64,000 bases of DNA from Frigoribacterium faeni (lineage in GTDB: Bacteria > Actinomycetota > Actinomycetes > Actinomycetales > Microbacteriaceae), in the NCBI RefSeq assembly GCF_011761235.1, contig NZ_JAAOYW010000002.1:558001-622000 (forward strand), read 5' to 3'. Below, piece after piece: positions 1 to 64,000 of the stretch. Within the stretch, counting starts at the first letter, position 1; every line of letters starts with the position of its first letter. Below the pieces are notes generated by a model. It had not been told where the DNA came from. It made no database searches and saw nothing but the letters and a program-made list of their open reading frames with translations. Made by a program: the position numbers and the translations under genes.

Positions 1-45
1 CGGGTGCGGTGCGGCGGACGGACGGGACGGGACGGGGCGAGGCGC

Positions 46-1719
46 TCACGCGACGACCCGCAGGATCTCTTCGACGCTCGTGAGGCCGAGCTTCGCCTTG
101 GCCCAGCCGTCGTGGCGGAGGCTGACCATGCCCTGCTCGGCGGCGACGCGCGCGATCTCGGCGCTCGACGCACGGGCGACGGCGAGGCGCTCGATCTCCT
201 CGGAGACGCTCATCACCTCGTGCAGGGCGATGCGGCCGCGGTAGCCGGTGTTCGAGCACTGGGCGCAGCCGACGGGCTGGTAGACCAGCGGCGCGGGCTC
301 GTCGAGCCGCACGGGGAACCGCAGGTGCTCGAGCTGGCGGGGCGTGTACGACGTCGGCGTCTTGCAGCGGTCGCAGAGGCGCCGGGCGAGGCGCTGGGCG
401 ACGACGCAGTCGATGGCGCTGCCGACGAGGAACGGCTCGATGCCCATCTCGGTGAGGCGGGTGATGGCGCTCGGGGCGTCGTTCGTGTGCAGCGTGCTCA
501 GCACGAGGTGGCCGGTCAGCGACGCCTCGATGGCGATCTGGGCGGTCTCGTGGTCGCGGATCTCGCCGAGCAGGACGACGTCGGGGTCGGACCGCAGGAT
601 GCTGCGCAGCGCGCCGGCGAAGGTCAGGCCCGCCTTGGGGTTGACCTGCACCTGGTTGATGCCGTCCATGCGGTACTCGACCGGGTCCTCGACCGTGATG
701 ACGTTGATCTCGGGCCGCGCCACGGCGTTCAGGGTCGTGTACAGGGTGGTCGACTTGCCCGAGCCGGTGGGGCCCGTGACGAGGATCATGCCGTAGGGCT
801 TCGAGTACGAGGCGGCGTACACGTCGAAGTTGCGCTCGAGCAGGTTGAGGTCGCGCAGGCTCATCGACGTGTTCGAGTTGTCGAGGATCCGCATGACGAC
901 CTTCTCGCCCCACACGGTCGGCAGCGTGGCGACGCGCAGGTCGATCTGGCGGCCGCCGTGGCGCACCGACATGCGGCCGTCCTGGGGGCGGCGGCGCTCG
1001 GCGATGTCGATCTCGCTCATGATCTTGAGGCGAGAGATGACGCCGTTCTGGATCGCCTTCGGGGCGGGCTGCATCTCGTGCAGCACGCCGTCGATGCGGT
1101 ACCGGATGCGCACGTCGTGCTCGGCCGGCTCGATGTGGATGTCGGAGGCGTGGTCGGTGATCGCCTGGCTGACGAGCAGGTTGACGAAGCGCACGATCGG
1201 CACGTCGTCGTCGGGGCCGGCGGAGGCGATGTCGGCCTGGGCGGCCTCGACGGCGTTCGTCTCCTCCTCGAGGGTCGAGGTCAGGTCGTTGAGCTCGTCG
1301 TCGGCACGGAGGTAGCGGTCGAGGGCGGCCTGCAGGTCGGCGCGGTCGGCGAGCACGGGCTCGACGCCGATCTTCAGGGCGGCGCGCACGTCGTCGATCG
1401 CGAAGACGTCGCCCGGGTCGGCCATGGCGAGCAGGAGGAGGCCGTCGCGCACCGCGATCGGCAGCACGCTGTGCCGGCGGCAGACCGCGGCGGGCACCAT
1501 CGTGACGGCGGCGCGGTCGACGGGGTAGTCGACGAGCTCGACGAAGTCGACCCCGTTGGCCTGGGCCCGGGCGCGGGCCACCTGCGCGGTGGTCACGGTG
1601 CCGGACTCGAGCAGCTCCCGGATGGACGCCTCCTCGTCGGCGCCGCGGCGGCCCACACGGTCGAGGTGCTCCATGGGCAGCAGGCCGTGCAGGATCAGGA
1701 TCTCGGTCATCGAAGCCAC
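46..1719 (-). CDS. PilB/GspE-type secretion and pilus assembly ATPase
   Basis: Hexameric cytoplasmic ATPase that powers assembly of type IV pili or type II secretion pseudopili. The 557-residue protein has an N-terminal MshEN-like region followed by the motor. Walker A GPTGSGKSTT lies near residue 315, the Walker B-type LLGEIRD near 382, and a four-cysteine zinc cluster (CDRC ... CAQC) near 448-486, all standard for PilB/GspE. I chose the GTG at 1719 because GAGGAG lies 8 bases before it; the ATG at 1710 is the alternative. The gene stops 45 bases from the window edge, so the usual partners (pilT, pilC, pilins) would lie beyond it. It diverges from the GTPase/roadblock cassette. Family assignment is firm; pilus versus secretion use is not decided here. 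Confidence 0.93.
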   Translation of the reverse strand: MASMTEILILHGLLPMEHLDRVGRRGADEEASIRELLESGTVTTAQVARARAQANGVDFVELVDYPVDRAAVTMVPAAVCRRHSVLPIAVRDGLLLLAMADPGDVFAIDDVRAALKIGVEPVLADRADLQAALDRYLRADDELNDLTSTLEEETNAVEAAQADIASAGPDDDVPIVRFVNLLVSQAITDHASDIHIEPAEHDVRIRYRIDGVLHEMQPAPKAIQNGVISRLKIMSEIDIAERRRPQDGRMSVRHGGRQIDLRVATLPTVWGEKVVMRILDNSNTSMSLRDLNLLERNFDVYAASYSKPYGMILVTGPTGSGKSTTLYTTLNAVARPEINVITVEDPVEYRMDGINQVQVNPKAGLTFAGALRSILRSDPDVVLLGEIRDHETAQIAIEASLTGHLVLSTLHTNDAPSAITRLTEMGIEPFLVGSAIDCVVAQRLARRLCDRCKTPTSYTPRQLEHLRFPVRLDEPAPLVYQPVGCAQCSNTGYRGRIALHEVMSVSEEIERLAVARASSAEIARVAAEQGMVSLRHDGWAKAKLGLTSVEEILRVVA

Positions 1720-1898
1720 GGGTGCATCTCCTCGGTACGCGCACCCGGCATGTCGGGGTCCGGGCGGCACAGGTCCTCGGGAGTCGTCCCGAGCAGTCGC
1801 CACGCTACGGCCGTGCCGTGCCCCCGACACGTCCCAGTGAGGGTGCCCCCCGTCTGCGTCACAGCGTCGGGACGGCAGGGCCGAGGAGGCGCCGGGCA

Positions 1899-1935
1899 CG
1901 CCCAGAAAGGGGGCCGTCGTCGCCCAGAACGGGGG
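1899..1935. repeat. Two direct repeats in the divergent pilB/GTPase intergenic region
   Basis: CGCCCAGAANGGGGG occurs at 1899-1913 and again at 1921-1935, 22 bp (about two helical turns) apart. The 326-bp region 1720-2045 separates the ATPase from the divergent cassette and holds no convincing gene. Repeats on one helix face between divergent genes are what a regulator-binding site would look like, but no regulator is identified. Confidence 0.5.
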
Positions 1936-2045
1936 ATGGCACGCCGCTCGGCGCGACTGGTCTAGTGGACGTCGGCGGTCCTGGGCACGACAGGTGTGGC
2001 TCAGTTCACGGACGACGACCGCCGACCCCTGAGGAGACCTACACG

Positions 2046-2768
2046 ATGCACGGTCACGAGATGACGTTCGACCCTGCCAGGACCGCGCCCGCGGCCTCGC
2101 AGGCCCCCTTCACCGGCGACTCCCGCAGTCCCGAGACGACGGGCATCACCGTGCCGTCGTTCGGCTGGACCGGCGTCGCCATCGCCCTCCACCGCCTGCA
2201 GCAGCAGCCGACCTCGTCGATCGTGGTCGTGCGCCAGGCGGACCACCTGCCCCTGGTGATCGACCTCGAGACGAACGCCTACTGGTGGGACACCCCGCTG
2301 ACCGCGTTCCCGTCCGAGCCGGTCGACATCGACGTGGTGGTCGAGCCCAAGGACCCCGCCGTCGAGGCGTCTCGCGCCCCCGGCACCGACCTCGACGCGC
2401 TCGTCTGGCTGATCGGCAACCACTCGTTCCTGGGCGAGCTCGCCTGGTGGCTGCAGCGCGACGACCGCTACAAGCTCGTGCGCTGGCCGAACTTCACGAT
2501 GCTCGCGCACACCCCGGAGCAGATGCGCATGACCGCCATGCTCGGCTACACGTTCCTGCCCGTCGGCGAGCTGGCCAACGCCAGCGAGTCCGACCCGGCC
2601 GAGGCCCGTCGCCTGATCAACGCCTTCAGCCTGATGCGCCTGCTCCGCGCCGAGTCGCCGGAGCCCAGCGAGGTCGCCGTCTCGGCCGACCCCGTCTACG
2701 TCCCGCCCGCCCCGCAGCAGCGCCGCGGCGGCCTCTTCAGCCGCCTGCGCGACAGGCTCGGTCTCTGA
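2046..2768 (+). CDS. Unrecognised protein, first gene of a GTPase/roadblock cassette
   Basis: A 240-residue soluble protein that I do not recognise. The ATG at 2046 is preceded by TGAGGAG at good spacing. The first 35 residues look disordered. The centre is rich in W and acidic residues (NAYWWDTPL, LAWWLQRDD), and the C-terminus ends in a basic, proline-rich tail (PPAPQQRRGGLFSRLRDRL) that could contact membrane or a partner. There is no signal peptide or membrane span. Its stop overlaps the GTPase start (TGATG), so the two are translationally coupled and probably work together. The order unknown-GTPase-roadblock recalls Streptomyces conservons and MglA/MglB modules, but this protein is not the histidine kinase or DUF742 protein of those operons. 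Confidence 0.8.
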   Translation: MHGHEMTFDPARTAPAASQAPFTGDSRSPETTGITVPSFGWTGVAIALHRLQQQPTSSIVVVRQADHLPLVIDLETNAYWWDTPLTAFPSEPVDIDVVVEPKDPAVEASRAPGTDLDALVWLIGNHSFLGELAWWLQRDDRYKLVRWPNFTMLAHTPEQMRMTAMLGYTFLPVGELANASESDPAEARRLINAFSLMRLLRAESPEPSEVAVSADPVYVPPAPQQRRGGLFSRLRDRLGL

Positions 2769-3352
2769 TGGCCGAGCACGTCATCCTCTTCGGCGGCCCC
2801 ATGGGCGCCGGCAAGACGACCGCCATCGAGACGCTCAGCGAGACCGAGGTCGTCCGCACCGAGGCCGCGAACACCGACCGCGAGACCGCCGACAAGGACA
2901 CCACGACGGTCGCCCTCGACTACGGCGAGATCACCCTCGGCGACACCGACAAGGTGCGCCTCTACGGCATCCCCGGCCAGCAGCGCTTCGACTTCATGTG
3001 GAGCATCCTCAAGGAGCGCGCCAAGGGCATGGTGCTGCTCGTCAACAACGACGCGGCCGACCCGGTGGGCGAGATGCTCGCGTTCCTCGACGAGTTCCGC
3101 GACCTGTACGACCGCGGCGGGGTCGTCGTCGCGGCCACGCGCTCCGACGTCTCGGCCACCCCGACGGTGGCCGACTACTCGGCGGCGCTGACCGAGCGCC
3201 GTCCCGACCTGGTCGTGCCGGTGTTCACCGTCGACCCCCGAGAGGAAGACCAGATGCGCACCGTCCTGATGACGCTCGTCGCCAACATCGAGATGCGGGA
3301 GATGTTCCTGACGTCCACCGCCTCGCAGCCGACCTCGGCGGCAGCCCGATGA
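2768..3352 (+). CDS. Small Ras-like GTPase (MglA/CvnD-like)
   Basis: A 194-residue P-loop GTPase. The G1 loop is GGPMGAGKTT at residues 9-18, and DKDTTTVALDYG occupies the switch I region. Switch II reads YGIPGQQRF, so the aspartate of the usual DxxG is absent. ATRSD stands where NKxD gives guanine specificity. These variants are typical of the bacterial MglA and conservon GTPases, which act as polarity or signalling switches with roadblock partners. It overlaps the preceding gene by 1 base and the roadblock gene by 4 (ATGA), so the three form an operon. What it switches is not shown; the divergent pilus ATPase makes pilus control a reasonable guess. Confidence 0.87.
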   Translation: MAEHVILFGGPMGAGKTTAIETLSETEVVRTEAANTDRETADKDTTTVALDYGEITLGDTDKVRLYGIPGQQRFDFMWSILKERAKGMVLLVNNDAADPVGEMLAFLDEFRDLYDRGGVVVAATRSDVSATPTVADYSAALTERRPDLVVPVFTVDPREEDQMRTVLMTLVANIEMREMFLTSTASQPTSAAAR

Positions 3353-3801
3353 ACGTCGCGCCCCACCTCGACCCCGTCGTCGTCGACCTGGGCCGCGAGG
3401 CCCTGCTCGCCATGGGCGACGTGAGCCGCTCGCTCGTCTACGCGTCGTTCCTCACCGACGACGGCTTCGAGGTCGTCCACGTGCCCGACGGCAAGGTCGA
3501 CGCGAACCGCTTCGCCAGCATGGCCAGCTCCATCCAGGCCCTCAGCGAGGCCGTCGCGCGGGAGGTGCGGATCGGCTCGAGCGAGTACGTCATCATCGCC
3601 TCCCAGAAGGGCCACGTCATCCAGCTCCGCGTCCCCGGGCACCCCGTCGTGCTCGGCGCGCTGTTCGACGACGACGAGACGCTCGGCAAGGCCCTCTCGG
3701 TCGCGCGCCGCTGCGCCCAGCAGCTGGCCGCCTCCCTCGCCGACCGCCCCGCAGCCCAGCCGGACGCGCCTGCCGACCAGCAGGCCGTCCCGGCGTACTG
3801 A
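3349..3801 (+). CDS. Roadblock/LC7-domain protein, partner of the GTPase
   Basis: A 150-residue protein with a single roadblock/LC7-like alpha/beta domain over residues ~10-120 and a disordered Ala/Pro/Gln tail. Roadblock proteins dimerise and bind small GTPases, often as activating proteins (MglB). The pattern ...SRSLVYASFLTDDG...FASMASSIQALSEAVAR...VIIASQKGHVIQLRV... follows the usual strand-helix order. It starts inside the GTPase stop codon. Assignment rests on fold pattern plus gene order. Confidence 0.75.
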   Translation: MNVAPHLDPVVVDLGREALLAMGDVSRSLVYASFLTDDGFEVVHVPDGKVDANRFASMASSIQALSEAVAREVRIGSSEYVIIASQKGHVIQLRVPGHPVVLGALFDDDETLGKALSVARRCAQQLAASLADRPAAQPDAPADQQAVPAY

Positions 3802-3980
3802 TCCTGGCCAGGCACGCCGCCCGGCCCCTCCGACCGCTCCGGCCGCACCTCCGCGGCAGGACGACGAGCGGCACCGACCACCCGTCGGCGCCCTCGACCG
3901 CACCATCCCTGACCCGCCCGGGTCAGTTCCGACGCGCTCGATACCGAGCTGCAGAGACCCGAACAGGAAGAACGCACCCC

Positions 3981-4340
3981 ATGGCGAACATCAACGACTC
4001 CCTCGAGACCCTCCTCTCCGTCGACGGCGCGATGGCCGCCGCCGTCGTGGACAGCGCCTCCGGCATGCTGCTCGGCGGCGCCGGCACCGGCATCGACCTC
4101 GAGCTGGCCGCGGCCGGCAACACCGAGGTCGTCCGCGCCAAGCTCAAGACGGCGAAGTCGCTGGGCCTCGCCGACTCGATCGAGGACATCCTCATCACCC
4201 TGTCGAGCCAGATCCACATCATCCGCCCCCTCGCCAGCAACCGCGAGGTCTTCATCTACTTCGTGCTCGACCGCACCAAGGCGAACCTCGCCCTCGCCCG
4301 CATGAAGTCCAAGGAGGTCGAGGGCCTGCTCGCCTTCTGA
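3981..4340 (+). CDS. Second roadblock/LC7-like protein
   Basis: A compact 119-residue protein beginning MANINDSLETLLSVDGAMAA, with the strand VVDSASGMLLGG and the strand pair ITLSSQIHIIRPL and REVFIYFVLDR, which is a roadblock-like profile covering the whole chain. AGGAAG precedes the ATG. A 179-base spacer separates it from the upstream roadblock gene, so it may have its own promoter, though none is obvious. It is followed by a strong terminator. Two different roadblock proteins beside one GTPase suggest heteromeric or alternative partners (inference). Confidence 0.72.
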   Translation: MANINDSLETLLSVDGAMAAAVVDSASGMLLGGAGTGIDLELAAAGNTEVVRAKLKTAKSLGLADSIEDILITLSSQIHIIRPLASNREVFIYFVLDRTKANLALARMKSKEVEGLLAF

Positions 4341-4387
4341 GCTGCTCCCGCACCGGCGTCGCGGCACCCTGCGCCGCGACGCGGCAC

Positions 4388-4425
4388 CCGACGGGGCGTC
4401 GACCACATGGTCGGCGCCCCGTCGG
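4388..4425. terminator. Bidirectional terminator between convergent genes
   Basis: An almost perfect hairpin: CCGACGGGGCG at 4388-4398 pairs with CGCCCCGTCGG at 4415-4425, and the inner CGACCA/TGGTCG continues the stem to a 2-base loop. It lies between the plus-strand roadblock gene and the minus-strand acetyltransferase. Confidence 0.8.
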
Positions 4426-4428
4426 CGT

Positions 4429-4500
4429 GCGCGGCGGCCCGGTCTCGCGCGGCGGCCCGGTCTCCCGCGGCGGCCTGGTCGTGCGCGGCGGTCCGGTCGA
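4429..4500. repeat. 18-bp tandem repeat, four copies
   Basis: Four head-to-tail copies of GCGCGGCGGCCCGGTCTC (4429, 4447, 4465, 4483). The first two are identical and the last two have drifted. They sit between the terminator and the stop of the acetyltransferase, outside any gene. Confidence 0.8.
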
Positions 4501-4515
4501 GGAGGCGCCGGCCGC

Positions 4516-5055
4516 CTAGTCGAGGAGGCGCTGGTACAGCACGTGCTCGCGCCACTCCCCCGCGATGCGGAGGTAGCCCGGCGCCGTGCCGAACTGATCG
4601 AAGCCCGAGGCGGCCAGCACCGCCCGCGACCCCGCGTTGTGCGGCAGGGCGCTCGCCTCGAGGCGGTGCAGCCGGAGCCGGGTGGCCGCGAGGTCGACGA
4701 CGGCCGCCAGCGCCGCCGTGGCGAGCCCGCGGCCCGTGCGCTCCCGGTCGACCCAGTAGCCGACCGAGGCCCGCTGCAGGGGGCCGCGGACGATCTGGTT
4801 GAGCGCGATGGTGCCGACGACGCGGTCGCCCTCCATCAGGTGGAACGGCTGCTGCTCGCCGGCCTCGGCCGACGCGATCCGCGCCGTGAGCATCGCGAGC
4901 TGGCCGGCGGGCTCGAAGAACGACGGCGGCCGCTCCGGGTCCCACGGGGCGAGGTGCTCGCGGTTGCGCCGGTGGGCGTCGGCGAGGGCGGCGGCGTCGC
5001 CGACCCGCGCCTCCCGCAGGAGGACGGTGTCGGTCAGGGCCTGCTCGAACTGCAC
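4516..5055 (-). CDS. GNAT N-acetyltransferase, RimJ/RimL type
   Basis: A 179-residue single-domain acetyltransferase covering the usual length of the RimJ/RimL group, which acetylates protein N-termini or small amines using acetyl-CoA. The acetyl-CoA loop is DRERTGRGLAT (residues ~103-113), preceded by ASVGYWV and followed by RLHRLEASALPHNAGSRAVL, where the asparagine is the typical RimJ/L residue. The start is GTG at 5055 with only a weak ribosome site. It stands alone between convergent and divergent neighbours; the substrate cannot be told. Confidence 0.87.
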   Translation of the reverse strand: MQFEQALTDTVLLREARVGDAAALADAHRRNREHLAPWDPERPPSFFEPAGQLAMLTARIASAEAGEQQPFHLMEGDRVVGTIALNQIVRGPLQRASVGYWVDRERTGRGLATAALAAVVDLAATRLRLHRLEASALPHNAGSRAVLAASGFDQFGTAPGYLRIAGEWREHVLYQRLLD

Positions 5056-5169
5056 CCCCCGACCCTAGGCCCGGACGAGGAGGCGGGGGCGCGCCCCCGG
5101 GGACGGCCCGCATAGCATTGCCGGGACAGTTGTCCCGCCGCACGACGGCAGAACCGAGGAGACGCCCCC

Positions 5170-5940
5170 GTGATCGAGATCTTCACCCCCGCCGAGCTGG
5201 GCCGGGCCCGTGACGCCGGAGCGCTCGTCGGGCACATCCTGCAGACGGTGCGCCAGCGCGTCGTCGTCGGCACGAACCTGCTCGAGATCGACGAGTGGAC
5301 CCGCGAGATGATCCTCGAGGCCGGGGCCGAGTCCTGCTACGTCGACTACGCGCCCTCGTTCGGCCGCGGGCCCTTCGGGCACTGGATCTGCACGGCCGTC
5401 AACGACGCCGTGCTGCACGGGCTGCCCCACGACTACGCCCTGCGCGACGGCGACCTGCTCACCCTCGACCTGGCCGTCGTGCTGAACGGCCTCGCCGCCG
5501 ACTCGGCCCTGAGCTTCGTCGTCGGCACGAGCCGTCCCGCGGGCAGCACCGAGCTGATCGAGGTCACGGAGCGCGCCCTGGCCGCGGCGATCGAGGCCGC
5601 GGTGCCCGGGGCCCGCATCGGCGACGTCTCGTACGCGATCGGCTCGGTGCTCACGGACGCCGGCTACCCCGTCAACACGCAGTTCGGCGGCCACGGCATC
5701 GGCACCACCATGCACCAGGACCCGCACGTGGCGAACATCGGACGACCCGGCCGCGGCTACCGCCTGCGCCCCGGCCTGCTGCTCGCCCTCGAGCCGTGGG
5801 TCATGGCCGACACCGACGAGCTCGTCACCGACGACGACGGGTGGACCCTGCGCAGCGCGACCGGGTGCCTCACCGCGCACAGCGAGCACACCGTCGCGAT
5901 CACCGACGACGGCGCCGAGGTCCTGACGGTCCGGGGCTAG
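5170..5940 (+). CDS. map: Methionine aminopeptidase, type I
   Basis: Removes the initiator methionine from nascent proteins. It has 256 residues, the normal length. All metal and catalytic ligands are visible: HGLP histidine, LTLDLAV and ADSAL aspartates, GHGIG histidine, ALEPW and SEHTVAI glutamates. GAGGAG lies 8 bases before the GTG start. It is monocistronic, with a hairpin terminator shared with the convergent acetyltransferase. Actinobacteria often carry two map genes; this one is away from the ribosomal protein operon, so it may be the second. Confidence 0.95.
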   Translation: MIEIFTPAELGRARDAGALVGHILQTVRQRVVVGTNLLEIDEWTREMILEAGAESCYVDYAPSFGRGPFGHWICTAVNDAVLHGLPHDYALRDGDLLTLDLAVVLNGLAADSALSFVVGTSRPAGSTELIEVTERALAAAIEAAVPGARIGDVSYAIGSVLTDAGYPVNTQFGGHGIGTTMHQDPHVANIGRPGRGYRLRPGLLLALEPWVMADTDELVTDDDGWTLRSATGCLTAHSEHTVAITDDGAEVLTVRG

Positions 5941-5956
5941 CCCCGAGGCGCGCTCG

Positions 5957-5994
5957 CCCCGGGCCGGACCGGCCCCGGCTGGTCCCGCCCGGGG
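5957..5994. terminator. Hairpin between map and the double-GNAT gene
   Basis: CCCCGGGC at 5957-5964 pairs with GCCCGGGG at 5987-5994, and the inner GGACC/GGTCC extends the stem with two mismatches. It separates two converging genes and ends at the stop codon of the minus-strand gene. Confidence 0.65.
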
Positions 5995-7107
5995 TCAGTA
6001 CTCGCGCAGGTAGGCCGCGCGCCGCCCGGCGAGGGCGAAGCCGGCGCGCTCGTACAGCCCCACCGCGCCGGTCGGGCTCGTCGAGTCGACGTCGAGCACG
6101 CAGAGGTCGAACCCGGCCTCGGCGTGCCGCGACAGCGCGGTCGCCACCAGCGACTGGGCGAGGTGGCGGCCGCGCCAGGCCCGGCGCACGCCCACGTAGT
6201 CGACGTGGGTGCTGCGGCCGCCGTGCGCGGCCCACTGCTCGGGCTCGACCGTCGTCAGGACGAACGCGACCACCGCCTCCTCGCCGTCGTCGCCCTCGGC
6301 GACCGCGACGAACGACAGGTCGGGTCGGAACGTGGCGGCGCCGACGAGCATGCTCCACACCTCGGGCGTGCTGGCCTGGCTGCCCCAGTGGTCGACGAAG
6401 GCCTCGTTGCGGGCCAGGCGCGTCGCCTCCTCGCGCTCGGGCGTGTACGACTCGAGCCGCACGGCCGGGTCGAGCGCGACGGGCTCGACGGGCTCGGCCA
6501 GGTCGCGGCTGAGCGTGCTCCACCAGCGGGCCGGGCCGAAGCCCTGGCGCTGCAGCAGGTGCGCGTGGGCCTCGGCCCCCTCGTCGACGCCCCCCGCGAG
6601 CACCGCCGGCAGCACGTCGTCGGCGGCCGCCAGGTGCTGCTCGCCGCGCAGCCGCTGCCACTCGACCAGGTCGCGTCCGAGGCCCAGGCCCCGTCGGGAC
6701 GGGTCGACGCCGCCGTCGACCGACACGCGCACCACCGACTCGCGCACCGGCCAGAGGGCGCTCACGCCCCAGGCGACGAGCTGCCCGTCGGGCTCCTCGG
6801 CGACGAGGGAGTCGCGCTCGAGGTCGATGCCCGGCGTCTCGAGCAGCTGCCGCATCGACGCCAGCGACGTCACGTGCAGCGGGTGGTCGATGGCGGCGAC
6901 GCGCCCGTCGAGGGCGTGCAGGGCGCCCAGGTCGACGAGCGTCGCCGGTCGCCAGCGCAGGCCGTCCCGGTCGCGAGGGAGGCGGGCGTCCGGACGCGGG
7001 ACGCGCGCGCTGACGGGACGGTCGACCGCGTCGAGCCGCACGCCCTCCGCCGCCTCGCCGCGGGCGACGGTGGGCTCGGGACGGGGCTCGGTCTGGTCGG
7101 TGCTCAT
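5995..7107 (-). CDS. Tandem GNAT-domain acetyltransferase
   Basis: A 370-residue protein with two GNAT domains after a ~45-residue disordered N-terminus. The second domain is complete, with the acetyl-CoA loop VRRAWRGRHLAQSLV near residue 310 and the strand DLCVLDVDSTSPTGAVGLYE. The first domain has a weaker loop (DPSRRGLGLGRDLVEW). The double-GNAT layout is shared with mycothiol synthase and with several actinobacterial resistance enzymes, but nothing fixes a substrate. The ATG at 7107 gives MSTDQTEP, with CAGGA upstream. Confidence 0.82.
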   Translation of the reverse strand: MSTDQTEPRPEPTVARGEAAEGVRLDAVDRPVSARVPRPDARLPRDRDGLRWRPATLVDLGALHALDGRVAAIDHPLHVTSLASMRQLLETPGIDLERDSLVAEEPDGQLVAWGVSALWPVRESVVRVSVDGGVDPSRRGLGLGRDLVEWQRLRGEQHLAAADDVLPAVLAGGVDEGAEAHAHLLQRQGFGPARWWSTLSRDLAEPVEPVALDPAVRLESYTPEREEATRLARNEAFVDHWGSQASTPEVWSMLVGAATFRPDLSFVAVAEGDDGEEAVVAFVLTTVEPEQWAAHGGRSTHVDYVGVRRAWRGRHLAQSLVATALSRHAEAGFDLCVLDVDSTSPTGAVGLYERAGFALAGRRAAYLREY

Positions 7108-7167
7108 CCCCCCATCCTGCCCGGCGCCCGGGGCGGTCGCGAGCCGGACGGGCGACCTGACCCGTGC

Positions 7168-7223
7168 GACCCGGCCCGTGCGACCCGGCCCGCGCGACCC
7201 TGCCCGCACGACCCGGCCCGCGC
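7168..7223. repeat. 14-bp tandem repeat, four copies
   Basis: Head-to-tail copies of GACCCGGCCCGTGC and close variants at 7168, 7182, 7196 and 7210. They lie in the 240-bp spacer between the acetyltransferase start and the rpoC terminator, which holds no gene. Confidence 0.8.
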
Positions 7224-7243
7224 CTCCTCGGGTCGGACCGACG

Positions 7244-7290
7244 ACGACGGGCCCCGTCCCTCGCGTGGTGCGAGGGCCGGGGCCCGTCGT
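7244..7290 (-). terminator. rpoBC operon terminator
   Basis: A 13-bp perfect stem (ACGACGGGCCCCG at 7244-7256 with its complement at 7278-7290) stacked on an inner 7-bp stem (CCCTCGC/GCGAGGG) with a 5-base loop. It lies about 57 bases beyond the rpoC stop. Confidence 0.88.
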
Positions 7291-7346
7291 GGTGCCGGTG
7301 GCTCAGCGGGTCGTCAGACCTGCTTCGCCTCCGTGGCGGCAGCCGA

Positions 7347-11228
<3,882 letters not shown>

Positions 11229-11276
11229 AATTCAGTCCCTTGTCAGATGTATCGACGTGTCGTTGTGGGAGGGGGC

Positions 11277-14200
11277 TCAGATTTCGTCGACGTTCGACGA
11301 CTCGAAGCGGGAGGAGATGTTGATGCCGAGCTCTTCGGCGGCACGGAAGACCTCGTCGTCCGTGTCGCGCAGGCTCACCGTCTGGCCGTCGGCCGAGAGG
11401 ACCTCGACGTTCAGGCAGAGCGACTGCATCTCCTTGATGAGGACCTTGAAGCTCTCGGGGATGCCGGGCTCCTGGATGTTCTCGCCCTTGACGATCGCCT
11501 CGTAGACCTTGACGCGGCCGAGGATGTCGTCCGACTTGATCGTGAGGAGCTCCTGCAGCGCGTAGGCGGCACCGTAGGCCTCGAGGGCCCACACCTCCAT
11601 CTCTCCGAAGCGCTGTCCGCCGAACTGGGCCTTACCGCCCAGGGGCTGCTGCGTGATCATCGAGTAGGGGCCCGTCGAGCGAGCGTGGATCTTGTCGTCG
11701 ACGAGGTGGTGCAGCTTCAGGATGTACATGTAGCCGACCGAGATGGGGTTCGGGAAGGGCTCTCCCGAACGACCGTCGAACAGGCGCGCCTTGCCGGAGG
11801 CACCGATGAGGCGGTCGCCGTCGCGGGTGGGCAGCGTCGATTCGAGGAGGCCCTCGATCTCGCGCTCCGCCGCGCCGTCGAACACCGGGGTGGCGACCTT
11901 CGTGCCGGGCGCCGCGCTCAGGGCCTCGGGAGGCAGGTTCTTCGCCCACTCCTGGATGCCCTCGACGTTCCAGCCCTGCGCCGCGATCCACCCGAGGTGG
12001 ATCTCGAGCACCTGGCCGAAGTTCATTCGACCGGGGACGCCCAGCGGGTTGAGGATGATGTCGACCGGCGTGCCGTCCTCGAGGAACGGCATGTCCTCGA
12101 CGGGCAGGATCGTCGAGATGACGCCCTTGTTGCCGTGACGGCCGGCGAGCTTGTCGCCCGCGGTGATCTTGCGCTTCTGGGCGATGAAGACCACGACGCG
12201 CTGGTTGACGCCCGAGCCGAGCTCGTCGTCGCCGTCCTGCGAGTCGAAGACCTTGACGCCGATGACGGTTCCCTGCTCGCCGTGGGGCACCTTCAGGGAC
12301 GTGTCGCGGACCTCACGGCTCTTCTCGTTGAAGATCGCGCGCAGCAGGCGCTCTTCTGCGGAGAGCTCGGTCTCGCCCTTGGGCGTGACCTTGCCGACGA
12401 GGATGTCGCCGGGGCGGACCTCGGCGCCGATGCGGATGATGCCGCGCTCGTCGAGGTCGGCCAGCAGGTCGGGGCTGACGTTGGGGAGGTCACGGGTGAT
12501 CTCCTCCTTGCCGAGCTTCGTGTCGCGGGCGTCGACCTCGTACTCCTCGATGTGGATCGAGGAGAGCGTGTCGTCCTTGACGAGGTTCTGCGACAGGATC
12601 ATCGCGTCCTCGTAGTTGTAGCCCTCCCACGGCATGAACGCGACGAGCAGGTTCTTGCCGAGCGCGAGCTCGCCGTTCTCGGTCGCAGGGCCGTCGGCGA
12701 TGACCTCGCCGACCTCGATGCGCTGACCGGCGTCGACGATCACGCGGTGGTTGTAGCTGGCGCCCTGGTTCGAGCGGTCGAACTTGCGCAGGTAGTACTC
12801 CTGCGTGCCGCCCTCGTCGAGCTGGACGGTGACGACGTCGGCCGAGACCTCGGACACCACGCCCGCGGCGTCGGCGGTGACGACGTCACCGGCGTCGATC
12901 GCGGTGTAGCCCTCCATGCCGGTGCCGACCAGGGGGCTCTCGCTGCGGACCAGCGGGACGGCCTGGCGCTGCATGTTCGCGCCCATGAGGGCGCGGTTCG
13001 CGTCGTCGTGCTCGAGGAACGGGATGAGCGACGTCGCGACGGAGACCATCTGGCGCGGCGAGACGTCCATGTAGTCGACCTCGTCCTTGGCGACGAGCTC
13101 CACCTCGCCGCCCTTCTTGCGGACCAGCACCTTGTCGTCGACGAAGTTGAAGTCGTCGTCGAGCGGGGCGTTGGCCTGGGCGACGACGTAGTCGTCCTCC
13201 TCGGAGGCGGTGAGGTAGTCGATCGTCGTCGTGACGTTGCCGCCCTGGACGCGACGGTACGGCGTCTCGATGAAGCCGAACGAGTTGATGCGGGCGAACG
13301 ACGCCAGCGAGCCGATCAGGCCGATGTTCGGGCCTTCAGGGGTCTCGATGGGGCACATGCGGCCGTAGTGCGACGGGTGGACGTCGCGGACCTCGACGCC
13401 GGCGCGCTCGCGGCTCAGGCCGCCGGGGCCGAGGGCGCTGAGGCGGCGCTTGTGGGTCAGGCCCGACAGCGGGTTGTTCTGGTCCATGAACTGCGACAGC
13501 TGCGAGGTGCCGAAGAACTCCTTGATCGCGGCGACGACGGGTCGCACGTTGATCAGGGTCTGCGGGGTGATCGCCTCGATGTCCTGCGTGGTCATGCGCT
13601 CGCGGACGACGCGCTCCATGCGGGACAGGCCGGTGCGGACCTGGTTCTGGATCAGCTCGCCGACCGCGCGGATGCGACGGTTGCCGAAGTGGTCGATGTC
13701 GTCGACGTCGAGGCGGAGCTCGACGGACTCGCCGTCGCGCGTGCCGTCGATCGTCTTCTGCTCGGCGTGCAGCGAGACGAGGTACTTGATCGTCGCGACG
13801 ATGTCGTCGACGGTCAGGACCGAGTCGCCGAGGGGCGCGTCGATGCCGAGCTTGCGGTTGATCTTGTAGCGACCCACTTTCGCCAGGTCGTAGCGCTTCG
13901 GGTTGAAGTAGAAGTTGTCGAGGAGCGCACGCGCGGCCTCGGCGGCGACCTGCTCGCCCGGGCGCAGCTTGCGGTAGATGTCCTTGAGGGCCTCCTCCTT
14001 GGTGAGGATGGCGTCCTTCTCGAGGGTCGCCTCGATGGAGGCGAAGCCGGCGAACTTCTCGGTGATCTCCTCGCTCGTGAGGCCGAGGGCCTTGAGGAAC
14101 ACGGTGACGCTCTGCTTGCGCTTGCGGTCGATGCGGACGCCGACCTGGTCGCGCTTGTCGATCTCGAACTCGAGCCAGGCACCGCGGCTCGGGATGACGC

Positions 14201-14768
14201 GCGCCGAGTAGATGTCCTTGTCGGAGGTCTTGTCGGAGGCGCGCTCGAAGTAGACGCCCGGGCTGCGGACGAGCTGCGAGACGACGACGCGCTCGGTGCC
14301 GTTGATGATGAACGTGCCGCGCTCGGTCATGAGCGGGAAGTCGCCCATGAAGACCGTCTGGGTCTTGATCTCGCCGGTGAGGTGGTTCATGAACTCGGCG
14401 TTGACGTAGAGGGGGGCGGCGTAGGTCTTGCCGCGCTCCTTGCACTCGTCGATGGAGTACTTGGGGTCTTCGAGCTCGGGCGCCGTGAAGCTGAGCTGCA
14501 TGGTCTCGCCCAGGTCTTCGATCGGCGAGATCTCCTCGAAGATCTCTTCCAGGCCGGAGTGCAGGGCGAGGTCGGTGCGACCCTGCTCGGTCGCCTCGGC
14601 GAGGCGCTGCTTCCAGATGTCGTTGCCGACGAGCCAGTCGAAGCTCTCGGTCTGCAGCGCCAGGAGGTCGGGGACCGTCAGCGTGTCGGTGATCTTGGCG
14701 AACGAGAGCCGCGATGCGCCTCGGCCGTTCTTGGGTGAGTTGGTGGATGCGGTGTTCGCAGCAGCCAA
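11277..14768 (-). CDS. rpoB: RNA polymerase subunit beta
   Basis: The 1163-residue beta subunit of RNA polymerase. The rifampicin-binding cluster reads [15 protein letters not shown] followed by [14 protein letters not shown], the sensitive wild-type pattern. The frame stays open far upstream, but the true start is the TTG at 14768: a perfect GGAGGTAA sits just before it, and the protein then begins [20 protein letters not shown], entering the conserved [16 protein letters not shown]. The predicted promoter is about 220 bases upstream, giving a long leader. Followed by rpoC. Confidence 0.97.
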
Positions 14769-14986
14769 GGAAGTTACCTCCGTGGACCCCGTCGGGTCAT
14801 CACTGTCGGACAGTATGAGTGGGTGGTGAACGGCCCTCCCGGAGCCGTCGGCCGCACGACAGGGCCAGAGGACCGTGTCGGAGACCGAGGTCGAGGACGC
14901 CCCCGCCGCGATATTCGGGGGCTGTCTCGGATGTGCGTCGTCGACCGCGATATGACGACAGGACGCACGAGGGAGCGCAAAGGTCA

Positions 14987-15015
14987 ATACTATGCAGCCC
15001 GGACACGCCTGGCAA
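14987..15015 (-). promoter_or_regulatory. Predicted housekeeping promoter of rpoBC
   Basis: Read on the minus strand: -35 TTGCCA (15010-15015), 17-base spacer, -10 TAGTAT (14987-14992). This implies a leader of about 210 bases, which includes a 13-bp palindrome ACTGTCGGACAGT at 14802-14814 just upstream of the ribosome site. Confidence 0.65.
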
Positions 15016-15024
15016 GCCCTGTCG

Positions 15025-15053
15025 TTGACCTCGGGGCTGACCTCGGGTATAAC
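15025..15053 (+). promoter_or_regulatory. Predicted promoter of the spermidine-synthase-like gene
   Basis: TTGACC (15025-15030), 17-base spacer, TATAAC (15048-15053), close to the housekeeping consensus. Its -35 lies only 9 bases from the -35 of the divergent rpoBC promoter, so the two may influence each other. Confidence 0.7.
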
Positions 15054-15107
15054 GCGGGCGGCGCCGTCCTGTTCCCGCCCCGGGCGCCCGGGTGGGAGGA
15101 TCGGGAC

Positions 15108-15965
15108 ATGGCCGCACCCCACGACGACCCGCCCGCCGAGGTCTCGATCGGAGCGGGCCTCGCCCGCGTCGACGAGGACCGGCACCGCCCCGGCTCGTAC
15201 ACGCTGGTCGTGGACGGCACCCCGCAGTCGCACGTCGACCTCGACGACCCGACGCACCTCGCCTTCGAGTACGTGCGCCGCATCGGCCACGCGATCGACC
15301 TGCTGCCCGACGGCCCCCTGACCGCCCTGCACCTCGGCGGCGGCGCCCTTACCCTGCCCCGCTACGTCGAGGCGACGCGGCCGGGCTCCCGGCAGCAGGT
15401 GATCGAGCTCGAGGCGGACCTGATCGCGCTGGTGCGCGAGCGGCTGCCGTTCCCGAGGGGCGCCTCCATCCGCATGCGGTACGGCGACGCCCGCGAGGTG
15501 ATGGAGAAGCTGCCGACCGGGCTGCGCGGGTCGGTCGACCTGCTCGTCGTCGACGTCTTCGGCGGGTCGCGCATCCCCGCCCACGTGACGAGCCTCGAGT
15601 TCTACGCCGCCGCCTCCGCGTTCCTCTCGCCCACGGGGATGCTCGTCGTGAACTCGGCCGACGGCGCCGGGCTGGCCTTCGCCCGCGGTCAGGCGTCGAC
15701 CCTCTCGACCGTGTTCGAGCACGTCGCGGCGGTGGCCGACCCGGCCACCCTCAAGGGCAGGAGGTTCGGCAACGTCGTGCTGATCGGCTCGCCCTCGCCG
15801 CTGCCCACCGACCGCATGCCGCGGCTCTACTCGTCGGACCCTCTGCCGGCGAAGGTGGTGCACGGGCGCGAGCTCCGCGACTTCGTCGCCGGCGCCCCCG
15901 TCGTCACCGACGCCACCGCGGTGCCGTCGCCGGAGCCCTCCCGGAGCGTGTTCGGGGCGCGGTAG
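15108..15965 (+). CDS. Spermidine-synthase-like methyltransferase-fold protein
   Basis: A 285-residue Rossmann-fold protein of the spermine/spermidine synthase superfamily. The nucleotide-binding strand is [16 protein letters not shown] (residues ~70-85), followed by the acidic VIELEADL and the [10 protein letters not shown] loop. The canonical polyamine-synthase residues cannot be confirmed, and actinobacteria carry many relatives whose role is unknown. The ATG at 15108 follows GGGAGGA. It has its own promoter directly upstream and is convergent with csrA. Catalysis of spermidine formation should not be assumed. Confidence 0.83.
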
Positions 15966-15973
15966 GGATCCCG

Positions 15974-16005
15974 GGGCCGGCCGGGCGATCTGGGCCGGCC
16001 GGGCG
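15974..16005. repeat. 14-bp direct repeat
   Basis: GGGCCGGCCGGGCG occurs at 15974-15987 and 15992-16005. It lies in the 75-bp gap between the convergent spermidine-synthase-like gene and csrA. GC-rich structure here could act as a terminator. Confidence 0.6.
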
Positions 16006-16040
16006 CTCCGGGGCGCCGGGGGCGCTGCTCGCGGGGAGCG

Positions 16041-16295
16041 CTACCGGTCGGTGCGGGGCGCGGGGCCGCCGAGGGCGGCGCGCAGTCGGGCCTCGGCGTC
16101 GGCCGCGGACGTCGCGCCGGCGGCCTCGACGTTGGCCTCGGTGACGGCCTTGACGACCTCTTCGCGCTGGATCTTCACGCCGCGGGGCGCGTCGATGCCG
16201 ATGCGCACGCCGTCGCCGCGCGAGTCGAGCACGGTGATGACGATGTCGTCACCGATGAGGATCCGCTCCCCGACCTTGCGCGTCAACACCAGCAT
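16041..16295 (-). CDS. csrA: Carbon storage regulator CsrA, RNA-binding translational repressor
   Basis: An 84-residue CsrA. It dimerises and binds AnGGA in hairpin loops to block translation. Conserved segments include MLVLTRKVGERILIGDDI at the N-terminus and VRIGIDAPRGVKIQREE, containing the RNA-contact arginine. The last ~25 residues are an Ala/Arg extension beyond the 61-residue E. coli protein. A GGTGGGGGG purine run precedes the ATG. It is the last gene of the flagellar locus, after the FlhF-like gene. The flagellar leaders in this window carry loops with ACGGA (see other entries), its likely targets. The antagonist gene fliW is not seen in the window. Confidence 0.96.
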   Translation of the reverse strand: MLVLTRKVGERILIGDDIVITVLDSRGDGVRIGIDAPRGVKIQREEVVKAVTEANVEAAGATSAADAEARLRAALGGPAPRTDR

Positions 16296-16322
16296 CCCCC
16301 CACCTTAAGGGTGCGAGACGCC

Positions 16323-16378
16323 CGAGAGGCCCCAGATCGACCCGGGAGGCGCGCCGGAAGTCGATCCGGGGCCTCTCG
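16323..16378. repeat. 56-bp intergenic palindrome (type D)
   Basis: CGAGAGGCCCC-N-GATCGAC at 16323-16341 pairs with its inverted copy at 16360-16378, with one mismatch in 19. The inner part also folds (CCGG/CCGG). It lies between the FlhF-like gene and csrA, inside a presumed transcript. It is one of several palindromes of nearly constant length in this window. Confidence 0.75.
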
Positions 16379-16414
16379 ACCTCCGACGGGGGGCCGGGGC
16401 AGGGGGGCCTGGGG

Positions 16415-17560
16415 TCAGGCGCGCCAGCCGACGGGGACGCCGAGCAGGTGCACCGTGCCGGGCGTGGCCGTGTCGTCCTCGCCGACCACGGCGACGGCCG
16501 CCACCGGCTGCACGGCGCGGACGGCCTCGACCCAGCGCGCCGTGTCGTCGTGCTTGCGCCCGACGTCGACGGCCACCCAGACCTGGTCGGCAGCGATCGC
16601 CTCGAGGACGGCGGGCGCGGCGGCGTCCCACGCGAGGGCGGTGACGACGGCCGAGTCCTCGTGCACGCCCGTCGCCCGGGCCAGGATCGCGCCGCGGCGG
16701 TCGGCGGCGTCGACCGAGCGCAGCCCGAACGACGTCGCCATCTGGGCGGCCACGCGGAACGCGTCGCCGGGGCGCCCCACGACGACCACGAGGTCGCCGG
16801 CCCCGCGCAGCACGGACGGCGCCGTCAGGTCGCCCGCGGCGCCCGGGCCGACGGGCACCGGTGCGGACGAGGAGGCGGCGGCCGCGGCCAGGAAGGCGGC
16901 GGCGGTCGTCAGGGGGCCGGCGGGCGCCTCCTCGATCTCGGCCGTGGGCGCCTCGGGGGCGGCGATGCCGTTGAAGGCGAAGTCGTCCATGATCTCGGCG
17001 AAGGCGTCGGTGCGGGTCGAGAGGTCGCCGGCGGGCGCGGCGGGCGGCCCGGCGGGCGACGCGGCGTCGAGCGCCGACGCGGCGGCGGAGGCCGCGGCCG
17101 CGCGGGCGGCACGGCGGGGGCTCTCCGCGAGGCGCGGCTGCCCCGCGGCGGCGGACGCCGGCACGGCGCGGACGACCCGGGCCGCCTGGCCGTCGCGGCC
17201 GGCGAGCACGTCGTCGAACGGGTCGCGCGGCCCGGCGGACACGCGCGGCTCGGCGGCGGTGCGCGGCCTGGCGGCGGCGCGCGGCTCGGGCCCGTCGCCC
17301 GCGTCGGCGTCGGCGAGCAGCGCGGCGATGCCGGCCCGGGACGCCGGCGGCGTGATGGTGACGCGCGCGACCGGCACGTCGGTGCGCGGGTCGGGCACCT
17401 CGACGGTGACCTCGTAGTGCTTGCGGGCGAGGAGGCCCGCGACTCCCCCGACGGTGACCTTCTGCGCCGCGACGATGCGGGCGCCGGGACCGTGGACGGC
17501 CCGCACCTCGGCCCGGAGCGCCTCGAGCGACTCGCCGCTCATCACCCTGCGCGTCGGCAC
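16415..17560 (-). CDS. FlhF-like protein lacking the GTPase P-loop (degenerate FlhF)
   Basis: 381 residues at the position flhF normally takes, directly after flhA. The N-terminal ~55 residues match the FlhF B-domain pattern (SLEALRAEVRAVHGPGARIV, then VGGVAGL and a strand-rich stretch ending in YEVTVEV). A ~170-residue Ala/Pro linker follows. The last ~130 residues keep the alternating strands of an NG domain, but where FlhF has a GxxGxGKT loop this protein has VVVVGRPGDAFRVAAQMA, with no lysine or threonine. It therefore probably cannot bind GTP in the normal way. FlhF sets flagellar position and number in other bacteria. The GTG start at 17560 is 1 base beyond the flhA stop; an ATG at 17542 is possible. 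Confidence 0.72.
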   Translation of the reverse strand: MPTRRVMSGESLEALRAEVRAVHGPGARIVAAQKVTVGGVAGLLARKHYEVTVEVPDPRTDVPVARVTITPPASRAGIAALLADADAGDGPEPRAAARPRTAAEPRVSAGPRDPFDDVLAGRDGQAARVVRAVPASAAAGQPRLAESPRRAARAAAASAAASALDAASPAGPPAAPAGDLSTRTDAFAEIMDDFAFNGIAAPEAPTAEIEEAPAGPLTTAAAFLAAAAASSSAPVPVGPGAAGDLTAPSVLRGAGDLVVVVGRPGDAFRVAAQMATSFGLRSVDAADRRGAILARATGVHEDSAVVTALAWDAAAPAVLEAIAADQVWVAVDVGRKHDDTARWVEAVRAVQPVAAVAVVGEDDTATPGTVHLLGVPVGWRA

Positions 17561-17561
17561 G

Positions 17562-19613
17562 TCAGGCCGCCGTGATCGGGTCGGCGGCGCGCACGACGCC
17601 CACGGTCTCGATGGTCGAGCCGGCGGCCGTGGCCTCCTGGTACGACAGCACCGGCAGCCCGCCCTGCTGTGCCGAGACGAGGCGGTGGATGGCGGGGCGC
17701 AGCGCGGGCGCGCAGACGAGCACCGCGCTGAGGCCCTGCGCCTCGACGGCGGCGACGGAGTCGCGCAGCGAGCCGAGCACCTGCTCGACCCGGTGGCCGT
17801 CGAGCAGGATCTGCGTGCCCTGGTCCGACGGCCGCAGCCCCTCGAGCATCGACTGCTCGAGGCCGGGGTCGATCATGATGACGCGCAGCACGCCCTGGTC
17901 GAGGTGCCGGGCGGTGAGCGCCGGGCCGAGGGAGGCGCGGGCCGCCTCGACGAGGCCCTCCGGGTCGGTCGACACCTTGGCCCGCAGCGTCAGCCCCTCG
18001 CAGATGCGCCCGAGGTCGTTGATCGGCACGCGCTCGGCGAGCAGCCCCTGCAGCACGCGCTGCAGCTCGGCGAGCGAGAGCATGCCGGGCACGAGGTCGT
18101 CGATCGCCGAGGCGTTGACCTGCTTGAGCCCCTCGGTGAGCACGCGGACGTCCTCGCGGCTGAGCAGCCGGGCCGCGTTGTCGGCGACGATCGACGACAG
18201 GTGGGTGACGAGCACCGAGACCCGGTCGATCACGGTCGCGCCGGTCATCTCGGCGCTGTGCCGCATCTCGGCGGGCACCCACTTGCCGGCGAGGCCGAAC
18301 ACGGGCTCGATCGTGGCCGTGCCGGGCAGGCCGTCGAGCTGGTCGCCGAGCGCGAGCACCGAGCGGGCCGGGGCGACGCCGCGCCCGGCCTCGACGCCGG
18401 CGATGCGGATCGAGTAGGTCGACGGCGGCAGGTCGACGCTGTCGCGGGTGCGGACGGGCGGCACGACGATCCCCATGTCGACGGCGATCTTGCGGCGCAG
18501 CGCCTTGACCCGGCCGAGCAGGTCGTCGGACGAGCCGCTGACCATGTCGACGAGGTCGGGCGCGAGCAGGATCTCGAGCGCGTGCACGCGCATCTGCTCG
18601 AGCAGGTCCTCGGTGGTGTCGGTGGGGGCAGGAGGCGCGGCGAGGGCCTCGAGGGCCTCCTGCGCCTCCTCGGCCTTCGCCTTCGCGGCCAGCCGCTGCG
18701 ACACGAGCAGCAGGCCGGCGCCGATCACGAGGAACGGGATGATCGGCATGCCGGGGATGAACCCCATGCCGATCGCCGCGACGCCGGCGATCATGATCGC
18801 GATGCGCGACTGCGACAGCTGCGAGGCCGCCTGCGACCCCATGTCGCTGTCGGCGCCCGACCGGGTGACGATCATGCCCGTGCTGACCGCCATGAGCAGC
18901 GCGGGGATCTGGGTGACGAGGCCGTCGCCGATGGTGAGCAGGCCGTAGTGGCTGAGGGCCTCGCCGATCGCCATGCCGTTCTGGATCGCGCCGATCGCGA
19001 CGCCGCCGACCAGGTTGATGACGATGATGAGGATGCCGGCGATCGCGTCGCCCTTGACGAACTTCGAGGCGCCGTCCATCGAGCCGTAGAAGTCGGCCTC
19101 GGCGCTGACGGCCGCGCGGCGCTCCTTGGCGACCTCGTCGGTGATGAGGCCGGCGTTGAGGTCGGCGTCGATCGCCATCTGCTTGCCGGGCATGGCGTCG
19201 AGGGTGAAGCGGGCCCCGACCTCGGCGACGCGCTCGGCGCCCTTCGTGACGACCACGAACTGGATGATGATCAGGATGCAGAAGATGACCGCGCCGATGA
19301 TGATCGAGCCGCTGACCGCCACGTGGCCGAAGGCCGCGATGACGTCGCCCGCGTAGCCCTCGCCGAGCACGAGGCGGGTCGAGGCGACGTTGAGGCCGAG
19401 GCGGAACAGCGTCGCGACGAGCAGCAGCGACGGGAACACCGAGAAGTCGAGCGGCTTCTTCACGAACAGCGTCGTGAGCAGGATCACCAGCGCCAGCAGG
19501 ATGTTGAGGATGATCAGCACGTCGAGCAGCGGCGCCGGCACGGGCACGACGAGCAGCAGCACGATCGCGACGACGCCGACCGGCACGGCGAGCTTGGGGA
19601 GTGTCTTCTTCAT
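17562..19613 (-). CDS. flhA: Flagellar export gate protein FlhA
   Basis: 683-residue integral membrane component of the flagellar type III export gate, coupling proton flow to export and docking chaperones through its cytoplasmic domain. The FHIPEP-family signature ARFTLDAMPGKQMAIDAD lies near residue 143, within an eight-helix N-terminal half (to ~residue 310). The C-terminal cytoplasmic domain follows a short linker. The frame is open further upstream, but the ATG at 19613 overlaps the flhB stop (ATGA) and gives the expected N-terminus. Confidence 0.97.
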   Translation of the reverse strand: MKKTLPKLAVPVGVVAIVLLLVVPVPAPLLDVLIILNILLALVILLTTLFVKKPLDFSVFPSLLLVATLFRLGLNVASTRLVLGEGYAGDVIAAFGHVAVSGSIIIGAVIFCILIIIQFVVVTKGAERVAEVGARFTLDAMPGKQMAIDADLNAGLITDEVAKERRAAVSAEADFYGSMDGASKFVKGDAIAGILIIVINLVGGVAIGAIQNGMAIGEALSHYGLLTIGDGLVTQIPALLMAVSTGMIVTRSGADSDMGSQAASQLSQSRIAIMIAGVAAIGMGFIPGMPIIPFLVIGAGLLLVSQRLAAKAKAEEAQEALEALAAPPAPTDTTEDLLEQMRVHALEILLAPDLVDMVSGSSDDLLGRVKALRRKIAVDMGIVVPPVRTRDSVDLPPSTYSIRIAGVEAGRGVAPARSVLALGDQLDGLPGTATIEPVFGLAGKWVPAEMRHSAEMTGATVIDRVSVLVTHLSSIVADNAARLLSREDVRVLTEGLKQVNASAIDDLVPGMLSLAELQRVLQGLLAERVPINDLGRICEGLTLRAKVSTDPEGLVEAARASLGPALTARHLDQGVLRVIMIDPGLEQSMLEGLRPSDQGTQILLDGHRVEQVLGSLRDSVAAVEAQGLSAVLVCAPALRPAIHRLVSAQQGGLPVLSYQEATAAGSTIETVGVVRAADPITAA

Positions 19614-20845
19614 CAGGCGGTTCCTCCGGTGGCGGCGGGACGGGAGAGCGAGGGGGCAGGCGCAGGAGGCGCGGCGCGGGCCGTGCGGATCGCGCGCGGC
19701 ACCGCGTCGGGGGCGAGCGACTCGGGGGCGAGCACGCTCGACACCTCGTCGGCGGTGGTCGGCCTGGGGTTCGCGTGGGCCCGGCCGACCGCGGCGGTCG
19801 CGCCGCGCGCCTTGAGGGCCATCACGAAGGTGAGCACGCGGGCGACGGGCGTGTAGAGGTCGACGGGGATCTCCTCGCCCAGGCCGCACGACGCGTGCAG
19901 CGCCCGGGTCAGGGGCACGTCGGCCACCAGCGGGACGCCGTCGGCCTCGGCCTGCTCACGGATCCGGGCCGCGACCGCGCCGGCGCCCTTCGCGACGACG
20001 CGGGGCGCCGCCTTGCCGGGCTCGTACTTGAGGGCGACGGCGTAGTCGGTCGGGTTGACCATGACCACGTCGGCGTCGACGATGGCGCCCATCATGCGGT
20101 TGCGGCTCATCGCGAGCTGCCGCGAGCGCCGCTGGGACTTGACCAGGGGGTCGCCGTCGCTGCTCTTGTGCTCGTCGCGCACCTCCTTCTTGGTCATCCG
20201 CGTCTTCTTGCGGTTGCGGCGCATGACGACGAAGACGTCGGCGGCCGCCAGGAGGAGGCCGGCCGCGATCGCGGCCTGCAGCAGCACGGCGGTGCCGGCC
20301 GACGCCTCCTCGAGCAGGGCAGAGACGCTGAGGCCGCCGCCGCTCATGAGGACGGGCATGAGGCCCTGCACGGCCGTCCAGAGCACGAGGCCCACGACGG
20401 CGGTCTTGATCAGGGCCTTCGCGCCGTTCCAGAGCGCCTGGGTGCCGAAGGTGGTCTTGAGGCCGTTGAGCAGGTTGAACTGCTGGTAGTTGCCGGTCAT
20501 CTTCTTGACGTGCACGCCGCCCTGCACGACGGCGGTGGCGAGCACGGCGACGCCGACGACCGCGAGCATCGGGCCGATCGTGGCGGCCATCGAGCCGACG
20601 CCGCCGCCGAGCAGCTGCAGCACGGTGGTGTCGTCGGGGTGGCGGATCACCTGGCCGATCGAGAGCAGCTGGTCGGTGCCGGCCTCGGCGCCGCGCTGGA
20701 TGGTGCTCGGGATCATGACGGCGGCCGCGCCCACGCCGACCCACGCGCTGAGGTCCTGCGAGCGCGAGAGCTGGCCCTTCGAGCGGACCTCCTTCATCCG
20801 CTTGTCGGTCGCCGCCTCGGAGCGCTCGCCGCTGTCGTCCGCCAT
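19613..20845 (-). CDS. flhB: Flagellar export switch protein FlhB, with NPTD at the cleavage site
   Basis: 410-residue membrane protein that switches export from hook to filament substrates after cutting itself between N and P of an NPTH loop. Four membrane spans lie in residues ~30-210. A basic linker (RRNRKKTRMTKKEVRDEHK) leads into the cytoplasmic domain. The loop here reads VVMVNPTDYAVALKYEPG, so the N-P bond is kept but histidine is aspartate. A ~60-residue Ala/Pro tail extends beyond the usual end. It lies between fliR and flhA in a tight operon. Confidence 0.96.
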   Translation of the reverse strand: MADDSGERSEAATDKRMKEVRSKGQLSRSQDLSAWVGVGAAAVMIPSTIQRGAEAGTDQLLSIGQVIRHPDDTTVLQLLGGGVGSMAATIGPMLAVVGVAVLATAVVQGGVHVKKMTGNYQQFNLLNGLKTTFGTQALWNGAKALIKTAVVGLVLWTAVQGLMPVLMSGGGLSVSALLEEASAGTAVLLQAAIAAGLLLAAADVFVVMRRNRKKTRMTKKEVRDEHKSSDGDPLVKSQRRSRQLAMSRNRMMGAIVDADVVMVNPTDYAVALKYEPGKAAPRVVAKGAGAVAARIREQAEADGVPLVADVPLTRALHASCGLGEEIPVDLYTPVARVLTFVMALKARGATAAVGRAHANPRPTTADEVSSVLAPESLAPDAVPRAIRTARAAPPAPAPSLSRPAATGGTA

Positions 20846-20847
20846 CG

Positions 20848-21600
20848 CTACCTCACCCCCAGGACCATGTCGGCCGCGTCGCCGGTGAGGCTGTCCACGA
20901 CGCCGGGCAGGGCGAGGAACACGCCGCCGGCGAGCATGACGGTCATCAGGATCTTGAGCGGGAAGCCCATCGCGTAGGCGTTGAGGGCGGGCGCGACGCG
21001 GCTGAGCAGGCCGAGCCCGACGTCGGCGAGGAACAGCACGACGCAGAGGGGGCCGGCGATCTGCAGGGTCGCGAGGAACATCTGCGAGACGCCGTTCGTC
21101 ATGAGCTCGACGGGGTGCGAGAGGTCCATGCCGAGGCCGAGCGGGAACGCGTCGAACGAGCGGGTCAGGCCGCCGATCAGCACCTGGTAGCCGCCGCTCG
21201 CGAACATCAGCGCGAGCGCCGTCATCTGGAACAGCCGGGTGAACTGGGCGCCGTTGATCATCGACTGCGGGTCGAAGGCCTGCGCGAGCGTGAAGCCGCC
21301 GAAGAGGTCGATCAGGCTGCCGGCGGACTGGATCGCCGCGAAGACGAGCAGCACGAGGAACCCCAGCACCGCGCCCACGACGAGCTCGAGCACGAGGGCC
21401 AGCACGAAGCCGCCCGTGTCGAGCGACTCGTAGCCGGGCGCGACGCGGGGCGCGACGGCGAGCGCCAGGCCCACGCCGAGCATCGCCTTCACGCGCCCCG
21501 GGAACGCCCGGTACGAGAAGGGAGGCGCCACGACGATGAAGGCGGTCATGCGCACGGCGGCGAGCAGGGTGGCCTCGAGCCAGCTGAGGTCGACGGACAC
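20848..21600 (-). CDS. fliR: Flagellar export gate protein FliR
   Basis: 250-residue export-gate membrane protein, normal length. It has about six hydrophobic segments and the family pattern FGGFTLAQAFDPQSM near the middle. In the assembled gate, FliP, FliQ and FliR form a helical pore. It starts with GTG at 21600 and ends 2 bases before flhB begins. Confidence 0.95.
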   Translation of the reverse strand: MSVDLSWLEATLLAAVRMTAFIVVAPPFSYRAFPGRVKAMLGVGLALAVAPRVAPGYESLDTGGFVLALVLELVVGAVLGFLVLLVFAAIQSAGSLIDLFGGFTLAQAFDPQSMINGAQFTRLFQMTALALMFASGGYQVLIGGLTRSFDAFPLGLGMDLSHPVELMTNGVSQMFLATLQIAGPLCVVLFLADVGLGLLSRVAPALNAYAMGFPLKILMTVMLAGGVFLALPGVVDSLTGDAADMVLGVR

Positions 21601-21606
21601 GGCGGC

Positions 21607-21882
21607 CTAGCCCCCGCTCAGCAGCTGGGGGATGCGGTCGAACACCGTGGTGGTGAACGTCACCATCTCGCTGATCATCCAGTGGCCGCAGACGATCAGG
21701 GCGATGCCGACCGCGACGGCCTTGGGCACGAACGCGAGGGTCACCTCCTGGATCTGCGTGATCGACTGCAGCAGCGAGATCGCGAACCCGACGACGAGCG
21801 AGGTGATGAGCACGGGCGCGGCGAGCTTGCCCGTGATGACGAGGGCCTGCATCGACAGGTCGAGGACGGCGTTCGAGTCCAT
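21607..21882 (-). CDS. fliQ: Flagellar export gate protein FliQ
   Basis: 91-residue protein with two membrane hairpin helices (ALVITGKLAAPVLITSLVVG and VAVGIALIVCGHWMI) around the conserved SLLQSITQIQEVTLAFVPK. It multimerises around FliP/FliR in the export gate. The ATG overlaps the fliP stop (ATGA), which sets the start despite a longer open frame. Confidence 0.96.
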   Translation of the reverse strand: MDSNAVLDLSMQALVITGKLAAPVLITSLVVGFAISLLQSITQIQEVTLAFVPKAVAVGIALIVCGHWMISEMVTFTTTVFDRIPQLLSGG

Positions 21883-22988
21883 CAGGCAGCCACCTGGTAG
21901 CTCTCGATGAGGCTCGTGATGATGAGCCCCCAGCCGTCGACGAGCACGAACAGCAGGATCTTGAACGGCAGCGAGATCATCACCGGCGGCAGCATCATCA
22001 TGCCCATCGACATCAGCGCGGCGCTGACGACGAGGTCGATGACGAGGAACGGGATGAAGATGACGAAGCCGATGATGAAGGCGGCGCGCAGCTCGCTGAT
22101 CATGAACGACGGGATCAGCGTCAGCATCGGCACGTCGGCCTGGGTGGCCGGGTTCGGCTGGTCGGCGGAGCGGGTCATCAGCGCGAGGTCCTCCTCGCGG
22201 GTGTGGGCCAGCATGAACTCGCGCAGGGGCGCGGCGCCCGCGTCGATCGCGCCCTGGAAGTCGAGCTGCCCGTTCAGGTAGGGCTGCACGGCGTCGTCGT
22301 TGATGTGCCCGAGGATCGGCGCCATGATGAACAGGCTCAGGAACAGGGCGAGGCCCGCGAGCACCTGGTTCGGCGGGATCGACGGCAGCGCGAGCGCGTT
22401 CCGGGTCATCGCGAGCACGACGAAGATCTTCGTGAACGACGTCATCATCAGCAGCAGGGCCGGCGCCACGCTGAGCAGCGTGATGCCGAGCAGGGTCACG
22501 ACCGCCTGGCTGGGCGCCCCGTCGGGGCCGTTGATGTCGATGTTGAGGCCGCCCGTGCCGGTGCCGTCGGTGACGGTCTGGTCGGACTCGGTGAAGTCGG
22601 GCGTCTCGCCGATGCCGGTGCCGGTGCCGGACGTGGCGTCGGTGCCGTCGGTGCTGCCGGCGCCCGTGCCGGGCTGGGCCGGGGCGGTCGGCGCCGTGGG
22701 CGCGGACGGCGCGGCCGAGGCCTGCTGGCCGATCAGCATGACGAGCCCGGACGCGACCACCATCGCGAGCAGGGCCACGACGACCGCGCGGGCGAGCCGC
22801 GTGTCGGCGAAGCGGACGGGGGCGGCGCCGACGGCCGGGGCGCCGAGGCGGGCGTGCGGCAGCGGGGCGCCGCGGAGGCCGTCGCGCAGCGTCGGGCGCA
22901 CGCGCTCGAGCAGGGCGGAGCCGAAGGAGGCGCGGGTCGCGCGGTGCGCGGCGGCGGCGGTCGCGCGGTGCGCGGCGCTGCCGGTCAT
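21882..22988 (-). CDS. fliP: Flagellar export gate protein FliP with a long N-terminal extension
   Basis: 368 residues, about 110 longer than most FliP. The C-terminal ~220 residues are standard, with the signature SMGMMMLPPVMISLPFKI and the DGWGLI end. The extra N-terminus holds a basic stretch, a hydrophobic segment (residues ~66-88, resembling FliP's signal sequence) and a ~60-residue Ala/Pro/Gly/Thr region before the conserved part. The ATG at 22988 overlaps the fliO stop. A start inside the extension cannot be excluded, but coupling to fliO favours the long form. Confidence 0.92.
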   Translation of the reverse strand: MTGSAAHRATAAAAHRATRASFGSALLERVRPTLRDGLRGAPLPHARLGAPAVGAAPVRFADTRLARAVVVALLAMVVASGLVMLIGQQASAAPSAPTAPTAPAQPGTGAGSTDGTDATSGTGTGIGETPDFTESDQTVTDGTGTGGLNIDINGPDGAPSQAVVTLLGITLLSVAPALLLMMTSFTKIFVVLAMTRNALALPSIPPNQVLAGLALFLSLFIMAPILGHINDDAVQPYLNGQLDFQGAIDAGAAPLREFMLAHTREEDLALMTRSADQPNPATQADVPMLTLIPSFMISELRAAFIIGFVIFIPFLVIDLVVSAALMSMGMMMLPPVMISLPFKILLFVLVDGWGLIITSLIESYQVAA

Positions 22989-23572
22989 CCGGCGCGTCCG
23001 GCGCGGACGGCGGCGGCCGCCTGCCGCCAGGTGTCGGGGGCGAGGATCGAGCCCTCGATCGCCTTCGCCGAGCGGCCACGGGCGCGCTCGCGGGGGTCGC
23101 GGGCGGCGGCGCGGCGCTCGGCGCCGCGCGGGCGCAGCATCGGCGCGCCGCCGGCGGCAGCTGCCCCGTCGGCGGAGGCGTCGGCGGAGGCGTCGGCGGC
23201 GAGCACGGCGTCGAAGCTCGGGGAGGCGACCGGGACGATCGGGGTGACCCGCGCCTCCTGCGGGGCCTCGACCGCGGGCGCGCTCGACGCGACGAGCGCG
23301 AGCGGGGGCTCGACGGGCGCCGGCACGTCGGCGGCGGCCAGCACGGTGACCGACGACTCGGTCACGCCGAGCACGAGCCGCTCGCCCTCGACGTCGACCA
23401 CGACGACGCTGGCCTTGGCGCCGATGCCCTGACGGGCGACGACCGTGACGGGCGCGGAGGCCCGCCCCGGGCGCAGGCCGCCCTTCGCGATGCGCTTCTG
23501 CAGCACCCACAGCAGGGCGAGCACGACGCCCAGCGAGAGGGCGACGCGCAGCGCGACGAAGAGCGTGTCCAC
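22985..23572 (-). CDS. fliO: FliO-like flagellar biosynthesis protein
   Basis: 195-residue protein with one N-terminal membrane helix (TLFVALRVALSLGVVLALLW), then a small SH3-like domain (VTVVARQGIGAKASVVVVDV ... LVLGVTESSVTVL) typical of FliO, and a long disordered Ala/Arg tail. FliO assists FliP oligomer assembly. The GTG at 23572 lies 2 bases past the fliN stop. Position between fliN and fliP supports the call; FliO sequences diverge widely. Confidence 0.88.
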   Translation of the reverse strand: MDTLFVALRVALSLGVVLALLWVLQKRIAKGGLRPGRASAPVTVVARQGIGAKASVVVVDVEGERLVLGVTESSVTVLAAADVPAPVEPPLALVASSAPAVEAPQEARVTPIVPVASPSFDAVLAADASADASADGAAAAGGAPMLRPRGAERRAAARDPRERARGRSAKAIEGSILAPDTWRQAAAAVRAGRAG

Positions 23573-23574
23573 GA

Positions 23575-24306
23575 TCAGGCGACGCCGTCGGCGACGTCGA
23601 GGATGCGGGTGATGCGGACGGCGTAGTCCTGGTCGACGACGACGACCTCGCCGTGCGCGATGAGGCGGCCGTTGAGCAGCACGTCGGCGGGCGCGCCGGC
23701 CGAGCGGTCGAGCTCGACGACGGCGCCGGGCTCGAGGCCGAGCACGTCGCGCACGGACATGCGGGTGCGGCCGATCTCGACCGTGAGCTGCATCTCGACG
23801 TTGTTGATGCGGCCGAGGTTGCCGGCGCCGAGCGGGCCGGCGGAGGCGGCGGGCGCGGACGACGAGACGAGGCCGACGGTGCCGTCCTCGCGGAGCCGCA
23901 CGGCGAACCAGCCGACGGTCTCGCCCGCGGCGGCCAGGTCGAACACGACGGTGGCGGGGTCGGCGAACAGGGCGTCGGCCGACTCGAGCCGGCTGTCGCC
24001 GAGCACGCCGGCGCCGAGCACCGCGGTCGCGGCCTCGAGGGCCGGGCGGAGCACGTCGACGACCGAGACGAGGGGCGAGTCGGTGCCGGCCGCGGCCGAC
24101 AGCTGGTCCATGTCGGCGAGCAGCAGGGCGGTGTCGGCCGAGAGCGAGCCGACGAACGAGGTGACGACGGCCGAGGAGGCGGTGCTGCGGCGGGCCTGCG
24201 CGGTCGCGGCGTCGACGGGCACGGCCCGCAGCGGCACGGGCGTCGGCAGCTGCGCGACGAGCGCCTCCGCCGCGGCGGTGTGCAGGGTGATGGTCGTGCC
24301 GGTCAT
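23575..24306 (-). CDS. fliN: Flagellar motor switch protein FliN (FliY-like length)
   Basis: 243 residues: the C-terminal ~80 form the SpoA domain (VEIGRTRMSVRDVLGL, then EPGAVVELDRSAG, a VLLNGRLIAHGEVVVVD core and the VRITRI end) that builds the C-ring base. The N-terminal ~150 residues resemble a worn CheC-like domain, as in FliY, but no phosphatase motif (D/S-x3-E-x2-N) is convincing. It overlaps the fliM stop. Name FliN is used because the defining domain is SpoA. Confidence 0.93.
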   Translation of the reverse strand: MTGTTITLHTAAAEALVAQLPTPVPLRAVPVDAATAQARRSTASSAVVTSFVGSLSADTALLLADMDQLSAAAGTDSPLVSVVDVLRPALEAATAVLGAGVLGDSRLESADALFADPATVVFDLAAAGETVGWFAVRLREDGTVGLVSSSAPAASAGPLGAGNLGRINNVEMQLTVEIGRTRMSVRDVLGLEPGAVVELDRSAGAPADVLLNGRLIAHGEVVVVDQDYAVRITRILDVADGVA

Positions 24307-25259
24307 GAGGTTCCTTCTTCGGGGCCGGACAGGGAGGTGGAGACGACGATGCCCGCGAGGCGCGACCCGGCGGAGCCGACCGCGGCACGGCCGACGACCT
24401 GGTCGTCGACGGTGATCGAGAGCGGGCGGGACTGCGGGTGCGGCAGCGGCAGCACGTCGCCGACGGCGAGGTCGAGCACGACGCTCGGCAGCACCGCGGC
24501 GGGCGCGAGGCGGAGGGCCACGTCGACGGGCACGGAGGCGAGCTGGGCGCCGACGAGGCGTCGCACCTCGGCCGGGTCGGCGGCGGCCTCGGACTCGCCG
24601 AGCTGGGGCAGCAGCACCTCGGCCGGGATGGCCACCGTGCCGGCCGCGCTGCGCTCGCCGACCCGGATGTCGAACGACGCGACGATCATCAAGTCGGACT
24701 TCTGCGCCGCCTGCGCGAACTGCGAGTTGTACTGGAACCCGCCGACGCTGATCTGGTCGACGAGCAGGTTGCCGAACGAGTACCGGAGGTCGTCGAGGGC
24801 GTCCTCCATGAGGCGGCGGACGAGGGCCTGCTCGATCGGCGTGAAGGTGCGCTCCGGCACGGTCGCCGGGCGGGTGCCGCCGAGCATGTGGCCGACCCAG
24901 CCGAGGGCGGCCGAGGTCGGGAACTGGATGACCGCCTTGGGGGCGACGCCCTCGAAGCTGCAGAGCACCATCGCCGTCGTCGCGGGCAGCGACGAGGCGA
25001 ACTCGTCGTACGTCAGCACCTGCAGCTGCTCGCAGGTCACCTGCGACAGCACCCGCACCTTGGCGGTCAGCTGCGTGCCCCACTGGCGCGCGAACGTCTC
25101 GAAGGCGAGCTCCAGGGCGCGCGAGTGCTCGCGCGGCAGCGTCGTCGGGCGGCGGAAGTCGTAGATCTCGACCTGCCGCGGCGGGCGCACGGCGGCGCCG
25201 GCCAGGGCCGGTGCGGTCGTGCCCGGGGGCAGGGTCTCGAGGAGCGTCACGACCGGCAC
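24303..25259 (-). CDS. fliM: Flagellar motor switch protein FliM lacking the usual CheY-binding N-terminus
   Basis: 318-residue C-ring protein. Conserved are the EIYDFRRPTTLPREHSRALE segment, the middle-domain GG loop (GHMLGG) and FSVGGFQYNSQF-like region, and the C-terminal SpoA domain. What is missing is the LSQxEIDALL peptide that opens most FliM proteins and binds phospho-CheY. The first ~30 residues are proline/alanine rich instead. The annotated start is GTG at 25259; a sigma-28-type promoter overlaps it, so the GTG at 25250 could be used on a leaderless transcript. Follows motB by 37 bases. Confidence 0.94.
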   Translation of the reverse strand: MPVVTLLETLPPGTTAPALAGAAVRPPRQVEIYDFRRPTTLPREHSRALELAFETFARQWGTQLTAKVRVLSQVTCEQLQVLTYDEFASSLPATTAMVLCSFEGVAPKAVIQFPTSAALGWVGHMLGGTRPATVPERTFTPIEQALVRRLMEDALDDLRYSFGNLLVDQISVGGFQYNSQFAQAAQKSDLMIVASFDIRVGERSAAGTVAIPAEVLLPQLGESEAAADPAEVRRLVGAQLASVPVDVALRLAPAAVLPSVVLDLAVGDVLPLPHPQSRPLSITVDDQVVGRAAVGSAGSRLAGIVVSTSLSGPEEGTS

Positions 25260-25285
25260 TCTCGGCCCGCGCCTCCTCGTCGTTA
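25259..25285 (-). promoter_or_regulatory. Sigma-28 (FliA)-type promoter at the motB/fliM junction
   Basis: Minus strand: TAAC (25282-25285), 15 bases, GCCGAGAG (25259-25266). Transcription would begin near 25252, next to the in-frame GTG at 25250 of fliM. It matches the promoters of flbD, fliH, flgB and fliC in spacing and sequence. Confidence 0.65.
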
Positions 25286-25296
25286 GCCCCGCGGGG

Positions 25297-26331
25297 TCAG
25301 TGCCCCCCGGACTGGGCCCCCTCCGCGTGTGCGTCCTCGGTCTCGTCCTCGGCCTTCCCGCCCGTCCCCTCGGCGGCCTCGCCCTCGGTCGTCGTGGTGG
25401 TGGCGGCGGCCTCCTCGACGGCGGGCGGGCTCTCGGCGGGGGCGTTCCTGCCGGCCGTCACCGCGCCTCCTGCGCCCTCGGCCGCCTGCTGCAGCTCGGG
25501 CAGCAGCGCGCTGACGTCGTCGGACTGGTTCGAGAGGACCACGATGTCGACCCGCCGGTTCGTGGCGAAGTCGGCCTCGGTGCCGCCGGTCGTCAGCGGC
25601 CGTGACGAGCCGAAGCCCACGGCCTGCGCGTGCTCGACCGGCAGGCCGCCCCGCTCGACGAGGTCGCGCAGCACCTGCGTGGCCCGGGCGGACGACAGCT
25701 CCCAGTTCGTGGCGTAGGGAGCGGTCGAGCTGCGCTGGTCGGCGTGCCCCTCGATCGAGACGTCGTGGCCCGCGGTGCGGAGCACGGGCGCGATCGCGTC
25801 CATCACGCGGCGGGCCGTGTCGCTGAGGTCGGCGCTGTTCGTGCCGAAGAACGTCTCCGAGCCGACCAGCCGCACGGTGAGGCCGCGGGCGTCGGTCGCG
25901 AACTGCACGTCGGCGGTGAGGCCCGAGCCGGCGAGCCCCGACGCGATCGCCTCCTTGATGGCGGTCAGGTCGTCGAGCTCGGCCTGCGCGAGCTGCTCGG
26001 CCGTGCCGTCCGTGCCGCTCGCGGCCGTCTTGCTCATGTCCGTCTCGTCGCCGGTGGAGTACCCCTTGCCGTCCTCGGTGACGTCGGAGGCCGGCACGAC
26101 CGTGCCCGAGGCGCTGTCGATCGCGCCGATGTCGGTCTGCCCGAAGCCGGTCGCCAGCGAGTTGCGCAGCGCCATGTACTTGTCCTGGTCGACCGTCGAC
26201 ATCGCGTAGAGCACGATGAACATGCACATGAGCACCGTGATCATGTCCATGTACGAGGCCATCCAGCGCTCGTCGGGGTGCTCGTCCTCGGCGTGCCCCT
26301 TCTTCACGCGGGCCCCGCGCGAGCCGCTCAC
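25297..26331 (-). CDS. motB: Flagellar stator protein MotB
   Basis: 344 residues. One N-terminal membrane helix carries the proton-binding aspartate in WMASYMDMITVLMCMFIV, followed by a plug-like segment and an OmpA/MotB peptidoglycan-binding domain (VSIEGHADQRSSTAPYATNW, and the LSSARATQVLRDL helix, NRRVDIVV end). The last ~55 residues are an acidic Ala/Thr/Glu tail outside the usual fold. GTG start at 26331 overlaps the motA stop (GTGA). It anchors the stator to the cell wall. Confidence 0.96.
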   Translation of the reverse strand: MSGSRGARVKKGHAEDEHPDERWMASYMDMITVLMCMFIVLYAMSTVDQDKYMALRNSLATGFGQTDIGAIDSASGTVVPASDVTEDGKGYSTGDETDMSKTAASGTDGTAEQLAQAELDDLTAIKEAIASGLAGSGLTADVQFATDARGLTVRLVGSETFFGTNSADLSDTARRVMDAIAPVLRTAGHDVSIEGHADQRSSTAPYATNWELSSARATQVLRDLVERGGLPVEHAQAVGFGSSRPLTTGGTEADFATNRRVDIVVLSNQSDDVSALLPELQQAAEGAGGAVTAGRNAPAESPPAVEEAAATTTTTEGEAAEGTGGKAEDETEDAHAEGAQSGGH

Positions 26332-27128
26332 GCCGGCACCCCCGCGTCGGCCGTCGCCTTCGGCTTCGAGCCGCCCTCGAGGTAGTGCGTCGGCACCATG
26401 GCGCGGAGGCGCTCGCCGAGGAGGCGCGGCTGGCTGCCCGCCTGCACGGCCAGCACGCCCTCGAGCAGCAGCGTCATGCGGGCCTCGTCGAGGTCGGCGA
26501 GCTTCTTGAGGCGGGCGCCGATCGGCAGCCAGATGAAGTTGGCGCTGAGCAGGCCCCACAGCGTCGCGACGAAGGCCGCGGCGATCATGTGGCCGAGCTT
26601 GTCGGGCTCGGCGAGGTTCTCGAGCACGTGGGTGAGGCTGACGACCGTGCCGACGATGCCGACCGTGGGGGCGTAGCCGCCGAGGCTCATGAAGAACTTG
26701 GAGGCGGTGCGGTCGGCGGCGAGGCGGGACTCCATCTCGTCCTCGAGCAGGATGCGGAGCTCCTCACCGTCGGTGCCGTCGGCGATGTTCTGCAGGGCGC
26801 CCTTGACGAACGGGTCGTCGAGCTTGTCGGCCTCCTGCTCGAGCGAGAGCAGGCCCTCGCTGCGCGCCTTCTCGGCGAGCGCCACGACGTCGTCGATGAC
26901 CGACTGCGGGGCGACCACCTTGCCGGTGAAGGCGCGGACGATCTTCTTGAAGCTGAGGATCGCGTCCTTGATCGTCGTGCCGGCGATGCCGATCGCGATG
27001 GTGGCGCCGAAGACGAGGATGATCGGCGCCGGCAGCAGCAGGCCCTCGATGTGCACGCCCTCGAGCTTGATCATCCCGAACAGCGCGCCGAACGCGAGCA
27101 GGATGCCGATGATCGTCGCCGGATCCAT
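26328..27128 (-). CDS. motA: Flagellar stator protein MotA
   Basis: 266-residue four-helix stator subunit. The first two helices lie in residues ~4-55. The cytoplasmic loop holds charged rotor-contact residues. The last two helices include GYAPTVGIVGTVVSLTHVLE with the conserved prolines, and FVATLWGLLSANFIWLPIG. Starts inside the flbD stop (ATGA) and runs into motB. Length is standard for the PomA/MotA family. Confidence 0.96.
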   Translation of the reverse strand: MDPATIIGILLAFGALFGMIKLEGVHIEGLLLPAPIILVFGATIAIGIAGTTIKDAILSFKKIVRAFTGKVVAPQSVIDDVVALAEKARSEGLLSLEQEADKLDDPFVKGALQNIADGTDGEELRILLEDEMESRLAADRTASKFFMSLGGYAPTVGIVGTVVSLTHVLENLAEPDKLGHMIAAAFVATLWGLLSANFIWLPIGARLKKLADLDEARMTLLLEGVLAVQAGSQPRLLGERLRAMVPTHYLEGGSKPKATADAGVPA

Positions 27129-27523
27129 CAGCGGGCTCCCGTCGGTGCGGGGGCGGTGGTGGCGGGCGCGGTGGGGGCGGGTGCGGTGGCGGGCGCCTCG
27201 GGGGCCGGGCGGAGGGCGCTGACGAGGCCGCCGCCTCCGTCGCCGCGCGAGCCGCGGACGATGCCGAGCTGCGGGCCGGTCGACGTGCGGCTGCCGAGCG
27301 GCTGCGTGGCCGGGGCGGCGACGTCGGGCGCGTCGTAGGCGAGCGAGACGATGCGGGCGCGGTAGCGGGCGATCATCTCGATCACGGCGGCCATCGGCTC
27401 GGTGACGATGTACTTCGCCCCGTCGACCATGATCAGCGTCGTGTCCGGCGTCTCGTGGATGCGCTCGATCAGGTCTGGGTTGACAGCGAATCTGCTGTCG
27501 TTGAGTCGCGTGACGACGATCAT
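27128..27523 (-). CDS. flbD: FlbD/SwrD-family flagellar protein with disordered tail
   Basis: 131 residues. The first ~62 match the small FlbD/SwrD family found between flgE and the motor genes in many Gram-positives: MIVVTRLNDSRFAVNPDLIE, then ETPDTTLIMVDGAKYIVTEP. SwrD raises swarming motor power in Bacillus subtilis. The remaining ~70 residues are Ala/Pro/Gly-rich and unlike the family. It is the first gene of the flbD-csrA block and is preceded by a sigma-28-type promoter and GGA-bearing hairpins. Confidence 0.9.
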   Translation of the reverse strand: MIVVTRLNDSRFAVNPDLIERIHETPDTTLIMVDGAKYIVTEPMAAVIEMIARYRARIVSLAYDAPDVAAPATQPLGSRTSTGPQLGIVRGSRGDGGGGLVSALRPAPEAPATAPAPTAPATTAPAPTGAR

Positions 27524-27546
27524 CGGCCCGTCCTAGGTCTGTGTCT

Positions 27547-27588
27547 CCCGCCACCGTCCGTGGGGCGGGCGAGCTGCTCGTCCTGAGC
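27547..27588 (-). promoter_or_regulatory. Candidate CsrA-binding hairpins in the flbD leader
   Basis: On the minus-strand transcript, GCTC-AGGAC-GAGC (27576-27588) is a 4-bp stem with AGGAC in the loop. A second fold at 27547-27569 (CCCGCC/GGCGGG) holds ACGGAC in its loop. Both show the GGA required by CsrA, but the stems are less tidy than those of fliH, flgB and fliC. Confidence 0.45.
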
Positions 27589-27601
27589 TGCTCAGGGGTC
27601 A

Positions 27602-27628
27602 CTATCGGCCGGGGGCGGGCGGACGTTA
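27602..27628 (-). promoter_or_regulatory. Sigma-28 (FliA)-type promoter of flbD-motAB-fliMNOPQR-flhBA
   Basis: Minus strand: TAAC (27625-27628), 15-base spacer, GCCGATAG (27602-27609), matching the FliA consensus TAAA-N15-GCCGATAA. Start predicted near 27594, leaving a ~70-base leader to flbD. Confidence 0.75.
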
Positions 27629-27687
27629 GGCGCGGGTCGGGGTCGGGGTCGGTCTCGGGGTCGGGGCCCGGGGTCGGGCCCGGCGGT

Positions 27688-27743
27688 CGAGTGGTCGGTT
27701 CTGGTCCTCCGAGACGGCTCGACGAGCCGTTCGTGACCACTCG
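27688..27743. repeat. 56-bp palindrome, copy A1 of a dispersed repeat
   Basis: Ends CGAGTGGTC (27688-27696) and GACCACTCG (27735-27743) are inverted copies; a perfect 7-bp inner stem ACGGCTC/GAGCCGT lies at 27714-27730. It is 44/56 identical to copy A2 at 49348-49403, with the same length. It sits upstream of the flbD promoter, before the divergent type VII-like operon. Confidence 0.8.
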
Positions 27744-27787
27744 GACACAGAGGGGCAACCTGCTCTCCACAGGGCCCCGGCGCCAGC

Positions 27788-27836
27788 TTGCCCGACGACG
27801 GACAGGTCAGTACGGTATGTCACATTGTTCATGACA
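27788..27836 (+). promoter_or_regulatory. Promoter and possible operator of the type VII-secretion-like operon
   Basis: TTGCCC (27788-27793), 17 bases, TACGGT (27811-27816) resembles a housekeeping promoter. An inverted repeat TGTCA-N9-TGACA (27818-27836) lies over the expected start point, where a repressor could bind. The first gene begins at 27851. Confidence 0.6.
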
Positions 27837-27850
27837 CCGAGGAGGCGCGG

Positions 27851-28156
27851 GTGGCGCAGGCGATCGACATCGATCTCGAGAGGGTGCGGCAGGTCGCCGT
27901 CGGGCTGTCCCTGCTGCACACGCGACTGGGCTCGACGGCGTCGACGCTCGGGCCGGACTCCGGCCTGGCGACGCCGCGCAGCGTCGGCGCCCTGCGGGAC
28001 TTCGTCGACGACTGGTCCGTCCGACGAGGTCGCCTGCTTGAGTCGATCGAGGCGGTCGGCACCATGGCCGAGCGCACCGCCGCGGCGTTCACGCAGGTCG
28101 ACGACGACCTCGCCGCATCGATGACGCCGCCCGCGCAGGTGGGGGGCACGCCGTGA
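27851..28156 (+). CDS. Small ESX/EspC-like protein, first gene of a type VII-secretion-like operon
   Basis: 101 residues, predicted as two long helices (residues ~5-35 and ~50-85), the shape of ESX/EspC-type small secreted partners. There is no WxG; DDWSVRRGR lies where the turn would be. GTG at 27851 is chosen because GAGGAGGCGCGG precedes it, and an upstream in-frame start would lie on the predicted -35. It overlaps the next gene (GTGA). Export by a type VII system is inferred from size, helicity and the neighbour's N-terminus; no EccC-type ATPase is present here. Confidence 0.72.
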   Translation: MAQAIDIDLERVRQVAVGLSLLHTRLGSTASTLGPDSGLATPRSVGALRDFVDDWSVRRGRLLESIEAVGTMAERTAAAFTQVDDDLAASMTPPAQVGGTP

Positions 28157-29436
28157 CGCGCCCCTCCGACTGGTCCGCGCTCGACCTCGCGTCCGATCCC
28201 GTGCCGGGACGCCCTGACGACATCCGGGCCACGGCGACCGACGCGCGCGGCACAGCCCAGCTCATCGAGTCGCAGGTCGCCGACCTGCGCCGCCTCGGCA
28301 CCGCCGAGGGCTGGGACGCCGACTCCGGTCGCACGTTCGCCACGGACGCGCCGGTGCTCGCCGATGCGATCGCCCGCGCACAGGCGCGCTACGCGGGGCT
28401 GGCCGCCGCGCTCGACGCCTACGCGACCGGGCTCGAGGGCTTGCAGAGGCGGGCGGACGCGGCGCTCGCCGACGCGGAGGCCGCCGCAGTCGCCGGGCGA
28501 CGCGCCCGAGCACTGCCCGTCGACGCCACACCGGGAACGGTCGAGGAGGCCGACCAGATCGAGACCCGCGAGCGGGCGATCGCCGCCAGCTCGTCGGACC
28601 ACGACGACGCGCTCGGGGTCGTCCGCCAGCTCGTCGGGTCGGGCGGCGGGGGCGAGCTCGGCCTCCTCGACGACGCCTTCGTGGCCGCCCTGGTCGCGGC
28701 CGGCGACGACGAGCTCAAGGATTCGTGGCTCGATCCGGCCAAGCAGTTCGTCCACGAGAACCGCGGCGTCATCAACGTCGTCAAGGACGTGCTCAAGGCC
28801 CTCGGGCCGGTGCTCACCGTGGCGGCGATCGTGTTCCCCGCGGCAGCCCCTGCCCTCCTGGCCGTGGGTCTCGCGCTCGCCGCCGTCACGCTGCTGCTCA
28901 CCCTGGCCCAGGCGGTCGCCGGCGACGCGACCGTCGGTGACGTGCTCGCCGACCTCGTCGACGTCGGGATGGCTGTGGTCGGCATCAGCGGCGCGCGCGC
29001 CGTCGCCACGGCCGTGGCGGCGACCCGCAAGTCGGTCGTCACGAGCCGCTCGATGGCAGCGGCGCGCAAGGCGGTGTCCGGGAGGGTGCCTGCCCGCAAG
29101 GTCGATGCCGCGTTCCGCAGTGCCCGCGTGGCAGAAGAGGCGAAGGTCGGCCGGCTGGCCGACGCCATCGCTGCGAGTCCGGTCACCCGCGTCGTTGATG
29201 GCCTCCTGACCGGGGGCGCGTGGGAACTCACGCAGCTGCGGTTGCTCGCGGCCGGCGGCGGAGGGCCCCTGGCCGCGCAGGTGTGGAGACCAGGGATCGC
29301 CTGGGCGGCGGCGATCGGTCCCTACGGTGCCGTGGACTTCGTCAGATCGGGAGTCGAGGTGATCGGTCACGGCCGCGACTACGGTGCCGGTACCTACTGG
29401 GACACGAAGACCGCGGTCCACGTCGGGAGCCTCTGA
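28153..29436 (+). CDS. Putative type VII-secreted protein with WXG-like N-terminus
   Basis: 427 residues. The first ~130 form a long helical pair with GWDADSGRTFATDAP at the turn, like the N-terminal targeting module of large actinobacterial T7SS substrates. A hydrophobic block at residues ~215-260 (VLTVAAIVFPAAAPALLAVG and following) could insert in membrane. The C-terminal ~150 residues are Ala/Arg-rich and helical, ending YGAGTYWDTKTAVHVGSL. No toxin fold is recognised. Coupled to the small ESX-like gene upstream and to the next gene by a 3-base overlap. Confidence 0.72.
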   Translation: MTRPSDWSALDLASDPVPGRPDDIRATATDARGTAQLIESQVADLRRLGTAEGWDADSGRTFATDAPVLADAIARAQARYAGLAAALDAYATGLEGLQRRADAALADAEAAAVAGRRARALPVDATPGTVEEADQIETRERAIAASSSDHDDALGVVRQLVGSGGGGELGLLDDAFVAALVAAGDDELKDSWLDPAKQFVHENRGVINVVKDVLKALGPVLTVAAIVFPAAAPALLAVGLALAAVTLLLTLAQAVAGDATVGDVLADLVDVGMAVVGISGARAVATAVAATRKSVVTSRSMAAARKAVSGRVPARKVDAAFRSARVAEEAKVGRLADAIAASPVTRVVDGLLTGGAWELTQLRLLAAGGGGPLAAQVWRPGIAWAAAIGPYGAVDFVRSGVEVIGHGRDYGAGTYWDTKTAVHVGSL

Positions 29437-30077
29437 TGGCTCGCGGATACGCCATCACGCTTCCCGTCGGGTGGCATCGACTCTCGCTGAGGGACGACGA
29501 CCAGGCCGTGGTCCGATCGGCAGAGCACCGGTTCCTGACCCGCGACGACGATTCCGCCCGCTCGGCGCTCGCCCGTCACCGCTTCCGCGAGACCGTGACC
29601 CGCCTCGTCGCCCGGGCCCGGGCCACCGGCGTCGTCGACCTGTTCGTGCATGCCGGCCCGTCCCGCACCGGCATCGGCCCCATGTCGCTGACTGTCTCGG
29701 TCGTCGCGGGGACCGGCCTCGACACCGAAGACCGCCTCGTAGACGATGACGATCCCGTGGCGCCCCGGTTCGTCCGGGTCTCCCTCCCCGCCGGCCCGGC
29801 CTTGCGGAGAGCCCGGCGCGAGGCCGTGCCCCTCGCCGACGTGGTCGACGACGTCATCGCCGTGGGCGACCCCGAAGCCTGCGCGCCGGACGCAGACGCG
29901 GCTCGGCGGAGGGGCCAGGGGCACGAGACCGACAGCGCCTCCCTCGATCACCTGATCGCCCTGCCCGACAGCGCCGGGGCCTGCCTCATGCTCTCGTTCC
30001 GGGCGATCGGCGGTCCCCACGTCGAGGCGGAGCTCCACCATGCCGACTCGATCGTGAGGACGCTGCGGTGGACGTGA
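29436..30077 (+). CDS. Unrecognised soluble protein of the type VII-like operon
   Basis: 213 residues, no signal peptide or membrane span. It opens MARGYAITLPVGWHRLSLRD and is strand-rich, with an Asp/Arg-rich middle. Proteins of this shape often sit next to actinobacterial ESX-like genes, where some act as chaperones, but no family is certain. The ATG overlaps the preceding stop (TGATG) and its end overlaps the next gene by 10 bases, so it belongs to the same transcript. It shares a PVGW/PRW-type beginning and general layout with the 180-residue last gene; relatedness is only suspected. Confidence 0.62.
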   Translation: MARGYAITLPVGWHRLSLRDDDQAVVRSAEHRFLTRDDDSARSALARHRFRETVTRLVARARATGVVDLFVHAGPSRTGIGPMSLTVSVVAGTGLDTEDRLVDDDDPVAPRFVRVSLPAGPALRRARREAVPLADVVDDVIAVGDPEACAPDADAARRRGQGHETDSASLDHLIALPDSAGACLMLSFRAIGGPHVEAELHHADSIVRTLRWT

Positions 30078-31402
30078 TCCTGCGCGACCGAGTCGTGGCA
30101 CGCCGCACGGCCGTGAGCCCGTTCGTCGGCGGGCAGAGCTCACCTTCTGCCGTCGTGGTCGACACCACAGGCGGAGTCGCACTGCGGTCTCCCGACGGTC
30201 GATGCGAACCCTTGTTCTCGGTGAGCGACATCGTCCGTGGTGGGTGGTCGTCGAGCTACCAGATCCCCGGCTCCGCACTCGACGTCGGTCACTACGGACT
30301 GGTCTGGATCCAGACGACGGTAGGCATGGTCACCTTCACGTTGGACGACTGGTGGCCGCTCCGCCCTGCCGACCCGGACCAGTCGCCTCTCGAGAGCAGC
30401 GGCTTCGTGACGCTCTTCGACCTGGCGGGCGTGGCAGCGTCGAAGGAGGCGCCACCGGCGTCCCTCCACGAGGACATCCTCGCGGCGGTCGTCCCGACGT
30501 TCAACCCGACGGTCATCGTCCGAACTCCGCGACAACGAGCGCAAGGCTTCGCGATCATGGCCCTCGGGCTGAACTACGTGGCCCTCATCGTCACGTTCCC
30601 CATCGTCGCCCTCATCGCCCCTTCGCCGGTCTCGTTCGCGCCCTGGATCATCCCGATGTGCGTCCTCGGGTTCCTCTGCGCCCTGGCCTCGGCTGCACCC
30701 CTGCCGTCGTGGCGGCGAGTGCCCCGACGGATCACCGCACCGGCCTCGAGCGCACCCGCCGGGACATGTCCGGCGTGGTTCCGTCGACATGCCCGCATCA
30801 TGGCCTCAGCCGGTTCGCTCGCCGTCGTCGACGGTGTCGGGGTCTCGTCGCGGGTGTCCTGTGACGAGGGCAGGGAAGGGCCGTTCGCGCTGAGGGAATT
30901 CGATGTCCGACGCTCCAAGCAGAGGGGCCGGGGCACCCTCGTCGTCTGGGACAGCGCAGGGACCCCCCGCCTCGTCCTCCCTCTTGAGTTGTGGGCACCA
31001 TGTCCGAAAACCCTCACGGCTCTCAAGGCCACTCTGGTGACGGCAGGTCTCACGGAGAACAGGCGCCGGCGACGAGACGTGGAGCTGCCGGCACCATTCG
31101 ACGTGGAGCACGGCCGCGGTGACGGGATGGCAGCCGGTTTCGGCCTCGGACCGTGGCGCGTCGCACCGATCTTCGGCAGCGCCCGACTCTGCGTCCTCGC
31201 CTCGGGGATGCTCCTGCCGTTCCTCTTCGCGATCGATCTCGTCGACGAGCTCGCGGTGCAGGTCGCAGCGCTCATGTCAGCCGCTGCGCTCATCGCATCG
31301 GACGTCGCCGTTCTCCCGGTCGCCGCCTGGGCTGTCTTCGGGCGGCCGACCCGAGGAGGACTCCTCGGCGTCGTCCGACGCTGGAAGGAGAAGAGATCAT
31401 GA
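30068..31402 (+). CDS. Membrane protein of the type VII-like operon
   Basis: 444 residues. A ~150-residue strand-rich N-terminal domain precedes two membrane helices (residues ~160-180 and ~190-210). A second cytoplasmic domain (~215-380) follows, then two more helices (~375-425). The layout soluble domain-2TM-soluble domain-2TM resembles nothing I can name with confidence. Starts with GTG. Base composition is visibly less GC-rich than the flagellar genes on either side, which fits acquisition as part of an inserted block. Probably the membrane anchor of the operon. Confidence 0.65.
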   Translation: MDVILRDRVVARRTAVSPFVGGQSSPSAVVVDTTGGVALRSPDGRCEPLFSVSDIVRGGWSSSYQIPGSALDVGHYGLVWIQTTVGMVTFTLDDWWPLRPADPDQSPLESSGFVTLFDLAGVAASKEAPPASLHEDILAAVVPTFNPTVIVRTPRQRAQGFAIMALGLNYVALIVTFPIVALIAPSPVSFAPWIIPMCVLGFLCALASAAPLPSWRRVPRRITAPASSAPAGTCPAWFRRHARIMASAGSLAVVDGVGVSSRVSCDEGREGPFALREFDVRRSKQRGRGTLVVWDSAGTPRLVLPLELWAPCPKTLTALKATLVTAGLTENRRRRRDVELPAPFDVEHGRGDGMAAGFGLGPWRVAPIFGSARLCVLASGMLLPFLFAIDLVDELAVQVAALMSAAALIASDVAVLPVAAWAVFGRPTRGGLLGVVRRWKEKRS

Positions 31403-31941
31403 CGTTCGGCATCGACCACGACCCGCGATGGGTGCCCGTGCTGGGGCTGGAGGCCCGCATGGTCGACGGCGCGCCTCCTTCGCCCTTGCCGGCCGGGAGC
31501 GACGTCGTGCGCGAGCTCATGCTCGCCGATCGGGCCGCGGCGGGGTTCGTGCTGGCCGACGACGCCGAGCCCGCCGCGGCGCCGGTGGCGTGGGCCACGC
31601 TCCACGTGGAGGACGTGCCCGGGTGCACCGTCGACGCCGTCGTCGAGGGGTTCCGTGCCGTGCCGTCGGCCGTCTCGGCGACGGCCGTCTATCCGGTCCA
31701 CACCCGACTCGGCCCGGCGGTGCGACTGCAGCACGACCGCATCCACCATCTGCCCCTCAACGACGTCAGATCGCCCGGCAGCGTCCTCGTCACCCACGCG
31801 ATCTGGCTGTGGCAGATCGTCGACGACGGCGACGAGGTCGTCGTCAGTCTCGGGACCGAGATGCCGGTGCCCCACCCGGCCGCCGAGGCGCTGCCCCTGT
31901 TCGACGACCTGGCCCTCGGCTTTCGTTCGGTCTCTTCGTAG
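31399..31941 (+). CDS. Unrecognised soluble protein, last coupled gene of the type VII-like operon
   Basis: 180 residues with no membrane span. It begins MTFGIDHDPRWVPVLGLEAR and is rich in short strands and in acidic residues. It ends FDDLALGFRSVSS. The ATG overlaps the upstream stop (ATGA) and GGAGAAGAGA serves as ribosome site. Function unknown; its place suggests a chaperone or accessory protein for the ESX-like pair. Confidence 0.62.
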   Translation: MTFGIDHDPRWVPVLGLEARMVDGAPPSPLPAGSDVVRELMLADRAAAGFVLADDAEPAAAPVAWATLHVEDVPGCTVDAVVEGFRAVPSAVSATAVYPVHTRLGPAVRLQHDRIHHLPLNDVRSPGSVLVTHAIWLWQIVDDGDEVVVSLGTEMPVPHPAAEALPLFDDLALGFRSVSS

Positions 31942-32020
31942 TCACCGCCGCCTCGGTTCCCACCTCGTCTTGCCCCAGTCCCCATCCCGTCCCCATCCCC
32001 ATCCCTGAGGAGCCCTTTCC

Positions 32021-32536
32021 ATGACCACGCCCGTCCCCCACACCGATCCCACGTCCGTCGTCCACCGGCCCTCCCCTCGGCAGCTCCTGGTCGTGGCCAA
32101 GACCCGCTTCGTGCTCTTCGCGATCGTGATCGGCCTGGCGGTGCTGAGGGGCAACTGGACGGCGTTGGTCATCCTCGCGGTGCTGGCGCCGATCCTCGCC
32201 GTCGGGCTCGTCTGGTACGTCCGCGGCACCACCGTGACGGTGTCGGGCACGCAGCTCACCTACCGGCGCCCGTGGTCGACGAGGACCGTGTCGTTGGACG
32301 GCCGACAGCGGGGGCTGCTGTGCGTTGTCGACCAGCGCGTCCAACGGCTCGGCGTCCTCGCGGTCCGCGGCGCGGACGACACGCGCATCGTGCTCACCGA
32401 GGGGTACTTCGACTTCCCGGCCCTGGCCGACGTCGCCGGACGATGCGGCGTCCAGATCGTCTCCCCCGACCAGCCGCTGACCGGCAAGCAGATCCGGGCC
32501 GTCGCGCCGCGTCTGATCCCGCGCTGGATGGCCTGA
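32021..32536 (+). CDS. Two-helix membrane protein with PH-like cytoplasmic domain
   Basis: 171 residues. Two adjacent membrane helices (residues ~28-68: RFVLFAIVIGLAVLRG and ALVILAVLAPILAVGLVWYV) are followed by a strand-rich domain (GTTVTVSGTQLTYRRPWSTR ... LAVRGADDTRIVL), the layout of small bacterial PH-domain membrane proteins. TGAGGAG precedes the ATG. It lies 79 bases after the type VII-like operon, perhaps on the same transcript. Role unknown. Confidence 0.68.
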   Translation: MTTPVPHTDPTSVVHRPSPRQLLVVAKTRFVLFAIVIGLAVLRGNWTALVILAVLAPILAVGLVWYVRGTTVTVSGTQLTYRRPWSTRTVSLDGRQRGLLCVVDQRVQRLGVLAVRGADDTRIVLTEGYFDFPALADVAGRCGVQIVSPDQPLTGKQIRAVAPRLIPRWMA

Positions 32537-32579
32537 GCCGCGACACGCGCCCGCAACACGGGGCTGGCAGGATGCTGCG

Positions 32580-33374
32580 GTGACCGACACCCCCGCGAAC
32601 GACGGCACGCGCGACGCCACCCCTGTCGCCCGGCCCTCCTCCCCCGCCCCGACCCACCCGACGCCCGACTCCGCCGCGCGCGACACGACCCTGTCGCCCG
32701 ACGCGGCACTGTCGCCCGACACGGCGACCCCGCTCGTCGACGACCCGGCCCTCACCGAGAACGCCGCGACCGTCGACGCCAACCGGCACACCTTGGTCGA
32801 GAACGTGATGGGGGTGCTGACGGGAGTCTTCATCGCCTCCTTCGGGTTGTTCCTGCTCAAGGCGAGCGGCTCCGTCTCGGGCGGCACCGCGGGTCTCGCC
32901 CTGCTGCTGGACTACGCGGGCCCGTTGTCGTTCGGCGCGCTCTTCATGCTCGTCAACGTGCCGTTCTTCGCCCTCGCGGTGTGGAAGAAGGGGCTCGGCT
33001 TCACCCTGCGGACCGTCCTCACCGTGGCCATGGTCTCGGCGATGTCGTACCTGCACCCGGCGGTGTTCCACATCGAGAGCGTCGACCCCGTCTACGGCAC
33101 GCTCGGCGGCAACCTGCTCGTCGGCGTCGGCCTGCTGATCCTGTTCCGCCACGGGGCCAGCCTCGGCGGCATCAACATCCTCGCGCTCGTGCTGCAGGAG
33201 AAGCTCGGCTGGCGGGCCGGCTACGTGCAGATGGCGGTCGACGTCGTCATCATCCTGTTCTCGCTCACCGTCGTCAGCCCGTGGACGGTCCTGCTCTCGG
33301 CCGCGGGCGCCGTCGTGCTCAACCTCGTGCTCGCTCTCAACCACAAGCAGGGGCGGTACCTGGGTCGCACGTGA
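32580..33374 (+). CDS. YitT-family membrane protein
   Basis: 264 residues. A ~70-residue disordered N-terminus rich in T, P and D precedes about five membrane helices. The conserved YitT pattern is clear: KASGSVSGGTAGLALLLDY, GLLILFRHGASLGGINILAL, and the VVSPWTVLLSA end. YitT proteins are widespread but of unknown function. GTG start at 32580 with AGGA upstream. It lacks the C-terminal DUF2179 domain of longer relatives. Confidence 0.85.
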   Translation: MTDTPANDGTRDATPVARPSSPAPTHPTPDSAARDTTLSPDAALSPDTATPLVDDPALTENAATVDANRHTLVENVMGVLTGVFIASFGLFLLKASGSVSGGTAGLALLLDYAGPLSFGALFMLVNVPFFALAVWKKGLGFTLRTVLTVAMVSAMSYLHPAVFHIESVDPVYGTLGGNLLVGVGLLILFRHGASLGGINILALVLQEKLGWRAGYVQMAVDVVIILFSLTVVSPWTVLLSAAGAVVLNLVLALNHKQGRYLGRT

Positions 33375-33497
33375 CCACTTCGGGGGTGATCTCGGGTGAT
33401 TCCGCTCTCAGGTGCGACACAGGATCGAGGAAGTCTCTACGTTGGGCCAGGGGCCGACGATCGTCGACGCCCTCCCCGAGGCCAGAGGAGTCACGAC

Positions 33498-33773
33498 ATG
33501 ACCTACGACCAGAACACCCCCGCCACCGCGAACGGCACCGCCGCCCGCTACAACGTCCTCGCGATCGTCGGGTTCATCCTGGCCTTCGTCTTCAGCCTCG
33601 CCGGCCTCGTCGTCAGCATCATCGCGTTCTCGCAGATCAAGAAGACGGGCGAGCGCGGCCGCGGCCTCGCGCTGGCCGGCATCATCATCAGCGTCGTCTT
33701 CATGATCCTCAGCATCGTGCTCAGCATCTCGGTCTTCTCGGCCGGCATGTCGCAGGTCGGCACGACCTACTGA
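33498..33773 (+). CDS. DUF4190-like small membrane protein
   Basis: 91 residues with two membrane helices (NVLAIVGFILAFVFSLAGLV and GIIISVVFMILSIVLSISVF) separated by the basic turn QIKKTGERGRGLALAG, the DUF4190 pattern. GAGGAG precedes the ATG. A possible promoter (GCGACA, 18 bases, TACGTT ending at 33443) lies in the 123-base gap upstream. Followed by a very strong hairpin terminator. Function unknown. Confidence 0.82.
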   Translation: MTYDQNTPATANGTAARYNVLAIVGFILAFVFSLAGLVVSIIAFSQIKKTGERGRGLALAGIIISVVFMILSIVLSISVFSAGMSQVGTTY

Positions 33774-33788
33774 TCCACCCCCGGTGCC

Positions 33789-33829
33789 GAGGAGGCGCGG
33801 TGTCCGTTCGACGGGCACCGCGCCTCCTC
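33789..33829 (+). terminator. Strong hairpin terminator after the DUF4190 gene
   Basis: GAGGAGGCGCGGTG (33789-33802) pairs perfectly with CACCGCGCCTCCTC (33816-33829); an inner CCGT/ACGG extends the stem to a 3-base loop. It lies 16 bases past the stop and faces the convergent mannosyltransferase-like gene. Confidence 0.85.
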
Positions 33830-33886
33830 TGCGTCCGGGCACCGGCAGGCCTGCCGGTCAGGGCCGCGGCCTAGGCCTGGATCGGG

Positions 33887-35149
33887 CTACGGGGGCCAGA
33901 CCGTCCAGAGCAGCACGATCGCGACGACCTGGAGCGCGACGCTCGCGACGATCGTGACGACCACGCGCCTCCTCGTGCTCGACAGCTGCGGGTCGCCCAG
34001 CAACGGCGCCAGCGGCATGAGCATGCGGAAGCTCGACTGCTGCGGCAGGAACACCGCCACCAGGTACGCGACGTAGCCGATCGTGTACGTCTGCAGCTCG
34101 AGCCCGAGCCGTCCCGAGCGGCGCACCAGCCCCACCGCGACGCCCACGAGCAGCAGCACCACGGCCACGACCCCGAGCCACCCGGCCGTCGCCGCGCCGA
34201 AGCGGAACCACGGCGTGAAGGGCACGAAGCCGTCCGCGCCGATGTAGTCGCGCCACCACGACGACTCCGTCGCGAAGTAGCCGTCGCGCTCGCCGGTGAC
34301 GATCGTCACGACCAGGGGCCAGGCGAAGCCCGCGGCGGTGACGACGAGCCCCGCGATCCAGATGCGCACGTGCTCGGCCAACGGCTCACGGTCGGGCTCG
34401 GCGCGGTCGGAGCCGTCGGCGCGGTGGGCGCGTCGGGCGCGGACCAGCCGCACGAGCCAGGTCAGCCCGAGCGCCGCCGACAGCGCGAGCGCACCGGGGT
34501 GCGCGAACGAGGCGAGCACGCCGAGCACCGTGAACCAGGCCCAGCGCCGGGCCGTCATCGCCAGCAGCGCGCCGAACATCAGCAGCAGGAAGAGCCCCTC
34601 GGCGTACGGCACCTGCAGCACGAACGACATCGGCGCCGTGCAGAAGAAGACGGCACCCCAGAAGGAGGCGCGCGCGTCGAACCGGGACAGCATCAGCCGG
34701 TGCAGCACCAGCGTCGCCCCGGCCCCCGCCAGCACGGCGACGACGAGCGCCGCGATCAACCAGTCGCCGCCGACGACCGGCCGCACGACCCGCACGAGCG
34801 CCGGGAACAACGGCATGAAGGCCCAGGCGTTCTTGACGACCTGGCCGTCTCCGTCGCGGGGCAGCTCGGACGGGTAGCCCTGCTCGGAGATCTCGCGGTA
34901 GAACCGGGCGTCCCACGACGAGAGGTAGCCGGCGAAGCCCGGCCCGCCGTCGTGCTGGGCCCACGTGGCGGTCGCCGTCAGGGCGTGCACGAGGGCGAGC
35001 ACCGCCGTCGTGAGCAGGCGGGAGGCCGCGTAGACGCCGAGCAGCACGAGCGTGGTGGCGAGGCCGGGGCGGGGCAGGCGGAGGGCGCCGGTGCGCGGGG
35101 CGGGCGGCTCCGGCTGGGTGCCGCGCCGCGCCTCCGTCCCCGTCGTCAT
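33887..35149 (-). CDS. PIG-V-like membrane mannosyltransferase family protein
   Basis: 420 residues with about ten membrane helices. The first loop after helix 1 holds YLSSWDARFYREISEQGYP, the WD-x-x-[HW]Y-like motif characteristic of PIG-V-type GT-C glycosyltransferases, and AWAFMPLFPALVR follows, also typical. Such enzymes use polyprenyl-phosphate sugars on the outer membrane face. The acceptor in this organism is unknown. ATG at 35149. Transcribed alone toward the terminator of the DUF4190 gene. Confidence 0.8.
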   Translation of the reverse strand: MTTGTEARRGTQPEPPAPRTGALRLPRPGLATTLVLLGVYAASRLLTTAVLALVHALTATATWAQHDGGPGFAGYLSSWDARFYREISEQGYPSELPRDGDGQVVKNAWAFMPLFPALVRVVRPVVGGDWLIAALVVAVLAGAGATLVLHRLMLSRFDARASFWGAVFFCTAPMSFVLQVPYAEGLFLLLMFGALLAMTARRWAWFTVLGVLASFAHPGALALSAALGLTWLVRLVRARRAHRADGSDRAEPDREPLAEHVRIWIAGLVVTAAGFAWPLVVTIVTGERDGYFATESSWWRDYIGADGFVPFTPWFRFGAATAGWLGVVAVVLLLVGVAVGLVRRSGRLGLELQTYTIGYVAYLVAVFLPQQSSFRMLMPLAPLLGDPQLSSTRRRVVVTIVASVALQVVAIVLLWTVWPP

Positions 35150-35271
35150 CGCCCCTGTCTACCTCGCGGGCGCTGGGAGGCCGGTGCCCCGTACCCCGCG
35201 CGCCCGGGCGGCTCGCGACGCGCGGCCGGCGCCGGCCGGCCGGCCGCCGCACCCCGGAGTGCGGCCGCCGC

Positions 35272-35327
35272 ACCCCGGAGTGGACGATGCACCCCGAAAC
35301 GACGGGGTGCATGGTCCACTCCGGGGT
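35272..35327. repeat. 56-bp intergenic palindrome (type B1)
   Basis: ACCCCGGAGTGGAC-G-ATGCACCCCG (35272-35296) pairs with its inverted copy (35303-35327), broken only by a G/G mismatch, leaving a 6-base loop. A partial copy, GCCGCACCCCGGAGT, precedes it twice in tandem. It lies in the 275-base gap between the PIG-V-like gene and flgE, which holds no gene. Confidence 0.8.
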
Positions 35328-35368
35328 TCGGGACGAGGTGGGGCGGCGAGCTGGGCGACGGGGCGGAC

Positions 35369-35414
35369 GCAGGAGGCGCGGGCCGGTCTCGAGGACCGGG
35401 CCCGCGCCTCCTGC
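35369..35414 (-). terminator. Terminator after flgE
   Basis: GCAGGAGGCGCGGG (35369-35382) pairs with CCCGCGCCTCCTGC (35401-35414), with inner CCGGTC/GACCGG and a 5-base loop. It begins 10 bases past the flgE stop and marks the end of the fliH-flgE block. Confidence 0.87.
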
Positions 35415-35424
35415 GCAGCTGTGG

Positions 35425-36597
35425 CTAGCGCTTCAGGTTGGTGAGCTCCTGCAGCACCTCGTCCGACGTGGTGATGATGCGGGCGTTCGCCTGGAAGCCG
35501 CGCTGGGCGACGATGAGGTTGGTGAACTCCTGCGAGAGGTCGACGTTGCTCATCTCGAGCGTGCCGCTCGACAGCGAGCCGACGCCGGGCGAGCCGGGCA
35601 CGCCGAGCGCCGCGTTGCCCGAGTTGGCCGTGGCGCGGTAGCCGGACGAGCCGGCCTTCTCGAGGCCGCCGGGGTTCGCGAAGGTCGCGAGCGCGATGCG
35701 GCCGACGGCGAGCGACTCGCCGTTGCTGAACTGGCCGACGAGCGTGCCGTCCTTCGAGAGGCTGAAGCCCTTGAGCGTGCCTGCCTCGCGGCCGTTCTGG
35801 TCGGTGACGGCCACCGTGTTGAGCGCGGCGAAGCCGGTGACCTTCGACAGGTCGACCGTGATGCCGCCGACCGTGAGCGAGCCGGCCCCGTTCTGGGCGC
35901 CGTCGGTGAAGGTCAGCGCCGTGCTGCCCGGGGTGCCGACGCCGTCGGTGCCCGTGACGTTCCAGCCGCCCTGGGTGCGCGTGAACGACAGGGTCAGGGT
36001 GCGCTCGGTGCCGAACGCGTCGTAGATCTTCGAGTCGCGCGTCAGCGTCTCGCCGACCGGGGTCTCGGACGGCAGGTTGCCGGCGACGTTCGCGCCGGTG
36101 GTGGCCGTGGCGGGGGCCGCGCCGTTCAGGGGCAGCATGATGTCGCCCACCGCGCCTCCGTCGTTCACGACGCCGTTCGTGGCCGAGTAGCCCTGCACGA
36201 TCTTGCCGTCGGACGACACGAGGCGGCCGTCGGCGTCGAAGTCGAAGGCGCCGGCCCGCGTGTAGACGGTGTCGTTGCCGAGGCGGGTGACGAAGAAGCC
36301 GTCGCCCGAGATCATCAGGTCGGTCGCCTTGCCGGTGGCCTGCGCGGAGCCCTGCGCGAAGTTCGTCGAGATGCCGGCGACCTGCACGCCGAGGCCGACC
36401 TGCGCGGGGTTGGTGCCGCCGATGCCGGTCTGCGGCCCGCCGGCGCCCTGGGTCATCTGCGACAGGGTGTCCTGGAACTGCGTCGTCGACGACTTGAAGC
36501 CGGCGGTGTTGACGTTGGCGATGTTGTTGCCGGTGACGTCGAGCATGGTCTGGTGCGACCGGAGGCCCGAGATGCCGGAGTAGAGGGAGCGGAGCAT
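35425..36597 (-). CDS. flgE: Flagellar hook protein FlgE
   Basis: 390-residue hook subunit. N-terminal rod/hook signature MLRSLYSGISGLRSHQTMLD then GNNIANVNTAGFKSS; C-terminal GTLEMSNVDLSQEFTNLIVA and QRGFQANARIITTSDEVLQE, which form the D0 coiled coil. The middle holds the hook D1/D2 domains. It is the last gene of the fliH-flgE block. In Bacillus-type loci flbD follows directly; here 7.9 kb of other genes and a terminator intervene. Confidence 0.97.
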   Translation of the reverse strand: MLRSLYSGISGLRSHQTMLDVTGNNIANVNTAGFKSSTTQFQDTLSQMTQGAGGPQTGIGGTNPAQVGLGVQVAGISTNFAQGSAQATGKATDLMISGDGFFVTRLGNDTVYTRAGAFDFDADGRLVSSDGKIVQGYSATNGVVNDGGAVGDIMLPLNGAAPATATTGANVAGNLPSETPVGETLTRDSKIYDAFGTERTLTLSFTRTQGGWNVTGTDGVGTPGSTALTFTDGAQNGAGSLTVGGITVDLSKVTGFAALNTVAVTDQNGREAGTLKGFSLSKDGTLVGQFSNGESLAVGRIALATFANPGGLEKAGSSGYRATANSGNAALGVPGSPGVGSLSSGTLEMSNVDLSQEFTNLIVAQRGFQANARIITTSDEVLQELTNLKR

Positions 36598-36748
36598 GGT
36601 GCTGCCTTTCGGACGGAGCTGAGGAGGCGCGTCCTGCGCGGGGGGACCGGTCGCGTCCTGCGTCCGGGCGGTGCTGAGAAGTGCGGGGTGGGGTGCTGCG
36701 TGGTGCGGGGCCGGTGCCGGCGCGGGCCGGTGGCAGCGGTCCTCGTCG

Positions 36749-37189
36749 CTAGGCCGTCGGCGTCGCGGAGATGCCGGAGATGAGATCCAACGCGACCTCC
36801 TTCCCGCCGACGGTGACCTTGGGCACGGACTCGGCGAACGAGACGCTCGTGGCGGTGCCGGTGACGGCCTTGCCGTCGGGCCCGGTGTAGCTGACCTCGC
36901 GGCCGACCAGGGCGGACGCCGACGTGCGCATCTGCAGCGAGAAGCCCTCGTTCGCGGTGGTCGTCTGGTTGGTGATCTGCTCCATCATCGACAGCTGCGT
37001 GGTCTGCGACATCATCTGGTTCGTGTCCATCGGCGACGACGGGTCCTGGTTCTTGAGCTGCGTGACCAGCAGGTTCATGAACATCTCGCTGTCCATGGAG
37101 GACTTGGTCGTCCGTCCCGCGGAGGACTGCTGGGCCGCGGCCATGACGGCCGGGTCGACGGTTCCGGAGATCTGGTCGATCGAGGGCAT
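36749..37189 (-). CDS. flgD: Flagellar hook capping protein FlgD
   Basis: 146 residues with the conserved FlgD N-terminal segment: MFMNLLVTQLKNQDPSSPMD, then the TQLSMMEQITN helix. The C-terminal part (VGREVSYTGPDGKAVTGTAT) corresponds to the short Gram-positive form without the full Ig/Tudor-like cap. It guides hook assembly and then leaves. Gaps of 102 and 151 bases separate it from fliK and flgE, and neither holds a gene. Confidence 0.94.
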   Translation of the reverse strand: MPSIDQISGTVDPAVMAAAQQSSAGRTTKSSMDSEMFMNLLVTQLKNQDPSSPMDTNQMMSQTTQLSMMEQITNQTTTANEGFSLQMRTSASALVGREVSYTGPDGKAVTGTATSVSFAESVPKVTVGGKEVALDLISGISATPTA

Positions 37190-37292
37190 GGGCTGTGTCT
37201 TCCTGTGGAGGGCTGGAGGTCGGGTTCGGAGGGGCTGCGGGCTGGGGGCTGGGGGCGCGGCTGCGGCTGGTCGGCGGGCGCGGGTGTGCGCG

Positions 37293-39215
37293 CTAGGCGA
37301 GCACGTCGATCGAGGCGGTCGAGGACGAGGAGGCGCGGTGCAGCCCCCCGGCGCCGGCGGCGGCCGCGAGGGCCCCGGCCCGGAGCCGGTCGGGCTCGAG
37401 CTCGACGCGTCGCGCGCGGCCCTGCTGGTCGCGGGGGTCGCCGGGCGTCCCCGCGGCCTGCTGGTCGGATCGCTGGTCGGACGGCCGGTTCTGGTTCGAG
37501 AGGTCGACGCTGGCCTGCAGGCCCGCTCCCCCGAGGTCGCGACGCAGGTCGGGCAGGATCGCTCGCACTGCCTCCCGCGCGGCGTCGGACGGAGCGAACA
37601 TCTCGACGTGCATGCCCTGTCCCGCGACGTGCGCCCGCACGGTGACCGGCCCGAGGGCCTCAGGGCTCACGGTCACGGTGACGACGTGGGTGCCGGGCCC
37701 GGCCGCGGCGAGCGAGAACAGGGGACGTGCGAGCTGCTGCGTCAGCGGTGCCGGGGTCGAGGGAGGTGCCGCCGCCGGGGTGGGGACGGTGGCGGGCGCC
37801 GGGGCGGTCGGTGCGACCGGGGGCACGGCGAAGGGCACGGCGGACGGGGAGAGGGGGGTGGTGGTGGTGGTGGTGGTGGTGGTGGCGGTCGTGGCGCCGG
37901 TGCTGGCCGTCGTCACGGCGGGGGACGCGGTGCCGGTGTCGGCGCCGAGGGCGCGGCCGCTGGCCGGGGACGACGTGGTGTTCGCGCCGGCGGCGGCGGC
38001 AGCTGCGGTGGTCGCGACGGCCGCGCGGGTGGCCGGGGCGCCGCCGGGGGTGGTCGTCGAGGCCCCTGGTGCGGTGCCGGTGCCGGCCGAGCTCGTGCCT
38101 GCACCCGTGTCCGTGCCCGTCCCTGCGGGGCCGGCGGCGACGAGGACGCCGGTCGACGCGGCGAGGTCCTGCGCGGAGCCCACGGTCGCCAGCGCCGTCG
38201 CCGTCGCGACCGGACCGGCCGGCGGGAAGGGCGTGGACGCGGGGGCCGACGGGGCACCGGTGATGGTCCCGGGCGTGGCGCTCGCCACGAGGGATGCGGC
38301 GTCCCCCTCGGGACGGACGGGGGAGGTCGAGGACGCGACACCGGCCAGGGCCGCACCGCGGACGGCATCGCCCAGCTCGGAGGAGGGGAGGCTCGCCTCT
38401 CTCGCTGATCCGTCACGGGACGGATCGACGGGCACGCTGGCCGCCGAGGACGCGGACCCTGCTCCGTCACGGAACGGATCGATGGGCGCGCCAGCGGCCG
38501 CGGCCGCTGCTCCGTCACGGGACGGATCGGCGGGCACGCCAGCGGAAAGGGAGGGGGTCCCGGCCCCGAGAAGACCTGATCCGTCACGAGACGGATCGAT
38601 GGACGCTCCGGGCGAGAGGGGGGTCGCTCCGTCACGAGACGGATCGGGGGTGAGCGCGGCGGGCAGGGTCTCGGTCAGGGGCGGGGTCGCGGTCGCGGTC
38701 GCGGTCGCGGGGACGAGGATCGGGGCCGCGGACGCTTCGTCCCGTGACGGAACAGCCGCAGCTCGTTCTCCCTCCCCCTCGTTCGTACTCACGGGCGCAC
38801 TCGCATCGGCCGTCGCGTTCGCGCCGGCGCCAGCGTTCGCACCAGCGCCAACACCCGCACCAGCACCCGCGCCCGCGCCCGCACCAGCGCCAGCACCCAC
38901 ACCCGCGCCCGCCGCGGGGTGGGCCCGCCCACGCTCAGGACCAGGGCGCCGAGCAGAGTCGTGACGAGTGTCGGCACCGACGTCGCGACCGTGGCCGGAG
39001 GGGTGCGGGGCACCGCCTCCCGGGGCGACGGACGACATCGCCTCGCCGAACCCGGCGGCCGAGCTCCCGACGGCCGAGCGACCCGCGGCAGCGCGACCTG
39101 CGGCGGATCCCGCCCGGTCGGCGGCGCGGTCGGCGGCCCGGTCGGGACCGGTCGACGCGTCGGGTCGGGCCTGGGGGCCGGGTCCGACGAAGGGCAGGGT
39201 GCGCAGGACGCTCAT
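37293..39215 (-). CDS. fliK: Flagellar hook-length control protein FliK
   Basis: 640 residues. Only the C-terminal ~120 residues are globular: the FliK domain (VVTVTVSPEALGPVTVRAHV, then MHVEMFAPSDAAREAV and LPDLRRDLG), which contacts FlhB to stop hook growth. The first ~480 residues are low complexity, rich in A, P, T and G, as expected for a molecular ruler, and include GA-repeats, a ten-threonine run and five to six PSRDG units encoded by a repeated palindrome. ATG at 39215 overlaps the stop of the NlpC/P60 gene. Its ruler length suggests a long hook (inference). Confidence 0.9.
   Translation of the reverse strand: MSVLRTLPFVGPGPQARPDASTGPDRAADRAADRAGSAAGRAAAGRSAVGSSAAGFGEAMSSVAPGGGAPHPSGHGRDVGADTRHDSARRPGPERGRAHPAAGAGVGAGAGAGAGAGAGAGVGAGANAGAGANATADASAPVSTNEGEGERAAAVPSRDEASAAPILVPATATATATPPLTETLPAALTPDPSRDGATPLSPGASIDPSRDGSGLLGAGTPSLSAGVPADPSRDGAAAAAAGAPIDPFRDGAGSASSAASVPVDPSRDGSAREASLPSSELGDAVRGAALAGVASSTSPVRPEGDAASLVASATPGTITGAPSAPASTPFPPAGPVATATALATVGSAQDLAASTGVLVAAGPAGTGTDTGAGTSSAGTGTAPGASTTTPGGAPATRAAVATTAAAAAAGANTTSSPASGRALGADTGTASPAVTTASTGATTATTTTTTTTTPLSPSAVPFAVPPVAPTAPAPATVPTPAAAPPSTPAPLTQQLARPLFSLAAAGPGTHVVTVTVSPEALGPVTVRAHVAGQGMHVEMFAPSDAAREAVRAILPDLRRDLGGAGLQASVDLSNQNRPSDQRSDQQAAGTPGDPRDQQGRARRVELEPDRLRAGALAAAAGAGGLHRASSSSTASIDVLA
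37858..37884. repeat. Triplet repeat in fliK
   Basis: Nine perfect GTG triplets on the plus strand (CAC/ACC frame on the coding strand), encoding most of a threonine run in FliK. Being a 3-base unit, changes in copy number would keep the frame and only alter ruler length. Confidence 0.85.
38408..38645. repeat. Repeated palindrome inside fliK encoding (D)PSRDG
   Basis: A 20-bp near-palindrome GATCCGTCACGGGACGGATC recurs with 1-2 changes at about 38408, 38466, 38511, 38579 and 38626, with a diverged inverted copy near 38740. Each reads as DPSRDG or DPFRDG in the fliK frame. Spacing varies (45-68 bp), so these are dispersed insertions rather than a simple tandem array. Confidence 0.8.
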
Positions 39216-40030
39216 CAGGCGGCCCCTCCGCTCATCATGCGCTGCAGCGCGGCGGTCATCAGATCGGTCGACCCGGCGGACCCGGCGGACCCGGTCGCGC
39301 CGGTCGCGCCGGTGCCGGTCACGCCGAGCGTTGCGGCCAGCGACGCCAGCGAGGTCGACGCGGCGGCGCCCTGGATCGAGGAGGTGGTGCTCGCGGCGGC
39401 CGTCCCGGTCGCCGGCACGACACGGCGGATCGTCGCCAGGTCGGAGTCCTTGTACCAGTTGTCGACGATCTGGACGTCCTTGCCGGGACGGGGCGCGTGC
39501 AGCACCTTGCCGTCGCCGAGGTAGATCACGATGTGCCCCTCGCCCTTCGCGACGAGCAGGTCGCCCGGCTTCGCCTCGGCGAGCGACGGCACCTCGGCGC
39601 CCATGCGCGCCTGGTCGGGCACGACGCGCGGCATCTCGACGCCGAGCTCGCCGAACACGGTCTGCACGAGACCGGAGCAGTCCATGCCGCTCGCGCTCTC
39701 GCCGCCGAAGACGTAGGGCACGCCCAGGTACTTCTTCGCCCCGGCGACGACGTCGTCCCCGGTGGCGCCGCTGCCGGTCGCGACGGCGTCCTTGACGGCC
39801 GCCACGGAGGCGGTGCTCGCGAGGCCGCCCGTGCCGGCGGCCGACGCGGCACCGGTCCCGGTCGTGCCGGCGAGCGCGTCGGCGAACGCCGTGGCCGAGG
39901 CGGCCGAGGTCGCGGACGACGCCGCGGCCGCGGCCGTGCCGAGCAGGGACGACGTGCGTCCGCCGCGCAGCTGGTCCATCTGCGACCGGATGTCGTCGAT
40001 GCGGGACAGGACCTCGCTCACGGGGCTCAC
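39215..40030 (-). CDS. NlpC/P60-family cell wall hydrolase in the flagellar operon
   Basis: 271 residues. An NlpC/P60 cysteine peptidase domain spans ~95-215: catalytic cysteine in SASGMDCSGLVQ, histidine in KGEGHIVIYLG, third polar residue in HAPRPG. These enzymes cut peptidoglycan stem peptides. N- and C-terminal flanks are Ala/Thr/Gly-rich; no signal peptide is seen, so it may leave through the flagellar export path. It takes the place between fliJ and fliK and probably does the work of FlgJ, opening the wall for the rod (inference). GTG at 40030 overlaps the fliJ stop. Confidence 0.88.
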   Translation of the reverse strand: MSPVSEVLSRIDDIRSQMDQLRGGRTSSLLGTAAAAASSATSAASATAFADALAGTTGTGAASAAGTGGLASTASVAAVKDAVATGSGATGDDVVAGAKKYLGVPYVFGGESASGMDCSGLVQTVFGELGVEMPRVVPDQARMGAEVPSLAEAKPGDLLVAKGEGHIVIYLGDGKVLHAPRPGKDVQIVDNWYKDSDLATIRRVVPATGTAAASTTSSIQGAAASTSLASLAATLGVTGTGATGATGSAGSAGSTDLMTAALQRMMSGGAA

Positions 40031-40578
40031 GCGGCACCTCCTGGGGTCGTCGGGTCGGTCGGGTCGGTCAGGGCGGTCGAGGCGCCGGGGGCGGCAGGGG
40101 CAGGCGGGACGCTCGGGGCTGCGGTCACGCCGGCGGCGGACGCGCCTGCAGCGGCCTCGGCGGCCCGGGTGCGCCACGACTGGCCGGCGATCTCGTCGAG
40201 CGCGGCCTGCTCGGTGCGCAGGTCCTCGGCGGCGGCCTCGACCGCGTGCGCGGCCTCGAGCTTCTCGAGGCCGATCGCGGCGCGGCGGGCGGCGGCGAAC
40301 TCGGCCTGTGCCTGCTCGGCGTCGGCCCGGCGGCGGGCGGCGACCGCGTCGAGCTCGGCGAGCATGCCCCGGCTCGAGGCACGGGAGGCGGCGAGCGCGC
40401 TGAGCATGGCCGCGTCCGTCACCTGCGCGGGCCCGTCGTCGAGGGTGCGCCTCGCGGCCACGCGCCGGTCGGCGGCGTCGCGGAGGCGCTCGTTGGCCTC
40501 GGCGAGGCGTCCGGCGGCCTGGTCCTGCTGCGCGTGGCGCAGCCGCAGCAGGCCGATCAGCGAGAAGGCGCGGGCCAT
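40027..40578 (-). CDS. fliJ: FliJ-like flagellar export protein
   Basis: 183 residues. MARAFSLIGLLRLRHAQQDQ opens a long coiled coil (residues ~10-140, heptads rich in A, R, E), matching FliJ, the stalk-like activator of the FliI ATPase. The last ~40 residues are a disordered Ala/Pro/Thr tail. Overlaps fliI (ATGA) and the NlpC/P60 gene (GTGA). Call rests on coiled-coil form plus position. Confidence 0.88.
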   Translation of the reverse strand: MARAFSLIGLLRLRHAQQDQAAGRLAEANERLRDAADRRVAARRTLDDGPAQVTDAAMLSALAASRASSRGMLAELDAVAARRRADAEQAQAEFAAARRAAIGLEKLEAAHAVEAAAEDLRTEQAALDEIAGQSWRTRAAEAAAGASAAGVTAAPSVPPAPAAPGASTALTDPTDPTTPGGAA

Positions 40579-41978
40579 CAGGCACCCCCGAGCCGTGCGG
40601 TGAGCCGGGCGAGGCCGGACCACGAGGAGGCGGCGTCGGCACGCTCGTCCATGCCCTGTCGCAGGAACGCGTCGATGGCGCCCTGGTGGTCGACGGCGGC
40701 GTCGACGAGCGGGTTCGTGCCCCGCTGGTACGCGCCGACGTCGAGGAGGTCCTGGGCGGCCCGGCGGGCGGCCATCACCGTGCGGAGGGCAGTCGCGGCG
40801 GCGCGCTGCTCGGGCGTGGTCACCTTCGAGGCGACGCGCGAGACGGAGCCGAGGGCGTCGATCGACGGGAAGTGCCCCGTCACGGCCAGCTTGCGGTCGA
40901 GCACGACGTGGCCGTCGAGGATGCTGCGGGCCGCGTCGGCCACCGGCTCGTTGTGGTCGTCGCCGTCGACCAGCACCGTGTAGAGCCCGGTGACCGAGCC
41001 GACGCGGTCGGTGCCGGCGCGCTCGAGCAGCTCGGCCAGCACCGAGAACGTCGACGGCGGGTAGCCCCGGGTGGCGGGCGGCTCGCCGACCGAGAGGCCG
41101 ATCTCGCGCTGCGCCATGGCGACGCGGGTGAGCGAGTCCATCATCAGCACGACGTCGGCGCCCTGGTCGCGGAACGACTCGGCGATCCGGGTCGCGACGA
41201 ACGCCGCCCGGAGGCGCATGAGGGCCGGCTCGTCGCTGGTCGAGACCACGACGACGGACCGGGCGAGGCCCTCGGGTCCGAGGTCGTCCTCGAGGAACTC
41301 GCGCACCTCCCTGCCGCGCTCCCCCACGAGCGCGACGACGCTGACCTGCGCGTCGGTGCCGCGGGCGATCATCGACAGCAGCGACGACTTGCCGACGCCG
41401 GAGCCGGCGAACAGGCCCACGCGCTGCCCGCGACCGACCGTGGTGAGCGTGTCGAGCACGCGGACGCCGAGCTGCAGCGGGGTGTCGATGCGGGCGCGCT
41501 GCATCGCCGACGGGGTCTCGTGGTGCAGCGGGACGAGGTCGACGGCGCCGCCGTCCGGGGCGCGCAGGGGGCCGCGGCCGTCGATCGGCCGGCCGAGGCC
41601 GTCGAGCACACGGCCGAACAGGCCGGTGCCGGTGGGGACGAGGAGGGGGCGGCCGGTCGAGCGCGCCGGCGTGCCGGCCGTCACGCCGGTGAGGCGGCCG
41701 AGCGGCATGCAGCGCAGGCCGTCGGGGGTCGTCGCGACGACCTCGGCCAGGGCGGCCGACGGGGCGGCGTCCGACGCGGCGACGGAGGGACCGGCGAGCG
41801 TGGCCGTGCTCGTGGTCGCGCCCGGCCCGCCGATCTCGAGCACGTCGCCGACCGCGGCGTCGAGGCCCTGCACCGTGATGCCGAGGCCGACGGCGCTGAC
41901 GACGCGGCCCACGCGCTGCGGGCGCGCGGCGGCGCGGGCGGCGTCGAGCCGGGTGCGGACGGGGGCGGTGAGGGTCAC
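40578..41978 (-). CDS. fliI: Flagellum-specific ATPase FliI
   Basis: 466-residue ATPase related to F1-beta that delivers substrates to the export gate. Walker A GLFAGSGVGKSSLL (~residue 195), Walker B VVLMMDSLTRVAMAQREIG, and the FliI-typical SVGEPPATRGYPPSTFSVL. The C-terminal helices include GAYQRGTNPLVDAAV. GTG start at 41978 overlaps fliH. The N-terminal ~75 residues carry an Ala/Ser-rich insertion. Confidence 0.97.
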   Translation of the reverse strand: MTLTAPVRTRLDAARAAARPQRVGRVVSAVGLGITVQGLDAAVGDVLEIGGPGATTSTATLAGPSVAASDAAPSAALAEVVATTPDGLRCMPLGRLTGVTAGTPARSTGRPLLVPTGTGLFGRVLDGLGRPIDGRGPLRAPDGGAVDLVPLHHETPSAMQRARIDTPLQLGVRVLDTLTTVGRGQRVGLFAGSGVGKSSLLSMIARGTDAQVSVVALVGERGREVREFLEDDLGPEGLARSVVVVSTSDEPALMRLRAAFVATRIAESFRDQGADVVLMMDSLTRVAMAQREIGLSVGEPPATRGYPPSTFSVLAELLERAGTDRVGSVTGLYTVLVDGDDHNEPVADAARSILDGHVVLDRKLAVTGHFPSIDALGSVSRVASKVTTPEQRAAATALRTVMAARRAAQDLLDVGAYQRGTNPLVDAAVDHQGAIDAFLRQGMDERADAASSWSGLARLTARLGGA

Positions 41979-42823
41979 GATGCTCCGAGCAGGGCGGTGC
42001 GCGCCCGGTCGAGGGCCGTGGCCAGGCGGGCGTCGACGAGCCCCGTGGGCAGGTCCGCCTCGGCGTCGCCGCGGCCGAGCCGGGCGTCGGCGACCAGGGG
42101 CACCGAGGAGGCGGCGGCCGCGTCCCCGAGGGCGGCCAGGTCGGCCGGGTGCAGCCGGACGCCCACGACGAGGGCACGGTCGACGCCGTCGAGGGCGCGG
42201 GCGACGGCGGCCCGGGCGGTGCGGCCCTCGCGCGGGCCGGCCGGGTGCTGCGCGGCGGGGAGGGTGTCGATGTCGGTGCCGGCCTCGGCGTGGGGCGCGG
42301 TGTCGGGCGCGGTCCCTGCCTCGGGCGCCGCCGGCGGCTCGGAGGCGGCGACCTCGTAGCCGACGATCGCGGAGGCGAGCTCCAGCGCGGACGCGACCAG
42401 CGCCTCCTCGGACTCGGCGAGCACCGGCACGACCTGGCGGCGCAGCGCGTCGGCGGCCGCGTCGAGGGCGGCGAAGGAGGCGGCGAGCGACCGCTCGAGA
42501 CGCGTCGCCTGCTCGAGGTGCTCGGCCTCCATCGCGGCACGACGGGCGACGAGGTCGGCCTCGGCGGCGCGCAGGCCCGCGGCGTACCCGGCGGCGTGGC
42601 CGCGGGCCTCGGCCCGGGCGGCGCGCACGGCGGCGTCGGGGTCGGCGTGGGGCGCCAGGTGGCCCGCGCCGCGGGTGCCCGCGTGCAGGCCGGCGGCGGA
42701 GGTGGCGGCGTGGCCGACCTCGAGGGCGTGGGCGGTCGTCGCGGAGCCGGACCGCACCTCCGTGAGCGAGGGGTAGACGACGCGCGAGAACGACTCCGGG
42801 GCGGAGATCACGGGATCGGGCAT
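41975..42823 (-). CDS. fliH: FliH-like regulator of the export ATPase
   Basis: 282 residues. After an ~80-residue variable N-terminus comes a long Ala-rich coiled coil with AxxxG-like spacing (RAEARGHAAGYAAGLRAAEA) and the FliH C-terminal region (LVASALELASAIVGYEV ... VVGVRLHPADLAAL, ARLGRGDAEADLPTGLVDAR), which matches the E. coli FliH/YscL end. It binds FliI and FliN. First gene of the fliH-flgE block, with its own sigma-28-type promoter and CsrA-type hairpins. Confidence 0.9.
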   Translation of the reverse strand: MPDPVISAPESFSRVVYPSLTEVRSGSATTAHALEVGHAATSAAGLHAGTRGAGHLAPHADPDAAVRAARAEARGHAAGYAAGLRAAEADLVARRAAMEAEHLEQATRLERSLAASFAALDAAADALRRQVVPVLAESEEALVASALELASAIVGYEVAASEPPAAPEAGTAPDTAPHAEAGTDIDTLPAAQHPAGPREGRTARAAVARALDGVDRALVVGVRLHPADLAALGDAAAASSVPLVADARLGRGDAEADLPTGLVDARLATALDRARTALLGAS

Positions 42824-42852
42824 CGACGGGGCCGTTCAGACGGGGGCGGTGC

Positions 42853-42889
42853 GGCCGATCCGTGGCCTGGGGTCGAGCGATCCGTGCTC
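42853..42889 (-). promoter_or_regulatory. Twin CsrA-type hairpins in the fliH leader
   Basis: On the minus-strand transcript: GAGC-ACGGATC-GCTC (42875-42889) and GGCC-ACGGATC-GGCC (42853-42867). Both loops are identical and contain ACGGA, the CsrA core. The same pair occurs in the flgB leader, whereas the surrounding bases differ. Confidence 0.75.
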
Positions 42890-42897
42890 AGGGGCGA

Positions 42898-42925
42898 CTC
42901 TCGGCAGGTCGCGGGGGGCGCGTAA
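42898..42925 (-). promoter_or_regulatory. Sigma-28 (FliA)-type promoter of fliH-fliI-fliJ-fliK-flgDE
   Basis: Minus strand: TTAC (42922-42925), 16 bases, GCCGAGAG (42898-42905). Start near 42890, just before the first hairpin. Confidence 0.65.
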
Positions 42926-42978
42926 GGCGTTGCCCCGAACGGGGGCAGGTGCGGGACCCGTGCGGCTCATCGAGAAAC

Positions 42979-43010
42979 TACTTGCCTGGCGAGCAAGTAC
43001 TTCCTAGAGT
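42979..43010 (+). promoter_or_regulatory. Promoter with overlapping palindromic operator
   Basis: TACTTGC-N7-GCAAGTA (42979-42999) is a perfect 7-bp inverted repeat covering -35 TTGCCT (42982-42987) and most of the 17-base spacer to -10 TAGAGT (43005-43010). Likely bound by the winged-helix protein encoded second in the operon (autorepression, inference). Confidence 0.72.
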
Positions 43011-43037
43011 GGGAGCACATCGACGAGAGGACCGACC

Positions 43038-43481
43038 ATGACCGACCAGAGCCGTCTCCCCACCCCGGAGGAGGCCCGCCGCCTCCTCGACGACGCCGAC
43101 TCGACCGGGCGGCACACCACCTCGCGGGCAGGCTGGCCCGGCGTCGCCGTGCTGCTGTCGCTCGGCGCCGTGCTCTCGCTCGGCACCCTCGCCATGGGGC
43201 TCACCACCGGCACGAACTACTTCGTCGCCATGGTCGGGCTGCTGACCTGGGTCGCCGTGGTGGTCGGGTTCCAGCTCGTGTTCTTCCGGTCGCACCGACT
43301 CGGCGGCGGTCGCCGCTGGGGCCTCTACATCGCCGCGATGTTCGCGATCTACCTGGTCGCGATGCTCGTGGTCGGGTCGTCCGAGGGCCGGGCCGTCGGG
43401 GCCACCTGCCTGGCGGCGGCGGCGCTGCTGGTCGTCTCGGTCGCCGCGGCGACCCACGAGGCGCGGCAGGTCGTGCGATGA
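43038..43481 (+). CDS. Small membrane protein paired with a winged-helix regulator
   Basis: 147 residues with four membrane helices in two pairs (residues ~32-55, 60-85, 95-112, 118-138). A soluble, charged N-terminus begins MTDQSRLPTPEEARRLLDDA. Ribosome site AGAGGA. Overlaps the regulator gene (ATGA). Pairs of an integral membrane protein and a winged-helix protein of this type are common in actinobacteria; function unknown. Inserted on the opposite strand between fliG and fliH. Confidence 0.8.
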   Translation: MTDQSRLPTPEEARRLLDDADSTGRHTTSRAGWPGVAVLLSLGAVLSLGTLAMGLTTGTNYFVAMVGLLTWVAVVVGFQLVFFRSHRLGGGRRWGLYIAAMFAIYLVAMLVVGSSEGRAVGATCLAAAALLVVSVAAATHEARQVVR

Positions 43482-43882
43482 GCGGGGCGGCGGACGGAGC
43501 GGCCGGGGGCGGGGCGGCTGCGGGCGGGTCGGCCGAGGGCGGGGCCGCTGCGGGCGGGGCGGCTGCCTCGGGAGGGGGCGCGGCGGGCGGTCCGCACCCG
43601 CGCCTCCGGCTCTCCGACACCCTGCACCAGCCGGTGCGGTTCTCGATGGCGGCGGCGCTCGCGGCGGCCGACCAGCTCGACTTCAAGGACCTGCGCGACG
43701 CCGTCCAGGTCACCGACTCGGCGCTGAGCAAGCAGATCAGCATTCTCGAGGCGGCCGGGTACGTGGCGGTGTCGAAGGGGTTCGTCGGCAAGCGGCCGCG
43801 GACGACGCTGAAGCTCACTCCCGAGGGACGCGCCGCGTGGGCGGACCACCTCGCGGTGCTGCGCGAGATCGCGGCCGGCTAG
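43478..43882 (+). CDS. Winged-helix transcriptional regulator (HTH_34-like)
   Basis: 134 residues. The first ~40 are a Gly/Ala/Ser low-complexity stretch. A winged helix covers ~42-130: LRLSDTLHQPVRFSMAAALA, the recognition helix in VTDSALSKQISILEAAGYV, and the wing GKRPRTTLKLTPEGR. This matches the MarR-like winged-helix DNA-binding family PF13601. It probably binds the palindrome TACTTGC-N7-GCAAGTA in its own promoter. The start could lie at a later codon past the Gly/Ala stretch. Confidence 0.85.
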   Translation: MSGAADGAAGGGAAAGGSAEGGAAAGGAAASGGGAAGGPHPRLRLSDTLHQPVRFSMAAALAAADQLDFKDLRDAVQVTDSALSKQISILEAAGYVAVSKGFVGKRPRTTLKLTPEGRAAWADHLAVLREIAAG

Positions 43883-43936
43883 CCGCTGCCGCACGTGCTG
43901 CACCCGCCGCACCCCGCGTCGGACCGGCCCTGCAAA

Positions 43937-44007
43937 TGCCGACCGATCGGCCCCATCGACCACCGCAATGGTGGGAAAAAGCGGTGTTACGACCCGGCCG
44001 GTCGGCA
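43937..44007. other. Structured, relatively A-rich element between fliG and the winged-helix gene
   Basis: TGCCGACCG (43937-43945) and CGGTCGGCA (43999-44007) are perfect inverted copies 53 bases apart. Between them lie a small hairpin CCACC-GCAAT-GGTGG (43960-43974) and the run GGGAAAAAGCGG. The 313-base gap 43883-44195 contains no gene. It may be the terminator region of both convergent transcripts or a structured RNA; it matches no riboswitch I know. Confidence 0.4.
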
Positions 44008-44195
44008 TCCGCCGAGCATCCCCGAGGAGGCGCGGGTCGGCCGGACGAGGGACGCTGCAGAACCCGACAGGGCGGGCTTCCAAGGCCGCAGAGCAACCGG
44101 AAAAGCACCTGTTGCGCGTGCCGCGGTCGGCAATCGCGGCGGCGGCGGATGCGCGGCACCGCGCAGCACGGCACGGCACGGCGCGGCGCGGCGGC

Positions 44196-45260
44196 CTACT
44201 CGACGAGGGCGTCCTCGTCGGCGCGGTGCACCGTGATGGCGCCCTGGGCCTCGAGCTCCCGGATGGCGCGCACGACCTCGGCCCGCGCCTCCTCGACCTG
44301 CGACTTGCGGACCGGGCCCATCGACTGCAGCTCGTCGTCGAGCAGCTCGCGGTTGCGCTCCGACACGTTGCCCCGGATCACCTCCGTGACGGCGGCGAGC
44401 GCCCCCTTCATCGCCGTCGCGAGCACCGCGGCGTCGATGCCGCGCAGCACCTGCTGGATGTCGCGCGACTCGAGCTTGACGATGTCCTCGAAGGTGAGCA
44501 TGCGCGAGCGGACCTCCTCGGCGAGCTCGGGGTCGCGCTCGTCGAGGCCGTCGAGCAGGGCGCGTTCGGTGGCGCTGTCGCTGCGGTTGATGATCTCGAC
44601 GAGGGGCTGGATGCCCCCGACGACCTCGACCTGCTCCCGCGGCGCGACGACGGCGCCCGCCCTGATCTTGAGGGTGGTCGCGACGATGCCGACGGCCTCG
44701 GGCGTGGCGGTGCCCATCGTGGCGATCGCCTGGGCGACGTCGGTGCGGGCCGCGACGTCGAGCCCGGCGAGCACGGCGGACGCCTGCTGCGGGCGCAGGT
44801 GCGCGAGCACGAGGGCGATGGTCTGCGGCAGCTCGCCGTCGAGCAGGGTGATGACCTGGCCGGGGTCGGCCTCGTCGAGGAACTCGAAGCTCTTGCCCAT
44901 CGCGTTCGAGGCGAGGCGCTCCATGAGGCCCGCCGCTCGCTCCGAGCCGAAGGAGGCCTCGAGCAGGCCCACGGCGACGTCGTGCCCGCCGCGCCGCTGG
45001 TAGCGGCCCGAGCGCGTCAGCTCGTGGAACTCGGCGACCGCCGACTCGGCCACCGAGGGGTCGACGCGGCGCAGCTTGACGATCTCGGCCGTGATCTCCT
45101 CGGCCTCCTCCTCGCTGAACTGCTTCATGACGACCGCGGCACGGGCCTGGTCCATCTGCATGAGGATGACCGCCACCTTCTGCGGCCCCGTCAGCGCGGG
45201 CCGCGCCGCCGGCAGGCCGATGACCTGGGTGGGGGCGAGGTCGGCGGCGGTCGCGCTCAC
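44196..45260 (-). CDS. fliG: Flagellar motor switch protein FliG
   Basis: 354-residue C-ring protein that transmits torque. N-terminal GPQKVAVILMQMDQARAAVV; middle EHPQ-like patch ELPQTIALVLAHLRPQQASA; C-terminal torque helix region MLTFEDIVKLESRDIQQVLR with the conserved charged residues. GTG at 45260 overlaps the fliF stop. Its downstream partner fliH is separated by 1.4 kb that includes two plus-strand genes. Confidence 0.96.
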   Translation of the reverse strand: MSATAADLAPTQVIGLPAARPALTGPQKVAVILMQMDQARAAVVMKQFSEEEAEEITAEIVKLRRVDPSVAESAVAEFHELTRSGRYQRRGGHDVAVGLLEASFGSERAAGLMERLASNAMGKSFEFLDEADPGQVITLLDGELPQTIALVLAHLRPQQASAVLAGLDVAARTDVAQAIATMGTATPEAVGIVATTLKIRAGAVVAPREQVEVVGGIQPLVEIINRSDSATERALLDGLDERDPELAEEVRSRMLTFEDIVKLESRDIQQVLRGIDAAVLATAMKGALAAVTEVIRGNVSERNRELLDDELQSMGPVRKSQVEEARAEVVRAIRELEAQGAITVHRADEDALVE

Positions 45261-46945
45261 GACTGCACCCGCTCGTCCATCAGGCCGCGCAGCAGCTCGG
45301 CGGTCTTCTCCGGGTCGCGCTCGGCGAGGGCGTCGATCTCGGCACGGCGGCGCTCGGCCGACACGTACTCGGGCGAGGGCTCGGGCGCCGCGACCGGCAG
45401 GGCCACGGTGACGGCCTCGTCGGCGAGGAGCTGACCGCGGGAGGCGGCACCCGCGTCGTCGAGGTCGAGCCGCATGGTCGCGTCCCAGGTCTGGGCGGGG
45501 TTGCCGGCCGTGAGCTCGCCGAGGTCGACGTCCTCGCGGTCGTGGCGGCGGTTCTTCTTCGCGAAGACGATCAGGCCGACGATCAGCGCGATCACGATGA
45601 GCGCGACGATCCCGACGGTGCGGATGGTTCCCCACATCGCCTCGGAGGCGGCGGCCGCGTCCGCCGCGGCGAGCGCCGCCTTCGCGGCCTCGGCGCCCTG
45701 GGTGTCGAAGTCGACGAGGGCCACCTCGACGGCGTCGCCCCGGGCGGCGTCGATCCCGGCCGCGGTGCGCACGAGGTCGTTGATCGACTGCAGGTTGACG
45801 CCGGCTGCCGCACCGGCGTCCAGGGCGACCGACACGGTCTGCCGGCTGACGCCTCCTGCGGGCACGCTCATGGTCTCGGTGACCTTGTCGACCGCGTTGT
45901 TCTTGGTGGCCGACTCGTTGACGTAGCCGTCGTCGCCGGCGGCGGTGCCGGCCGCGTCGGTGCCGGTGCCGGTGCCGTTCGGCACGGCGATGTTGTCGGG
46001 GCCGAGCACGCCGGTCGCGCCGGTGCCGTCGGCTCCCCCGGAGCCCGCGCCGTACTGCTCGGTCGTGCTGGACTCGTTGAGGGCGATCGGCCCGGTCTCG
46101 GGCTGCGTGAACGACTCGGTGACCTTCGTGCCCGAGCTCTGCTCGAGGTCGGCGGCGACGACCACCGACGACTTGCCGGGGCCGACGACCTTGTCGAGCA
46201 TCGTCTGCACGGCGGTCTGCACCTTCGACTCGTAGTCGCTGACCTGGTCGCCGGCGCCGCCGACGGCCCCGGTGCCGACCTGCGAGAGCACGGCCCCGGT
46301 CGAGTCGGTCACGGCGACGTCGGTCGTCGCCATGCCCTCGACGGAGGCGCTGGTCAGGTTGACGATCGCCTGCACCTGCTTGCCGGTGAGGGTCGCGCCC
46401 CCCTTCGTCTCGACGAACACCGACGCGGTCGGGTCCTCCTGCTCGGCGACGAAGACGCTCTCCTCGGGGATGGCGAGCTGCACGCTGGCGGTCTTGACGC
46501 CGTCCATGGCCGAGATCGTCTTGGCGAGCTCGCCCTCGATGGCGCGCTTGTAGGTGACGTCCTGCTGGAACTCGGACGAGGTGACGCCCATCGTGTCGAG
46601 CAGCGAGTAGCCGCCCTGGCCGCTGGTCGACGGCAGGCCGGCCGCGGCCGCGGTGAGGCGCTCCTGGTAGACGTGCTCCTCGGGCACGAGGATCGTGCCG
46701 CCGCCCGCCGTCAGCTCGTACGGGACGCCGTCGGCCTGCAGCTGCTCGACGATCGCGCTGGCGTCGACGGGGTCGATGCCGCTGAACAGCGGGGTGTAGT
46801 TCGGCTTCGTCAACCAGCTGACGAGGGCGACCGTGCCGAGCACGAGCGCCGCGACGAGGATCACCGCGATGGTCTTCTGGGCGAGCGAGAAGCCGCCGAG
46901 GGTCGCCCGCATCCGGTCGAGCGTGTTCTGCACTGCGGTGGGCAT
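45257..46945 (-). CDS. fliF: Flagellar MS-ring protein FliF
   Basis: 562 residues with the expected two membrane helices (residues ~24-45 and ~445-468) bracketing a large periplasm-side region with ring-building motifs (NYTPLFSGIDPVDASAIVEQ, and LDTMGVTSSEFQQDVTYKRA). The C-terminus (residues ~530-562) is the FliG-binding tail. ATG at 46945 overlaps the fliE stop. Forms the base of the rotor and houses the export gate. Confidence 0.97.
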   Translation of the reverse strand: MPTAVQNTLDRMRATLGGFSLAQKTIAVILVAALVLGTVALVSWLTKPNYTPLFSGIDPVDASAIVEQLQADGVPYELTAGGGTILVPEEHVYQERLTAAAAGLPSTSGQGGYSLLDTMGVTSSEFQQDVTYKRAIEGELAKTISAMDGVKTASVQLAIPEESVFVAEQEDPTASVFVETKGGATLTGKQVQAIVNLTSASVEGMATTDVAVTDSTGAVLSQVGTGAVGGAGDQVSDYESKVQTAVQTMLDKVVGPGKSSVVVAADLEQSSGTKVTESFTQPETGPIALNESSTTEQYGAGSGGADGTGATGVLGPDNIAVPNGTGTGTDAAGTAAGDDGYVNESATKNNAVDKVTETMSVPAGGVSRQTVSVALDAGAAAGVNLQSINDLVRTAAGIDAARGDAVEVALVDFDTQGAEAAKAALAAADAAAASEAMWGTIRTVGIVALIVIALIVGLIVFAKKNRRHDREDVDLGELTAGNPAQTWDATMRLDLDDAGAASRGQLLADEAVTVALPVAAPEPSPEYVSAERRRAEIDALAERDPEKTAELLRGLMDERVQS

Positions 46946-47310
46946 CAGGCCTGCATCCTCATGATCTCGGTGAAGGCGTCGACGCCCTTGTTGCGGACGG
47001 CGGCGACGAGCTCGAGCGTCACCTGGGCACGCGTGGCCGCGATGGTCGCGTCGTGGATGTCGGTGAGGTCGCCGGTGACGGCCTTGACGGCCAGGGTCTT
47101 CGACTGGCTCTGCAGCTGCTGCAGGCCCTCGACGGCGCCGACCATGCTCGACCCGAAGGCGGCACCGGAGGCGCTGGCGACGCTGGTCGTCCCGGTCGCC
47201 GAGGAGGCGCCTCCTGCGTTCCCGGCAGCGCCGGCCTGCAGGAGCGACGACACGTCGGCGTACCCGGACTGCGCGACGGCCCCGACGGCGGGGATCCCTG
47301 CGACCGGCAT
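46945..47310 (-). CDS. fliE: Flagellar basal-body protein FliE
   Basis: 121 residues. The C-terminal half shows the FliE pattern (TLAVKAVTGDLTDIHDATIA, and VTLELVAAVRNKGVDAFTEI with final MRMQA). The N-terminal half is Ala/Gly/Ser-rich. Connects the MS ring to the rod. Overlaps flgC and fliF by four bases at each end. Confidence 0.95.
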   Translation of the reverse strand: MPVAGIPAVGAVAQSGYADVSSLLQAGAAGNAGGASSATGTTSVASASGAAFGSSMVGAVEGLQQLQSQSKTLAVKAVTGDLTDIHDATIAATRAQVTLELVAAVRNKGVDAFTEIMRMQA

Positions 47311-47705
47311 CAGCCGCGACCGATCTGGAGGGCGGCCTCGTAGGCGGTCTTGGCACGGTCGACCACGGCGGCGTTCGCCTGGTAGCCGCGCTGGGCCATG
47401 ATCAGGTCGGCCATCTGGGCTCCCAGGTCGATGTCGGGCATGCGCACGTATCCCTCGGCGTCGGCGAGCGGGTGGTCGGGCAGGTAGGTGACACGGCCGG
47501 CCTCGCTGCCGTAGCGGTCGGCCTTGACGAAGGCGCCGCTGGTGCCGGCGCCCTCCTGCACCTCGACGTAGCGGGCCTGGAACGCGGTGTCGTCCATGCT
47601 CTTGACCGTGTTGACGTTGGCGATGTTGTCGGAGACGGCGTCGAGCCACTTGCGGTGCACGGTGAGGCCGGTGCTCGCGATGCCGATCGCGTCGAAGGCG
47701 GTCAC
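47310..47705 (-). CDS. flgC: Flagellar proximal rod protein FlgC
   Basis: 131 residues, standard length. N-terminal FDAIGIASTGLTVHRKWLDA and SDNIANVNT; C-terminal DIDLGAQMADLIMAQRGYQA, the rod/hook family signature. GTG start overlaps the flgB stop. Part of the proximal rod. Confidence 0.96.
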   Translation of the reverse strand: MTAFDAIGIASTGLTVHRKWLDAVSDNIANVNTVKSMDDTAFQARYVEVQEGAGTSGAFVKADRYGSEAGRVTYLPDHPLADAEGYVRMPDIDLGAQMADLIMAQRGYQANAAVVDRAKTAYEAALQIGRG

Positions 47706-48064
47706 GAGTTGGTCCTGTACGCGGCGCGGACGCTGGTGAGCTCGCCGTTCATCGCCTGCGTGGCGAACTGGTACCGCAGCACCGTGTCGATGTTCGAGAG
47801 CGTCTCGGTGTCGAGGTTGACGTTGTTGCCGTCGAGCCGGGTCGGCTCGAGCGAGCGCTGCGTCGTGGCCTGCACCTGGCCTGCCCCGGGGACCCCGCCG
47901 CCCTGTGCGACCGACCGGCCGAGCGCCTCCTCGAACTGCACGCGCTTGGCCTGGTAGCCGGGCGTGTTCACGTTCGAGATGTTCGCGGCGATGGTCTTCT
48001 GGCGCAGCGAGAGGCCGTCGAGGGCGCTCTGCAGCGCGGCCTGGGTCACGGATTCGATCGGCAT
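47702..48064 (-). CDS. flgB: Flagellar proximal rod protein FlgB
   Basis: 120 residues with the rod signature SLRQKTIAANISNVNTPGYQ and C-terminal YQFATQAMNGELTSVRAAYR. First gene of the flgB-fliG block. Ribosome site GGACAGG. Preceded by a sigma-28-type promoter and the same twin ACGGATC hairpins as fliH. Confidence 0.96.
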   Translation of the reverse strand: MPIESVTQAALQSALDGLSLRQKTIAANISNVNTPGYQAKRVQFEEALGRSVAQGGGVPGAGQVQATTQRSLEPTRLDGNNVNLDTETLSNIDTVLRYQFATQAMNGELTSVRAAYRTNS

Positions 48065-48097
48065 GTGCCTGTCCAGAGGGGTCTCGTGGGGGGTGGG

Positions 48098-48135
48098 GGC
48101 CGATCCGTGGCCGAGGGGTCGAGCGATCCGTGCTC
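48098..48135 (-). promoter_or_regulatory. Twin CsrA-type hairpins in the flgB leader
   Basis: On the minus-strand transcript: GAGC-ACGGATC-GCTC (48121-48135) and GGCC-ACGGATC-GGCC (48098-48112). Loops equal those in the fliH leader. The first hairpin would lie at the very 5' end of the transcript. Confidence 0.75.
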
Positions 48136-48143
48136 AGGGCGCT

Positions 48144-48170
48144 CTATCGGCGCGGGGCGGGGGCGCGTAA
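48144..48170 (-). promoter_or_regulatory. Sigma-28 (FliA)-type promoter of flgBC-fliEFG
   Basis: Minus strand: TTAC (48167-48170), 15 bases, GCCGATAG (48144-48151). Start near 48137. Confidence 0.75.
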
Positions 48171-48257
48171 GGGCGCGCCCCCGGAGTGGGGGCGCGTGGC
48201 GGTGCGTGGGCACGCGCGGTGCGTGGGTGCGCGGTGTGCGCGGGTGCGTCAGAGCGG

Positions 48258-48314
48258 CGAGTTGCCCCGGATGGTCGTGTCGAGGCCGGGGACGTGACCG
48301 TCCGGGGCAACTCG
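48258..48314. repeat. 57-bp intergenic palindrome (type C)
   Basis: CGAGTTGCCCCGGA (48258-48271) and its exact inverted copy (48301-48314) enclose a further partial inverted repeat (GGTC...GACC). It lies between the flgB promoter and the small membrane protein gene, inside the 290-base gap 48065-48354, whose other contents are the promoter and hairpins of flgB. Confidence 0.8.
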
Positions 48315-48354
48315 ATCTCGCGTGTGTGGCGGGGCGCGGTGCGACACTGGGGCC

Positions 48355-48669
48355 GTGAGCGACGACGACGCGTGGCCCGACGGGCTCGACGAGGCCCGCC
48401 GCCTCTTCGGCACGCCCGACGGGGCCGAGCCGGTCACCGTCGACGGCGACGTGGACGACTCCGACCGGGTGCGTCACGTGCTGGGCCGCTCGCTCGGGGG
48501 CACGGCGGGGCTCGTCGTGCTCGGGCTGATCGCCGCGCTCGTCGTCGTGTTCGTCGTGGCGCCGCTCCTCCTGTGGCCGGTGGGGGCGTGGATCGCCCTC
48601 CTGGAGCCGCCGCCCGTGGAGCTGCCGTCGCCCTGGTGGTTCACGGAGCTGCCGGGGCGGTACGCCTAG
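48355..48669 (+). CDS. Small single-span membrane protein
   Basis: 104 residues, unrecognised. The first ~50 are acidic and soluble; one strong membrane helix follows (TAGLVVLGLIAALVVVFVVA and continuing to ~residue 85), then a short tail with PSPWWFTELPGRYA. Start GTG at 48355 is the most plausible given length, with only a weak ribosome site. It is followed 65 bases later by the DJ-1/PfpI gene. Confidence 0.62.
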   Translation: MSDDDAWPDGLDEARRLFGTPDGAEPVTVDGDVDDSDRVRHVLGRSLGGTAGLVVLGLIAALVVVFVVAPLLLWPVGAWIALLEPPPVELPSPWWFTELPGRYA

Positions 48670-48734
48670 CCGGTCGCCTGTCGGGCGAGGCCTCGGCGAG
48701 GCCCCGGCGTCGCCCGGGCGACGAGACTGGGCGC

Positions 48735-49325
48735 ATGACCAAGACGATCGGCATCTTCCTGTTCGACCAGTACGAGGAGCTCGACGCGATCGGCCCCTGG
48801 GAGGTGCTCTCGTACTGGACGAAGGCTCACACCGGCGACGGCTGGCGGGTGATCACGTTCGGCGACGCCCCCGGGCCGGTCACCGCCGCGAAGGGCCTGC
48901 GCGTGCTGCCCGACACGACGATCGACGAGCTGCCGCCGCTCGACGTGCTGATCTACCCGGGCGGCAAGGGCACGCGCGCCCACCTCGACGACGAGGAGCG
49001 CCTCGCCTGGGTGCGCGACCAGGCCGACAGCGTGCCGTTGATGGCCAGCGTGTGCACCGGCTCCTTGGTCTTCGCGGCCGCCGGCCTGCTCACCGGACGC
49101 GCCGCGACGACGCACTGGGGCTCGACCGTGCTGCTCGGCAGCCTCGACCCGACCATCGACGTGCGCGAGGACGAGCGCTTCGTGGACGACGGCGACGTCG
49201 TCACGTCGGCCGGGGTGAGCGCGGGCATCGACATGGCGCTGCACCTCGTCATGCGCCTGGGAGGTGCGGCGCGCGCGAAGCAGGTGCGCCGCGGCATCGA
49301 GTACGACCCGCAGCCGCCCGTGTGA
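48735..49325 (+). CDS. DJ-1/PfpI-family protein, isonitrile hydratase-like
   Basis: 196 residues. IGIFLFDQYEELDAIGPWEV opens the family fold. The nucleophile elbow is PLMASVCTGSLVFAAAGLL, followed by GRAATTHW, the pattern of isonitrile hydratase (InhA) and of the ligand-binding half of some AraC regulators; no AraC DNA-binding domain is attached. DVVTSAGVSAGIDMALHLV continues the match. Whether it hydrates isonitriles is unproven. It converges on the FliT-like gene. Confidence 0.85.
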   Translation: MTKTIGIFLFDQYEELDAIGPWEVLSYWTKAHTGDGWRVITFGDAPGPVTAAKGLRVLPDTTIDELPPLDVLIYPGGKGTRAHLDDEERLAWVRDQADSVPLMASVCTGSLVFAAAGLLTGRAATTHWGSTVLLGSLDPTIDVREDERFVDDGDVVTSAGVSAGIDMALHLVMRLGGAARAKQVRRGIEYDPQPPV

Positions 49326-49347
49326 GCCGCGGTCGGTCGCGCGGCGT

Positions 49348-49403
49348 CGAGTGGTCAGTCCTGGTCGCTCATGACGGCTCGAGCAGCACCTCGTGACCAC
49401 TCG
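49348..49403. repeat. 56-bp palindrome, copy A2 of a dispersed repeat
   Basis: Ends CGAGTGGTC and GACCACTCG are identical to copy A1 at 27688-27743, and 44 of 56 bases agree throughout. It lies between two convergent genes, 22 bases past the DJ-1 stop, where it could also act as terminator. Confidence 0.8.
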
Positions 49404-49444
49404 GCGCCGCAACCGGCGGAGGGGAGAGCGGGCAGAGCCCCGGG

Positions 49445-49762
49445 TCAGCCGGTGGCGTCGAGGTAGACGGGCCGCTCCGGCTCGCGCGCCGACTCGACGC
49501 TGCGGACGGCCCCGAGGTGCGCGAGCACGGCCTTGCGCGCGGCGTCGAGCCGGGCGAGCGCGGTGCGCTGTGCCCCGGCGACCGCGGCGGCACGGTCGGC
49601 CAGCTCGGCGGGCAGCGGCCCGAGCCCGGCCGGGGGCGTCCAGGCGGCCTGCGGTCCGTCGGCACGCTCGGCCCCGACCTGCGGGTCGCGTCCGGCGATC
49701 GCCTCGAGCTCGTCGAGGGCGGCGAGCCAGGCGGCGTGGGTGCGGTCCGTCCTAGGCGACAC
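49445..49762 (-). CDS. FliT-like small flagellar protein
   Basis: 105 residues, mostly helical, beginning MSPRTDRTHAAWLAALDELE. It follows fliD and fliS with an 11-base overlap, exactly where FliT (the FliD chaperone) lies in other bacteria. Sequence similarity to FliT is too weak to see, so the call is by position, size and helicity. GTG start at 49762. Confidence 0.6.
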   Translation of the reverse strand: MSPRTDRTHAAWLAALDELEAIAGRDPQVGAERADGPQAAWTPPAGLGPLPAELADRAAAVAGAQRTALARLDAARKAVLAHLGAVRSVESAREPERPVYLDATG

Positions 49763-50441
49763 CGAGCTCGCCCCCGAGCGAGGACGAGGAGGCGTTGGTC
49801 GCCCCGTAGCCGGAGGTCGCGGCCCCGAAGGCGGCGGCCCCCACGGGCAGCGGCGACCCGACGCCCGGCTGCGACGCCGTGGGCGACGCGGGCGCGGGGA
49901 AGGCCGAGGCGGCGAACGCGGGCACGGCGCCGGGCGCCGACGCGGGCGCCGCGACAGGTGCGCCGGCCCCGCCGGCCGCCCCGCCGCCCAGCGTCGTCGC
50001 GGCCTCGTGCCACGCCTGACGCAGTGGCTCGAGCAGCCCGGCGACCTCGCGGGTCAGGGCGACGTCGCGGTGCACGTTCGCGTTGACGAGCGCCGTCGAC
50101 GTGTAGCCGTAGAGCGCGAGCAGCCCCTCGCCGCCGTCCCACACGTCGACGCGCAGCGACGACGTGAGCTCGGCGAGGATCGCCTGGGCGTGCAGCAGCT
50201 GCTCGGACGCCGCGGCCCACTCCTGGCCGACCTGCGCCTTCTCGGCGCGGGCCAGGTCGAGCAGCAGACGGTCGTAGAGCATCGTGACGAGCTGCACGGG
50301 CGTGGCCGAGAGCACCGCCTGCTCGGCGAACTGCGACGCGGCCTGCGAGGCGGCCTGCTCGCTGCGCGGGCGCTGGCCCGACGTCTCGGCGGCGGCGGGG
50401 CGGGAGGCGGCGGCGAAGGCCGCGAAGGAGGTGGCGTCCAT
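49752..50441 (-). CDS. fliS: Flagellin chaperone FliS with long flanking extensions
   Basis: 229 residues, nearly twice the usual ~130. The FliS four-helix core lies at ~35-145 (VLSATPVQLVTMLYDRLLLD, then YGYTSTALVNANVHRDVALT). A ~30-residue N-terminal and ~80-residue Ala/Gly/Pro/Ser C-terminal extension are unusual. FliS binds flagellin before export. Overlaps fliD and the FliT-like gene. Confidence 0.92.
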   Translation of the reverse strand: MDATSFAAFAAASRPAAAETSGQRPRSEQAASQAASQFAEQAVLSATPVQLVTMLYDRLLLDLARAEKAQVGQEWAAASEQLLHAQAILAELTSSLRVDVWDGGEGLLALYGYTSTALVNANVHRDVALTREVAGLLEPLRQAWHEAATTLGGGAAGGAGAPVAAPASAPGAVPAFAASAFPAPASPTASQPGVGSPLPVGAAAFGAATSGYGATNASSSSLGGELGVA

Positions 50442-51823
50442 CAGCTGCTCGTGCTCAGGCTCGAGATCTGGCTGGTCAGCCAGCTCTGCTGCGCGGTGAG
50501 CGAGCTGAGGGCGACCTCGAGGGCGGTGTAGGTCTTCTGGAGCTGGGTGCGGCGCGACGACAGCCGGTCGTCCCAGTTCGCGATCTGGTCGTTGAGGTCC
50601 TTCACGACCGACTGCTGCCCGGTGATGATCTTGGTCAGCGAGCCGTCGCGCTTGTCGGAGGTGCTGGTCGCGGCCGCCTGGACGCGCCCGCTCAGCTCCG
50701 ACAGCGTCGCCTGCACCTTCACGGGGTCTGCCGCGAGCGCCGCCGAGAACTTCGCCTCGTCGAACTCGAACGACCCCGTCTTCGTGATCGAGATGCCGAT
50801 GCTCGACGGCGAGACGCCGCCGACGGGCGCCGACATCGCGGTGGTGAGCTTCTGCACGACGTCGCGGGTGGTCGAGCTGCCGGTGAAGGTGCCCGAGGTG
50901 ACGGTCGTCACGCCGGAGGCGTTGGTCGACGTCGTCGTCGAGGTCTTCGACGCGATCAGGGTGAGGATGCCGTTCAGCCCCGAGACGAGGTCGGACGCGA
51001 CCTTCGACGAGGCGGCGCCGTCGCGGGCGACGGTGAGCGTGACGGGGTCCGGGCCCGCGGCCGTGACGGTGACCGAGACGCCGGGCAGCAGGTCGGCGAA
51101 CGTGTTCGTCGAGCTCGTCACGACCTGCTCGGCCGAGGTGCCGGCCCAGAGGGTGACGGAGGCGTCGCGCGCCTGCTTGACGACGGCCGCACCGGGCGCC
51201 GCGAGCAGGTCGGGGGCGGTGCCGGCGGCGACCTCGGCGGCCGTGCCGCGGTGCACCGTGAAGTCGCCGGCGGCTCCGGTCGCGGCGCTGGTCAGCTGCA
51301 GGCGGTACGTGACGGCGCCGTCGGCGTCCTTGCCCGAGGCCACCTTGACGGCCTTGACGCCGGCCTCGGACGAGTTGACGGCGCGCACCAGGTCGTCGAG
51401 CGACGAGGAGGCGCTGGTCACCTCCACCTGCTTGCCGGCGGCGGACGTGAACGTGAGCGTCGCGGGCGACTCGGGCCAGGCGGTCATCGCGGCGGTGACG
51501 CCGCTCTTCGCCTGGGCGGTCGAGCCGACCCTGAAGTCGATGGAGCCGGGCAGCGCCGTCGCGCTCGTGGTCGCCGTGACGTCCTTCGAGCTGCTCGTCG
51601 CGGTGGACGCGGCGAGCGAGTCCGGCTTCGCGGTCTTGGTCGCGAGGGTCGCGAGCTCGGCGACCTTGGTGTTGAGGCCCTGCAGCGCGGTGACGAGCGC
51701 CTGGTTCGAGGTCGCCTTGTTCTTCAGGATCGTCTGGGGCACCGCCTCCGCCGCCATCAGGCCGTTGATCAGCGTGGTGGTGTCGAGCCCGCTGACGAGG
51801 CCGTCGATGCCGAACGAGGCCAT
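50441..51823 (-). CDS. fliD: Filament cap protein FliD
   Basis: 460 residues. N-terminus FGIDGLVSGLDTTTLINGLM is diagnostic for FliD, as is the C-terminal coiled coil (QIANWDDRLSSRRTQLQKTY ... LTSQISSLSTSS). It caps the growing filament. It is separated from fliC by 266 bases containing the fliC terminator and a palindrome; its own promoter is not evident. Confidence 0.95.
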   Translation of the reverse strand: MASFGIDGLVSGLDTTTLINGLMAAEAVPQTILKNKATSNQALVTALQGLNTKVAELATLATKTAKPDSLAASTATSSSKDVTATTSATALPGSIDFRVGSTAQAKSGVTAAMTAWPESPATLTFTSAAGKQVEVTSASSSLDDLVRAVNSSEAGVKAVKVASGKDADGAVTYRLQLTSAATGAAGDFTVHRGTAAEVAAGTAPDLLAAPGAAVVKQARDASVTLWAGTSAEQVVTSSTNTFADLLPGVSVTVTAAGPDPVTLTVARDGAASSKVASDLVSGLNGILTLIASKTSTTTSTNASGVTTVTSGTFTGSSTTRDVVQKLTTAMSAPVGGVSPSSIGISITKTGSFEFDEAKFSAALAADPVKVQATLSELSGRVQAAATSTSDKRDGSLTKIITGQQSVVKDLNDQIANWDDRLSSRRTQLQKTYTALEVALSSLTAQQSWLTSQISSLSTSS

Positions 51824-51948
51824 CGGGAGCTCCTTGGGTGACGGGGGCGGGCGGGCGGGGAGGTGCGGAGGGGACCGCGGGATGCAGGAGTTCGTGGGGC
51901 GGTGCGGCGGTGCAGGAGGTGCGGGCGAGGTCGTCGGGGACGCTCGGG

Positions 51949-52003
51949 ATGACCGGTGGCCGGGGCGCGGAGGATCAGCTGCCGCGTCCCGACCACCGGT
52001 CGT
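51949..52003. repeat. ~55-bp intergenic palindrome (type E)
   Basis: GACCGGTGG (51951-51959) and CCACCGGTC (51993-52001) are inverted copies, extended by one A/T and one wobble pair outside; inside, GGGGCGCGG faces CCGCGTCCC. It lies between fliD and fliC, beyond the fliC terminator. Confidence 0.65.
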
Positions 52004-52042
52004 GAACCGTGCTCCCGAGGGAGCGGAGTGTCAGGTGGTGTC

Positions 52043-52067
52043 CGGCTCCCGCTGGGATCGGGAGCCG
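52043..52067 (-). terminator. fliC terminator
   Basis: CGGCTCCCG (52043-52051) pairs with CGGGAGCCG (52059-52067) around a 7-base loop, 22 bases past the fliC stop. Confidence 0.8.
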
Positions 52068-52089
52068 TTCGTCCGCCGGTCGGTGAGGA

Positions 52090-52938
52090 CTAGCGGAGGA
52101 GCGACAGCACGCCCTGGGTGCTCTGGTTCGCCTGCGCGAGCATCGCCTGGCCGGCCTGGCTGAGGACGTTCGAGCGGGTGTACTTGACCATCTCCTCCGC
52201 CATGTCGACGTCGCGGATGCGCGAGTTCGCCGCCGTGAGGTTCTCCTTCGCGACGTTGGTCGACGCGATGGAGTGCTCGAAGCGGTTCTGCACGGCACCG
52301 AGCTCGGAGCGGACCGTCGAGACGGCCGTGATCTGCTTGTCGAGCTCGAGGATCGCCAGCTGCGCGTTGTCGGCCGTGTCGAACTCGAGTCCGCTGATCG
52401 TCGTGGCGACGGCACCGATGTCGGCCTTCGACAGGTCGACCTTGATCTGGTCCGCGGCGGCCGTTCCGCCCGCGCCGACCTGGAACTTCATGACGCCGTC
52501 GGTGTCGGCACCGGCGCTCGCGTCGAGCAGGTTGATGCCGTTGAAGTTGGTCGACGCCGAGATGCGGGTGAGCTCCTCGGTCAGGGCCGTGACCTCGGTG
52601 CCGATGGCCTTGCGGGCGTCGGCGTTGTTCGAGTCGTTGCCGGCCTGGACGGCCAGGTCGCGGACGCGCTGGAGGATGGAGTGGACCTCGGTGAGGCCGC
52701 CCTCAGCGGTCTGGACGACCGAGATGCCGTCCTGGGCGTTGCGCGCGGCCACCGTCAGTCCGCCGACCTGCGAGCGCAGGCCCTCGGAGATCGAGAGGCC
52801 GGCCGCGTCGTCAGCGGCACGGTTGATGCGGAGGCCCGACGAGAGCTTCTCGAGGCTCTTCGACAGGTCGTTCTGCGTGGCGTTCAGGTTGCGGTAGGTG
52901 TTGTTCGCCGCGAGGTTGGTGTTGATCTGCATGCCCAT
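52090..52938 (-). CDS. fliC: Flagellin FliC, minimal D0/D1 form
   Basis: 282-residue filament subunit. N-terminal MQINTNLAANNTYRNLNATQ and SSGLRINRAADDAAGLSISE; C-terminal SRIRDVDMAEEMVKYTRSNV and AMLAQANQSTQGVLSLLR, the D0/D1 helices and export-relevant ends. Only ~70 residues separate the two halves, so the outer D2/D3 domains are essentially absent. Monocistronic: sigma-28-type promoter upstream, terminator downstream. Its leader carries two CsrA-type sites. AGAGGA precedes the ATG. Confidence 0.97.
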   Translation of the reverse strand: MGMQINTNLAANNTYRNLNATQNDLSKSLEKLSSGLRINRAADDAAGLSISEGLRSQVGGLTVAARNAQDGISVVQTAEGGLTEVHSILQRVRDLAVQAGNDSNNADARKAIGTEVTALTEELTRISASTNFNGINLLDASAGADTDGVMKFQVGAGGTAAADQIKVDLSKADIGAVATTISGLEFDTADNAQLAILELDKQITAVSTVRSELGAVQNRFEHSIASTNVAKENLTAANSRIRDVDMAEEMVKYTRSNVLSQAGQAMLAQANQSTQGVLSLLR

Positions 52939-52944
52939 GGTGTT

Positions 52945-52992
52945 TCCTCTTCCGTGACTGGGTGGTGTTCGTCAGCCCGTCCGTGGGCTGAC
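52945..52992 (-). promoter_or_regulatory. Two CsrA-type sites in the fliC leader
   Basis: On the minus-strand transcript: a perfect 8-bp hairpin GTCAGCCC-ACGGAC-GGGCTGAC (52971-52992) shows ACGGAC in a 6-base loop. A second GGA site, CACGGAAGAGGAA, spans the Shine-Dalgarno at about 52944-52956. This upstream-loop plus SD-site arrangement is that of the B. subtilis hag leader. Confidence 0.8.
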
Positions 52993-53000
52993 ACCGGCTA

Positions 53001-53027
53001 CTCTCGGCCGGTCGCCGGCGCTCGTTA
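53001..53027 (-). promoter_or_regulatory. Sigma-28 (FliA)-type promoter of fliC
   Basis: Minus strand: TAAC (53024-53027), 15 bases, GCCGAGAG (53001-53008). Start near 52994, directly before the CsrA-type hairpin; fliC begins at 52938. Confidence 0.72.
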
Positions 53028-53079
53028 GCCGAGTGCCGAAGTTTTCTTCCGTGCCGCCGCGACCGCGGCGGCGGCGCCG

Positions 53080-53901
53080 TCAGACGGCGGCGCTGAAGCC
53101 CTCGACGGCGGGCTCGCGCACGGCGCGGGCGATGCCCACGGCGGCGTTCGTCGCGACCTTCGAGAGGTAGGCGCTGCGGCGCGCGGGCGCCGTCCTGGAG
53201 ACGGGCTCGAAGGCCGCGTCGGGGTCGTCCGCGTAGTGGGCGGCGAGCGCGTCCCTGAGCAGGCGGACCGCCTCCGTGCGCTGCTGCGACACCGCGCTGT
53301 GGGTGATGCCGAGCTCGGCGGCGACCTCGGTGACCGTGCGGTCGCCGAAGTAGACGGCCTCGACGATGAGGCGCATGCGCTCGGGCAGGGCGTCGACGGC
53401 GGCGCGCACGTAGCGGCTGCGCTCGCTGGCGAGCAGGTGGTCGCCGGGCATCGGCACGTCGGCCGCGAGGTGGTCGGCGACGGTGTCATCGAGGGTCGAG
53501 ACGGTGCGCGCCGCGTCGGCGAGGGCGCTCGACGCGGTCTGCCGGTCGACGCCGAGGGCGCCGGCGATCTCGTCGACCGAGGGGGCGCGTCCCAGGGACG
53601 CGGTGAGCGCCTCCTGCGTGGCCAGCGTCTCCTTGATGCGCTTGCGCGTGCCGCGGCTGGCCCAGTCGCCCGAGCGCATGTCGTCGGCGAAGGCGCCGAC
53701 GATGCGGGTGCGGGCGTAGGCGCCGAACGGGATGCCGAGCGTGGGGTCGAACGCGTCCGCGGCCTGCACGAGGGCGACGGCGCCGACGCTGGCGAGGTCG
53801 TCGCGCGACAGGTGGGTGGCACGGGCGCACACCTCGCTGACGAGGTAGCCCACCAGCGGCAGGTTCTCGACCACCATGGCGTTGCGTTCGGTGCGGTTCA
53901 T
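53080..53901 (-). CDS. fliA: RNA polymerase sigma factor FliA (sigma-28/WhiG family)
   Basis: 273 residues. Region 2: PLVGYLVSEVCARATHLSRD, then FDPTLGIPFGAYARTRIVGA with the FliA/WhiG signature. Region 3 lies around residue 105-150 (GRAPSVDEIAGALGVDRQTA). Region 4 helix-turn-helix: TVTEVAAELGITHSAVSQQR. A ~55-residue tail follows region 4. The ATG at 53901 has GGGAG 7 bases before it. Flagellar promoters in this window match the sigma-28 consensus, making this their reader. No flgM anti-sigma gene is seen. Confidence 0.92.
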   Translation of the reverse strand: MNRTERNAMVVENLPLVGYLVSEVCARATHLSRDDLASVGAVALVQAADAFDPTLGIPFGAYARTRIVGAFADDMRSGDWASRGTRKRIKETLATQEALTASLGRAPSVDEIAGALGVDRQTASSALADAARTVSTLDDTVADHLAADVPMPGDHLLASERSRYVRAAVDALPERMRLIVEAVYFGDRTVTEVAAELGITHSAVSQQRTEAVRLLRDALAAHYADDPDAAFEPVSRTAPARRSAYLSKVATNAAVGIARAVREPAVEGFSAAV

Positions 53902-54139
53902 CCGGTGCTCCCAGCAGGACGGGGGCCTGCACGGGGCAGGCACGGTCGGGTTCCGGGCACGCCGAACGGCCCTCTGATCAGGGCTGGTTCGTCGGGGTGC
54001 TCGGTCGTGCGGTCGTTCGCGGGCAAGCGAGTCGGTGCGACGGCGTGGACGTCGGGGTCCGGGTCGGGTGGGGACTGGTCGGGCCAGGGACTTCGGGTCT
54101 CCCGGCCCGGCGGGTGTCCCCTGCCGTGCACGACCCAAC

Positions 54140-54165
54140 CTATCGACGGGCCGGGAGCCGTATAA
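54140..54165 (-). promoter_or_regulatory. Weak sigma-28-like promoter upstream of fliA
   Basis: Minus strand: TTAT (54162-54165), 14 bases, GTCGATAG (54140-54147). One base off at the -10 and one base short in spacing. If used, fliA would be autoregulated with a ~230-base leader. The 499-base gap 53902-54400 contains no gene. Confidence 0.35.
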
Positions 54166-54335
54166 GGCCGGGTCTGTCCCCAGTGCGGGGCGGCCGCGAC
54201 GCGCTTTCGGGGGGTGCCGGGCGGGGGTGTCCCCCGGGTTGGGGCGGCGCGGACGAGACGGGGGGCTGGCGGCGCGCCGAGGGGAGGCGGTAGGGCGCGG
54301 ACGGGTCGGCGACAGGCCCGCGGGCCGGGGCCTGC

Positions 54336-54365
54336 GGGCCGGGCCGGGCCGGGCCGGGCCGGGCC
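54336..54365. repeat. GGGCC tandem repeat, six copies
   Basis: Six perfect copies of GGGCC just past the stop of the glucanase gene, in the gap before fliA. Likely replication-slippage DNA; may add to termination. Confidence 0.8.
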
Positions 54366-54400
54366 AGGCCGACGAGCGAGCTCGCCGGCCGCAGCGCCGT

Positions 54401-55912
54401 CTAGTTGCTGTAGACCCGCACGTAGTCGACCGTCATCTGCTGCGGCAGGCGGGTGCTGGCGTCCGGGTAGCCCGGCCACTGGCCGCCCACCGCGACGTTG
54501 AGGATCAGGAAGAACGGTGCGTCGAACACCCAGGGGTCTCCGCCGGTGTCGGCGCGCGTGACCCGGTGGTACACCTGGCCGTCGACCGACCACTCGATCG
54601 ACCCCGGCTTGCGGTCGACCGCGTAGGTGTGGAAGTCGTCGGCGAACGACAAGCCGCGGGGGTGCGCGTACGTGCCCGAGATGCCGTCGCCGCCGGAGTA
54701 GCCCGGGCCGTGCACCGTGCCGTGCACCAGGGACGGCTCACGGCCGATGTTCTCCATGACGTCGATCTCGCCCGCGGCCGGCCATCCCTTCGAGGGCAGG
54801 TCGGCGCCGAGCATCCAGAACGCCGGCCAGATCCCCTGGCCCCGCGGGATCGCGATGCGCGCCTCGACGCGTCCGTACTGGGTCTGGAACCGGCCCTGCG
54901 TGGTCATGCGCGCGGAGGTGTACGAGCCGTCCGCCTCCTTCTTCGCCGTGATCACGAGGGCGCCCGCGCCGTCGAGCGACGAGTTGGCCCGCGAGGCCGT
55001 GTAGTTCTGCAGCTCGGCGTTGCCCCAGCCGCCAGCGCCCGTCTCGAGGTTCCAGGTCGCGGGGTCGGGCGCGCTGCCGGCGGGCCCGTCGAACTCCTGT
55101 GCCCAGACGACCCCGGCCGGGAGGGCGGCCCCGCGTCGGAGCCCGAGCGTGTCGCGACCGTCGCCGTCCCAGTCGCCGACGAGGGCGGTGTCGCCCGCCC
55201 GCCCGTAGATCTGGGTCCGGTCGGCGGCGCCGCCGCGCAGCGAGTCGCTGACGAAGTAGGTCGAGCCGTGCCGGACGGCGGGCGTGTCGACGCCGTCGCC
55301 GTCCCAGTCGCCGACGTAGGCCTGGTCGGTCGCCCTGCCGAAGCTGAACGAGACGTCGGCGCCGCCTCCCGTCAGCGAGTTCGCGAGGTGGAAGGTCGTC
55401 CCCCGACGGATGCCGAGGGAGTCCCGCCCGTCGCCGTCCCAGTCGCCGACGACGACGAGGTCGTCGGCCCGGCCGTACGAGACGACGCGCTGCGCGGCAC
55501 CGCCCTCGGGCCGGTTCGTGAGGTAGTAGGTCGCCCCGCGGCGGACGGCAGGGGTGTCGACGCCGTCGCCGTCCCAGTCGCCGGTGAGGGCGACGTCGGA
55601 CGGCGTGCCGTAGCGGCCGGTCCGCACGGCGCCGCCCCCGCCCAGCACGTCGTCGTACGCGAAGGTCGCGTCGCGGCGGGTCGCGAGGGTGTCGCCGCCG
55701 TCGCCGTCCCAGTCGCCGACGTGAACGGCGTCGTCGGCGCGGCCCCACGTGAAGGCGTGGTCCGTGGCGCCGCTCCACCCGTCGGTCAGGAACCACTGCG
55801 TGCCGCTGCCCCCCACGGCTCCGCCCGAGGCGGTGGCGGGCAGGCCGCTCACCAGCGTGGCGCCGACGCAGACGGTCGCGACCGCCAGTGCTGCCCGATG
55901 ACGTCGTCCCAT
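54401..55912 (-). CDS. Secreted GH16 endo-beta-1,3-glucanase-like enzyme with N-terminal repeat domain
   Basis: 503 residues. A signal peptide (MGRRHRAALAVATVCVGATL, cleavage after ...LPATASG) precedes five repeats of ~43-46 residues, each with GDWDGDG-x-DT/S, an FG-GAP/VCBS-like calcium-binding blade. The C-terminal ~240 residues form a GH16 domain: the catalytic ExDxxE is in GWPAAGEIDVMENIG, and the aromatic WPAFWML strand precedes it. GH16 laminarinase relatives cut beta-1,3-glucans of fungal or algal walls. The repeats probably bind glycans or the cell surface. Single gene, no obvious operon. Confidence 0.9.
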   Translation of the reverse strand: MGRRHRAALAVATVCVGATLVSGLPATASGGAVGGSGTQWFLTDGWSGATDHAFTWGRADDAVHVGDWDGDGGDTLATRRDATFAYDDVLGGGGAVRTGRYGTPSDVALTGDWDGDGVDTPAVRRGATYYLTNRPEGGAAQRVVSYGRADDLVVVGDWDGDGRDSLGIRRGTTFHLANSLTGGGADVSFSFGRATDQAYVGDWDGDGVDTPAVRHGSTYFVSDSLRGGAADRTQIYGRAGDTALVGDWDGDGRDTLGLRRGAALPAGVVWAQEFDGPAGSAPDPATWNLETGAGGWGNAELQNYTASRANSSLDGAGALVITAKKEADGSYTSARMTTQGRFQTQYGRVEARIAIPRGQGIWPAFWMLGADLPSKGWPAAGEIDVMENIGREPSLVHGTVHGPGYSGGDGISGTYAHPRGLSFADDFHTYAVDRKPGSIEWSVDGQVYHRVTRADTGGDPWVFDAPFFLILNVAVGGQWPGYPDASTRLPQQMTVDYVRVYSN

Positions 55913-56000
55913 GGTCCTGACCCCCTCGTCGCGGATCTCCCGGCGCCCTGCCGCGCACCCTGCCCGGAGGCGAGGGCCGACCCGTCGATGGTGCCCGACC

Positions 56001-57002
56001 CTACCGGCGCCGCCGCCCCGCCACCACCGTCGGCGCCGGCAGTTCCACGACAGGCGTCGGCACCGCCTGGTCCGCGACAGCCGTCGGCGACGGCGCCGCC
56101 CCGGCGTCCGACCGGACGGCGACGATGCCCCCGACGATCAGCGCCCCGCCCACGAGCTGCCACGGGGTGAGCGCCTCGCCGAGCAGCACCCAGGCCCAGG
56201 CCGCGGCGGCCGCGACCTCGAGCAGGCCGACGAACGACGCGAGCCGCGACCCGAGCATCGTGCTCGCGGTGATGCTCGTCGCGTAGGCGACCGCGGTGGC
56301 GACGACGCCGACGACGAGCATCGGCACCCACCACGCGACCGTGCTGCCGAGCACGACCACGTCGTCGGCCGAGGCAGTGAACGGCACGAGCCCCGTGAGC
56401 CCGAGCAGGCCCAGCAGAGCAGAGCCCACGAGCAGCCCCGACGCGGCGAGCGCCACCGGCGGCAGGTCGCCGGCCGGCTGCGCGGCGATGACGAAGTAGC
56501 CGGCGCAGCAGACCATCGCGAGCAGGCCGAACAGCAGGCCGAGCGGGTCGAGGGCTCCCCCGCCGCTCGGCGAGACGACGAGCACGAGCCCGGCGGCCGC
56601 GACCACCGAGCCGACCAGCACGGGCGCGGCGGGCCGGCGGCGCGACACGACCCAGGCGACCGCGACGAGCAGCAGCGGGGCGGTGTACTCGAGCAGGATC
56701 GCCGTGCCCACGGGGATGTGCTGGATCGCCGCGAAGTAGAAGACCTGCGTGCCCGCGACCCCGACGACCGCCATGCCGAGCACCCGTCGCCGCGCCCGCC
56801 AGACGGGCCGGAGGTCGAGCCGCAGGGCCGCGAGGGCGATCGGCGCGAGCAGCACGCCGCCGACCAGGGCGCGCAGCGCCACGGCGGCGACGGGGCTCCA
56901 GCCGGAGGCGAGCAGCGGCTTGACGAAGGGCCCGGACACCCCGAAGGAGGCGGCGGCCACGACCGCGACGATCAGTCCGGTGGTGAGGTGGCGGCGGTCC
57001 AC
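56001..57002 (-). CDS. EamA/DMT-family transporter
   Basis: 333 residues with ten membrane helices as two five-helix EamA repeats (first ending near residue 145, second beginning GGALDPLGLLFGLLAMVCCA). Motifs such as FGVSGPFVKPLL and LLEYTAPLLLVAVAWVV are typical of the family, which exports amino acids or metabolites. A ~35-residue disordered tail follows. Start GTG at 57002. A candidate promoter lies 75-105 bases upstream, divergent from the CGNR gene. Substrate unknown. Confidence 0.9.
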   Translation of the reverse strand: MDRRHLTTGLIVAVVAAASFGVSGPFVKPLLASGWSPVAAVALRALVGGVLLAPIALAALRLDLRPVWRARRRVLGMAVVGVAGTQVFYFAAIQHIPVGTAILLEYTAPLLLVAVAWVVSRRRPAAPVLVGSVVAAAGLVLVVSPSGGGALDPLGLLFGLLAMVCCAGYFVIAAQPAGDLPPVALAASGLLVGSALLGLLGLTGLVPFTASADDVVVLGSTVAWWVPMLVVGVVATAVAYATSITASTMLGSRLASFVGLLEVAAAAAWAWVLLGEALTPWQLVGGALIVGGIVAVRSDAGAAPSPTAVADQAVPTPVVELPAPTVVAGRRRR

Positions 57003-57077
57003 GGCAGCTCGTCTCGTCAGGGCGACGGTGTCGTCGCGTCGACAGCCTCGTCAGGGGCGAAAGGGCTGTGGGTCCTG

Positions 57078-57107
57078 ACAGTAGACTGGTTCCGAGTAAG
57101 GAGTCAA
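57078..57107 (-). promoter_or_regulatory. Predicted promoter of the EamA transporter
   Basis: Minus strand: TTGACT (57102-57107), 18 bases, TACTGT (57078-57083). It overlaps the ribosome site of the divergent CGNR gene, so expression of the two could interfere. Confidence 0.5.
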
Positions 57108-57108
57108 T

Positions 57109-57669
57109 GTGCTTTTCGCCCCTGACACAGAAGACGTGCTCGAGTTCGACGCGACGATCCTCAACACGGCCCCGCGCGCGACCCGCAGCGGTGCCGACCT
57201 GCTCGCCACGACCGGCCAGCTGACCGAGCTGATGACGCGCTTCGGCTTCTCGGGGCGGCTCGACGGCGACGAGGCCGAGCTCGAGGCCGTGCGGCGGGCC
57301 CGCGCGCGCCTCCGTGGGCTCTGGGACCTCGACCGCGACGACCTCGTCGTCGAGGTGAACGAGCTGCTGGCCCGCCTGCAGGCCGTGCCTCGGCTCGTGC
57401 GGCACGGCGACCTCGACTGGCACGTGCACGCCACCCCGCAGGACGCCCCGCTCGCCGACCGCATCCTCGTCGAGGCCGCGATGGCGCTGGTCGACGTCGT
57501 CCGCACCGACGAGACCGGGCGGCTGCGGGTCTGCGCCGCGGACGACTGCGACGGCGTGCTCGTCGACCTGTCGCGCAACGCGTCGAAGCGGTTCTGCAGC
57601 GTGCGCTGCGGCAACCGGATGAACGCGGTCGCGTTCCGCGAGCGGCGGGCCGCCGACCCGCTCGCGTAG
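57109..57669 (+). CDS. CGNR zinc-finger protein (ABATE-like domain)
   Basis: 186 residues. The C-terminal zinc finger is clear: CAADDCDGVLVDLSRNASKR then FCSVRCGNRMNAVAFRERR, the CGNR signature with four cysteines. The N-terminal ~130 residues match the domain that always accompanies it (early LATTGQLTELM and DLVVEVNELLARL). Thought to be stress-response regulators. GTG at 57109 with AAGGAG upstream; an out-of-frame ATG overlaps it. Confidence 0.87.
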   Translation: MLFAPDTEDVLEFDATILNTAPRATRSGADLLATTGQLTELMTRFGFSGRLDGDEAELEAVRRARARLRGLWDLDRDDLVVEVNELLARLQAVPRLVRHGDLDWHVHATPQDAPLADRILVEAAMALVDVVRTDETGRLRVCAADDCDGVLVDLSRNASKRFCSVRCGNRMNAVAFRERRAADPLA

Positions 57670-57720
57670 CGCGGCGGCGCGCCGTGCCGGCCGCGCCGGC
57701 CGCGCCGGCCGCGCCGCGGC

Positions 57721-57780
57721 ACACCCCGAATTCGGCACCACACCCGGATGGATCGGGGTGTGGTGCGGGATTCGGGGTGT
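57721..57780. repeat. 60-bp intergenic palindrome (type B2)
   Basis: ACACCCCGAAT (57721-57731) and its inverted copy (57770-57780), plus inner GCACCACACCC facing GGGTGTGGTGC-like bases, form a long hairpin with a short mismatched zone. It is preceded by a (CCGGCCGCG)-type tandem block at ~57687-57713, as B1 is preceded by a GGCCGG block. It lies between convergent genes. Confidence 0.75.
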
Positions 57781-57816
57781 CGTGCGGAAGCCGGGGCAGC
57801 GCGAGCGCAGCGCGGC

Positions 57817-58617
57817 TCAGCGCAGCGGCTGGCAGCTCGGGCACCACCAGGTGCGTCGCTGCCCGGGGTCGTCGGGCACCTCGGCCCGCACGAGCACCGT
57901 CGTGCCGCAGCGCAGGCAGGGCCGTCCAGCCCGCCCCGCGACCCAGTGCCGCTCGCCGCGGCGGGTGTTGCCCGTCGTCGTCTGGAACATGCCCGGCACC
58001 CGGACCGACGCCCGCAGCCCCCGCGCCGCGACCCGCACGAGCGCGGCGGCGTCGACCGACCCGACGGGCGTGAACGGCGACACCCCGCGCAGGAAGCAGA
58101 CCTCGTTGGCCCACAGGTTGCCGAGCCCGGCCAGCACGCGCTGGTCGAGCAGCACGGCGGCCACGGTGCGGGCCGGGTCGGCGGCCTCGACGCGGCGTCG
58201 CGCCTCGGCGGCGTCCCAGTCGTCGCGCAGGGGGTCGGGCCCGAGGTGCCCCACCACGTCGCGCTCGTCGCGGGTGTCGACGAGCTCGACCACGGGCAGG
58301 GAGACGCCCCAGGCGGTGGAGCCGGCCTCGGTCTGCATCCGCACCCGCACCTCCCCCGCCACGGCCGCGGGCACGCGCCTGCCGGGCCGCGTGATCGTCC
58401 ACGAGCCCTGCATGCGCAGGTGCGTGTGCAGGGTGCGACCGGTGTCGAAGCGGGTCAGCAGGTGCTTGCCGTGGGTGTCGTGCTCGACCACCCGCCAGCC
58501 GTCGAGGGACGTGCCCGCCGCCCCGCCGGACCGCAGCTCGCCGCTCGTCAGCCGCTGGCCGTCGAGGGAGCCCCGGAGGCGCGCGGCCAGTCGGAAGACG
58601 CTGTCACCCTCGGGCAT
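57817..58617 (-). CDS. nei: Fpg/Nei-family DNA glycosylase (endonuclease VIII-like)
   Basis: 266 residues. N-terminus MPEGDSVFRLAARL supplies the catalytic Pro2 and Glu3; the H2TH region contains DQRVLAGLGNLWANEVCFLR; the C-terminal zinc finger has four cysteines (CLRCGTTV ... WWCPSC). MPEGD rather than MPELPE points to the Nei side. Removes oxidised pyrimidines and cleaves the abasic site. Monocistronic. Confidence 0.93.
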   Translation of the reverse strand: MPEGDSVFRLAARLRGSLDGQRLTSGELRSGGAAGTSLDGWRVVEHDTHGKHLLTRFDTGRTLHTHLRMQGSWTITRPGRRVPAAVAGEVRVRMQTEAGSTAWGVSLPVVELVDTRDERDVVGHLGPDPLRDDWDAAEARRRVEAADPARTVAAVLLDQRVLAGLGNLWANEVCFLRGVSPFTPVGSVDAAALVRVAARGLRASVRVPGMFQTTTGNTRRGERHWVAGRAGRPCLRCGTTVLVRAEVPDDPGQRRTWWCPSCQPLR

Positions 58618-58665
58618 GCGGGCAGGCTAGCCGCCGCCCCCGACACCGGCGGGGCGGGGGCCCGC

Positions 58666-59994
58666 TCAGCCCGCCGCGGCCAGGCCCGACCGCTCCTGGA
58701 ACCAGGCCAGCCCGTCGGCCAGGCCGGTCCGGGCGGTCTGCCAGTCGTGGGCGGAGCCCGGCACCTTCTCGAGCTCGACGACCATGCCGGCTCGACGGGC
58801 GGCGTCGGCGAGGGTGTCCGCGGCCGGGCCGTACCGGCCGTCCTCGGCGCCCACGGCGAAGAACGCGCCCGAGCCCGGGTAGGGCGCCCCGGCCGCGAGC
58901 AGGGCGACCGGCTGGGCTGCCTCCCACGCGGCACGGTCGCCGTCGAAGCCGAGCCGGATCGTGCGCTCGACGCCGCCGGTGAGCTCGGGCCCGAGCTGGC
59001 CGGCCACGTCGACCAGGGAGGCGAAGAGCTCGGGGTGGGCCGCCGCGAGCTGCGCCGAGCAGGTGCCGCCCTGCGAGAAGCCGCCGATCGCCCAGCCTCC
59101 GCCCGGCGGGAGCACGTTCAGGGTGCCGCGGATCCAGCGCGGGACGTCGACCGTCAGGTAGGTGGCGCTGTCGCCGAGGGGCCCGTCGACGCACATCGGG
59201 TTGTTCGTCGGCCGGGCGAGCTGGTCGGGCATCACGACGACGGGGGCGAGGCCGTCGTTCGCGGCGGCCAGGTCGTCGAGCACCCGGGTCACCTGCCCGG
59301 CCTCGACGAGGTTCTCGGGGGACGCGCCCGGGCCCTGCCCGGAGAGCAGCACGACGACCGGCAGCGCCGGCGGGTCGTCCGTCAGCGCGGCCGGCGGCAG
59401 CCAGACGAGAGCGGGCCTCGCCGGGAACCCGGACGTCGTGCCCGGCACGTCGACGCTGCCGAGCCGCCCCCGCTCGGGCATGTCGGCGGGCGCGCGCCAG
59501 GTCGACCACGAGGGGAGGTCGCCCGCGGGCGGCGAGGCCGGATCGGCCGCGGCGGCCGTCTGGGCGGCGGGCACCTCGAGCGGAGGCACGGTCGACCGCC
59601 CGGCCACCGCCCCCACGGTCGGGAACAGGCCCGCGTCGCGGTTGATCGCGAGCCCCGCCGCGAGCACGACGCACACGGCCGCCACGCCGGCGAGCACCCG
59701 ACGCCCCGCGCCTCCCCTGACAGCCGCGACGGCGAGCGCCCCGATCGCCGCGCCGAGCGCGCTCACCCAGACCCGGTCGACCCAGGTCGGCGGGACGTCG
59801 ACCACCTCGTGCACGTCGCCGAGCCACCAGGAGGCGGCGGCCCCGACGGCCGCACCGGCGACGGCCGCCCCGATGGTCCAGCCCCACCGCCGCCGGTCGC
59901 GGAGCGGCCCGCGCAGCGCGACGACCACGAGCCCCGCGGTCACGAGGTAGACGACGGCGAGGGTCTTCGCGGAGACCAGGGACAGTTCCCACAT
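58666..59994 (-). CDS. Membrane-anchored alpha/beta-hydrolase (esterase-D-like)
   Basis: 442 residues. Four membrane helices in the first ~125 residues precede an outward-facing esterase domain. The nucleophile elbow is AIGGFSQGGTCSAQL; the acid is in FAVGAEDGRYG; the histidine is in VPGSAHDWQ. ATG at 59994 has GAGGAG 6 bases upstream. It is divergent, 60 bases away, from an aminoacyl-phosphatidylglycerol-synthase-like gene. In corynebacteria and enterococci such hydrolases act with lipid aminoacylation enzymes, so a linked role in membrane lipid modification is a reasonable inference. Confidence 0.82.
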   Translation of the reverse strand: MWELSLVSAKTLAVVYLVTAGLVVVALRGPLRDRRRWGWTIGAAVAGAAVGAAASWWLGDVHEVVDVPPTWVDRVWVSALGAAIGALAVAAVRGGAGRRVLAGVAAVCVVLAAGLAINRDAGLFPTVGAVAGRSTVPPLEVPAAQTAAAADPASPPAGDLPSWSTWRAPADMPERGRLGSVDVPGTTSGFPARPALVWLPPAALTDDPPALPVVVLLSGQGPGASPENLVEAGQVTRVLDDLAAANDGLAPVVVMPDQLARPTNNPMCVDGPLGDSATYLTVDVPRWIRGTLNVLPPGGGWAIGGFSQGGTCSAQLAAAHPELFASLVDVAGQLGPELTGGVERTIRLGFDGDRAAWEAAQPVALLAAGAPYPGSGAFFAVGAEDGRYGPAADTLADAARRAGMVVELEKVPGSAHDWQTARTGLADGLAWFQERSGLAAAG

Positions 59995-60006
59995 GCAGGG
60001 CTCCTC

Positions 60007-60036
60007 GGGACGGGACGGGACAGGACAGGACAGGAC
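60007..60036. repeat. RGGAC pentamer repeat, six copies
   Basis: Three GGGAC followed by three AGGAC in tandem, within the 60-base gap between the divergent hydrolase and lysyltransferase-like genes. It lies where promoters of both genes must be, so copy number could affect them. Confidence 0.75.
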
Positions 60037-60054
60037 GCCGGGGTACCATCCAAT

Positions 60055-62124
60055 ATGGCACATTCCATGTTCGCAGACCGGACCAGGGCGCCGCTGGCCG
60101 TCCTCGCGTTCGTCGCCGGCGCCTCCTGGGCGGTCGTCGTCGCCGCCACCGGTGCCGAGCCGCACTGGGCCGGGCACGTCGTCGGCGCGCTGCTGCTGGC
60201 CGTCGGCGTCGGCTGGGCCGAGCGGCGCCTCGGCACGCGACGCACGGCCGTGATCGCGGCCGTCGGCACGGTCGTCCCCACCGTGGCGACCGTGCTCCTG
60301 CTCGCCCTCGGCGACGCGGTCGACGAGGCGTTCGCCGAGCTGGCCTCGGAGGACGTCGTCTGGGCGCCGAGCGTGACGCTCGTCGCGGTGGTCGTCGCGG
60401 CGAGCCGGGGCCTGGCGCCCTCCCGCCGCCGCGGGGTGCGGGCCGCCGTGCTCGCCGTCGTCGTCGCGGGGGTGCTCTTCGGGGGCTACGCGACCGACGC
60501 TGCCAGGGCGGCGGCGCTGCTCACGGGCCTCGGCCTCGGCCGTCGGCTCGTGCCCGTCTCGCCGCTCGCGGCCTGGCACGACCAGGCCGCCCACCGCGCC
60601 CGGACCGTCGCGGCCACGGCCCTCGGCACGCTCGCGCTCGGCTGGTCGGTCGCCGCCGTCGACCCGCACGCCAGCGGCCCCTTCATGACCCTCGGCCACG
60701 TCCTCCCGCCCGCCCAGACGGTCGCGGCCGTCGGGGTGCTCGTGCTCGCGGTCGCCCTGCTGCTCCGCGGTCGCCGGCTCGGCCTCGTGCTCGCGGTCGC
60801 CGCCCTGCTGCTGATGACCGGCATGCTCGTCTGGTTCGTCGGCACCGCCGGGGTCCCCTTCGGCCCGTACGACGGCGACGACCTCCCGCCGCCCCCGCCC
60901 GAGTGGGAGGTCGCCGTGCTGCTGACCTGGCTCGCGCCCGCCGCGAGCCTCGTCGTGGTGGTCACCCGACGCCACGCCTTCGCCCGCCGCCCCCGGGGCG
61001 CACTCGGCACGGCCGACCGCGACCGCCTCCTCGCCCGCATGACGCGCGGCGACGCCGGCTCGCTCGCCTGGATGGGCACCTGGGCCGGCAACTGCCACTG
61101 GTTCGCCGACGACGAGGAGGCGGCGGTCGCGGACGCCGTGCCGGCCGCCCCGTGCGAGGGCGTCGTCGCGTACCGCCCGGCCCACGGCGTCGCCCTCACG
61201 GTCTCCGACCCGGTCAGCACCGGGCCGGAGGCGGCCGAGACCATCCGCCGCTTCGCCCGCTGGTGCTCGGCGCGCGCCCTCGTGCCGGCCTTCTACAGCG
61301 TGCACGGACGGCACCTCGACACCTTCGCCGAGATGGGCTGGCACGTCACCCCGGTGGCCGAGGAGGCGGTGCTCGACCTGGCCGGGTTCAGCACGTCGGG
61401 CAAGAAGCGCCAGGACCTCCGCACCGCCGTGAACCGGGCCGCCCGCGACGGCGTCGAGGCCGTCTGGGGCACGTGGGCCGACCTGCCCGCCGGGCTCAGG
61501 GCGCAGGTGGAGGCGCTCAGCGACGACTGGGTCGACGCGAAGGCCCTGCCCGAGATGGGCTTCACGCTCGGCGGGCTGGCCGAGCTCGACGACCCCGACG
61601 TGCTCGTCCTGCTCGCGGTCGACGAGGCGGGGCGCCTGCACGGCGTGACGAGCTGGCTGCCGTCGTGGCGCGACGGCGAGCTGGTGGGCCGCACCCTCGA
61701 CGTGATGCGACGGGGCGTCGACCCGATGCCCGGGGTCGTGGAGTTCCTCGTCGCGACGGCCGCCCGGACGTTCCAGGCCGAAGGGCTCGAGCAGCTCAGT
61801 CTCTCGGGCACGCCCCTGGCGCCCCTCCGCTCCGAGCCGCCGCGCACCGCGGCCACCCGTGTCGTCATGCGCGTGACCGAGGTGGTCCGGCACGTGCTCG
61901 AGCCGTCGTACGGCTTCACCTCGCTCGCCCGCTTCAAGGCCAAGTTCGACCCGCGGTACGAGACGCTCTGGCTCGCCTGCCCGAGCGCCGCCGACCTCGC
62001 GCCGATCGGCCGGGCGCTCGCCGCCGCCTACGTGCCCGGCCTGCGGGCCCACCAGGTCGTGGGCGCGCTGCGGGTGGCGCGTCGCAGCTCGCGCGGGCAG
62101 GTCCGCGACACGGCACGGCCCTGA
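60055..62124 (+). CDS. DUF2156 / aminoacyl-phosphatidylglycerol synthase-like membrane protein
   Basis: 689 residues. About eight membrane helices in residues ~15-330 are followed by a DUF2156 domain, the catalytic part of MprF-like enzymes that move an amino acid from tRNA to phosphatidylglycerol. Typical stretches: CEGVVAYRPAHGVALTVSDP, then LVPAFYSVHGRHLDTFAEMG, SGKKRQDLRTAVNRAARDG and the YGFTSLARFKAKFDPRYETL end. The ATG at 60055 lies just 5 bases after TACCAT, a possible -10, so the mRNA may be leaderless; a second ATG is at 60067. Lipid aminoacylation would lower surface charge and raise peptide resistance. Confidence 0.83.
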   Translation: MAHSMFADRTRAPLAVLAFVAGASWAVVVAATGAEPHWAGHVVGALLLAVGVGWAERRLGTRRTAVIAAVGTVVPTVATVLLLALGDAVDEAFAELASEDVVWAPSVTLVAVVVAASRGLAPSRRRGVRAAVLAVVVAGVLFGGYATDAARAAALLTGLGLGRRLVPVSPLAAWHDQAAHRARTVAATALGTLALGWSVAAVDPHASGPFMTLGHVLPPAQTVAAVGVLVLAVALLLRGRRLGLVLAVAALLLMTGMLVWFVGTAGVPFGPYDGDDLPPPPPEWEVAVLLTWLAPAASLVVVVTRRHAFARRPRGALGTADRDRLLARMTRGDAGSLAWMGTWAGNCHWFADDEEAAVADAVPAAPCEGVVAYRPAHGVALTVSDPVSTGPEAAETIRRFARWCSARALVPAFYSVHGRHLDTFAEMGWHVTPVAEEAVLDLAGFSTSGKKRQDLRTAVNRAARDGVEAVWGTWADLPAGLRAQVEALSDDWVDAKALPEMGFTLGGLAELDDPDVLVLLAVDEAGRLHGVTSWLPSWRDGELVGRTLDVMRRGVDPMPGVVEFLVATAARTFQAEGLEQLSLSGTPLAPLRSEPPRTAATRVVMRVTEVVRHVLEPSYGFTSLARFKAKFDPRYETLWLACPSAADLAPIGRALAAAYVPGLRAHQVVGALRVARRSSRGQVRDTARP

Positions 62125-62187
62125 GCGCGGCACGGCTCAGGAACCCGGCACCGCGGCTTCCTGCGTCGTGCACGGATCAGGGCTCCG

Positions 62188-62240
62188 CCTGCCCTCCCGG
62201 CGCGGATCAGGAGCGATCGTCCTGAACGAGGGAGGACTGG
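62188..62240. terminator. Imperfect hairpin between convergent genes
   Basis: CC-GCCCTCCC-like left arm (from 62188) faces GGGAGGAC-like right arm (to 62240), and the centre TCAGGA-N7-TCCTGA also pairs. Length 53, similar to the other palindromes but less perfect. It sits between converging genes and may simply be a terminator. Confidence 0.45.
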
Positions 62241-62288
62241 ACCCGGGCACGCGCACCCGGTCGCGGGGACCCGGCCTGGCGGGGCCGC

Positions 62289-64000
62289 TCACTCGGCGAG
62301 CAGGTCCGCCCGCGACCACGAGTCGACGACGTGCCCGTGCCCGCCGGCGCGGAACGCGAGCACCGCGGCGCCGATGCGCCCGCCGTGCGTGCCGAGCTGC
62401 GACAGCCGGATCTCGGGTGCCGCGCGCCAGGCGAGTCCCGCGGCGAGCTCGGCGCGGAGGGGGTCGACGAGGGCGGCTCCCGCCCGGGAGACTCCCCCGG
62501 CCAGCACGACGACGGCCGGGTCGACGAGCAGGGTGAGCGACGTCAGGCCGAGGGCGAGGGCGCGCACGCCGTCGGCCCAGACGCGGTCGGCCACGGGGTC
62601 CGTGCCGAGGCGGGCGACGACGGCCGCGGTGTCGAGCCCGGGCTGCCCGCCGAGGGCGGCGTAGCGCCGGGCGACGCCGGCGCCCGAGAGGTAGACCTCG
62701 AGGCAGCCGACCTGGCCACAGGTGCAGGCCTCGCCGCCGGGCACCGCCGGCACGTGGCCGAGCTCGCCGGCTGCGGTGAGGGCGCCGCGCACGGCGTGCC
62801 CGCCGCTCGTGATCGAGGCGGCCACGCCGGTGCCGACGGCGACGAGCACCGAGTCGGCCACCCCGGCCGAGGCGCCGAACAGGCTCTCGGCGAGTCCGCT
62901 GGTACGGACGTCGTGGTCGATCTCGACCGGCACGCCGAGCTCGGCCGAGAGGATCGGCCCGAGCGGCACGTCGGTCCAGTCGAGCGTCGACGCGAAGAGC
63001 ACGACGCCCCGCTCGGCGTCGACCATGCCCGGCGTCACGACCCCGACGCCGACGACGTCGTGTCCCGAGGCGCGGGCTCCGGCCCGCAGGTCGTGCAGCA
63101 GCGCGACGACGCGGTCGATCGACTCGGCCCCGGTGGAGCCGGCCGCCACCGCGAGCGAGCGGACCGTGCGCCCCGCGTCGTCGACGACCGCTCCCTTGAA
63201 CGAGGTGCCGCCGATGTCGACCGCGACGACCGCGGTCCGGACCGGGGCCGGGTCGGGAGCCGCGCCTCCTCGGCTCTCGGGCACGGCGGCGTCGGGCACG
63301 GCGTCGTCGGGCCCGCCGGCGGCTCCGTCGGCCCGGCCCCGGCCGACCGCCGCGAGGAACCCGGCGACGACCGCCGGGTCGGTCCGCAGGGTCCCGTCGC
63401 CGCGCGGCGACGGCGACATCGCGCGCAGGTGCACCGAGGAGGCGCCGGTCGCGTCGAGCAGGGAGCGCACGCCCGCGGCCCGCACCCCTCCCCCGACGAG
63501 CACCTCGGGGGCGCCGGGCGCCGCCGACCGGCGCACCAGCTCGGCGAGGACGTCCGCGCCCTCGGCCGCGGTGCCGGGGCCTCCGGCGGTGAGCACCCGG
63601 CGCACGCCGAGCCCGTGCAGCACCTCGTACGCGGTGGGCAGGTCGCCGGTCGCGTCGATCGCCTTGTGGAACGTGACGGGCAGCGGGCCCGCCGCCGCGA
63701 GCAGGCGGCGCATCGCGGCGACGTCGACCCGGGAGGCCGGGGTCAGCGCCCCGAGGACGACCCCGACCTCGGTCGCGCACTCGGGCGCGAGGGCCGCGAT
63801 CGCCTCGAGGTCGGCGCACATGACGTCGAGCTCGGCCTCGTCGTGCACGAAGTCGCCGCCGCGCGGCCGCACGATCACCTGGACGCCCGCGTGCCGGACG
63901 GCCCGGAACACCGAGCGGATCGTCCCCGCGCTGGGGGTCGTCCCGCCCTCGAGCAGGTCGGCGCAGAGCTCGATCCGGTCGGCGCCGGCACGGTCGGCGA
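62289..64000 (-). CDS. CutC-ROK fusion protein (partial, 5' end outside window)
   Basis: At least 570 residues; the frame runs off the window. The N-terminal part is a CutC-family TIM barrel (RAGADRIELCADLLEGGTTP, VIVRPRGGDFV, PVTFHKAIDAT, VLTAGGPGTA, VLVGGGVRAAGV). A ~35-residue Asp/Pro linker leads to a complete ROK kinase domain: VAVDIGGTSFKGAVVD (phosphate 1), EIDHDVRTSGLAES (catalytic Asp), VAVGTGVAASI (phosphate 2), and the zinc site GELGHVPAVPGGEACTCGQV then GCLEVYL. ROK kinases phosphorylate sugars such as glucose or N-acetylmannosamine. The CutC half, once tied to copper, may serve a metabolic role. Both halves keep their motifs. Confidence 0.9.
   Translation of the reverse strand, partial: ADRAGADRIELCADLLEGGTTPSAGTIRSVFRAVRHAGVQVIVRPRGGDFVHDEAELDVMCADLEAIAALAPECATEVGVVLGALTPASRVDVAAMRRLLAAAGPLPVTFHKAIDATGDLPTAYEVLHGLGVRRVLTAGGPGTAAEGADVLAELVRRSAAPGAPEVLVGGGVRAAGVRSLLDATGASSVHLRAMSPSPRGDGTLRTDPAVVAGFLAAVGRGRADGAAGGPDDAVPDAAVPESRGGAAPDPAPVRTAVVAVDIGGTSFKGAVVDDAGRTVRSLAVAAGSTGAESIDRVVALLHDLRAGARASGHDVVGVGVVTPGMVDAERGVVLFASTLDWTDVPLGPILSAELGVPVEIDHDVRTSGLAESLFGASAGVADSVLVAVGTGVAASITSGGHAVRGALTAAGELGHVPAVPGGEACTCGQVGCLEVYLSGAGVARRYAALGGQPGLDTAAVVARLGTDPVADRVWADGVRALALGLTSLTLLVDPAVVVLAGGVSRAGAALVDPLRAELAAGLAWRAAPEIRLSQLGTHGGRIGAAVLAFRAGGHGHVVDSWSRADLLAE

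Follow-up and report, generated by a model that had tools for sequence, protein, structure and literature searches.

The window (the whole 64-kb stretch of DNA analysed here) contains flagellar operons on its minus strand. The flgB gene (47702..48064, minus strand), which matched a flagellar rod protein in a Pfam scan and was named FlgB by position and similarity, opens a rod/basal-body operon in the order flgB, flgC, fliE, fliF, fliG; the Pfam scan covered flgB, and the other names were assigned by position. The export-ATPase operon (fliH, fliI, fliJ-like, fliK) is opened by fliH (41975..42823, minus strand); fliI contains ATPase domains, and the FliJ match fell under the Pfam cut-off. The flagellin gene hag/fliC (52090..52938, minus strand; Pfam PF00669 and PF00700) has directly upstream a gene for a sigma-70-family factor (53080..54138, minus strand) with sigma-70 regions 2, 3 and 4, FliA-type by position, and flbD (Pfam PF06289) lies at 27128..27523 (minus strand). 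An earlier note on this DNA had placed csrA in the same locus, and this was confirmed: the only match in the genome (Pfam PF02599; 84 aa) lies at 16044..16295, on the minus strand like the flagellar operons.

The earlier note had also described the fliH and flgB leaders as beginning with GAGC-ACGGATC-GCTC followed by GGCC-ACGGATC-GGCC, with identical loops in all four hairpins and stems that differ between hairpins I and II. Both points can be read directly from the sequence: the ACGGATC loops lie on the minus strand at 42857-42863, 42879-42885, 48102-48108 and 48125-48131. In the flgB leader, hairpin I (TGAGC-ACGGATC-GCTCG; 48120..48136, minus strand) lies at the predicted 5′ end and is followed by hairpin II (GGCC-ACGGATC-GGCC; 48098..48112, minus strand). 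The fliH leader carries the same hairpins I (TGAGC-ACGGATC-GCTCG; 42874..42890) and II (GGCC-ACGGATC-GGCC; 42853..42867), again on the minus strand. Folding of the flgB leader over its first 46 nt, with the start set 3 nt upstream of hairpin I, gave exactly hairpins I and II; the full 75-nt leader formed both hairpins plus a weak downstream stem. For fliH, hairpin II was present in a 45-nt fold, and the lowest-energy fold of the whole leader kept hairpin I with hairpin II broken. The fold energy of twin leaders was no better than that of shuffled sequences, and both hairpins had a probability above 0.5 in only 48 of 98 leaders.

The bare ACGGATC heptamer was rejected as a signal, being present 14 times in the window when 13.2 were expected. 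The pattern ACGGATC-N8..20-ACGGATC had three matches in the whole genome, namely the flgB leader, the fliH leader and one ACGGATCTTGCCC...ACGGATC. Sequences of this last type recur across many genomes of the family. A looser pair pattern matched 226 of 398 family genomes, mostly at unrelated sequences among the matches listed, and served as a lead only. A covariance model whose training leaders included both window leaders detected these at E-values of 1.7e-11 and 1.5e-10, the next best match being at 2e-3. Rfam gave no match for the twin element in the window, and TwoAYGGAY (RF01731) in particular gave none up to E 10, either over positions 41000-49000 or over a 161-base stretch centred on the flgB leader region, and none over the window at its gathering score. 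The loops of that RNA presumably have the form AYGGAY, as the family name indicates. Like the twin, TwoAYGGAY has two terminal loops and is a proposed CsrA binder; it differs in being a proposed sRNA of the human gut, gamma-proteobacteria and Clostridiales, with no Rfam match to the twin (excerpts of PMC4333381 and PMC2864571).

Pattern matching located sigma-28 (FliA)-type promoters, all on the minus strand, for the flgB operon (TTACG-N14-GCCGATAG; 48144..48170), the fliH operon (TTACG-N15-GCCGAGAG; 42898..42925), hag (53001..53027) and the flbD-mot operon (27602..27628). The pattern had five exact matches genome-wide, all within or adjoining flagellar genes and the flgB promoter among them; allowing one mismatch added three more, and a reversed control pattern gave one. 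The view that the transcripts begin with the hairpins agrees with the sigma-28-like promoters directly upstream, the 5′ end being a predicted one. In 58 of 65 leaders the distance from the -10 box to the first GGA (GGA1) was 21-23 nt, and in the same 65 leaders that from the second GGA (GGA2) to the inferred start codon ranged from 25 to 176 nt. All 71 leaders measured had the twin at least 25 nt from the inferred start codon, one species reaching 176 nt. An ANGGA near the inferred start codon was present in only 12 of 143 flgB leaders, that of the window not among them, as against all 15 of the flagellin leaders. The twin keeps its place relative to the promoter and leaves the ribosome site free.

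Conservation was assessed in leaders chosen by the FlgB protein alone, with misses counted and the best place taken when a genome had two FlgB places. Two ANGGA-loop hairpins were found in 52 of 69 flgB leaders from the order and class (16 of the 69 being from the window's genus) and in 76 of 80 named loci, these being the best 80 of 398 FlgB relatives; the two sets share genomes, and shuffles gave 0.01-0.02. In the 69-leader set the twin was present in 13 of 23 families, and outside the window's family in 26 of 43 leaders. The hairpins were not lost from close relatives that keep csrA, since all 15 examined relatives of the same genus have both csrA and the flgB twin. The search of relatives proposed in the earlier note for both operons gave a divided outcome: the flgB twin proved widespread, and outside the window's genus no copy was seen at fliH. 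One genome of another family (G037) keeps csrA and fliW, and its flgB leader lacks any ANGGA hairpin; by strict count a further three of the 69 leaders had none, and 13 had only one or no spaced pair.

A phylum scan with model R1 matched 9 of 376 genomes; the window's own genome alone reached E < 1e-9, and the matches outside the order were weak (E 1e-4 to 1e-3). Restriction of the element to the order was nevertheless rejected: FlgB-selected leaders of the class carry it with other stems, so R1 is too narrow. Of 34 CsrA-positive, R1-negative genomes of the order, stretches were taken from 17; flgB was present in 13, and no flgB lay within the stretches taken from G587, G516, G464 and G543. 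Ten of the 13 had weak R1 matches directly upstream of flgB (E 1.8e-5 to 9e-3), and the remaining leaders contained two hairpins of other sequence (G053), one (G505) or none (G037).

Across these leaders the loops keep A-N-GGA, N being C, T, G or A. Stem I varies on both sides (GAGC/GCTC becoming CGGGGCGC/GTGCCCCG or GTGAGCC/GGCTCAC), as does stem II (GGCC/GGCC becoming CGCC/GGCG, GCCG/CGGC, GCCC/GGGC or GCGCC/GGCGC). An ANGGA with free N, together with two-sided stem change between families, is as expected of CsrA sites. In the first alignment (21 rows) stem II was sequence-invariant in all rows and stem I nearly so, which exceeds what a CsrA site needs; as stem II never varied, these rows give no information on its covariation. 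In an alignment of 96 rows, outer stem I pairs 5 and 6 stood above shuffles, the stem geometry having been picked to favour pairing; the invariance of GGA in these rows was imposed, because the loop pattern requires it. GGA spacing, mostly 22-23 nt, was 20-28 nt in 84 parsed leaders (87 model matches minus second weak matches in L018 and L102 and the coding-like L149; for the 96 rows, L140 and L145 were also dropped for loop form and 14 rows added) and 20-31 nt in the class set. The loops at flgB are mostly of 7 nt; some lineages have 6-nt loops instead, as does each of the 15 flagellin leaders. A DNA operator, with a transcription factor on two ACGGATC half-sites directly downstream of the sigma-28 promoter, would suit both the lock of ∼22 nt to the -10 box and the identical half-sites in many genomes. 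It is, however, hardly credible given that the half-site spacing drifts over the range of the class set, the stems vary as hairpins, the loop N is free, and flagellin has the same loop in an unlike stem, with another copy close to its start codon.

The flagellin leader of the window, missed in the earlier note, has an ACGGAC hairpin and an ACGGA on the Shine-Dalgarno. The hairpin (TGTCAGCCC-ACGGAC-GGGCTGACG; 52970..52993, minus strand) has a 9-bp stem and a hexaloop, and the second ANGGA (ACGGAAGAGG; 52946..52955, minus strand) overlaps the presumed Shine-Dalgarno. A hairpin plus an ANGGA near the start was found in every one of the 15 flagellin leaders examined. With two sites, one of them overlapping the Shine-Dalgarno, in a genome that has csrA and fliW, the window flagellin leader resembles that of Bacillus subtilis hag as presented in excerpts of PMC7652899 and PMC2587704. 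The twin differs from hag in having two near-equal hairpins and no Shine-Dalgarno-overlapping site at flgB or fliH, the latter judged by reading the leader. Kineococcus radiotolerans is, like the source of the window, an actinobacterium with csrA in a motility island, and has a predicted CsrA site on the flagellin Shine-Dalgarno; in the excerpt of PMC2587704 this proposal covers flagellin only and names no flgB leader element. This prior proposal, made from sequence, of CsrA control of an actinobacterial flagellin qualifies the novelty that the earlier note had ascribed to an actinobacterial Csr flagellar circuit. The flbD leader carries a further hairpin with one bulge (CCCGCCCC-ACGGAC-GGtGGCGGG; 27547..27569, minus strand); a strict no-bulge hairpin was found in three of six flbD leaders, the window counting as a miss owing to its bulge. 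Inspection by eye of flgN leaders from 14 relatives gave no consistent ANGGA hairpin, and at the fliM promoter the leader is almost absent and has no hairpin.

Residues 1-52 of the window CsrA could be aligned with CsrA/RsmE chains of known structure, with R44 and R6, the latter presumably a residue relevant to CsrA, both present in the alignment. R44 is named for CsrA in a review (PMC7652899), the excerpt of which also gives an ANGGAN loop, bridging of dual sites over 10-63 nt, and 5′-end protection of flhDC. The twin has ANGGA in its hairpin loops and paired sites within 10-63 nt, in a genome with csrA. Among 43 model-positive genomes of the order, csrA was found in 41, and among 35 queried genomes in 33; one pair of drafts, with 580 and 610 contigs, accounts for the exceptions in both counts. 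The fliW gene was found in 76 of 248 order genomes, that of the window included; as csrA goes with flagella, this co-occurrence fits CsrA and any other flagellar factor alike. Since extra loop nucleotides can reduce CsrA affinity (excerpt of PMC7652899), the prevalence of heptaloops in the twin counts against recognition by CsrA. Overall, loops, stems, spacing, csrA/fliW and the likeness to the flagellin leader uphold the CsrA-type sites of the circuit proposed earlier, although not its co-repression, and make it very likely that CsrA binds the twin hairpins. Hairpins acting as CsrA-independent 5′-terminal stabilisers, or as a site for another RNA-binding protein, are quite improbable: hairpin I does lie where the 5′ end is predicted, and hairpins in such a place can protect an mRNA, but a plain stabiliser would have no need to retain ANGGA in both loops with a variable N.

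With two putative CsrA sites next to a 5′ end predicted from the promoter, the flgB leader would be comparable in position to that of Escherichia coli flhDC, a flagellar mRNA with two CsrA sites near its 5′ end that CsrA shields from RNase E (excerpt of PMC7652899); flhDC is a proteobacterial master regulator, and the comparison is with the description of its leader. The Campylobacter jejuni flaA leader shares with the twin adjacent GGA hairpins, a GGA spacing of 21 nt, a flagellar mRNA and a FliW genome, but it belongs to a flagellin mRNA whose translation CsrA represses (excerpt of PMC4894983), whereas the twin heads a basal-body operon in another phylum, where it lies at the predicted 5′ end, away from the ribosome site.

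These features suggest that the twin is probably an element by which CsrA binds flagellar mRNA made from sigma-28 promoters, a 5′ clamp governing the lifetime of that mRNA. One CsrA dimer would bridge both ANGGA loops at or beside the 5′ end of flgB mRNA and, in the window's genus, a like clamp would also form on fliH mRNA. Control of mRNA lifetime is favoured because the clamp leaves the ribosome site uncovered; the lifetime of the basal-body mRNA would be set most likely by shielding of the 5′ end, as in flhDC. That CsrA acts here through mRNA stability, and in a positive sense, is a guess with some structural support, to which we give nearly an even chance.

The earlier note had proposed that CsrA co-represses the basal-body and export operons. 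The position of the twin off the ribosome site, with the scarcity of ANGGA near flgB start codons relative to flagellin, does not support this, although activation by 5′-end protection, repression and titration are each compatible with a twin that does not overlap that site. Repression of both operons is a lesser but serious possibility; CsrA could impede ribosome loading from its upstream position, recruit decay or favour termination. It is the commonest reported effect of CsrA (excerpt of PMC7652899), and the flaA leader, with two GGA hexaloops at the spacing given above, is repressed (excerpt of PMC4894983); moreover, five flgB leaders of one family have an additional, third ANGGA close to the start codon, and in the closest leaders only 25-26 nt separate GGA2 from the inferred start, so that ribosome hindrance is possible there. 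The minimum distance kept in all 71 leaders, and the same scarcity of ANGGA near the start, argue against it. It is improbable that the leaders are chiefly CsrA sponges freeing flagellin mRNA from CsrA: the flaA leader titrates CsrA (excerpt of PMC4894983) and TwoAYGGAY RNAs, with two such loops, are proposed sponges (excerpt of PMC4333381), but the element heads one operon class in the leaders examined, was not seen as a free RNA, and has its second Frigoribacterium copy again on a flagellar operon.

Under the 5′-clamp reading, the same CsrA would repress flagellin through the hairpin and the Shine-Dalgarno-overlapping site, as in hag, and FliW would set the quantity of free CsrA. Flagellin build-up would then occupy FliW and free CsrA, giving more export bases rather than more filament. 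An old CsrA switch shared across the class of flagellated Actinomycetes and opposite in sign for its two targets, with flgB mRNA protected and flagellin shut off, is put forward tentatively, at somewhat less than even probability. To our knowledge, CsrA biology has been worked out mainly in proteobacteria, Bacillus and Campylobacter, and the control of actinobacterial flagellar genes has been little studied. We found no description of a control switch for the flagellar base via paired 5′ hairpins in many actinobacteria; the opposite-sign switch, if true, would constitute a CsrA target, architecture and logic for which we found none in this phylum. A promoter-locked element free of the ribosome site would offer a natural test of CsrA control by stability versus translation of early flagellar mRNA. 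The predicted CsrA targets are flgB, flagellin and flbD, with fliH in the window's genus. In two genomes the same twin was found on an NlpC/P60-type gene, on a contig different from that of flgB.

The leaders of flgB (start at 48064) and fliH (start at 42823), both on the minus strand, carry GAGC-ACGGATC-GCTC followed by GGCC-ACGGATC-GGCC. This pair of hairpins (I and II; together, the twin), which an earlier note had pointed out, was confirmed in the sequence and then traced to other genomes. The bare ACGGATC word occurs in the window at chance level (14 copies versus 13.2 expected). The paired hairpin form, in turn, is rare in the window genome. A covariance model of the twin leader, R1, was trained on flgB leaders from 20 loci, among them that of the window, plus the window's fliH leader. 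It gave two strong matches in this genome, the flgB and fliH leaders (E = 1.7e-11 and 1.5e-10); the third-best match reached only E = 2e-3 and had neither flgB nor fliH downstream. Nine same-genus relatives included in the R1 search each showed two strong matches, one 5′ of flgB and one 5′ of fliH, and the fliH-leader copy was seen only within this genus. The two twins lie ∼5.1–5.5 kb apart in G001, G008 and the window genome, versus ∼4.0–4.2 kb in the compared genomes G002–G005, G007 and G009. Because this spacing differs between genomes, a gene pair on the opposite (+) strand between presumed fliG and fliH (43038–43882), encoding a 147-aa protein without a Pfam match and a 134-aa HTH_34 protein, may have been inserted in a single branch. 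Seven ACGGATC copies at 38407–38645 lie in coding sequence, outside leaders; part of them are contained in a 48-bp tandem repeat (38403–38546) in fliK (37293–40037, minus strand).

The twin, or a near form, was present in all 30 FlgB loci of the first set, which included 16 of the window's genus. For counting, leaders were chosen by FlgB, without R1, and two ANGGA hairpins with stems of at least 4 bp and a GGA spacing of 16–32 nt were scored as a twin. Among 69 FlgB-positive genomes, 52 had two ANGGA hairpins, 65 had at least one and four had none, while Markov shuffles of these leaders gave 0.01 twins and 3.35 leaders with at least one hairpin. The twins were distributed over the window's family (26/26) and other families (26/43), with at least one in 13 of 23 families; by eye, several of the 17 misses show AGGA loops or one stem mismatch. 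Of 398 named FlgB loci, the best 80, which partly represent the same genomes, yielded the twin in 76 cases (null, 0.02), and the four misses retain most of it by eye. The genera of these 80 loci include Frigoribacterium, Arthrobacter, Cryobacterium, Leifsonia, Microbacterium, Agromyces, Sinomonas, Planctomonas and Occultella, among others; the window's FlgB has its nearest named counterpart, at 97% identity, in Frigoribacterium sp. PhB116. Genome G003 retains the twin 176 nt from flgB (median 38 nt), i.e. ∼140 nt farther, the two being separated by a GCACGCA-type repeat array of ∼130 nt (locus L150, 974–1105).

A scan of 248 genomes of the order gave R1 matches at E ≤1e-4 in 43 genomes (46 matches in total), and only three of these had two: the window genome, G430 and G565. 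In the latter two, the additional match (L132 on contig C21 and L131 on C32, respectively) lies on a different contig from flgB, with neither flgB nor fliH downstream. The gene behind it is NlpC/P60 by Pfam in G565, and alike by eye in G430; it carries a sigma-28-like promoter along with the twin. Its reverse-strand neighbour may encode a glucose-6-phosphate isomerase, which it resembles. As a guess, this NlpC/P60-type hydrolase might serve the flagellum.

The pattern of variation suggests that the twin acts as an RNA, not a DNA, element. The A, G, G and A of the loop are kept (N being C, T, G or A), and the stems differ between families on both strands of the helix. For stem II, GGCC/GGCC prevails among the order members examined; families f104, f114 and f116 have CGCC/GGCG, most f24 members have GCCG/CGGC around a hexaloop, and GCGCC/GGCGC occurs in f16, GGCGCC/GGTGCC in f110 and GCCC/GGGC in seven named loci. 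Outward extensions of stem I vary yet pair (e.g. GGAGTGAGC/GCTCACTCC and GGGGCGAGC/GCTCGCCCC). With 96 rows, stem I pairs 5 and 6 scored above all 1000 shuffles; with 38 rows, in which each genus was represented once and the second-site copies by one further row, they scored above all but 1 and 3 shuffles, respectively, of 1000. The geometry was picked to favour pairing and is hence biased towards structure. Against an RNA element, stem II showed no variation within the first alignment, and fold energies of the leaders did not improve on those of shuffles.

The sigma-28-type pattern TWACG-N14-GCCGAKAG has five exact matches genome-wide, all in the flagellar region, upstream of flbD, hag and flgB (identified by Pfam) and of fliM and flgN (named by position and resemblance alone); the fliH promoter is an N15 variant. 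A sigma-70-family gene (53080–54138) is FliA-type by position. A recognisable -10 box was present in 65 of 71 flgB leaders measured. From its first base to the GGA of hairpin I the distance was 21–23 nt in 58 of these 65; across all 65, the inferred start codon lay 25 to 176 nt from the GGA of hairpin II. The named-locus set gave 22–24 nt for the distance from the -10 box in 76 of 76 twins. Transcription from sigma-28 promoters starts ∼7–8 nt past the -10 box; if this spacing holds, hairpin I would form the extreme 5′ end of the mRNA. In 12 of 143 flgB leaders, an ANGGA lay 4–22 nt upstream of the inferred start codon (the two sets together gave 149 leaders, six of which had no identified start codon). 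Of the six sigma-28-type promoters identified in the window genome, four (those of hag, flgB, fliH and flbD) are followed by an ANGGA hairpin. No such hairpin follows that of fliM, where a leader is nearly absent, and in the flgN leader of this genome GGA is present only inside a larger loop. The promoter at 25285 (minus strand) ends 8 nt upstream of a GTG (25250), a possible start of presumed fliM, whose mRNA would then be nearly leaderless.

The hairpins are strongly predicted to be CsrA sites, as first proposed; co-repression of both operons by CsrA, the effect put forward along with this, is one possibility. The window genome has single matches to CsrA (16044–16295) and FliW (C2:631297, outside the window), and residues 1–52 of its CsrA align with solved chains of CsrA and RsmE, residues 2–64 with chain 5dmb_D. 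Within the order, CsrA is present in 75 and FliW in 76 of 248 genomes. CsrA was found in 41 of the 43 R1-positive genomes and in 33 of 35 twin-bearing genomes queried directly, the same two drafts (580 and 610 contigs) lacking it each time. This co-occurrence is consistent with CsrA as the binder but singles out no one factor, because csrA travels with flagella. G037 has csrA and fliW and lacks the twin. No family of Rfam release 15 reached its gathering score in the window, and around flgB the matches with E ≤10 did not include TwoAYGGAY. Among the titles and abstract openings listed from the open PMC literature, none reported a CsrA element on actinobacterial flgB or fliH. In 2008, CsrA was proposed to target the flagellin of Kineococcus radiotolerans (PMC2587704), and the main text of a 2023 survey of actinobacterial flagella names csrA once, within its list of proteins searched (PMC10746217).

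One CsrA dimer would probably bridge both loops: bridging is reported over 10–63 nt, best above 18 (PMC7652899), and a distance of 21 nt separates the two GGA hexaloops in the Campylobacter jejuni flaA leader (PMC4894983). Because the twin keeps its place relative to the promoter and lies away from the ribosome site, the favoured effect of CsrA on the flgB twin would be control of mRNA lifetime, of either sign, by analogy with flhDC, where CsrA on two 5′-end sites blocks RNase E (PMC7652899). The f104 leaders (L192, L193, L197, L198 and L201; 5/5) have, besides the twin, a third ANGGA (ACGGAG) just upstream of the inferred GTG start, which would fit repression there.

The leader of the flagellin gene (52090–52938) reads TGTCAGCCC-ACGGAC-GGGCTGACG, then ACGGAAGAGG immediately upstream of the ATG. 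All 15 flagellin leaders examined combine an ANGGAN hexaloop hairpin with an ANGGA shortly upstream of the start codon, the two lying 24–36 nt apart (0.38 hairpins in shuffled leaders); Bacillus subtilis hag is reported to have two CsrA sites, one on the Shine-Dalgarno sequence (PMC2587704, PMC7652899). The window's flbD leader contains CCCGCCCC-ACGGAC-GGtGGCGGG. The strict hairpin count included three of six flbD leaders examined, and AAGGA lies upstream of the start in four of five flbD leaders of relatives. The flbD leader (27524–27601; gene 27128–27523, minus strand) also holds CTGAGCAGCTCAGGACGAGCAGCTCG, a second structured stretch with GGA.
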